Assembly: GCF_001182045.1 (NCBI RefSeq)
Contig: NZ_CVTY01000003.1
Span: 1-32,343 of the forward strand
DNA: 32,343 nucleotides
From: Dakarella massiliensis
GTDB lineage: Bacteria; Pseudomonadota; Gammaproteobacteria; Burkholderiales; Burkholderiaceae_F
Reading direction: 5' to 3'
Below the pieces are notes generated by a model. The model saw only the letters and a program-made list of their open reading frames with translations. It had not been told where the DNA came from and made no database searches. Shown one piece after another: positions 1 to 32,343 of the stretch (its first letter is position 1; the number at the start of each line of letters is the position of its first letter). A program made the position numbers and the translations under genes.

Positions 1-61
1 CTTGCATGTGTAAGGCATGCCGCCAGCGTTCAATCTGAGCCAGGATCAAACTCTTGAGTTC
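1..61 (-). rRNA. rrs: 16S ribosomal RNA, 5' end only (partial)
   Basis: Read on the minus strand, this is the start of a 16S rRNA: the universal AGAGTTTGATCCTGGCTCAG followed by the betaproteobacterial ATTGAACGCTGGCGGCATGC. The gene runs leftward out of the window. The mature 5' end is placed near position 61 by alignment from memory with the E. coli 5' terminus and may be off by a few bases. Identity as 16S is certain; the Burkholderiales affiliation is a judgement from these few bases and from gene content. Confidence 0.97.
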
Positions 62-241
62 AATCACTGCTATTACTTCATTTGCTTCAGTTTCCTGAAG
101 CGTCGCGCTCAAAATTATCGACTGGTATTTCTCAGAAGCTTTCGCTTCTGCATCATTCCATTCGTCTTTTCAAGCACCTGATTTTTTATGAGCTGAAGCT
201 CTTCAAAACCAGATGCTCACGCTTATCGGTTCGTTATTCAG

Positions 242-253
242 TTTTTAAAGATC
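242..253 (-). promoter_or_regulatory. boxA-like antitermination element in the 16S leader
   Basis: On the minus strand this reads GATCTTTAAAAA, close to the boxA sequence (TGCTCTTTAACA type) found in rRNA leaders. It lies about 30 bases downstream of the proposed rRNA promoter and about 180 bases before the 16S start, which is the usual place. In rRNA operons boxA recruits NusB/NusE to resist Rho termination. The rest of the leader (62-241) would carry the 5' strand of the RNase III processing stem, whose partner lies outside the window. Confidence 0.6.
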
Positions 254-281
254 GTCACTGCATCGCAGCGACAGGATGTGT

Positions 282-310
282 ATCTTACTCTCCCGATTTT
301 AAAAATGCAA
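282..310 (-). promoter_or_regulatory. rRNA operon promoter
   Basis: On the minus strand a -35 box TTGCAT (305-310) and a -10 box TAAGAT (282-287) are separated by exactly 17 bases. Upstream of the -35 (roughly 311-350) the strand is very A/T-rich with A-tracts, as expected of an UP element. Position and orientation fit the 16S gene. Confidence 0.65.
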
Positions 311-370
311 ATATTTTTTTGCTCTGAAGTTGATTATTTCGATATTTTGCCATTAAGCATTTAATTTTTA

Positions 371-401
371 TTGAGAAAAAATTTAAAAAATTTTTTCTCA
401 A
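371..401. repeat. Perfect AT-rich palindrome upstream of the rRNA promoter
   Basis: The 14-base arm TTGAGAAAAAATTT (371-384) is followed by AAA and its exact reverse complement (388-401). It sits between the divergent rRNA promoter and moeA. It could be a protein-binding or bent-DNA site upstream of the rRNA promoter, or act as an insulator. It is not a normal terminator, since the stem has only two G/C pairs and no gene precedes it. The rest of 402-504 holds the moeA leader; no convincing moeA promoter was found there. Confidence 0.6.
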
Positions 402-504
402 TTCACCCTATCCTTTCGGCCTAATAACGAAAAGCTTCAGAACAAAGGCCTGCTCGACTAAACTTTCCGTAACTTTCTGCTCATAGCTAGTAAATGGAGG
501 CAGC

Positions 505-1746
505 ATGCCCAATTATCCCCACCGCCCTTCAATCACGGCCGATGAAGCCAGGGCGCGCATTGATTCCCTGTGCCACGCGGTTTCTGAAACGGAACAGCTT
601 CCGATTGCCGACGCTCTTGGCCGCGTTCTGGCAGAGGACGTAGCGAGCCCCGTTAATGTTCCTGAAGCAAACAATTCCGCAATGGATGGCTACGCGATGA
701 GATTTGCCGATCTCAATGCTGATGGTTCAGGAACTCTGCGTGTTGTGGGAAAATCTTTTGCCGGCCACCCTTTTGAGGGTGAGCTGGGATCCGGAGAATG
801 TATCCGGATTATGACCGGGGCAGTCGTCCCCGCCTCCTGTGACACCGTGATCCAGCAGGAGCTTTCCTCCGCTGACGGCGATACAGTCACTTTTGAAGCC
901 GGCATCCGTCAGGGAGATAACGTTCGCCTGAAGGGGGAAGAGCTTGCGCTTGGCAAAGTGGCCCTCTCGAAGGGACTCCGTCTGACTCCCCCGCAGATCG
1001 GACTTCTCGCCACCCTTGGGATTCCCGCGGTCCGTGTGTTCAGAAAACCGGTTGTCGCTATTCTCGCGACCGGTGATGAACTGGTGCAGCCGGGCACCCC
1101 GCTGAAGGATGGTGAAATTTATGATTCCAACTCCTTCTCCCTTGAAGCCCTGGCAAAGAAAGCAGGCGCTGATGTCATCCGCGTTGGTATTGTGAAGGAT
1201 TCCCCGGACGCTCTTCTCAGCGCTCTGGAAAAAGCTTTTACGGCTGATATCGTTCTGACGAGCGGCGGTGTCTCTGTCGGTGAGGCGGATTTCACCCGCT
1301 TTGTCGTCTCACACAGCGGCGAGATCTTCGATTGGGAAATCAATATGCGCCCGGGCCGCCCGATGGCAGTGGGTATGATCAGCGGCAAACCGCTCTTCTG
1401 CCTCCCGGGGAATCCGGTAGCAGCCGCGGTGACCTATCTTGAATACGCCCGTGCCGCTATTCGCAGAACCGGCGGTGAGGCCGGTGACCTTCGTCCCGTT
1501 ACTCTGACCGCCGTCGCTGAAGGCCGCTTCAAAAAGCGCCTCGGCCGCTATGAAATGCAGCGGGGAATTTTCCGTATCAATGAAAACGGCGTCTGCGTGG
1601 TCAGGAGCACCGGAATGCAGTCCTCGGCGATGCTGACTTCGCTCTGCCGCGGAAACTGCATCGTCTGGCTGAATGCAGACCGCGACATTGTTCAGCCCGG
1701 GGAAACCGTACAGGTTCAGCCTTTCTTCGGTCTGTTTGATGTCTGA
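505..1746 (+). CDS. moeA: Molybdopterin molybdenumtransferase MoeA
   Basis: The product has 413 residues, normal for MoeA. The enzyme inserts molybdate into adenylylated molybdopterin in the last step of molybdenum-cofactor synthesis in the cytoplasm. Family motifs are in order: AMDGYA (59-64), MTGA (103-106), TGDE (189-192), GEIYDSN (203-209), SGGVSVG (253-259), PGRP (283-286) and LPGNPVA (300-306). The start is supported by GGAGG four bases before the ATG. The partner enzyme MogA is also in this window, as part of a fusion near 16-17.5 kb. The last 31 bases overlap the end of the convergent phosphoesterase gene. Mo-cofactor enzymes would be expected in an anaerobically respiring organism. 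Confidence 0.96.
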   Translation: MPNYPHRPSITADEARARIDSLCHAVSETEQLPIADALGRVLAEDVASPVNVPEANNSAMDGYAMRFADLNADGSGTLRVVGKSFAGHPFEGELGSGECIRIMTGAVVPASCDTVIQQELSSADGDTVTFEAGIRQGDNVRLKGEELALGKVALSKGLRLTPPQIGLLATLGIPAVRVFRKPVVAILATGDELVQPGTPLKDGEIYDSNSFSLEALAKKAGADVIRVGIVKDSPDALLSALEKAFTADIVLTSGGVSVGEADFTRFVVSHSGEIFDWEINMRPGRPMAVGMISGKPLFCLPGNPVAAAVTYLEYARAAIRRTGGEAGDLRPVTLTAVAEGRFKKRLGRYEMQRGIFRINENGVCVVRSTGMQSSAMLTSLCRGNCIVWLNADRDIVQPGETVQVQPFFGLFDV

Positions 1747-2639
1747 TCAAGACTCCGCCAGGGCTGGGCAATCACCTTGCCCGACAGGCCCTGGCCTCGG
1801 CTTCCGGATTTATCCGGAAAGACCAGAATCGAGGTTTCACCTTTCGTCTCAACAACGGCATCGCCCCGCGCTTCAAGCGCAGCGGCATCCTTTGGATCAA
1901 TCTGTGCTTCGACCACAACCTCGCCGCGCAGATTCACGATCCCTCTGAGACCAACCGAACAGACCTGGATGCCGCTGTATTTGCCATAGCTGATGCTTTC
2001 ATGCTGATGACCGTGAAACAGCCACTTCACATGAAGATCCATTGCCAGCCGGTCAATCGCGGCGAAACCCTTCCGATGGCAGGACGGCGCCTCATGCGTC
2101 ACGAGGATATCGGCGTGCTGACGGGACAGGTTTTCATAGACGGATGGGAAAATAGAGGACCGGTGACGTCTCGGCAGCCCCCCTCTCCACGTGTTGTTTT
2201 TTCCGACCCGGTGCAGGAAGGCTCCAACCGAGGCATAGTTCGGCTTTCCGTCCGGCATCCATATCTGCCCCCGGAACACGCCTCCAAGCCCGGCAATCCG
2301 AACCCCCTTCACATTGCCGACACGGCCGTGCAGGTTATGTGCCGCCAGCGGGCTCTTCCAGAGATTGTCATAAATCGCGTCAGAGTCGGTATCGTGATTC
2401 CCCGGAATCCACCAGATTTCCGTAAATGCCATGGCTTCGGCCAGCACTTCCTCAAGCGGCTTTGATGGCTGAAGATCTCCGAGAATCACCATGGCCGCCG
2501 GCTTATAGTCTCTTGCCGCGGACAGAATCTGGGAAAACTCTCCATGTGGATCGCCGCAGAAAAAGATCTCCGGCAGCTCCTGCTTCTTTCTCTGTTTCTG
2601 AGGACGGTGTCCGTGACGGCGTTTCTGCTCTTCTGTCAT
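1716..2639 (-). CDS. Calcineurin-like metallophosphoesterase
   Basis: This 307-residue protein has the metal-binding signatures of the calcineurin-like phosphoesterase superfamily: GDPHG (29-33), GDLQ (54-57), GNHD (80-83), VTHEAP (180-185) and GHQH (210-213). These coordinate a dinuclear metal centre that hydrolyses phosphate esters. The N-terminal 20 residues are rich in Lys, Arg and Gln and come before the domain. There is no signal peptide, so it is probably cytoplasmic. Its ATG overlaps the stop of the upstream WYL-type regulator in an ATGA junction, so the two are probably translationally coupled. The substrate cannot be told; nucleotides or phosphoproteins are possible. The 3' end overlaps moeA tail to tail. 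Confidence 0.85.
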   Translation of the reverse strand: MTEEQKRRHGHRPQKQRKKQELPEIFFCGDPHGEFSQILSAARDYKPAAMVILGDLQPSKPLEEVLAEAMAFTEIWWIPGNHDTDSDAIYDNLWKSPLAAHNLHGRVGNVKGVRIAGLGGVFRGQIWMPDGKPNYASVGAFLHRVGKNNTWRGGLPRRHRSSIFPSVYENLSRQHADILVTHEAPSCHRKGFAAIDRLAMDLHVKWLFHGHQHESISYGKYSGIQVCSVGLRGIVNLRGEVVVEAQIDPKDAAALEARGDAVVETKGETSILVFPDKSGSRGQGLSGKVIAQPWRSLDQTSNRPKKG

Positions 2640-3358
2640 GATGCGTTCTCCAGAAAAGCAGCGAGCCCTCTCTGCGATACGAAATGAGTCCGGGTCTGAA
2701 GCTCTCGGGCTGACATGATGCGATCAACCGGAAGCAGAGCAAGCGCGGAAGCCTCATGCATCCAGACAGCAAGCAGCCAGCCGATTCTGCGGGAAATCAA
2801 CCGAAGCGGGGAAATTTCAAGCGAACGGACGCCTGGCGTCACGGAAACCGAGAGACGACGCTGAGAAACCAGGGCATGCCCCACGGTTTCAAAAACGCCG
2901 GCATCCGGAAGCGATTCCGGTTCTTCCTCGAGAATCACGCGTTTCAGAAGCTCTTTCCTTTCTCTGTCACCAGAGCCGAGCTTCATATAAATCCGGGCAA
3001 GTTCCGCCCGTGCCTCTGTCTCAGTAAGACGAGAAAAGGCACCGCTGTCTAGCAATCGGCGAAGCGACTTATAGCCGGCGAGAAGGACCGGCAGTTCAGA
3101 GGGCGAAAACCAGAGATGCGGAAGCGCCGCTTCCGCAGGAACACGGGCCGGCTCTCCGCTGCTCTCACTTCCATAGCGGTAGCCGTTCTTTTTCCGTGAA
3201 TAAACAATAGGAAAGCCCAGCTTCCCTCGCATATACTTCAGGTCACGCCTGAGAGTCGGAATACTGCTCCCAGTCGCACGGAGCAGACCCTCCAGGGGGA
3301 CGATGCCGTCCGACTGAATGGCCTGATCAATGCGCTGGACGCGCATGTTGAAATCCAT
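2636..3358 (-). CDS. HTH/WYL-domain transcriptional regulator
   Basis: The product has about 240 residues. An N-terminal winged helix of the DeoR/HTH_11 type (roughly 1-65, with a TLRRDLKYMR recognition-helix-like segment) is followed by a region resembling the WYL sensing domain (about 160-235, with SPLRLISRR and a later DRIM). WYL regulators often answer nucleic-acid or nucleotide signals. I chose the ATG at 3358 because GGGGG lies six bases upstream; a TTG at 3382 would add eight residues. The stop overlaps the start of the phosphoesterase, so the pair may form a regulator-effector unit. An imperfect inverted repeat upstream could be its own operator. Confidence 0.75.
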   Translation of the reverse strand: MDFNMRVQRIDQAIQSDGIVPLEGLLRATGSSIPTLRRDLKYMRGKLGFPIVYSRKKNGYRYGSESSGEPARVPAEAALPHLWFSPSELPVLLAGYKSLRRLLDSGAFSRLTETEARAELARIYMKLGSGDRERKELLKRVILEEEPESLPDAGVFETVGHALVSQRRLSVSVTPGVRSLEISPLRLISRRIGWLLAVWMHEASALALLPVDRIMSARELQTRTHFVSQRGLAAFLENAS

Positions 3359-3407
3359 CAAGGACCCCCAGCAACGGATCAAGGGGCACGAGGCCCATCG
3401 ACCCTTA

Positions 3408-3435
3408 ATTCTTAAGATTCTTTGATTATAAGAAT
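3408..3435 (-). promoter_or_regulatory. Candidate promoter/operator of the WYL regulator
   Basis: A seven-base inverted repeat, ATTCTTA (3408-3414) and TAAGAAT (3429-3435), flanks a perfect -10 box TATAAT read on the minus strand (3425-3430). A further copy of AGAAT lies between the arms. No good -35 box is seen at the right distance. The overlap of the repeat with the -10 would suit autorepression. The evidence is sequence shape only. Confidence 0.4.
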
Positions 3436-3466
3436 ATTGCGGGGATTCTCGTGAAAAACTGCGCTT

Positions 3467-4093
3467 TTACTGACGGAGAATTTCCGCCCCTTTCGGAGGA
3501 CGGAATTCAAACGCTGAGCTGCTGATTGAAGGATTCTTTTTCATATCAGACATATGAAGCGTAATCGTCTGTCCGAACGAATCTTTAAGCGTCATCGCGG
3601 CAGGAAGACCATCCCGGAATCCGATGCGAATATCAGTGAAACTCGTATCGTGCAGCTTAGGCACTGCGTCGATCCACTCAAGCCCATCCTTCGTACCGGC
3701 ATCCTTCACCGTGAAATCGCGCCGGAAATCATTGTTTCCGAAAAGAATGGCAGCCGGGCTTGAAGGCATGGAGGAAGCAATTGCCTTCACCGTTACCTGT
3801 CTCAGATCCGGATCCCAGACAGAAATCGTCCGGCCGTTGCAGTAAATGCCCTGCTCGTAGGGCTTTTCATAATTCCAGACAAACTTTCCCGGTCTCTGGA
3901 ATTTGAATACCCCGGACATGGTCTGCCCGGTCTTTCCCTTCCGGTCTGCGGTCACCTGGGAAAAAGAACCGCTCGCGGAATGCGTCCCCTTCAGGAACGC
4001 CGCAAGCTGCTCCGTTCCGGAGGCCAGCGAAGGAATAGAAAAACTTCCGAGAAGCAATGCGGAGGCAAGCGCCGCACACGCTTTTTTTTGCAT
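3467..4093 (-). CDS. lolA: Outer-membrane lipoprotein carrier protein LolA
   Basis: This is a periplasmic chaperone that carries lipoproteins from the LolCDE complex to LolB at the outer membrane. The product has about 208 residues. A typical Sec signal (QKK, then a hydrophobic stretch ending SLASG) is followed by the LolA core: GSFSQ, then PGKFVWNYEKPYEQ, a SVWDPDLRQVT segment, and a C-terminal FEFRPPKGAEIL. The ATG at 4093 gives the cleanest signal peptide; a TTG at 4108 directly after the upstream stop is also possible. It follows ftsK and the FtsK-like gene in the same direction, matching the common ftsK-lolA order of betaproteobacteria. The usual next gene, rarA, is absent. Confidence 0.93.
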   Translation of the reverse strand: MQKKACAALASALLLGSFSIPSLASGTEQLAAFLKGTHSASGSFSQVTADRKGKTGQTMSGVFKFQRPGKFVWNYEKPYEQGIYCNGRTISVWDPDLRQVTVKAIASSMPSSPAAILFGNNDFRRDFTVKDAGTKDGLEWIDAVPKLHDTSFTDIRIGFRDGLPAAMTLKDSFGQTITLHMSDMKKNPSISSSAFEFRPPKGAEILRQ

Positions 4094-4108
4094 CTGGTTC
4101 TGTCCCAA

Positions 4109-4837
4109 TCAATAGTGAAGCCTGACGGCCTCTTCTTTCTCCTCAACATTCCTGTAAAGGAGTTCGCCGTCGGAAAGCGTCTCTGCCCCAACCGCCATCA
4201 GCGCCATGACAGAATCACGGCGGCTCGGCACCCGGAGGCAGACACGATCACCCACTTCAGCTTTCAGGAGCGCCGGCAGTCCTTCGGGAGCCGGATTCTG
4301 CGTGCAGACATACGGAAGCATGCCGCAGGCTCTTCCATACCGCGCCGCATAGCAGAGCTTATCGAGGAAAGTGTGCCCAAGACGGGATACCGTCCCCGGA
4401 AGATCTTCAATGAAGAACATCCGGAAAGGCAGCAGATCTCGCCCCGCAGAAGCGGACGCCGCGTTGTAATGCGGGAGGTTATTGGATCCAGCCTCATGCA
4501 TCAGGTCAAAGCGGCGGTTCTGTTCCTCGACAAAGGTTTCAAGCTGAGAAAAAATCTCATCCGGTTCGGAAACCACGGTCACATCCTTCCGTCCCTCGGC
4601 CCAGGCGGGCAGCGTCTGACCGGGCCAGATGAGCTCGGCGTTTCCGATGCACTCCTGATGGAAAAGACTCTCCAGCTGAGCCGATGCGAGCGCCCGCAGA
4701 GCCTCCGCGTCAGAGCCCGAGGCGATGATTCCATGGCTCTCATGAAGAGCCAGCGGCCAGACGGCGCCGGAATCGGTCCGCCCAAGCACGAGCCTGAAGC
4801 TGTATCGGTTCAAATCTACCTGAGAAGGTTCTGTCAT
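4109..4837 (-). CDS. FtsK/SpoIIIE-like protein with degenerate ATPase motifs
   Basis: This 242-residue protein can be lined up by eye with the motor domain of the FtsK encoded just upstream. LVLGRTDSG matches LALGKDIAG. NRRFDLMHEAG matches NRRYSLMRRVG. The C-terminal stretch from VPSRRDS through MAVGAETLSDGELLYR matches VVTRYDS...MGEPGAENLIGNGDMLFR. The catalytic motifs are lost: Walker A (GTTGSGKS in FtsK) is replaced by SGSDAEAL, and the Walker B segment VVVDELADL by FFIEDLPGT. There are no membrane segments and no gamma domain. The gene lies 48 bases after ftsK and immediately before lolA, in the same direction. I infer a non-hydrolysing paralogue, perhaps a regulator or structural partner of FtsK. 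The frame is intact, so it is not an obvious pseudogene. Confidence 0.7.
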   Translation of the reverse strand: MTEPSQVDLNRYSFRLVLGRTDSGAVWPLALHESHGIIASGSDAEALRALASAQLESLFHQECIGNAELIWPGQTLPAWAEGRKDVTVVSEPDEIFSQLETFVEEQNRRFDLMHEAGSNNLPHYNAASASAGRDLLPFRMFFIEDLPGTVSRLGHTFLDKLCYAARYGRACGMLPYVCTQNPAPEGLPALLKAEVGDRVCLRVPSRRDSVMALMAVGAETLSDGELLYRNVEEKEEAVRLHY

Positions 4838-4885
4838 ATTGCAAATTTCCGTTACGGTTGATGAGAGACTGCGCAGAGTCTCTGG

Positions 4886-8373
<3,488 letters not shown>

Positions 8374-8410
8374 AATCGCAACACCGTCCGGTTAGGTTTA
8401 AGGCATCAGA

Positions 8411-9085
8411 ATGACAACACTCAGCAGTTTTCAGGATCTGAAAAAAATTGGCAAGGAGCTTGAGGAGAAAGCCCGCGCCGCAGAGGAAGAGCGCAAGCGC
8501 GCCCAGGCTTTGAAAGAAAAGCAGGCGCGTGACGCCCAGACGTTTGCGTCAGCCATGTCCAATATGGGCGTGGAGCCGATCCGGACGAAAAAGCGTGCGG
8601 AGCTTCCTCACCCGAAACCCGCGCCGATTCCGCGTCAGACCCAGGCTGAGCATAAGGCAGTGCTTCAGGCTTCCATCTCGGACGATGTTGATCCCCTCAC
8701 CTTCCTGCAGAGTGAGGATGGCTGCTGCTTCTGGCGGGACGGTCTGCCGCCGGATATCTGCAAAAAACTGCGCCGCGGTGACTGGACTGTGCAGAACCAT
8801 ATTGATCTCCACGGTCTTCGGGTGGATCCGGCGCGGGAAGCCGTCATGCAATTCCTTAAGGCCTCGCAGAAATCCGGAGCCCGCTGCGTCCGTATCGTGC
8901 ATGGGAAAGGGTATGGAAGTGAGGGCGGCCACTCGGTGCTGAAGGAAAAGGTGCGTCGGTGGCTGAAGCAGTGTGACTGCGTAATGGCGTTTGCCGAAGC
9001 CCAGGAAATAGACGGCGGATCCGGCGCCCTGATCGTGCTTCTGAAGGGAGTCGCGCACGCACCGTACTCGGCTCCGAGACCGTAA
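8411..9085 (+). CDS. Smr-domain protein (possible endonuclease)
   Basis: The product has 224 residues. The first 45 are charged and helical, probably a coiled coil (repeated EE/KR-rich segments). The C-terminal Smr domain (about 128-215) carries IDLHG (131-135), HGKG (164-167) and GGSGAL (202-207), the three hallmarks of the MutS2/Smr family. Stand-alone Smr proteins of proteobacteria include SmrA and SmrB; SmrB cleaves mRNA at collided ribosomes. The LDLHG-type motif associated with nuclease activity is present as IDLHG. The gene follows trxB closely, a pairing also seen in other betaproteobacteria. Assignment to the SmrA or SmrB subtype is not attempted. Confidence 0.88.
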   Translation: MTTLSSFQDLKKIGKELEEKARAAEEERKRAQALKEKQARDAQTFASAMSNMGVEPIRTKKRAELPHPKPAPIPRQTQAEHKAVLQASISDDVDPLTFLQSEDGCCFWRDGLPPDICKKLRRGDWTVQNHIDLHGLRVDPAREAVMQFLKASQKSGARCVRIVHGKGYGSEGGHSVLKEKVRRWLKQCDCVMAFAEAQEIDGGSGALIVLLKGVAHAPYSAPRP

Positions 9086-9104
9086 GGACGGATACCGTCA
9101 GAAC

Positions 9105-9857
9105 ATGCTGCTTTTCTCCATTATCGCGGCCTGCCTTCTTGCGACCGTCATTGCGATTGTCACAGCGTATTCGCTGAACGGCCGCATTCTGGATCGCTGG
9201 GGCGCAGGTCTCTCCTGCGTTTCCACCGGTCTTCTCCTTACACTCGCCTTCACTCACCTGCTGCCTGAGGCGTTCGAGCACGCCGCGGAGCCCCGTCATA
9301 TCGGCATCGCGCTCTGGGCAGCCTGCGTCCTGCTTTTTACGCTTGAGCAGATTTTCGATCTGCATCACCACAGCCACGGCTGCGAGGAGCCGATGGCCGG
9401 CTCTCTCCGGATCCGCGGGGTCTGGCCGATCGTGATCGGGGACTCGCTGCATACGTTTACGGACGGCATCGTGATCGCGAGTTCGTTTCTTGTCTCGCCG
9501 CACCTCGGCTGGGCCATTACGGCGGGCATTCTCCTTCACGAGCTGCCGCAGGAGGTCGGTGACTTTGTGCTGCTCACCCGCTCCGGACTCAGCCGGGAAA
9601 AAGCCTTCCGGCTGCTGCTCCTTGCGGGCGCCTCTGCTGCAACCGGCGGCCTTCTCGGCTACCTGGTTCTTGACTGGATCCGCGGGATGCTCCCCTATGC
9701 GCTCGCGCTGTCCGCGGCAAGCTTCCTCTACATCTCCATGTGCGAACTGATTCCGAGGCTCGCGGTGGAGGGAGGCGGACACAGAGCCTTCCGGAACCGC
9801 ATTCTGCTTTTCGGACTGGGTTCAGTCATTGCTTTCCTGATCGGGCTCGAACACTGA
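9105..9857 (+). CDS. ZIP-family metal transporter
   Basis: This 250-residue membrane protein has about eight hydrophobic segments. The ZIP metal-site signatures are visible: HTFTDGIVIASSF in the fourth segment and HELPQEVGDFVLL in the fifth. A His-rich loop (LHHHSHGCEEP) lies between segments three and four, as in ZIP importers. Zinc or another divalent metal is the likely substrate, moved into the cytoplasm. The start follows the Smr stop by 19 bases; a short GACGG-ATA-CCGTC hairpin lies in that gap and no strong ribosome site is seen. A terminator directly after the stop ends the trxB-smr-zip run. Confidence 0.87.
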   Translation: MLLFSIIAACLLATVIAIVTAYSLNGRILDRWGAGLSCVSTGLLLTLAFTHLLPEAFEHAAEPRHIGIALWAACVLLFTLEQIFDLHHHSHGCEEPMAGSLRIRGVWPIVIGDSLHTFTDGIVIASSFLVSPHLGWAITAGILLHELPQEVGDFVLLTRSGLSREKAFRLLLLAGASAATGGLLGYLVLDWIRGMLPYALALSAASFLYISMCELIPRLAVEGGGHRAFRNRILLFGLGSVIAFLIGLEH

Positions 9858-9868
9858 CCCAAAATCGA

Positions 9869-9899
9869 AAAAGGGCGCCTTCGAAAGAGGCGCCCTTTC
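9869..9899. terminator. Bidirectional Rho-independent terminator
   Basis: AAAGGGCGCCT (9870-9880) pairs perfectly with AGGCGCCCTTT (9888-9898) across a seven-base loop. A-rich sequence on the left and T-rich sequence on the right make it usable from both sides, between the convergent zip and glnB genes. Confidence 0.88.
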
Positions 9900-9934
9900 T
9901 GCTGCCTGGCGGCAGCGCACAGCTCTCAGTCTGA

Positions 9935-10279
<345 letters not shown>

Positions 10280-10305
10280 CTATCCTTTTTTGGAATGCTG
10301 ACAAA

Positions 10306-11928
10306 TTAGAAATTAACTTTCCCCGTGATGGGATACCGCCAGTCGCGGCCGAACCCCACAGGCGAGATTCTCGGACCGGTCGGGCTCTGACGGCGTTTGT
10401 ATTCAGAGCGGTGGATCATGGTGATTATGCGCTTTACCGTCTCAGGATTCATCCCATCAAGACGCGCGATGTCTCCCGGAGCCATACGCTTCTCAACATA
10501 GCTTTCGATGATCCGGTCAAGCACCGGGTAGGGCGGAAGCGAGTCCTCATCCTTCTGCCCTTCGCGTAGCTCAGCGGATGGAGCCCGGGTGAGAATCCGC
10601 TCGGGTATCACAGGATTCTTCCGGTTTCTCCAGGCGCAGAGCCGGTAAACCCGTGTTTTCAGCACATCGCGGATCAGCGCAAAGCCGCCCGCGAGGTCAC
10701 CGTAAAGGGTCGAATAGCCAACCGCGCTTTCGCTCTTATTCCCGGTCGTGAGAACGAGGGCTCCGGTCTTATTGGAAAGCGCCATCAGGATCATGCCGCG
10801 GATCCGGGCCTGAAGATTCTCTTCAGTCACATCCCACGGACGCCCTTCGAAGTAAGGGGTAAGCATCGTCATGTACTGATTGAAGACGCTGCTGATCGCG
10901 ATGACGTCGTAGCGGACTCCCAGCGTGCGGGCGAGTTTCTCCGCATCTTCGAGGCTGATATCTGCCGTGTATTCTGTCGGCATCATGACAGCGCGGACCC
11001 GGTCCGGTCCCAGTGCGTCCGCGGCGATCGCGAGAGTCAGCGCGGAATCGACGCCGCCCGAAAGTCCAAGAATCACGCCCGGGAACCGGTTCTTCCCCAC
11101 ATAGTCCTGAACCGCAAGCATCAGGGCGCGGTAGACCGATTCATCCTCTTCAAGCGGCTCTGACGGAGCGGCATCAGAGAGGATCCGGCCGCCCGGCGAG
11201 AAAACCGCTTCGCCGCGCGCTTCTCGGAACTCAGGAAGCCGGCTGATCACAGTGCCGTCACCATCCAATACAAAACTGCCGCCATCAAAGACAAGCTCAT
11301 CCTGGCCGCCCACCATATTGACGTACACCGCGGGAAGACCGGTCGGCGTGAGGCAGTTACGGGCGGTCTTCAGCCGTTCAGATGCCTTTCCGACAGAGAA
11401 AGGCGACGCGTTGATGGAAAGGAGCACTTCAGCCCCCGCGGCCTTGGCTTCCGCAGCGGGATCCGGGTACCACCCGTCCTCGCAGATCAGAATGCCGAAC
11501 CGGACACCGCCCGCCGCAAAGACAAGAGCGCCTTCCCCCGGAGCAAAAAGCCGGGGCTCGTCAAACACGCCGTATTCCGGCAGGTGATGCTTCAGATAAA
11601 AGGACTCAGCCTCGCCATTCCGGAGCAGAACCGCGGCGTTATAGGTTTTCCCGTCTTTCTGGATCGGAGTGCCGACAATGACCGCGAGATCCGTGAGATC
11701 ACGGAGGTCAGAGGCAAGCTTCCGGACCGCGTCGCTGCAGGAAGCGAGAAACTCCTTTCTCGACACCCAGTCTTCAGGCGGATAACCGCAGATTGAGAGC
11801 TCAGGCGTCACGAGAACCGAGGCGCCGGAGGCCGCGGCTTCCCTCGCTTCAGTCAGTATTCTGGCGGCATTCCCCGCGATATCACCCACCATCGGATTGA
11901 TCTGGGCGAAAACCACTTTTGCCTGCAT
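10306..11928 (-). CDS. nadE: Glutamine-dependent NAD+ synthetase
   Basis: The enzyme makes NAD+ from nicotinate adenine dinucleotide, ATP and glutamine. It has 540 residues in two domains. The N-terminal nitrilase-like glutaminase has the Glu-Lys-Cys triad visible as E43 (TPELSICGYP), K113 (YLKHHLP) and C149 (LICEDGWYP). The C-terminal ammonia-dependent synthetase carries the PP-loop SGGVDS (290-295) and the later TGNKSE motif. The ATG at 11928 starts the nitrilase strand directly. It is followed by glnB and preceded, 53 bases upstream, by hemD in the same direction. Confidence 0.96.
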   Translation of the reverse strand: MQAKVVFAQINPMVGDIAGNAARILTEAREAAASGASVLVTPELSICGYPPEDWVSRKEFLASCSDAVRKLASDLRDLTDLAVIVGTPIQKDGKTYNAAVLLRNGEAESFYLKHHLPEYGVFDEPRLFAPGEGALVFAAGGVRFGILICEDGWYPDPAAEAKAAGAEVLLSINASPFSVGKASERLKTARNCLTPTGLPAVYVNMVGGQDELVFDGGSFVLDGDGTVISRLPEFREARGEAVFSPGGRILSDAAPSEPLEEDESVYRALMLAVQDYVGKNRFPGVILGLSGGVDSALTLAIAADALGPDRVRAVMMPTEYTADISLEDAEKLARTLGVRYDVIAISSVFNQYMTMLTPYFEGRPWDVTEENLQARIRGMILMALSNKTGALVLTTGNKSESAVGYSTLYGDLAGGFALIRDVLKTRVYRLCAWRNRKNPVIPERILTRAPSAELREGQKDEDSLPPYPVLDRIIESYVEKRMAPGDIARLDGMNPETVKRIITMIHRSEYKRRQSPTGPRISPVGFGRDWRYPITGKVNF

Positions 11929-11981
11929 TTCAATTGATCCTTTCTGAGAAAAAGCCGTTTGCCGGAGTTCTTCGGCCGATA

Positions 11982-12773
11982 TCAGCCGAGTCCCTCCGCA
12001 CAGGCGATCACGTTCTTCTCGACTTCGTCATCGATCGGAGAGGACATCCGCACGAGATGGAATCCCGCCTCGAGCACCTTTGATTCGCTTCTCGGGTGAA
12101 TCACCACGGCGGCACCCGAAGTGATCCACTCCCAGGCCCCCTCCACCGGATGCACGGCCCGGAGAAGCGACACGATCGCCTCCGAACTTGTGATGTAGGT
12201 CACCGGGGCCGGTCCTTTCATCGCCTCCCGGAGCTCATCCTCCTGCAGCACTGTGAGCTGCAGCGGGAGCCGTTCATAGCACATCAGTTTCTGCACATCG
12301 GCGCCTTCCGAGAGGAGCTCTTCTGAAAGCCACTCGCGTCCGGTCTGCCCGCGGCAGATCAGCACCCGGGAAGGAATGCCCCGCTTCCGGAGCTCCGCCA
12401 TCAGCGCTTCGCTTCCGGAGTGCGCGGCGTCACCCGCCGGATATATGATCGGCACGGACTCCCCCCAGGCCGCGCGGGCAACCCGAGCGGTTCCCTCTCC
12501 CACCGTGGCAAGCGTCACGTGAGACGGCCAGTGATCCACCCAGTGAGCCACCGCGGCCACCGAGGCCGGACTCACCAGCAGCACGAGATCAATATCCGAA
12601 AGGTCGGAAAAACGCTTCACAACGGGCGTCTCGTCCTCCGGCAGCCTGATCGTAAAGGCGGGCCAGGCGAACGTCCTGAAGCCGAGCTTCGAGAACCGGA
12701 GGGCAAGCCTCTGATTCACCGCCCCGGTCCTCGTCAGGATCACAGGGTGCTGCTTCAGTTGAGTCTCCGTCAT
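11982..12773 (-). CDS. hemD: Uroporphyrinogen-III synthase
   Basis: This enzyme cyclises hydroxymethylbilane, with inversion of ring D, to uroporphyrinogen III, the branch point for haem and sirohaem. It has 263 residues, normal for HemD, a family with little sequence conservation. Recognisable pieces are the N-terminal PVILTRTG, the DLVLLVSPASV segment, the ATVGEGTA turn, GSEALMAEL, and TYITSSEAIVSLL near the C-terminus. It overlaps hemC by four bases (ATGA), which supports the identification. The hemX and hemY genes that often follow in proteobacteria are absent; nadE comes next. Confidence 0.9.
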   Translation of the reverse strand: MTETQLKQHPVILTRTGAVNQRLALRFSKLGFRTFAWPAFTIRLPEDETPVVKRFSDLSDIDLVLLVSPASVAAVAHWVDHWPSHVTLATVGEGTARVARAAWGESVPIIYPAGDAAHSGSEALMAELRKRGIPSRVLICRGQTGREWLSEELLSEGADVQKLMCYERLPLQLTVLQEDELREAMKGPAPVTYITSSEAIVSLLRAVHPVEGAWEWITSGAAVVIHPRSESKVLEAGFHLVRMSSPIDDEVEKNVIACAEGLG

Positions 12774-13705
12774 GAACCGAGCACCTCCTTCAGAATCCGT
12801 TCAGCGCCCTTCGCGCGGAGGGCTTCAAGCACTTCAGCCGCCACATCGAGCGGCGACTCCATCGGACCGCGGGCTTCGGCAAACACCGCTTCGCCCGTGT
12901 GATGATTGCCGACCATGGCGCGGAGCCAGATCCGGCCGTCGGACTCGGGGACAGCGTAGGCCGCGAGCGGCACCTGGCAGGAGCCGCCGAGAGACCGCGA
13001 CACTTCACGCTCCGCCGCGGTGCAGGCCCGGACTTCGGGCGAATTGATAAAGGAAACGAGAGAGAGCGTCTTTTCGTCTCCCTCACGCACCTCGATGCCA
13101 AGCGCTCCCTGCCCGGGGGACGGCAGGCTCACCGAAGCATCGATCACAGTGCGGATCCGGTCACCGAACCCCAGCCGCTTGAGACCGGCGGACGCCATGA
13201 TGAGCGCGTCAAACTGGCCTTCATCAAGCTTACGAAGACGCGTTCCGACGTTACCCCGGACCGGCTTCACAACCAGCTTCGGGTAGTGGCTTCGGATCAT
13301 GAGTTCCCGTCTCAGCGAAGCGGTGCCGACAACCGCGCCGTCCGGCATTTCATCGAGACCCGCGTACTTCGGGCTCACGAAGGCGTCGCGGGGATCCTCA
13401 CGCTCGGAGACCGCGCCGAGCACGAAGCCCTCGGAAAGCTCCATCGGCACATCCTTCAGCGAGTGGACCGCGATGTCAGCCTTTCCCTTCCGCATCGTTT
13501 CCTCGAGCTCGACCACGAAAAGCCCTTTCCCGCCGATCTTCGAGAGAGTCTTATCGAGGATCTGGTCACCCTTCGTCGTCATGCCGAGAAGTTCGACCGT
13601 CATGCCTTCATAACGGTTTTCAAGAAGAGCCTTCACATGCTCCGCCTGCCAGAGCGCAAGCGGGCTTTCGCGTGTCGCGATCACGCAGCGAGAATTATCC
13701 GACAT
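12770..13705 (-). CDS. hemC: Porphobilinogen deaminase (hydroxymethylbilane synthase)
   Basis: The enzyme joins four porphobilinogen units into hydroxymethylbilane in the cytoplasm. It has 311 residues. Conserved features are ATRESPLALWQ at the N-terminus, HSLKDVP with the catalytic Asp (D85), GTASLRR (127-133), and the dipyrromethane-cofactor cysteine C243 in GGSCQVPLAAY. The ATG is preceded by AGGA at a good distance. The gene is divergent from argH and translationally coupled to hemD. Ample haem synthesis fits the tetrahaem and P460-like cytochromes encoded further right. Confidence 0.96.
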   Translation of the reverse strand: MSDNSRCVIATRESPLALWQAEHVKALLENRYEGMTVELLGMTTKGDQILDKTLSKIGGKGLFVVELEETMRKGKADIAVHSLKDVPMELSEGFVLGAVSEREDPRDAFVSPKYAGLDEMPDGAVVGTASLRRELMIRSHYPKLVVKPVRGNVGTRLRKLDEGQFDALIMASAGLKRLGFGDRIRTVIDASVSLPSPGQGALGIEVREGDEKTLSLVSFINSPEVRACTAAEREVSRSLGGSCQVPLAAYAVPESDGRIWLRAMVGNHHTGEAVFAEARGPMESPLDVAAEVLEALRAKGAERILKEVLGS

Positions 13706-13909
13706 CAGTGTCCTGCCTTTGTATGTAATCAGAGACCGGACCGTGCGCTCTGCCGCACCGTACCCGGTCAGGTGCTCCGATTGTATCAGCGGGACAGAAG
13801 CTGATCCTTAAATGACGCGATGCGGTGCCGAAAAAAGGAGCATTCAGGCGCGCTCTGCCCGGCAATCGAAGTAAAATTACGTTTTTCCTCCAAATTAATG
13901 ACGTTGGTC

Positions 13910-15361
13910 ATGGCAAATACGAACGACTCTTCTGATCCGCTGCACGCGAAAAACAAGGCCTGGTCGGGCCGCTTCTCCGAACCTGTCGCAGACTTCGTGC
14001 TGCGATATACCGCTTCGGTGAATTTCGATAAACGGATGGCGAAAGCCGATATCAATGGTTCTCTCGCCCACGCTGCCATGCTGGAAAAGGCCGGTGTGAT
14101 TTCCGAACAGGATCTCGCCGATATCCGCCGCGGCATGAAGCAGATCAGTGAGGAAATTGCCGGAGGCAAGTTCGAGTGGCAGCTCGCCCTCGAAGACGTG
14201 CATCTCAATATCGAAGCCCGTCTGACGTCCCTGATCGGCGACGCCGGCAAGCGTCTCCACACCGGACGCTCCCGTAACGACCAGGTCGCGACTGACCTCC
14301 GTCTCTACCTCCGGGACGAAATCGACGGCATCGTCGCGCAGCTGAATGAACTGCAGAAGGTGCTCGTGCGCGTGGCGGAGAAGGAGTCCGACACGGTGAT
14401 GCCGGGCTTCACCCACATGCAGGTCGCGCAGCCGGTCACCTTCGGTCACCACATGCTCGCCTACGTCGAAATGTTCGAGCGCGACCACGAACGCATGCTT
14501 GACCTTCGGCACCGCGTGAACCGTTCGCCGCTTGGCGCCGCCGCTCTCGCCGGCACCACCTATCCGATCGACCGTGAGTACACGGCTGAGCTTCTCGGGT
14601 TCGAAGGCGTCATGCAGAATTCGCTTGACGCGGTTTCTGACCGCGACTACGGCGTGGAATTCCTCGCCGCGGCCAGCCTCATCATGATTCACATCTCGAG
14701 GCTCTCCGAAGAGCTCGTCTACTGGATGAGCCAGCGTTTCAACTTCATTCACCTGCCGGACCGCTTCACGACGGGCTCTTCGATCATGCCGCAGAAGAAG
14801 AACCCGGACGTTCCCGAAACGTCCCGCGGCAAGGCTGCCCGTGTGATCGGCGAACTCTGCGCGTTCTGCGTGCTGCTGAAGGGCCTGCCCCTCGCCTACA
14901 ACAAGGACCTGCAGGAGGACAAGGAACCGATTTTCGACGCGATCGACACGGTGCGCGACACGCTCCACGCCTTCATCGAGATGATGCCGGGCGTCGAACC
15001 CCAGCGTGATGTGCTCCGCGAAGCCTGCCACGCGGGCTATCCGACGGCGACCGACCTCGCTGACTACCTCGTCCGCAAGGGCGTGCCGTTCCGCTCCGCC
15101 CACGACATCGTGGGGCAGATCGTCCGCGCCGCGGTTGAAATGAAGTGCGGCCTCCACGAGATGCCGCTTGAGAAGCTGCAGTCCTTCAGCGACAAGATCG
15201 GTGAGGACGTTTATGACAGCCTCACGCTTGAAGGCGCTCTCAAGGCCCGCAACCACACGGGCGGCACGGCGCCTGCGCAGGTGCTCCGTCAGGTCGGTCT
15301 CTGGAAGGACCTCTTCGCCCGCCGCGAAAAAGATCCTTCGGCCGGTGAATATTCAAAGTAA
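13910..15361 (+). CDS. argH: Argininosuccinate lyase
   Basis: The enzyme splits argininosuccinate into arginine and fumarate, the last step of arginine synthesis. From the chosen ATG it has 483 residues, slightly longer than usual because of about 15 extra N-terminal residues before AWSGRFSEP. Signatures: TGRSRNDQ (118-125), GFTHMQ (166-171) and the fumarate-lyase signature [12 protein letters not shown] (289-300). Starts at 13898 or 13820 are open but add sequence unlike the family, and no strong ribosome site marks any of them. A long open frame on the opposite strand is a codon-usage shadow. Confidence 0.95.
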
Positions 15362-15404
15362 ACTGTTGTTCCGGGGAAACTTCGGGCGGACCTCCGCCTG
15401 ATGA

Positions 15405-15452
15405 ACACACCGCCTTCCGGAGTCTTTCCCAAGGCGGTGTTTCTGTTTCTTC
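15405..15452 (+). terminator. Rho-independent terminator after argH
   Basis: ACACCGCCTT (15407-15416) pairs perfectly with AAGGCGGTGT (15431-15440), followed by the T-rich run TTCTGTTTCTT. It separates argH from darP. Confidence 0.85.
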
Positions 15453-15481
15453 AATTCAAGATTTTTTAAGAGGCGCAATAC

Positions 15482-16078
15482 ATGCAGATCATGGTCAGAG
15501 ATGCCTACGCTTTCGGTGACGACGGCGAGGAAGAGTACGACGGCCCCAGCAAGTCTGAAGTAAAGCGCCAGCTGCTTGCCCTTCAGGATCTCGGCAAACA
15601 GCTGACCGCTATGCCGCAGGAAACCCTTTCAAATCTCTCTCTCCCGGACGACGTGCTGAGGGAAGTGCAGGAGTTCCAGCGCATCAAGACCTTCAAGGCG
15701 AAGCAGCGTCAGATTCAGCATATCGGGAAACTGCTCCGGCAGGCCGACGCGGACGCGATCCGGAAGGCTATCGCTGACGTCAAGGGACAGAGCGCCGGCA
15801 TGGTGGCGCTGCAGCATCGCTGCGAGAAACTGCGCGACGAACTGATCGCGTCAGACGAGCCACTGACGGCCTTTGTTTCCTCACACCCTGATGTGGACCT
15901 TCAGAGCCTGCGTCAGACGATCCGCATGGCGCGGCGCGAAGCCGCGAAGGAAGATCCCGCGAAACGGAACCCGAAGTTCCAGCGCGAACTCTTCCGCGTG
16001 CTGCGTGAGGCGCTGCTTCCGGAATTCCAGAGCAGCCCGGAAAAAACCGGTGACACCGCCGGGGAGGATGAGGCATGA
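15482..16078 (+). CDS. darP: Ribosome biogenesis factor DarP (YjgA, DUF615)
   Basis: The product has 198 residues, all-helical and charged, matching the DUF615/YjgA family that assists late 50S subunit assembly. Typical features are the acidic N-terminus followed by PSKSEVKRQLLALQDLG, then LPDDVLREVQEFQRIKTFKAKQRQIQHIGKLLR, and a C-terminal FQRELFRVLREAL. AGAGG lies eight bases before the ATG; an alternative ATG is three codons in. The stop overlaps the mogA-fusion start as ATGA, a yjgA-mogA arrangement common in Burkholderiales. Confidence 0.92.
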   Translation: MQIMVRDAYAFGDDGEEEYDGPSKSEVKRQLLALQDLGKQLTAMPQETLSNLSLPDDVLREVQEFQRIKTFKAKQRQIQHIGKLLRQADADAIRKAIADVKGQSAGMVALQHRCEKLRDELIASDEPLTAFVSSHPDVDLQSLRQTIRMARREAAKEDPAKRNPKFQRELFRVLREALLPEFQSSPEKTGDTAGEDEA

Positions 16079-17538
16079 GTGACAGGGATGAAGAAGGCAT
16101 TCTGATCGGTCTCGTTTCGGTTTCTGACCGGGCGAGCAGCGGCGTTTATGAGGACAAGGGCATTCCGGCTCTGCGCGAATGGTGCACTGCCGCGATCGAG
16201 ACTCCGGTCCGCTTCGCGGAGCGCCTGATTCCGGATGACCGCTACACGATCGAAAAGACGCTGACCGAACTGGTTGACGATGAAAAATGCGACCTCGTTC
16301 TCACGACCGGCGGCACGGGCCCCTCGCGCCGCGACGTGACGCCTGAAGCCACGCTCGCCGTGGCGACCCGCGAGCTCCCCGGATTCGGCGAGCAGATGCG
16401 GGCGATCTCGCTTAAATTCGTCCCGACCGCGATCCTGTCGCGCCAGGTCGGCGCGCTTCGTGAAATACCGGATCACGCTGCCCTCATCATCAATCTGCCC
16501 GGCCAGCCGAAGGCTATCGCGGAGACCCTCGGAGGCCTTCGGGATGAAGACGGGAAGGTGATTGTTCCCGGCATTTTTGCCGCGGTTCCCTACTGCATCG
16601 ATCTGATCGGCGGTCCGTGGGTGGACACGCGTCCTGAGGTCTGCAAGGCTTTCCGTCCGAAATCCGCTCTGAAGGCGCGAGAGGAGGCTCTGAAGGCCGC
16701 GGCCGAAAAGGCTGCCGCTGACGCACCGGAAAAAACAGAAGCGCCCCAGGCTCCGGAAAAGGAGCCTGAAGCAGAATCCCGCCAGACGGCCGCCTTTGTG
16801 GATCCGGCGCCCGTTCGGATTCCCGGAAACCGGAACGCTGTTCCGGAACCTCCGGCGTCTGACCTTGAAACCGTTGTGATTGAGCCCGCCGATACCCGTC
16901 TTCCCCCTCCCTGCACCGTCGTGTGGCTGGGTGGCATGGGGGTCGACATTCATGACTTCTCGGATCTGCCTTCCGAAATCGAGCAGCTTGGCGGCCCTGC
17001 CGCCCGGTACGTGATGGTGAACGCGCCGGAGATGCAGCTCTCCATGGATCCCTCGAACCCTCTCCGTGCCTGGTACGACCTGCCAGGTCGGAATCTGATT
17101 GATTACGAGGATGAGGAAGGCGTCCGGATAAGCGCCCGCCGCATCAGCCGCCTGATCGACTCGATCGCGGCCCGCGGCATGCCGCGGCAGAGAATTTTCC
17201 TCGCGGGCTTCTCGCAGGGCGGCTCGATGGCGCTCTTCACCGGGCTCCGCGAAGAGCTCTCGATAGCCGGAATCATTTCGCTCTCCGGATGCCTGCCGCT
17301 CGCGGGCCGTATCGCTGATGAAATCCGCCCGGGCGGTCTCGCCACGCCGGTCTTTATGGGGAACGGTGACTTCGATGAAATCGTGCCGATTCCGGTCGCG
17401 CAGCAGTCGCTTCAGGCGATCAGCCGCGCTGGCGCCGCGGTCTCCTGGCGCGACTATCCGACCGAGCACACGCTGAGCGGCGAAGCGCTCCGCGACACCG
17501 CGCTCTTCATGCGCCGTGTCCTTGGGGGAAAGCGCTGA
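16075..17538 (+). CDS. mogA: MogA-type molybdopterin adenylyltransferase fused to an alpha/beta-hydrolase
   Basis: One uninterrupted 487-residue frame encodes two enzymes. Residues 1-195 are MogA/MoaB-like: GLVSVSDRASSG, TTGGTGPSRRDVTPE (77-91), INLPGQPKA, and a C-terminal VPYCIDLIGG. This part adenylylates molybdopterin before MoeA acts. Residues 197-275 are a charged Ala/Glu/Pro-rich linker. Residues 280-487 resemble the phospholipase/carboxylesterase (Abhydrolase_2) family: RAWYDLPG, the nucleophile elbow GFSQGG with S380, a likely catalytic D434 in FDEIVP, and H465 in YPTEHTLS. The usual HG oxyanion motif reads LGGMG (G instead of H). The MogA half is normal and probably works. The esterase half has a complete triad but an unknown substrate. 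The gene is coupled to darP and ends at a terminator. Confidence 0.88.
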   Translation: MSDRDEEGILIGLVSVSDRASSGVYEDKGIPALREWCTAAIETPVRFAERLIPDDRYTIEKTLTELVDDEKCDLVLTTGGTGPSRRDVTPEATLAVATRELPGFGEQMRAISLKFVPTAILSRQVGALREIPDHAALIINLPGQPKAIAETLGGLRDEDGKVIVPGIFAAVPYCIDLIGGPWVDTRPEVCKAFRPKSALKAREEALKAAAEKAAADAPEKTEAPQAPEKEPEAESRQTAAFVDPAPVRIPGNRNAVPEPPASDLETVVIEPADTRLPPPCTVVWLGGMGVDIHDFSDLPSEIEQLGGPAARYVMVNAPEMQLSMDPSNPLRAWYDLPGRNLIDYEDEEGVRISARRISRLIDSIAARGMPRQRIFLAGFSQGGSMALFTGLREELSIAGIISLSGCLPLAGRIADEIRPGGLATPVFMGNGDFDEIVPIPVAQQSLQAISRAGAAVSWRDYPTEHTLSGEALRDTALFMRRVLGGKR

Positions 17539-17572
17539 TCAGGAACCCCGGTTCTGACGCCGCGTAAAAGCG

Positions 17573-17610
17573 AAAAACCTCTGTTCTATCAAAGGAACAG
17601 AGGTTTTTTT
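17573..17610 (+). terminator. Rho-independent terminator after the mogA fusion
   Basis: AAAAACCTCTGTTC (17573-17586) pairs with GAACAGAGGTTTTT (17595-17608) across an eight-base loop, ending in a run of seven T. Confidence 0.92.
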
Positions 17611-17648
17611 ATGGTCTCGATCATGTTCATCGCTCCGCACACCTCCTA

Positions 17649-17705
17649 TTGACTAGTTCGTTCGAATTACATAGAATCCGTTTTCAGTTGGGAGACGAAT
17701 TCGAA
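17649..17705 (+). promoter_or_regulatory. Promoter and operator-like inverted repeat of the cytochrome/flavoprotein pair
   Basis: A -35 box TTGACT (17649-17654) and a -10 box TAGAAT (17672-17677) are exactly 17 bases apart. TTCGAATT (17661-17668) lies in the spacer, and its reverse complement AATTCGAA lies at 17698-17705, downstream of the likely transcription start. The two half-sites could bind a dimeric or looping regulator that blocks or senses at this promoter. No regulator gene is adjacent, so the binding protein is unknown. Confidence 0.6.
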
Positions 17706-17742
17706 TAAAAATAAGAAAAAACCGAGCATTTAGGAGAGTTGC

Positions 17743-18090
17743 ATGAAGTTCCGTACTTTTGCAACCGCACTTCTGGCCGGAGTTTTTCTCGCATCACCCG
17801 TTCTCGCGGCCGATCAGCACTTTCTCGCTGACCGCCATGTAGCGAAGGGGGTGAAATGCGAGTCCTGTCACAATCCTGGAGCGCCCAGCTCCAAAAACGT
17901 CACGCCGCAGAACTGCCTCAAGTGTCATGGCGGAAGCTATGAAAAGCTTGCCGAGCAGACAGCCGGCGGCGATATCAATTACCACAACACGCACCTTGGC
18001 CCCATTGCCTGCACCGAGTGCCATCAGGGACATAAGCCCCCGAAGCTCGTCTGCGACCAGTGCCATGAGTTTTCCGTGAAAGTTCCGTAA
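17743..18090 (+). CDS. Periplasmic tetrahaem cytochrome c
   Basis: The product has 115 residues: a Sec signal peptide (cleavage near residue 23, after VLAA) and four CxxCH haem sites at 39-43, 58-62, 90-94 and 104-108 (CESCH, CLKCH, CTECH, CDQCH). Spacing and size match the small tetrahaem cytochrome domain that is the N-terminal part of flavocytochrome c fumarate reductases. Here it is a separate gene 36 bases before the FAD protein, so the two probably form a split flavocytochrome: this subunit would take electrons from a membrane quinol dehydrogenase and pass them to the flavin. The ribosome site TAGGAGAG is well placed. Confidence 0.93.
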   Translation: MKFRTFATALLAGVFLASPVLAADQHFLADRHVAKGVKCESCHNPGAPSSKNVTPQNCLKCHGGSYEKLAEQTAGGDINYHNTHLGPIACTECHQGHKPPKLVCDQCHEFSVKVP

Positions 18091-18126
18091 TCGTTTTTTG
18101 CTGACTCCCACTCCAGGAGAAAAATT

Positions 18127-19707
18127 ATGAATTTCAACCGCAGAAATCTGCTTAAGGGCGGTGCTGCCGCCGTCGCGTCCCTTCCGTTTGCCAGCGCTAT
18201 CGCGAAACCCTATTCCAAGGACATCCACTGGGATAAGGAAACCGATGTTCTCATGGTCGGCTACGGCGGAGCCGGCGCCTGTGCCGCTATCACAGCGCAT
18301 GACGCGGGCGCGAAGGTGCTGATCGTCGAAAAGATGAAGGAGGGCGGCGGCAACACCGCGGTTTCCTCCGGCGGCTTCATGATCCCGAAGAACGAAGCTG
18401 ACGCTCTCACCTATCTCAACGCGACGTATGACTTCGCGGATTCGGAAAAGGATCCTGAACTTCTCAAGGTCTTCTGCAAGGAGATCATGGGCGTGAAGAG
18501 CTTTATGGAAGGGCTTAAGCCTGGCACCAAGCTCTGGGTTTACGGCCACGCCGGTTTCCAGAATCTGAAGGGCTGGGAAGCGATCGACAAGTGGCGCGTC
18601 CGCGGCAAGAAGCGCGGCGGCGACTGCCTCTTTGAACTCTACCGCTACGCCGTCGAAGAAAACCGCCACATTCCGATCATGCTGAACACCGCCGTGAAAC
18701 AGCTGATCAAGAACGGCGACGAAGTGGTCGGCGTTGTCGCGGTGGCTGACGGCAAGGAAATCAACATCAAGGCGAAGCGCGCCGTGATCCTGGCCTGCGG
18801 CGGCTATGAGTTTGATCAGGAGTCCCTCACCACTTTCGCCCAGGGCCACAAGTTCCACGCTCTCGGCAACCCGGGCAACACCGGTGACGGCGTCCGCCTC
18901 GCGCAGTCTGCCGGCGCCCGCCTCTGGCACATGACCGCCTACTCCTGCCCGCTCGGCTGCGAGCTCCCGGGCTGCAAGGCTGCCATGCAGATTCAGATGA
19001 TGTCGCCTTCCTTCATCTGGGTGGATCAGGACGGCAAGCGCTTCTGCGACGAGTTCTCGGCTGACGGCCACACCCGCGCCTACATGGTGAACCGTTTTGA
19101 CCCGATCACCCATCGTTACCCCTATATCCCCTGCTACGTGGTGTTTGACGATGTCGCGTTCAAGCGCGGCCCGATCGGCAGCATCACGTCCGGCTACTCC
19201 GTGAACCGTGAAGGCTACAAGTGGTCCTTCGACAATTCGAAGGAAGTCGCGAGCGGCGTGATCAAGAAGGCTGATTCCCTTAAGGAACTCGCCAAGATCA
19301 TCGGCGTTCCGGCTGAGAACCTCGAAGCCTCGGTGAAGAAGTGGAATGAAGACGTGAAGGCCGGAAAGGACACGCAGTTTGCCCGTCCGATCAACAATCC
19401 GCATAAGAGCGTTGTTCATATCGAGCGCAAGTCGGGGAGCATTGTTTCCGCACCGCTCGCTGAGAATGGCCCGTACTACGCGATCGTCCTCTACCCGACC
19501 ATGCTGAACACCCAGGGCGGTCCGAAGAAGGACGTGAACGGACACGTGATGACCCCGGAGAATAAGCCGGTGCCGCGTCTCTACGCTGCCGGTGAACTCG
19601 GTTCCATGTGGGGCAACATCTATCAGGGCGCGACCAACAACGCTGAGTGCATCGTCTTTGGACGTCTGGCAGGGCGCGCCGCTGCGGCGGAAAAGAGCTG
19701 GAGCTGA
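18127..19707 (+). CDS. Tat-exported FAD-dependent reductase (flavocytochrome c flavoprotein type)
   Basis: The product has 526 residues. The N-terminus NRRNLLKGG followed by a hydrophobic stretch is a twin-arginine signal. A Rossmann FAD motif GYGGAG lies at 45-50, with VEKMKEGGGNT and SSGG after it, then the FAD_binding_2 fold with LYAAGELGS near the C-terminus. It belongs to the fumarate-reductase/urocanate-reductase superfamily. Eye alignment with Shewanella FccA suggests that the fumarate-binding His (HTMGG region) and Arg (NRLGG region) are replaced (LNTQGG, ATNNAE), and that the Glu/Arg proton path is altered. Fumarate is therefore unlikely, and another unsaturated organic acceptor is more probable. 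Its electron donor should be the tetrahaem protein encoded just upstream. A terminator follows at 19787. Confidence 0.88.
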   Translation: MNFNRRNLLKGGAAAVASLPFASAIAKPYSKDIHWDKETDVLMVGYGGAGACAAITAHDAGAKVLIVEKMKEGGGNTAVSSGGFMIPKNEADALTYLNATYDFADSEKDPELLKVFCKEIMGVKSFMEGLKPGTKLWVYGHAGFQNLKGWEAIDKWRVRGKKRGGDCLFELYRYAVEENRHIPIMLNTAVKQLIKNGDEVVGVVAVADGKEINIKAKRAVILACGGYEFDQESLTTFAQGHKFHALGNPGNTGDGVRLAQSAGARLWHMTAYSCPLGCELPGCKAAMQIQMMSPSFIWVDQDGKRFCDEFSADGHTRAYMVNRFDPITHRYPYIPCYVVFDDVAFKRGPIGSITSGYSVNREGYKWSFDNSKEVASGVIKKADSLKELAKIIGVPAENLEASVKKWNEDVKAGKDTQFARPINNPHKSVVHIERKSGSIVSAPLAENGPYYAIVLYPTMLNTQGGPKKDVNGHVMTPENKPVPRLYAAGELGSMWGNIYQGATNNAECIVFGRLAGRAAAAEKSWS

Positions 19708-19786
19708 CGCTTCGCCCAGAGGCCGGACCGCAAGATGTCTCCATCGGCCCGGTTTCTGACCGCAATATTCAAACGCTGAGTCCAAT

Positions 19787-19835
19787 AAAAACCGGCTGAT
19801 TCCTTTTCATTTCAGGAACCAGCCGGTCTTTTTAT
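19787..19835. terminator. Bidirectional Rho-independent terminator
   Basis: ACCGGCTGATTCC (19791-19803) pairs with GGAACCAGCCGGT (19815-19827) with one mismatch. A-rich sequence precedes it and CTTTTTATT follows, so it can stop the flavoprotein transcript and the convergent binding-protein transcript. Confidence 0.88.
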
Positions 19836-19859
19836 TCACGTCAGAAGAGGTTCAGTGAA

Positions 19860-20597
19860 TCAGTTCCCAAACCACTTTCTGTAGATCTTCGCCGTTTCAC
19901 CGCTCTTCTCCATCTGGAGCAGCGTGCGGTTCAGCTGATCAAGCAGCTTCTTATTGCCCTTGCGGACGGCGAACGCGATTTCTTCCTTCGGGAAGCCGGT
20001 CTGCACTTCCACCATCGAGCGGGTACCGCGCTGCTTCAGGTAGTACTCGATCGCGGGCTTATCGGAAATCACCGCGACGCAGCCGCGGTTCTGCATTTCC
20101 AGAATATCGTCAGCGAGCGAATTGAAGGTCTTCAGTTTCGCACCCGGGATCGTTCTCGCGAGCTCAGCGCCGGCAGATGCGATTTCAACGCAGACAGTCT
20201 TGTTGCGGAGATCCTTTTCGCTCCGGATGGCATGCGCATCGGACTTATTCACGAGCAGGACCTGGGAGGAGTGATAAACCGGACGGGTAAAGTCGATCTT
20301 CTTCTGACGCTCGGGCGTAATCGTGAGACCAGAGGTAATCAGATCAATGTTGCCGGTCATGACGGCAGGAATCAGGCCGTCGAGCCCCATCGGGGCGAAT
20401 TTGATCTCATAGCCCATGTGCTTCGCCGCGGCGCGGATCAGGTCAATATCGTAACCGACCAGCTGCTTCGTACGGCCGTCAACAAATTCGAACGGCTGGA
20501 AGACCGGCTGCGTACCGACATTCAGCACCGGGAGGGCGAGAGCTGAACCCGCGCAGGTCATGGCCGCTGCGGCCGCAATCAGAAATTTCTTCAGCAT
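19860..20597 (-). CDS. Periplasmic amino-acid-type substrate-binding protein, copy 1
   Basis: This 245-residue protein has a Sec signal peptide (cleavage near SALA-LP) and one SBP_bac_3 domain: LNVGTQPVFQPFEFVD, VGYDIDLIRAAAK, the ligand-contact ITPERQKKIDFT and the ISDKPAIEYYL segment. Such proteins bind polar amino acids and feed an ABC permease. No permease or ATPase gene is in this window, so it is an orphan that must share a transporter or act as a sensor. It is close to copy 2 (for example both have AAAKHMGY, EVQTG and AFAVRKGNKKLLD). There is no lipobox, so it is soluble. Confidence 0.9.
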   Translation of the reverse strand: MLKKFLIAAAAAMTCAGSALALPVLNVGTQPVFQPFEFVDGRTKQLVGYDIDLIRAAAKHMGYEIKFAPMGLDGLIPAVMTGNIDLITSGLTITPERQKKIDFTRPVYHSSQVLLVNKSDAHAIRSEKDLRNKTVCVEIASAGAELARTIPGAKLKTFNSLADDILEMQNRGCVAVISDKPAIEYYLKQRGTRSMVEVQTGFPKEEIAFAVRKGNKKLLDQLNRTLLQMEKSGETAKIYRKWFGN

Positions 20598-20719
20598 TGA
20601 GTATTCTCCGTATCAATAGCCTCTTTTGGGCTTTTTGGCGATTCCTTGAGGAATCTTTGATTGGTTGGGTGGAAAAACGGAACTCATCACGCGTTGCGTG
20701 AGCACGGAAAGGACTACAG

Positions 20720-20760
20720 AAAAACTGAAGAAGCCGGTGCCTTTCCGGTCCCGGCTTCTT
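20720..20760 (-). terminator. Terminator after binding-protein copy 2
   Basis: AAGAAGCCGG (20728-20737) pairs with CCGGCTTCTT (20751-20760). On the minus strand it is followed by GTTTTTC. A second small hairpin CTGCCG/CGGCAG (20761-20777) lies between it and the gene. The remaining part of the gap up to copy 1 shows a short GATTCC/GGAATC hairpin and the copy 1 ribosome site. Confidence 0.75.
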
Positions 20761-20796
20761 CTGCCGCCTTCCGGCAGCGAATGGATTCAGGACGCT

Positions 20797-21540
20797 TTAC
20801 TTCGCGGAGCTGAACCACTTCTGATGAATCTTAGCGGTTTCGCCGCTCTTATCCATCGCGGCCAGCGCCTTATTGAAAGCATCGAGCAGCTTCTTGTTGC
20901 CCTTGCGGACAGCAAACGCCATCTCTTCCTTCGGGTAACCGGTCTGAACTTCAACCATGTTGCGGCCGCCGCGCTGCTTCAGGAAGTACTCGACAACGGG
21001 CTTATCAGCGATAACTGCCGTGCAGCCGCGGTTGTTGAGCTCAAGAATCGTGTCAGGAAGGGTATTGAAGGCCTTCACCTTTGCGCCCGGAATCTTGCGG
21101 CCGAATTCAGCGCCGACCGTGCCGATCTGCGCGCAGATGTTCTTGCCCTTCAGGTCCTTTTCACTCTTCACGGAGCCGGCATCAGGCTTGTTGACGAGAA
21201 TCACCTGAGTCGACTGGTAAACCGGGCGGGTGAAATCAACCTTCTTCTTACGTTCAGCAGTGATCGTCATGCCGGCAGCGGCGGCATCGATATTATTTGT
21301 CATCAGAGCCGGGATCAGGCCGTCAAACCCCATATTGACGAACTTCACCTGGTAACCCATGTGCTTCGCAGCGGCACGGATCATGTCCATATCGTAGCCA
21401 ACGAAATCCTTCGTACGGGCGTCCACGAATTCAAACGGCTGGAAGGTGGGCTCGGTACCGACGGTCAGCACCGGAGCCGCCAGCGCGGAACCCGCACAGG
21501 CCATGGTTACGGCAGCTGCCATCACTAGATTCTTAAACAT
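20797..21540 (-). CDS. Periplasmic amino-acid-type substrate-binding protein, copy 2
   Basis: The product has 247 residues with a Sec signal (SALA-AP) and an SBP_bac_3 domain: LTVGTEPTFQPFEFVD, VGYDMDMIRAAAK, FDGLIPALMT, ITAERKKKVDFT and IADKPVVEYFL. It is more similar to copy 1 than to copy 3, pointing to a recent duplication. Differences lie in the ligand region: copy 1 has SGLTIT where copy 2 has AGMTIT, so binding preferences may differ. It has its own leader and terminator, so it is probably a separate transcription unit. No transport partner is encoded nearby. Confidence 0.9.
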   Translation of the reverse strand: MFKNLVMAAAVTMACAGSALAAPVLTVGTEPTFQPFEFVDARTKDFVGYDMDMIRAAAKHMGYQVKFVNMGFDGLIPALMTNNIDAAAAGMTITAERKKKVDFTRPVYQSTQVILVNKPDAGSVKSEKDLKGKNICAQIGTVGAEFGRKIPGAKVKAFNTLPDTILELNNRGCTAVIADKPVVEYFLKQRGGRNMVEVQTGYPKEEMAFAVRKGNKKLLDAFNKALAAMDKSGETAKIHQKWFSSAK

Positions 21541-21639
21541 TCAATTTCTCCGTGTCATCTGAACCCGCTTCTGAGAGCGGGCTTCTCTTATAGAGAGCTT
21601 CCACAGAACCGGGAAGCACAGGGGGTAAAAGTTGTTGAA

Positions 21640-21694
21640 GCAGGGGAACTGCCTTGCTCAATCCGACTGAAGATACTCGGAAACATTCCCCTGC
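21640..21694 (-). terminator. Long-stem hairpin after binding-protein copy 3
   Basis: GCAGGGGAA (21640-21648) and TTCCCCTGC (21686-21694) are exact reverse complements enclosing a smaller CCGA/TCGG stem. It lies just downstream of copy 3 on the minus strand and is followed there by a T-rich but interrupted stretch. It may be a terminator or an mRNA-stabilising 3' structure. Confidence 0.4.
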
Positions 21695-21712
21695 GCAAGA
21701 TGGATCTGGATC

Positions 21713-22456
21713 TTAGTTGTTGAACCACTTCTTGTGGATCTTCGCGACCGTGCCGTCCTTCTGGAGGGAGACAAGCGCGCTGTTCAGAGCGTTCAGCACC
21801 TTCTTGTTGCCCTTCTTCACGGCAAAGCCCCAGTCTTCCGTCGTGAGCTGGGTCGGAAGCTCATGGAAATAGCGGCTCTGACGGCTTTCCTTCAGGAAGT
21901 ATTCAATCACGGGCTTATCAGCCACCACGGCGTCGCAGCCGCCGTTATGGAGTTCCATCATGGCTTCGGCGGCGTTATTGAACGTACGGGCTTTCTTGCC
22001 GGAAATCTGCTCCGCCTTCAGCTGACCGGTCGTGCCCAGCTGCGCGCAGACCTGCTTGCCCTTGATGGCGACGGGAGTCTTATAGGCCGCGGCGTCCTTC
22101 TGACGGACCACAGCAACGAGACCGCCCTTGAAGACCGGCACCGTGAAATCGACCTTCTTCTTACGCTCCGGGGTGATCGTCATGCCGGAGACACCGACAT
22201 CCACTGTTCCGGTCATCAGAGCCGGAATAATGGCGTCAAACCCCATCGACTGAACGGAAATGTTGTAACCCGCCTTCTTGCCGGCAGCGTTGATCAGATC
22301 GATCTCATAGCCCACGAACTGCTTCGTCTTGACATCAACGAATTCAAAGGGCGGGAAGGTCGTTTCGGAACCGACGCGGAGAGTCGGAGCCGCAAGGGCG
22401 GAAGCGGTATAAAGGGAAGCCATGACGGCGGCACAGACCGCAAATTTTTTCAGCAT
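21713..22456 (-). CDS. Periplasmic amino-acid-type substrate-binding protein, copy 3
   Basis: The product has 247 residues with a Sec signal (SALA-AP) and an SBP_bac_3 domain: LRVGSETTFPPFEFVD, VGYEIDLINAAGK, SGMTITPERKKKVDFT, GGCDAVVADKPVIEYFL and AVKKGNKKVLNALN. It is the most divergent of the three and keeps the canonical TFPPFEF and SGMTITPER sequences of amino-acid binders, so it may be closest to the ancestral function. The ribosome site AGAGGAG is strong. Like its neighbours it lacks adjacent permease and ATPase genes. Confidence 0.9.
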   Translation of the reverse strand: MLKKFAVCAAVMASLYTASALAAPTLRVGSETTFPPFEFVDVKTKQFVGYEIDLINAAGKKAGYNISVQSMGFDAIIPALMTGTVDVGVSGMTITPERKKKVDFTVPVFKGGLVAVVRQKDAAAYKTPVAIKGKQVCAQLGTTGQLKAEQISGKKARTFNNAAEAMMELHNGGCDAVVADKPVIEYFLKESRQSRYFHELPTQLTTEDWGFAVKKGNKKVLNALNSALVSLQKDGTVAKIHKKWFNN

Positions 22457-22647
22457 AAGTTATCTCCTCTGAGCCTGAGATTCTTCAGGGAATCAGAAAC
22501 TTTTTACGTGTGAGAAAACCGGAGCAGGACCTCATCAGCCGTTCCGGGATCGAGGTTTCATCAAGCTCAAAGCAAATAAGGCGATGTGCGGCGCACAGTA
22601 CGGCTGCCGTGACTGGTGACAGTACGGCCGTAGAAGATAAAGCTATC

Positions 22648-22755
22648 CTACGGAAATGTTCCTGCCGGCCCCACGCGGAGCACCTTGCCAGCAGAAACAA
22701 CGCCATTCAGCTTTCCTTCACCGGTGAGAGCCGGGAAAGCGAACTTCGTCTGCAT
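22648..22755 (-). pseudogene. Broken 5' end of a fourth substrate-binding protein
   Basis: A 35-codon frame with a good ribosome site (AAGGA, eight bases before the ATG) begins MQTKFAF and ends VLRVGPAGTFP, then a TAG stop. The last part matches the start of mature binding proteins (copy 3 has TLRVGSETTFP), where PFEF should follow. The rest of the domain is not found in any frame between here and copy 3. I read it as the remnant of another duplicate. Otherwise 22457-22988 holds a repeated ACAGTACGGC (22595-22604, 22619-22628) and the AraC terminator, and nothing else I recognise. Confidence 0.5.
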
Positions 22756-22921
22756 TGTTTTATTCCTTGTCTCTTTTCTTAAAGAGGCCTGCCGGGAACT
22801 CTTGATACGTCCCCGCCAGTGCGTGATGAATGCCCGATCCATTTGTACGGATCAGGCCTAATAACAGTACTCTTTTCAGACGGCTTTCTGCCGCCTCACG
22901 CTTGGATTTATGACGCAGGGC

Positions 22922-22952
22922 AAAAAATATCCCCTGTATTCCTGAGGGGATA
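22922..22952 (-). terminator. Rho-independent terminator of the AraC gene
   Basis: On the minus strand TATCCCCT (22945-22952) pairs with AGGGGATA (22928-22935) across a nine-base loop, and six T follow directly (22922-22927). Confidence 0.85.
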
Positions 22953-22988
22953 GCTTATTGATGGGATAGCTGAAGGGAGGGTCCTCGG

Positions 22989-23606
22989 TCAGCTGTTCAG
23001 GTGCCGGTCATCACGCGGCGCCACACCAAACAACCGCCGGTAATCATTCGTAAGCTGGGAACTGCTTGCGTAACCCACAGCTCCTGCGGTGAAACCGACT
23101 GACTTCCGGTCTGCCATCAGAAGGCGCCGTGCTTCATAGAGTCTCAGGGTTTTCTGATACTGGATCGGTGAGTATCCGGTCAGCGCCTTGAAGTGGCGAT
23201 GGAAACTGGCGGATGACATCCCGATAGAGGATGCGAGCGTTTCCACAGAAAGATTGGTACGGAAATTTTCCTTGATCACCGCGATCGCGTGCGAGATCTG
23301 CTGCAGGTGCTGGCTGCCGGCGCAGATACTCCAGAGCCAGGTGCCGGCCTCGCCGAGAAGAAGTCTCGCGTGCATTTCCCGGATCAGAATCAGCGCGAGG
23401 AGCTGCACAGCCTCCGGCTTATCAGCGATATCAAAGAGCCGCAGGGCATTTTCTCCGAGATCTGCCGAGCAGGGAAAAACGGCGTAAGGAGGCGTATCAC
23501 CGGTGCTCAGCGGTTCACGCCGGGGAGCGAGTGACAGCGCGAGCTCCGTGAGAAGCGCCCGGCGCTTCAGTTCCGTCAGGACTTCTGTCAGATGCCTATC
23601 TTCCAT
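22989..23606 (-). CDS. Short AraC-family regulator, YqhC-like, lacking most of its sensor domain
   Basis: The product has 205 residues from the ATG with AGAGG just upstream; an in-frame start at 23648 would add 14. The C-terminal AraC double helix-turn-helix (about 105-200) is complete: VETLASSIGMSSASFHRHFKAL and GYASSSQLTNDYRRLFG. Residues 45-105 (ALRLFDIADKPEA, IREMHARLLLGEAG) match the end of the AraC_N type sensor domain of regulators such as E. coli YqhC. Members normally have about 300 residues, so the cupin-like N-terminal half, roughly 90 residues, is missing, and the DNA upstream is AT-rich promoter with no trace of it. It is divergent from the P460-flavodoxin operon, which it probably controls. 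Confidence 0.82.
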   Translation of the reverse strand: MEDRHLTEVLTELKRRALLTELALSLAPRREPLSTGDTPPYAVFPCSADLGENALRLFDIADKPEAVQLLALILIREMHARLLLGEAGTWLWSICAGSQHLQQISHAIAVIKENFRTNLSVETLASSIGMSSASFHRHFKALTGYSPIQYQKTLRLYEARRLLMADRKSVGFTAGAVGYASSSQLTNDYRRLFGVAPRDDRHLNS

Positions 23607-23627
23607 TTTTCCTCTGCGCTTCGTTTT

Positions 23628-23757
23628 CTGTCTGATGAAAATCATCATACGCCTTTTCTCTTAATTTCTTTCTTTATTGATATTTTTTAGCAGATAAATG
23701 AGGAAAACCGAACAATTTGCGACCCGATCCGGCAATAAGATTTTCTGCATCAGACAG
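23628..23757. promoter_or_regulatory. Divergent promoter region with mirror-image motif
   Basis: CTGTCTGATG (23628-23637) and its exact reverse complement CATCAGACAG (23748-23757) sit almost symmetrically, 21 bases before the AraC start and 23 bases before the P460 start. Outside the core, both read on into an AAAATC. The first copy overlaps a second palindrome, TGATGA-AAA-TCATCA (23633-23647). The arrangement suggests that the AraC protein binds one site at each promoter. The middle is AT-rich; no clean -35/-10 pair was found. Confidence 0.55.
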
Positions 23758-23780
23758 GCAGACAGTTATCAGGAGACAGA

Positions 23781-24257
23781 ATGGAATTACGAAATTTATT
23801 CCCAGTTGCCGGCGCCCTTGGTGCCGCCTTTTTCCTCATCGGCAGCGCTGCCGCCGCTCCGTCACTTCCGGCCAGTCTGAACGGATTTGTTCACTACAGC
23901 ACGTCGAAATACGGCGGCAAAATCAGTGACAAGTACGTTCAGAAAACGAGTATCCAGGCACTGCAATCCGGAAAGAATCTTCCCTACGGCACGGCGGTCG
24001 TTGGAATTGAGTACCGGGATCAGAACGGAAAACGCGGTCCTGTGCTTCGCTACATCATCATGGAAAAGGTGAGGAACAGCGGGAAGGATTACCCGGCCTC
24101 TGTCCGAAACGGAGACTGGGAGTTCGCATCCTATACTCCGGCCCGCGCCCTGATCACGAATGATCCCGTCACACGGTGTCTTGCCTGCCATAAGAGCCAG
24201 GCCCAGAGTGACTATCTTTTCGGCCTGAACGAAATGAAGAGCTTCAAGCTGAAGTAA
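23781..24257 (+). CDS. Exported cytochrome P460-family haem protein
   Basis: The product has 158 residues. A signal peptide (about 1-26, ending SAAAA-P) is followed by a P460-like domain: HYSTSKYGGKISDKYV, a GTAVVGIEYRD strand, RYIIMEKV, NGDWEFASY, and one C-terminal haem site CLACH (133-137). P460 proteins of ammonia oxidisers act on hydroxylamine, but the wider family in other bacteria has no fixed role, and the crosslinked lysine cannot be confirmed by eye. It would be periplasmic. The ATG follows AGGAG at good spacing. It is the first gene of a tight four-gene operon whose products all appear to be exported. Confidence 0.82.
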   Translation: MELRNLFPVAGALGAAFFLIGSAAAAPSLPASLNGFVHYSTSKYGGKISDKYVQKTSIQALQSGKNLPYGTAVVGIEYRDQNGKRGPVLRYIIMEKVRNSGKDYPASVRNGDWEFASYTPARALITNDPVTRCLACHKSQAQSDYLFGLNEMKSFKLK

Positions 24258-24270
24258 GGATGATCTGACC

Positions 24271-24876
24271 ATGAAACGAAGAACTCTGATCAAGGGTGCC
24301 GCAGCAGTCGGTTTCAGTCTCCTCTCAGGAACCGGTTTTGCCGCCGCACCGAAGAAAAAAATTCTGGTCGCCTATTTTTCCCGGGCCCGCAGCATTTCCC
24401 GCGGGATGGATGCGATCACTTACGCCACGCCCTGGGTTGGCAATACGGCAGAAGCTGCCCGCGTTATCGCTCAGACACTGAATGCCGATGTTCACGAAAT
24501 TGTGACGACAGAAAAGTATCCCCTGCTTCACCGCGAAAACTCACGTATTGCCGAGCAGGAAATGAAGAGTGACGCGAGACCGGGCATTGCCCCCTCAAAC
24601 CTCTCACTGGACTCTTACAGTGTGGTCTTCCTGGGATTCCCGATCTGGTGGTACCGGGAGCCCATGGTGATCCGGACATTTCTGAGCCGCTATCAGTGGA
24701 AAGGCAAAACGATCATCCCCTTCTGCACGTCGCTTGAAGTGGATATTCCTCAGGCCCGAAGTGACATCATGAAGCTCGCGCCGGGAGCCGCTGTCCTGGA
24801 AGGCCGCCGGTTCGCGACCGAGAACGCGAATCTCGCTTCTGAAGTGAAATCCTGGGTTCAGGGTCTCCATATCTGA
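24271..24876 (+). CDS. Tat-exported flavodoxin-like protein
   Basis: The product has 201 residues. The N-terminus KRRTLIKGA plus a hydrophobic stretch ending GFAAA is a twin-arginine signal, consistent with export of a folded, FMN-loaded protein. The flavodoxin fold follows: ILVAYFSR (31-38), the phosphate-binding GNTAEAA (57-63) displaced by an insertion of about 18 residues after YFSR, and GFPIWWYREP (122-131) around the flavin. Most flavodoxins are cytoplasmic electron carriers, so an exported one needs a periplasmic donor, possibly the haem protein encoded 13 bases upstream. Its partner and substrate are unknown. Confidence 0.85.
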   Translation: MKRRTLIKGAAAVGFSLLSGTGFAAAPKKKILVAYFSRARSISRGMDAITYATPWVGNTAEAARVIAQTLNADVHEIVTTEKYPLLHRENSRIAEQEMKSDARPGIAPSNLSLDSYSVVFLGFPIWWYREPMVIRTFLSRYQWKGKTIIPFCTSLEVDIPQARSDIMKLAPGAAVLEGRRFATENANLASEVKSWVQGLHI

Positions 24877-24893
24877 GGCCAAAGGAAAAGGAA

Positions 24894-25313
24894 ATGAAAA
24901 CTGCAGCCCTGATTTTCGCGGCCGCGCTGGGGATAGCTTCGCAGATCGCGTCCGCCGATACGCCGGTTCAGATGGTAATTAACGGGAAAGCCTATACCGC
25001 CACAGTCACTGACACACCGGAAGGCCGGAACTTTCTCGGCATGCTGCCGCTTCACGTCAGAATCAGCCGCGGAGAGCATGACTTCTGCGGCGATATGCCG
25101 CCTCTCACGCATTCAGAATCCAGTGTGAAAAACGGCTTCCGGAACCGCGACATTGCCTATTGGGTCCCGGGGCATGACTTCGTGATTTTCGTGAACGGCG
25201 AAGAGCACTCTTCCTCTATCGGCGGAATTGTTTACCTGGGAAAGCTCCAGATCCCGCAAAATGATCTCCTGAAGCTCTCCGGCACGCTCGACGTCAGAAT
25301 CCTTAAGAAATAA
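24894..25313 (+). CDS. Exported cyclophilin-like-fold protein, copy 1
   Basis: The product has 139 residues with a Sec signal (cleavage near IASA-DT). The rest resembles the small beta-barrel Cyclophil_like family: VQMVINGKAYTATVTD, FLGMLPLHVRIS, DIAYWVPGHDFVIFVN and a final IGGIVYLGKLQ. This family often neighbours flavodoxins and oxidoreductases, and its activity is unknown; despite the fold it is not an established prolyl isomerase. The start lies 17 bases after the flavodoxin stop with AAAGGAAA in front. It is a paralogue of the next gene with clear divergence. Confidence 0.75.
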   Translation: MKTAALIFAAALGIASQIASADTPVQMVINGKAYTATVTDTPEGRNFLGMLPLHVRISRGEHDFCGDMPPLTHSESSVKNGFRNRDIAYWVPGHDFVIFVNGEEHSSSIGGIVYLGKLQIPQNDLLKLSGTLDVRILKK

Positions 25314-25322
25314 GGAATCCCT

Positions 25323-25760
25323 ATGAAACGCAGAAATTTTCTTCAATTACTCGCAGCCTCGGCTGCAGGAGCCGCCCTCACCATGAGTTCCGCTGAAGCC
25401 AAAAACGCCGGCCGCCGCATCCGGATTACCGCTGGAAACCGCACCTGGTACGCCACACTGGATGACAACGCCACCGCCCGCGCGCTGATTGCCAAACTGC
25501 CGCTCACCCTTCCTCTCGAAGATCTCTACGGGCGTGAACTCTGTTACCGGTTCCGCGACGCGCTGCCGGCGAACGAAGTTTCCTACCGCGGTTACGAAGT
25601 GGGTGAAATCGTCTACTGGCCGCCGCGGCACAGTTTCGTGATTCTCTATGCGCAGAACGGAGAGCATTTCGATATGCAGCCGATCGGCCGCATTGAGAAG
25701 GGCGTGGAGGAAATGGGGCGTGTTGGCTCTATGAAGGCCACAATCACGCTGGACAAGTAA
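25323..25760 (+). CDS. Exported cyclophilin-like-fold protein, copy 2
   Basis: The product has 145 residues. The N-terminus KRRNFLQLLAAS is a likely twin-arginine signal ending near SAEA-KN. The domain follows the same plan as copy 1: IRITAGNRTWYATLDD, ALIAKLPLTLPLEDLYGRELCYRF, GEIVYWPPRHSFVILY and PIGRIEKG. It keeps more of the family pattern than copy 1 (LDDNATARALIAKLPL). One copy appears to use Sec and the other Tat, so copy 2 may fold or load something before export. It is nine bases after copy 1 and last in the operon, followed by a terminator. Confidence 0.77.
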   Translation: MKRRNFLQLLAASAAGAALTMSSAEAKNAGRRIRITAGNRTWYATLDDNATARALIAKLPLTLPLEDLYGRELCYRFRDALPANEVSYRGYEVGEIVYWPPRHSFVILYAQNGEHFDMQPIGRIEKGVEEMGRVGSMKATITLDK

Positions 25761-25788
25761 CTTTCCCCATCCCCTCTTCAGAAATCAC

Positions 25789-25828
25789 AAACCCGCCTGA
25801 TCCAAAAGGATTCAGGCGGGTTCTTTTC
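25789..25828. terminator. Bidirectional terminator between convergent operons
   Basis: AACCCGCCTGA-TCC (25790-25803) pairs with GGA-TCAGGCGGGTT (25808-25822) with a one-base bulge and an AAAA loop; CTTTTCCC follows. A further perfect hairpin GGAGCGGG/CCCGCTCC (25839-25862) lies next to the end of the minus-strand flavoprotein gene. Confidence 0.82.
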
Positions 25829-25874
25829 CCTTATTACAGGAGCGGGGGAAGAAGCCCGCTCCGTCAGGCTTGGA

Positions 25875-27395
25875 TTACATGCCCTTCTTCTGCTGATCGA
25901 TGATGTTCTCGACAGCAATACGGGCGGAGTTAATGGCGAAGGAAGAAGCCGTGCCTTCACCGATCCTCAGGTCATAGGAGTCACCGTACACACCGCCGGC
26001 GTCATGGCCCAGAGCGTAAAGGCCCGGGATCACCTGATCCTTGGCATTCACAACCTGCAGGTTCTCAGTCACCTTGACACCGTTCAGAGAAGCGAGCGTG
26101 TGGAGCTTGCCCTTCACGATATAGAACGGAGCCTTGGAGACAGCGCGGATGTAGTACTTATCCTTGCCGAACTCGGTGTCCTTGCCCTGCTTGGCAAACT
26201 TCGTCATATCAGCCGCAGCGCGCTTCAGGTTGGCCGCATTAAGACCGGCCTTCTTGGCCACTTCCTCAATCGTGTTGCCTTCAAACACATCGCCGCGCTT
26301 CACGCCATCCTGCAGCAGCTTCGGCAGTTCCTTCGCCACCTGGCCGCGCTGAATGAAGTTGCCGCAGGGGTTGAGGTAACCCTTGCCCTTCGTGCCGAGT
26401 TCCTTCACGAACGCGTCATCGAAGAAGAGGTAGGTCCATTCACCGGAACGCAGAATAGCGTTCGAAGCCACCGGCCAGTCAAGCGTCAGCTGCTCGTTGA
26501 AGTAGCGGTTGCCGGCTCCATCCACATAAAGCTGGCTCTGACGGAAGATAGCGCGCAGTTCCTTATTGGGGCCATTGCAGATCGCTTCGCCTTCCAGCGG
26601 ATTGAAGGCGCCGTTGATCATCATCGGGCCCATGTTGTCGCCCACTGCACCAGCGGACATTGCCATGCGGATACCGTCACCGGTACGTCCGGGAGCGCCG
26701 GACGGAACCAGATCCTGTCCGGTGTACTTCACCACCATGTCCTTGTTGAAGTTATAGCCGCCGGTCGCAAGCACAACGTACTTCGCGTTGACGGTCACCT
26801 TCTCACCGGTCTTCAGATCCTTAGCGACGACACCGGCCGCGCGGCCGTCCTTCATGATCAGGGTTTCGCCCGGAGTCTGCAGCAGCAGCGTACCGCCCTT
26901 CTTCTGGAAGGTATTCACCATAGCTGCCGGGAGAGAGCCGGCATGCGGGTAGATGTGCCAGGTCAGGTTCTTGTTGCCAGCCCAGACGGACTTCACTTCC
27001 TTCCAATGCACACCATGATCCCAGACCCACTGAATGGTCTTCGGGGATTCTTCAATGAAGCGCTTCACCAGAGGAGCATTGATGCGCCAGTGATGGTATT
27101 CGCCCATCCGGTTGAATTCCTCAAGCTTCGTCAGCTTCACGCCAGCCTTCTTCTGCATGAAGGATTCAACAGCGAAGGTGCCTTCCATGAAGTTGCCGGC
27201 GCCGCCCGCAAAGGCATTCTTTTCCAGAAGAACCGTCTTCAGACCGGCTTCCTGAGCGCTAGCGGCAGCAACCGTACCGCCCGCGCCGGCACCGACCACA
27301 ACCACATCAGCGTTGAGCACGCGGTCTGCCATCGCAGGGATTGCCATCGCCATAGCGAGGGTGGCAACGGAAATGGAACGAATGAATTTCTTCAT
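25875..27395 (-). CDS. Sec-exported FAD-dependent reductase
   Basis: The product has 506 residues. A Sec signal (cleavage AMA-DR) is followed by the FAD motif GAGAGG (35-40), LLEKNAFAGGAGN, YVVLATGGYNFN, and a C-terminal GLYALGHDAGGVYGD. It is in the fumarate/urocanate-reductase superfamily but differs from the other flavoprotein here. By eye it keeps a His (KLHTLASLNG) and an Arg (YDLRIGEG) where FccA binds the substrate carboxylates, but the FccA catalytic Arg position appears to be different (NEQLTLD). No haem domain or cytochrome gene is adjacent. It may share the tetrahaem protein encoded near 17.8 kb or another donor. GAGGAG lies eight bases before the ATG. LysR is divergent. Confidence 0.87.
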   Translation of the reverse strand: MKKFIRSISVATLAMAMAIPAMADRVLNADVVVVGAGAGGTVAAASAQEAGLKTVLLEKNAFAGGAGNFMEGTFAVESFMQKKAGVKLTKLEEFNRMGEYHHWRINAPLVKRFIEESPKTIQWVWDHGVHWKEVKSVWAGNKNLTWHIYPHAGSLPAAMVNTFQKKGGTLLLQTPGETLIMKDGRAAGVVAKDLKTGEKVTVNAKYVVLATGGYNFNKDMVVKYTGQDLVPSGAPGRTGDGIRMAMSAGAVGDNMGPMMINGAFNPLEGEAICNGPNKELRAIFRQSQLYVDGAGNRYFNEQLTLDWPVASNAILRSGEWTYLFFDDAFVKELGTKGKGYLNPCGNFIQRGQVAKELPKLLQDGVKRGDVFEGNTIEEVAKKAGLNAANLKRAAADMTKFAKQGKDTEFGKDKYYIRAVSKAPFYIVKGKLHTLASLNGVKVTENLQVVNAKDQVIPGLYALGHDAGGVYGDSYDLRIGEGTASSFAINSARIAVENIIDQQKKGM

Positions 27396-27543
27396 ATATC
27401 TCTCCTCGATTCAAGTGCGTTTTTATTTCTAGTCAATATGACGAATAAAAATCCTGCACGAGGTAATACTAACGAATGATAAAAATGTTATAAACAGCAA
27501 TAATTAGCACAAACTGTTTTAATAATTGAAACAATAGAACGCT

Positions 27544-28482
27544 ATGGACCTTCTGCCTTCTCTCAGTGTTTTTCTTCGCGTAACGGAAACCGGAAGCTTC
27601 AGCCGCGCGGCTGACAGCTTGGGAATGACACGGTCAATGGTTACGCGCCGGATCCAGGCTCTTGAAGAGGATCTCGGCACAAAGCTGTTTTTCCGTTCGA
27701 CACGGAAAGTGACCCTTTCCTCTGAAGGCATGGAGCTGCTTGTCCGGGCCCGCGACCTTCTCGCGAAAACGAACGCACTCTATGTTGAACTGCGGGATCA
27801 GGCCGGCAAACCGCTTTTCGGTTCCATCCGTATCGCGTCAAGTGTCATCATCGGCTGGGTCTTTCTGCAGAAGGTTGTGCAGGAATTCCTGGACGCCAAC
27901 CCGGGGGTAACGATCGAACTGGTCACTGAAGATCAGCCGATCAAAATGGTGGATGAGGGGATCGATCTTGCGTTCAAGGTTGGTAACCGTCTTCCGGACT
28001 CCTCAGTCGCCAAAAAAATCGGTGTTGTCCAGAATTACTTCTGCGCGAGTCCCGACTTCCTCAAAAAGTCGCGCAAAATTTCGCGTCCGAGTGACCTAGA
28101 AAAAGTCAATTTTCTGGTGAACACCTATCTCGGCTCCAATATTCAGCTCGTAGGACCGGAGGGAAAGAAAGCCACGGTGAACGTCCGGGGCCGTTTCATC
28201 AGCCGAAACACTTTCATCAACTGCCGATCCTGCCTGAGAGGAGATGGTGTCGCCATGCTGCCGGCAGAGTTCGCCCAGAACTATATCGATAAGGGCGAAC
28301 TCGTCCGGGTGCTGCCTGAGTGGGAAGGTGAAGAATACGGGTTTTACGCGCTTTACCCGGATCGGGCTCTTTCCCGCCCGGCGCGCGCCTTTCTTGAGCT
28401 GACTGTAAAGCGGATGGAAGAACTGTCAGGGCATGTTTATGGTCGGGTACGGCAGGATGATCAGTCAGAACCCCGGTACTGA
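27544..28482 (+). CDS. LysR-family transcriptional regulator
   Basis: The product has 312 residues. The N-terminal winged helix (5-64: FLRVTETGSFSRAADSLGMTRSMVTRRIQALEEDLG) is followed by a periplasmic-binding-like effector domain (about 90-300: GSIRIASSVIIGW, DEGIDLAFKVG, LRGDGVAMLPAEFA). It belongs to the common CrgA-like LysR group. It is divergent from the exported flavoprotein with a 148-base AT-rich gap, the usual arrangement for a regulator and its target, so it probably senses that enzyme's substrate. The dcuC gene about 500 bases downstream may also be a target. No Shine-Dalgarno is visible before the ATG. Confidence 0.92.
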   Translation: MDLLPSLSVFLRVTETGSFSRAADSLGMTRSMVTRRIQALEEDLGTKLFFRSTRKVTLSSEGMELLVRARDLLAKTNALYVELRDQAGKPLFGSIRIASSVIIGWVFLQKVVQEFLDANPGVTIELVTEDQPIKMVDEGIDLAFKVGNRLPDSSVAKKIGVVQNYFCASPDFLKKSRKISRPSDLEKVNFLVNTYLGSNIQLVGPEGKKATVNVRGRFISRNTFINCRSCLRGDGVAMLPAEFAQNYIDKGELVRVLPEWEGEEYGFYALYPDRALSRPARAFLELTVKRMEELSGHVYGRVRQDDQSEPRY

Positions 28483-28537
28483 ACATCTTTGACATCACGG
28501 CCTGAATTCCGCTCTTCGTTATTTTCCTGACTTTCCT

Positions 28538-28560
28538 GCCGCACGCCAAAGGCGTGCGGC
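28538..28560. repeat. Perfect GC-rich hairpin downstream of LysR
   Basis: GCCGCACGCC (28538-28547), AAA, and GGCGTGCGGC (28551-28560) form a perfect 10-base stem. There is no T-run on either strand, so it is not a standard terminator; it may be a 3' mRNA-stabilising or repeat element. Confidence 0.55.
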
Positions 28561-28687
28561 ACTGGAAACTCTTTCCCCCGTCATCCGGGGATTCATAGCT
28601 TCTCCCTGCCACCTTCTCCATAGCTTTTTCAGCAACTTCTTCAATTAGGTTCTACGCAAATTAAATTCAGAATACGTGGAACTTATT

Positions 28688-28711
28688 GCTTTTAAAAAGC
28701 TTTTAAAAAGC
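28688..28711. promoter_or_regulatory. AT-rich tandem repeat in the dcuC upstream region
   Basis: Two adjacent copies of GCTTTTAAAAA followed by GC form a direct repeat that is also nearly palindromic. The stretch 28561-28988 has no gene I recognise. It goes from AT-rich (28630-28800), where the dcuC promoter probably lies, to GC-rich. The open frame that runs into dcuC from 28806 does not look like protein, so a leader of 200 bases or more is likely. No clear -35/-10 pair or FNR site was found. Confidence 0.35.
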
Positions 28712-28988
28712 ATTTAAACAGTAATTAGGCTGAAATGAGGACACATAAAAGTATCAAATATGTAGGCGCCCCGGTCTCAGGAATGGCAGAATTAATAAGA
28801 ATCGCTTGCTGTTCCGCACACGTCGCGTACGGAATCCCGCCCGCAAAACGTACCGACTGACACGCCAACCTCGGGAGGGGCCGCCAGGACATACGGACTT
28901 ACGAAAGCAGGATCACTCGTTCCGGCCTGAACGTCTCCGGGCTTTCCGTCGGCATCTTGCATCACCTCACGTCAAAGGGAGAATAAAA

Positions 28989-30374
28989 ATGCATGATGCA
29001 ATGCTGTATATTGCGCTGCTGATTGTCGTTCTGACAGGCATTGGAATCGTTAAGAAACTGCAGGTGAATATCCTGCTGCTCTTCGCGGGTATCGCGCTCA
29101 ATGTGCTCGCCATTCTGGGCGGCAATATGGATCTGCTGCCAAAGGGCACCCATTCCACCGGTTTCATCGGTTTTGACCTTTTCGCGCTGCTTTCCGCGCT
29201 CTCGAAGCACCAGGTCGCCACAACCGGCTTCATCATTCTGGTATCCGGAGGCTTCGCGGCCTACATGGATCAGATCGGCGCAACCGATAAACTCGTTAGC
29301 GTCTGCCTCAAACCGCTCAGAAAACTCCGGAACCCTTATCTGATCATGGGAGCGGTTTTTATCCTCGGACACTTCCTTGGGTTCGTCGTGACATCCGCGG
29401 CCGGCATGGCGATGCTCCTCGCCGTTTCGGTCTATCCCCTTCTTATCGGTCTCGGTGTGTCAGGTGTTGCCGCAGCCGCTGTAATCGGCTCTGTCCTTGT
29501 TGTGAGCTACGCACCGTCATCCGCGATTGCGGTTCTTGCTGCGAATACCGCCGGCATCGATCCGATGAGCTACCTGATCCAGTATCAGCTTCCGGTCGCG
29601 ATCCCGGCAGTCATCACCATGGCGGTGCTTCACGTTCTCGTACAGAGCTATCTCGACAAGAAGGACACCGCCGCCGGTACTCTAGTCAAAACTGATCCGC
29701 AAATGATTGAGGCAAAAACCTCCAAGGCGGAAAACCTTCCCTGGTACTATGCGCTCCTGCCGATTGTTCCTCTGATCCTGCTCTTCATCTTCAACAAGAT
29801 GGTTTATAAGACCATCGTGCTGGATGTGGCGGTTGCCATGTTTATCGGCTGGGTCATCGGGATCCTGGTGGATCTGCTGCACCGCAGAACACTCAACGCC
29901 TGTTTTGAGGACGGGTTCGCAATGTTTAAGGGTATGGGGCACATGATGCAGAGCGTCGTCGGTCTCATCTTTGTCGCCGCGCTTTTTGCGGCCGGGCTGA
30001 AGAACGCCGGACTTGTTGCACTGCTGATTGACGCCGCGAAGTCCGTCGGATTTGGAATTACCGGCACAGGACTCGTCATGTCCGGTGTGATCGGCCTCGT
30101 TACGGTTCTAACTGGGTCTGGTGTCGCGTCCTTCACCGGTCTTGTGCCGATTGCACCTTCCCTTGCCGCCGGTCTCGGCGGTGATCCGATTCCCTTGGTG
30201 CTGATGATGCAGATTTCAAGCGAATTCCTTCGCCCGCTGTCCCCCGTTGCCGGTGTGATCATTATCGTGGCAGGCTTCGCCAATGTTTCGCCTCTCACTG
30301 TCATTCGGCGCACCTGGCTCCCCTGCTGCGCCGGCATGGCTGTCGCGCTGGGCGCATCCGTTCTGTTCTTCTGA
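28989..30374 (+). CDS. dcuC: DcuC-family C4-dicarboxylate carrier
   Basis: The product has 461 residues from the ATG preceded by AAGGGAGA, matching the family start (a hydrophobic segment within ten residues). It has about 12 membrane segments. It resembles E. coli DcuC: STGF in the first loop, GGFAAYMDQIGATDKLV, NPYLIMG, VTSAAGMAMLLAVSVYPLL and YLDKKD before the central loop. DcuC proteins exchange or export succinate and take up fumarate or malate during anaerobic growth. Near an exported flavoprotein reductase and LysR, it may move the substrate or product of that enzyme. A gluconate-type (GntP) permease is a less likely alternative. Confidence 0.85.
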   Translation: MHDAMLYIALLIVVLTGIGIVKKLQVNILLLFAGIALNVLAILGGNMDLLPKGTHSTGFIGFDLFALLSALSKHQVATTGFIILVSGGFAAYMDQIGATDKLVSVCLKPLRKLRNPYLIMGAVFILGHFLGFVVTSAAGMAMLLAVSVYPLLIGLGVSGVAAAAVIGSVLVVSYAPSSAIAVLAANTAGIDPMSYLIQYQLPVAIPAVITMAVLHVLVQSYLDKKDTAAGTLVKTDPQMIEAKTSKAENLPWYYALLPIVPLILLFIFNKMVYKTIVLDVAVAMFIGWVIGILVDLLHRRTLNACFEDGFAMFKGMGHMMQSVVGLIFVAALFAAGLKNAGLVALLIDAAKSVGFGITGTGLVMSGVIGLVTVLTGSGVASFTGLVPIAPSLAAGLGGDPIPLVLMMQISSEFLRPLSPVAGVIIIVAGFANVSPLTVIRRTWLPCCAGMAVALGASVLFF

Positions 30375-30383
30375 AAACAGAAA

Positions 30384-30425
30384 AACGGACTCATTTCTCT
30401 GGCTTCCGCCAGGAATGGGGCCGTT
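30384..30425 (+). repeat. Imperfect hairpin directly after dcuC
   Basis: AACGG/CCGTT, CTCATT/AATGGG and CTGG/CCAG form an interrupted stem around CTTCCG. There is no T-run, so it may add to 3' mRNA stability ahead of the true terminators. Confidence 0.4.
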
Positions 30426-30444
30426 CTCAATATCAGCAAAAGAA

Positions 30445-30514
30445 AAATCCCAGCGACCTATGTCTGCTGGGATTTATCTCCCAAACTCCCGGAACATAGC
30501 TCCGGGATTTTTTC
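30445..30514 (+). terminator. Tandem terminators after dcuC
   Basis: The first stem is AAATCCCAGC (30445-30454) with GCTGGGATTT (30466-30475). The second is TCCCGGA (30487-30493) with TCCGGGA (30501-30507), followed by TTTTTTTC. The second is a typical Rho-independent terminator; the first has a shorter T-stretch. Confidence 0.85.
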
Positions 30515-30553
30515 ATTCTGGAAAAAATTCCTAGTAAATTTAAATAGTTGAGA

Positions 30554-30582
30554 TTGACATTAAGGGTAATTCTTAGTATTAT
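30554..30582 (+). promoter_or_regulatory. Promoter of the transposase gene
   Basis: A perfect -35 box TTGACA (30554-30559) and a -10 box TATTAT (30577-30582) are 17 bases apart, 28 bases before the transposase ATG. Such a near-consensus promoter close to the left end is common for insertion sequences. The element's terminal inverted repeat could not be defined because the right end is outside the window. Confidence 0.65.
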
Positions 30583-30609
30583 AGTCTATAAATATTGATA
30601 AAGACTATT

Positions 30610-32343
30610 ATGGCTCGACCAAGAACTCTACCAGACAACCATTTCCGTTTCTCCACCTTCAGAAAAGGAGATTCCACCTATGTTTATGGCTATAGAAATG
30701 AGTGGGATCCGGTGAAGAAACAGTCAAGAATTGCCAAAAGGATTTATGTCGGCACGCTCAATGAAGCAACCGGAAGACTTAGACTGGGCAAAAAGTACTT
30801 ATCCAATCATCCTGAGTATGAAGGCAAGACGCTTTACTTTGAAAATCGTACCCTCGTTGAAAGATCCGAGCAGGATGCTGCAGAAGAAGTTCAACAGCGC
30901 GAGCAGTCATGGGCTTCAAACAACCTTTCTTACGCTGCCACCTGGGCCCTTTGGCAGTTCGCCTCCAAGAACCGAATTCTGCAAAACCTGCAGGCGGCGT
31001 TCGGAAAACAATTAGGAACCGGCCTTCTGGCTTTGGCCGTCTATCAGCTCTTAGACGGGGGCGCCATGAACGGCTATGAAGACTGGCTTCCCGACAACTG
31101 GCTTCCTGTAAGCGCTCCTTTAAGCTCTCAGCGCATCAGCGAACTGCTTGCTCAAGTCGACCATGAGGACATGGTTAATTATTTCCGTTTACGATTTGAC
31201 CGATCCAAGCAGAATTATCAGAAATGGCTTGAGGAAATAAAACAAAAGGCTCAGAAGCAGGGCTCGGCCATGCCGCCTTCAACTCTGCAAAAGATGTATA
31301 TGGCGCTGGACTCCACGGCAATAAGTACCTTCTCTATGACAATCGAGGATGCGGCTTACGGGCACGCCAAACAGAATCCTGAACTCAAACAGATAAACCT
31401 TACGCTTGCCGTGGATTTCTTGAACGGAGACGTCTGCTATGCCAGAGAAGACGAAGGCTCGATAACCGATAAGTCGGTCTACAAATCCATCCTGGCTCAG
31501 ATGAAAAGCTACGGCTTTGATCTTGACGAGACAGTCCTGGTGACCGACCGGGGTTACTCTTCCCTAATGAATCTTCAGAATCTTTTTAATACCGATGTCA
31601 GCTTCGTCGCCGGCGTTCCTATCGTGGAAAAGGGTTTAAAAGATAAATTTACAAAGTTCCGTGAAGCACTTTGCGACCTCGCTTTTTACAACAGTGAGTA
31701 TGAAGTTTATTGCCGAACCATAAAAGAAGACTGGAAGCAAAACACAGAGGCCGGCTCAGTAAATCGTGACTGCTTCGTGCATCTGTATCGGTTCCCGGAA
31801 ATTGCGCTCTCTCAGCAGAAGCAGCTACTAAAGAAAATAGATAAGGTCTTAGATAAAAAACGCGATGGAAAAGTCGTAGATCGAGATGACTGGAACTTCG
31901 CTGCCCGCTTCATAACTGAGTGCAAAGAAGAGCAAGACGGCAAGGAAAGGAAAATATGGGAGAAAAACCTCGAGGCTCTCAGACTCTGGGAACGCACTGC
32001 CGGCTGCTTTGTTATCCGCAGCGACTGGCTCGAAGATCCGATCGAGGCTCTAAGAATTTACAGGCGCAGGAATATCGTTGAGGTGGCTTTCCGACAGTTT
32101 AAAGTCCTTAACGGAGGAGACCGACTGCAGGCAACCCAAACCTCTTACATGGGCAAATTGATGGTACACATAATCGCTCAGTCTCTGAGGATGGCTATAA
32201 CAGTGCAGGCTAAAAAAAGAGAAACTCAGGAATTAAAACTCCCCGATAACTCGGTGGAAAAGTTACTGGCCGCATTGAAGAGGATCAGAGCGGTGAGGGC
32301 ACCAACGAGAGCTACATGGGTTGTGGAGCCTCTGACGAAAAAA
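30610..32343 (+). mobile_element. Insertion sequence transposase, IS4/IS1634-like (partial, open at window end)
   Basis: An ATG at 30610 opens a frame that runs 578 codons to the last base without a stop, so the gene is cut by the window edge and not shown to be broken. The DDE triad is visible: D234 (ALDSTAIST), D313 (LVTDRGYSS) and E491 in the YRRRNIVEVAFRQFK block, which matches the Y-(2)-R-(3)-E signature of IS4-group transposases. The N-terminus (MARPRTLPDN, YVGTLNEATGRL) is of the IS1634/IS1549 type. Codon use is more A/T-rich than in neighbouring genes, fitting acquired DNA. No strong ribosome site precedes the ATG. It may be a full-length active element, but the right end must be seen. 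Confidence 0.88.

Follow-up and report, generated by a model that had tools for sequence, protein, structure and literature searches.

The best-described proteins resembling the haem protein analysed here are the cytochromes c'-beta, NeCP-beta (PDB 7s5o) and McCP-beta (6hih), and the cytochromes P460, NeP460 and McP460. In the latter the haem is cross-linked to a lysine, Lys70 in NeP460 and Lys78 in McP460 according to an excerpt of PMC11928373, and lysine mutants of NeP460 are reported to be inactive in a section of PMC6427953. Peroxidase-like activity is reported in the former excerpt for the lysine-less NeCP-beta as well as for NeP460 Lys70Ala, and the roles of cytochromes c' are there regarded as still undetermined. 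As to gene context, two known arrangements are relevant, namely the YqhC-YqhD-DkgA system of E. coli and plasmid clusters of cytochrome P460 family, DUF4405, CMD, cupin, alpha-beta hydrolase and aldo/keto reductase genes, as in S. meliloti GR4 pRmeGR4a, Agrobacterium pusense, Pseudosulfitobacter and Peribacillus.

Here, we show that a stretch of 32,343 nucleotides from Dakarella massiliensis (the window) contains an operon for redox proteins with predicted export signals, next to a regulator gene of YqhC type, and that this arrangement is kept in relatives (Table 1). The open reading frames lie where the original prediction had placed them, and the four operon genes are indeed separated by short gaps (13, 17 and 9 bases). 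Directly past the last gene stands a strong hairpin, which the consensus terminator scan did not list; the scan for promoters and terminators gave no excess over shuffled sequences, and found no sigma-70-like site in the divergent intergenic region.

Table 1. Features of the operon and its regulator, in window coordinates
Feature	Position	Strand	Basis or remark
YqhC-type AraC regulator	22989..23648	-	Pfam HTH_18 and HTH_AraC; AraC_N matched from profile position 81 onwards
Single remaining copy of the 9-bp repeat CCGGGCGCT	23554..23562	-	Comparison with G002
Divergent intergenic region between AraC and haem gene, 132 bp	23649..23780	.	Regulator and operon promoters expected within
c-type cytochrome, P460/c'-beta fold, Sec-like signal, without P460 lysine	23781..24257	+	Pfam PF16694 Cytochrome_P460, 49.4 bits
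Tyr44 codon, aligned with the distal capping position (Arg in NeCP-beta)	23910..23912	+	Alignment to 7s5o; table 2 of PMC11928373 (excerpt)
Gly75 codon, where cytochromes P460 have their cross-linking lysine	24003..24005	+	Alignments
CLACH haem c attachment motif	24177..24191	+	Sequence; both Cys and His invariant in alignments A1 and A3
Flavodoxin_4 protein, Tat-like signal	24271..24876	+	Pfam, 91.8 bits
Cyclophilin-like protein A (Cyclophil_like2), Sec-like signal	24894..25313	+	Pfam, 58.3 bits
Cyclophilin-like protein B (Cyclophil_like2), Tat-like signal	25323..25760	+	Pfam, 97.3 bits
Hairpin then T-rich sequence, likely operon terminator	25790..25822	+	-24.5 kcal/mol, z -6.9 (stretch picked by eye)

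Export was predicted from the N-termini by eye, the haem protein and cyclophilin-like protein A starting with Sec-like signals. The N-terminus of the flavodoxin, MKRRTLIKG, looks like a twin-arginine signal, with the Pfam TAT_signal profile reaching only E 0.07; likewise, that of cyclophilin-like protein B, MKRRNFLQL, is of twin-arginine type, its TAT_signal match (E 9e-4) falling under the profile's cut-off and its match to NCBIfam TIGR01409 just over. Both TatC and cytochrome c assembly genes are present in the genome. Exported flavodoxins seem little described, a phrase search of the open-licence literature having returned no paper on them; a broader search did list papers, and the one consulted among these describes no such protein.

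The order AraC / cytochrome-flavodoxin-cyclophilin-like is kept in the sister species G002 and also, minus one of the cyclophilin-like genes, in G008, which belongs to another genus; the operon is therefore not a chance arrangement, and the conservation on which the original prediction had staked itself is found in both relatives.

The regulator had been described as resembling YqhC, which in E. coli answers reactive aldehydes. Its type is as claimed, for the G002 regulator aligns with E. coli YqhC over the sensor half and the HTH (28% identity over 289 residues); the half that would sense aldehydes, however, has been lost in the window's genome. The assembled window copy retains the HTH but no more than the end of AraC_N, its cupin (sensor) half being missing through a clean in-frame deletion of 276 bp relative to G002, which keeps that half and in which the lost segment is flanked by 9-bp repeats. 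As it stands, the window copy falls outside the YqhC-type regulators defined by an AraC_N sensor half plus HTH, and homologues suggest an ATG at 23606 as its start. Since the sensor half is gone, its response cannot be read from that of YqhC; such a regulator might be constitutively active, or else inactive.

In sequence as in fold, the best PDB match of the cytochrome is the cytochrome c'-beta of N. europaea, 7s5o (Foldseek E 3e-8, TM 0.67, from a moderate model with pLDDT 71.7). The haem protein, originally called P460-like, shares superfamily, CXXCH and overall fold with the cytochromes P460 but is not one of them, as the lysine that defines these is replaced by Gly75; glycine also occupies this position in the four closest rows of the alignment, and Leu, Ile, Met, Val or Gly in the remaining rows, with lysine in none of the 22. 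The distal carboxylate is absent too, Ile92 standing at the position of NeCP-beta Ala109; incidentally, NsP460 likewise has no distal carboxylate. With its CLACH motif at the C-terminal end, a predicted P460-type beta fold and no cross-linking lysine, the protein shares these features with the cytochromes c'-beta, yet it departs from NeCP-beta and McCP-beta in having Gly where these have Met or Phe, Tyr or His aligned at the capping position, a short hairpin, and flavodoxin and cyclophilin-like genes in its operon. In a loop whose alignment is uncertain, the residue aligned with the distal cap is Tyr44 in the window, His in P0007 and P0008 and Arg in the other clade-I rows. Sequence comparison places the cytochrome in a separate clade, made up of c'-beta-like proteins without the lysine (clade I, one side of a branch with support 98/94).

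Turning to its partners, the flavodoxin has the Flavodoxin_4 domain and the motifs GNT, GFPIWW and PFCTS, which we take to be FMN-loop motifs, and its model (pLDDT 90.3) has the FMN-bound structures 3klb and 3edo among its fold neighbours. Both cyclophilin-like genes match the Cyclophil_like2 profile over its cut-off, and for protein B no solved relative was found under E 0.19. The two families keep company: in the host's family a flavodoxin is found at 11 of 19 PF18050 loci against 1 of 20 control regions (Fisher p 4e-4), and flavodoxin-cyclophilin fusions occur (P0040 and P0131), as well as in 6 of the 80 flavodoxin loci listed by an unselective alignment scan of genome contigs, which reached at least 80 generic flavodoxin loci, has no control set for those phyla and serves to show the broad neighbourhood only. 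In two genomes of the same genus, flavodoxin and cyclophilin-like genes share a run with alcohol dehydrogenases that have 37-39% identity to E. coli YqhD, and an AraC gene is close by; the run of one of them, G001, also includes an aldo/keto reductase with 37% identity to DkgA. This company ties both families to the YqhC theme. The window operon itself differs from YqhC-YqhD-DkgA in encoding predicted exported redox proteins and no reductase, under a regulator without its sensor half. Among 26 records of cyclophilin-like plasmid loci four were opened; at three of them the gene is accompanied by CMD, cupin, hydrolase or aldo/keto genes, and that of Enterobacter huaxiensis has none of these annotated partners, which counts against tight linkage.

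Around more distant clade-I cytochromes the partners are variable and comprise hydrolases, CMD, cupin, aldo/keto reductases, Tat flavodoxins and cyclophilin-like proteins. Among 11 loci of clade-I type that a search by cytochrome similarity brought up, 10 have at least one partner gene within the retrieved stretch, whereas outside the clade 1 locus in 10 does (Fisher p 3e-4). Many partners are annotated for carbonyls or electrophiles, namely aldo/keto reductases, SDRs, an alkene reductase, a quinone oxidoreductase, PaoA (in L213) and xanthine-dehydrogenase-type Mo enzymes, the Mo aldehyde/xanthine-type dehydrogenases lying near the cytochrome in L182, L185 and L214; most matches are on rhizobial plasmids. 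Many of these partners, not all, carry export signals: among those read, no signal was seen at the listed starts of 4 of 6 aldo/keto reductases, 2 of 3 CMD, 2 of 3 cyclophilin-like proteins and 1 of 3 cupins. A flavodoxin accompanies the cytochrome at 2 of the 9 opened plasmid loci and 4 of the 11 clade-I-type genome loci; cases in point are Pseudosulfitobacter, with Tat flavodoxin, aldo/keto reductase, cytochrome and DUF4405 in one run, and G732, with the run cytochrome-DUF4405-zinc alcohol dehydrogenase-Tat flavodoxin. The window operon shares with the plasmid clusters the lysine-less, short-hairpin cytochrome, partly exported partners and, in some of them, Tat flavodoxin or cyclophilin-like genes; it differs in having AraC instead of LysR and no DUF4405, hydrolase or CMD. 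By its gene content it is a compact form of the distant clade-I neighbourhood.

The original prediction held that no membrane donor is encoded here and that the donor is unknown. There is indeed none in the operon; the second point can be sharpened, for a DUF4405 gene follows the cytochrome at all five clade-I loci outside the host's family and adjoins it at all nine opened plasmid loci, which makes DUF4405 a candidate for the membrane donor that the window operon does without. It is absent at all five loci of the host's family. The only match elsewhere in the window's genome (C4:155580, 26.1 bits, cut-off 26.7) was rejected as donor because, as read from the sequences, it is a cytochrome b of hydrogenase type with hydrogenase genes next to it.

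From the gene company alone, we favour, tentatively and well short of even confidence, the reading that the operon forms the reductive branch of a periplasmic system protecting against reactive carbonyls or peroxides. The flavodoxin would be loaded with FMN in the cytoplasm, exported by Tat, and exchange electrons with the cytochrome, whose open haem would react with a small oxidant or carry electrons, the cyclophilin-like proteins perhaps serving for binding or docking. In the more distant relatives the DUF4405 protein, with its four conserved histidines, would move electrons between quinol and cytochrome, and in the window's genome another quinol dehydrogenase, for example its one NapC-type protein, may stand in. 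Several points speak against such a defence: the peroxidase activity of NeCP-beta is tied to a distal Arg, whereas the window's subclade has Tyr or His; a flavodoxin is beside the cytochrome at only some loci and the partners are not all exported; and the hydrolases, CMD and xanthine-type enzymes fit catabolism equally well. A pathway breaking down some carbonyl, lactone or aromatic compound of plant or host origin, in which the cytochrome passes electrons from a periplasmic oxidation via DUF4405 to the quinone pool, would account for hydrolases, CMD and cupin, of which several bear export signals, for the Mo dehydrogenases and PaoA, and for the rhizobial plasmids; it seems rather unlikely, the window operon having no dehydrogenase, hydrolase or CMD and the regulators beside the cytochrome in the host's family being akin to YqhC, which in E. 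coli regulates a stress response.

We consider unlikely that the operon is a trap for NO (or CO), with the cytochrome acting as c'-beta does and its haem kept reduced by the flavodoxin, for the neighbouring genes point largely to carbonyl chemistry, Tyr or His aligns at the cap where the NO-binding McCP-beta has Phe, and the nine opened plasmid tables, incomplete by design, show no NO reductase or nitrite gene; in its favour are the nearest solved structure, the NO roles proposed for c'-beta in the excerpt of PMC11928373, and the non-polar residues at the aligned distal positions (Gly75 and Ile92). The truncated regulator may also mean that the operon is a decaying remnant on its way out of this genome, its donor gene lost, and the cytochrome of G007 is split into two open reading frames; this is quite improbable, as all four structural genes have intact reading frames with 95-98% identity to their G002 counterparts, the order is kept in G008, and the absence of DUF4405 is common to the family. 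Hydroxylamine oxidation by a true cytochrome P460, with the flavodoxin as electron acceptor, takes its support from the Pfam family name and deserves hardly any credence, being contradicted by the missing lysine and carboxylate and by the inactive NeP460 mutants.

The defence reading can be widened, in a form that we hold as doubtful, to an extracytoplasmic electron-transfer system common to Pseudomonadota and Bacillota, in which clade-I cytochromes, a DUF4405-quinone link and exported flavodoxins, cyclophilin-like proteins, hydrolases and aldo/keto reductases would disarm carbonyls before they enter the cell. In the window's lineage the donor would have been dropped, the flavodoxin taking its place as partner of the cytochrome, and the haem pocket remodelled (Gly75, Tyr44 or His), one genome's regulator having lost its sensor. 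The genes that recur around the clade, for Tat flavodoxins, carbonyl enzymes and a candidate membrane cytochrome, make the role of cytochromes c' testable, and suggest an exported counterpart, carried on plasmids by rhizobia and soil bacilli, of the carbonyl-stress genes of the cytoplasm.

In agreement with the claim that the system is undescribed, no account of such an operon was found in open-licence papers, nor of the clade-I neighbourhood, with queries for YqhC with flavodoxin, for flavodoxin, cyclophilin, CMD and cupin, and for DUF4405 with P460. Looser queries led to a paper on dehalogenase regions of Sulfurospirillum and to papers of a general kind.

The flavodoxin and cyclophilin-like genes of the Dakarella massiliensis operon travel together: 11 of 19 family loci of PF18050, the Pfam family of the cyclophilin-like genes, have a flavodoxin within the fetched stretch, versus 1 of 20 control regions (Fisher p 4e-4; the 19 loci hold 20 of 23 matches, the window's own two and that of G046 being excluded). 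Fusions of the two occur, and in two genomes of the same genus (G001, G004) a flavodoxin, a dehydrogenase resembling E. coli YqhD (37-39% identity) and a cyclophilin-like gene form a run near an AraC gene, the next gene encoding a DkgA-like reductase (37%) in G001 and a hydrolase in G004. In the window's genome, YqhC-like AraC genes adjoin three of the four flavodoxin places.

The reading frames and gaps seen directly place the AraC gene and all four operon genes where the original prediction had them, with gaps of 13, 17 and 9 bases within the operon and, after its last gene, a strong hairpin that runs into a T-rich tail in a stretch picked by eye. Neighbourhood comparison showed their order to be conserved in relatives: a genome of the same genus (G002) has AraC, cytochrome, flavodoxin, CypA and CypB in identical order, its proteins 95-98% alike, and another genus of the family (G008) has AraC and cytochrome-flavodoxin-CypB, one cyclophilin-like gene (CypA) fewer, the three structural proteins standing at 44-56%. 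A third lineage is represented by proteins P0008, P0024 and P0143, which probably lie on one contig because each shares the longest-contig value of 2183 bases. In two further genomes, a cytochrome of the same type adjoins the same kind of AraC gene in a different operon, namely cupin-CMD-cytochrome-hydrolase-Cyp (G083) and cupin-CMD-cytochrome-hydrolase (G069). At E 1e-3 the cytochrome matched in 9 of the 67 family genomes. Of 399 genomes drawn from the order, 1 matched at E 1e-20 (solely the window's own, G002 and G008 being absent from the matches); a draw of 398 from the phylum gave 5, own genome counted, and one of 398 centred on G732, searched with a wider profile, gave 10. CypB is 57% identical to a relative from an uncultured Sutterella.

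By sequence and predicted fold (model confidence moderate), the closest solved relative of the cytochrome is cytochrome c'-beta of N. europaea. Its description as P460-like holds for the fold but not for the defining residue: with key positions assigned from table 2 of PMC11928373, Gly75 occupies the place of the cross-linking lysine, which is found in none of the 22 aligned rows. The distal carboxylate position aligns with Ile92 and the distal capping position, in a loop of uncertain alignment, with Tyr44. The window's protein belongs to clade I, 12 lysine-less rows on one side of a branch with support 98/94. Within it, the subclade of the window, G002, G008, P0007 and P0008 has Gly at the lysine position and a Tyr or His cap throughout (5/5 each). 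Outside clade I, Gly is seen there once more, in G498. The remaining seven clade-I rows and the nine plasmid proteins, the latter read by motif and left out of the tree, all have an Arg cap (16/16), with Leu or Ile in place of the lysine. Separately, three lysine-less P460-fold domains outside clade I (loci L201, L202, L204) are fused to a C-terminal plastocyanin-like domain, its copper-type motif judged by look.

Clade I also keeps recurrent gene company. Among 11 clade-I-type loci, defined by cytochrome similarity (window, G002, G008, G083, G069, G007, G715, G746, two in G555, G732), at least one partner gene lies in the fetched stretch at 10, the exception being the broken cytochrome of G007, versus 1 of 10 loci outside clade I, an aldo/keto reductase 2.5 kb away (Fisher p 3e-4, to be read with caution, the partner profiles deriving in part from the compared loci). 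Pfam agreed with the profile assignments for the proteins scanned, and in 20 control regions the profiles match one flavodoxin only. At all five clade-I-type loci outside the family, a DUF4405 membrane protein lies directly 3' of the cytochrome, four histidines being common to the five.

In the plasmid collection, cytochrome searches matched 52 and 50 records; nine regions (6 Rhizobiaceae, 2 Bacillaceae, 1 Roseobacteraceae) were picked for annotation and spread among the matches listed (20 of each). DUF4405, already visible in the match listing for two of them, adjoins the cytochrome in all nine; LysR lies within the stretch in 8, alpha/beta hydrolase and aldo/keto reductase in 6 each, CMD in 4, cupin in 3, flavodoxin in 2 and cyclophilin-like genes in 1 (Peribacillus, with two).

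The role tentatively preferred for the operon is to form the reducing arm of a periplasmic system that would protect against reactive carbonyls or peroxides; its electron flow, cofactors, substrate and protein location I infer. Catabolism is a serious if rather improbable rival, and NO trapping, serious too, is less probable again. N-terminal signals are visible in the operon proteins, whose location is predicted from them, and the genome carries TatC and cytochrome c assembly genes; its one NapC-type quinol dehydrogenase, encoded elsewhere, is a possible stand-in donor. On plasmids, the S. meliloti GR4 and Pseudosulfitobacter flavodoxins have twin-arginine signals, and in Peribacillus lipoprotein-like signals on the cytochrome and one of the two cyclophilin-like proteins extend the extracytoplasmic pairing to Bacillota. 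Among the partners read, no signal stands at the listed start of 4/6 aldo/keto reductases, 2/3 CMD, 2/3 cyclophilin-like proteins and 1/3 cupins; these count against a wholly exported set.

The proposed resemblance of the regulator to YqhC holds for one half. The copy in G002 shares 28% identity with E. coli YqhC across 289 residues (E 8e-34), and that of the window aligns with YqhC's C-terminal 158 residues only; in this assembly, exactly 276 bp (92 codons) are missing relative to G002, where they are bounded by two copies of CCGGGCGCT, one of which remains in the window. The missing part is the cupin half, kept in YqhC, G002, G008 and G069.

Coordinates of features in the window, its genome (G000) and related loci
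Place	Position (strand)	Feature
Window	18127-19707 (+)	Second flanking flavoprotein; signal-like N-terminus, judged by look only
Window	19860-22456 (-)	Three tandem paralogous solute-binding proteins, 245-247 aa each; amino-acid ABC type by look
Window	22989-23648 (-)	AraC gene
Window	23781-25760 (+)	Operon
Window	25875-27395 (-)	FAD_binding_2 flavoprotein, signal-like N-terminus, 3' end facing operon hairpin; 311 bits to vinyl phenol reductase model, under its cut-off
L048 (G000 C7)	7079-9270	Tandem flavodoxins divergent from weakly YqhC-like AraC; C-terminal HTH seemingly out of frame
L050 (G000 C6)	5561-7403	Tat-type flavodoxin divergent from intact YqhC-like AraC (120 bits to E. coli YqhC)
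G000 C6	239475-239870	Fourth flavodoxin place; inner TGA, apparently pseudogene; adjoins LysR gene
L036 (G001)	534-8005	AraC near YqhD-like/flavodoxin/cyclophilin-like/DkgA-like run; possible cytochrome-free sister of window operon
L143 (G007)	789-1290	Cytochrome of same type split over two frames, partner genes none nearby; Thr at cap; excluded from tree
L141 (G083)	8310-9142	AraC gene adjoining cytochrome operon, split into two ORFs; second damaged regulator of this kind
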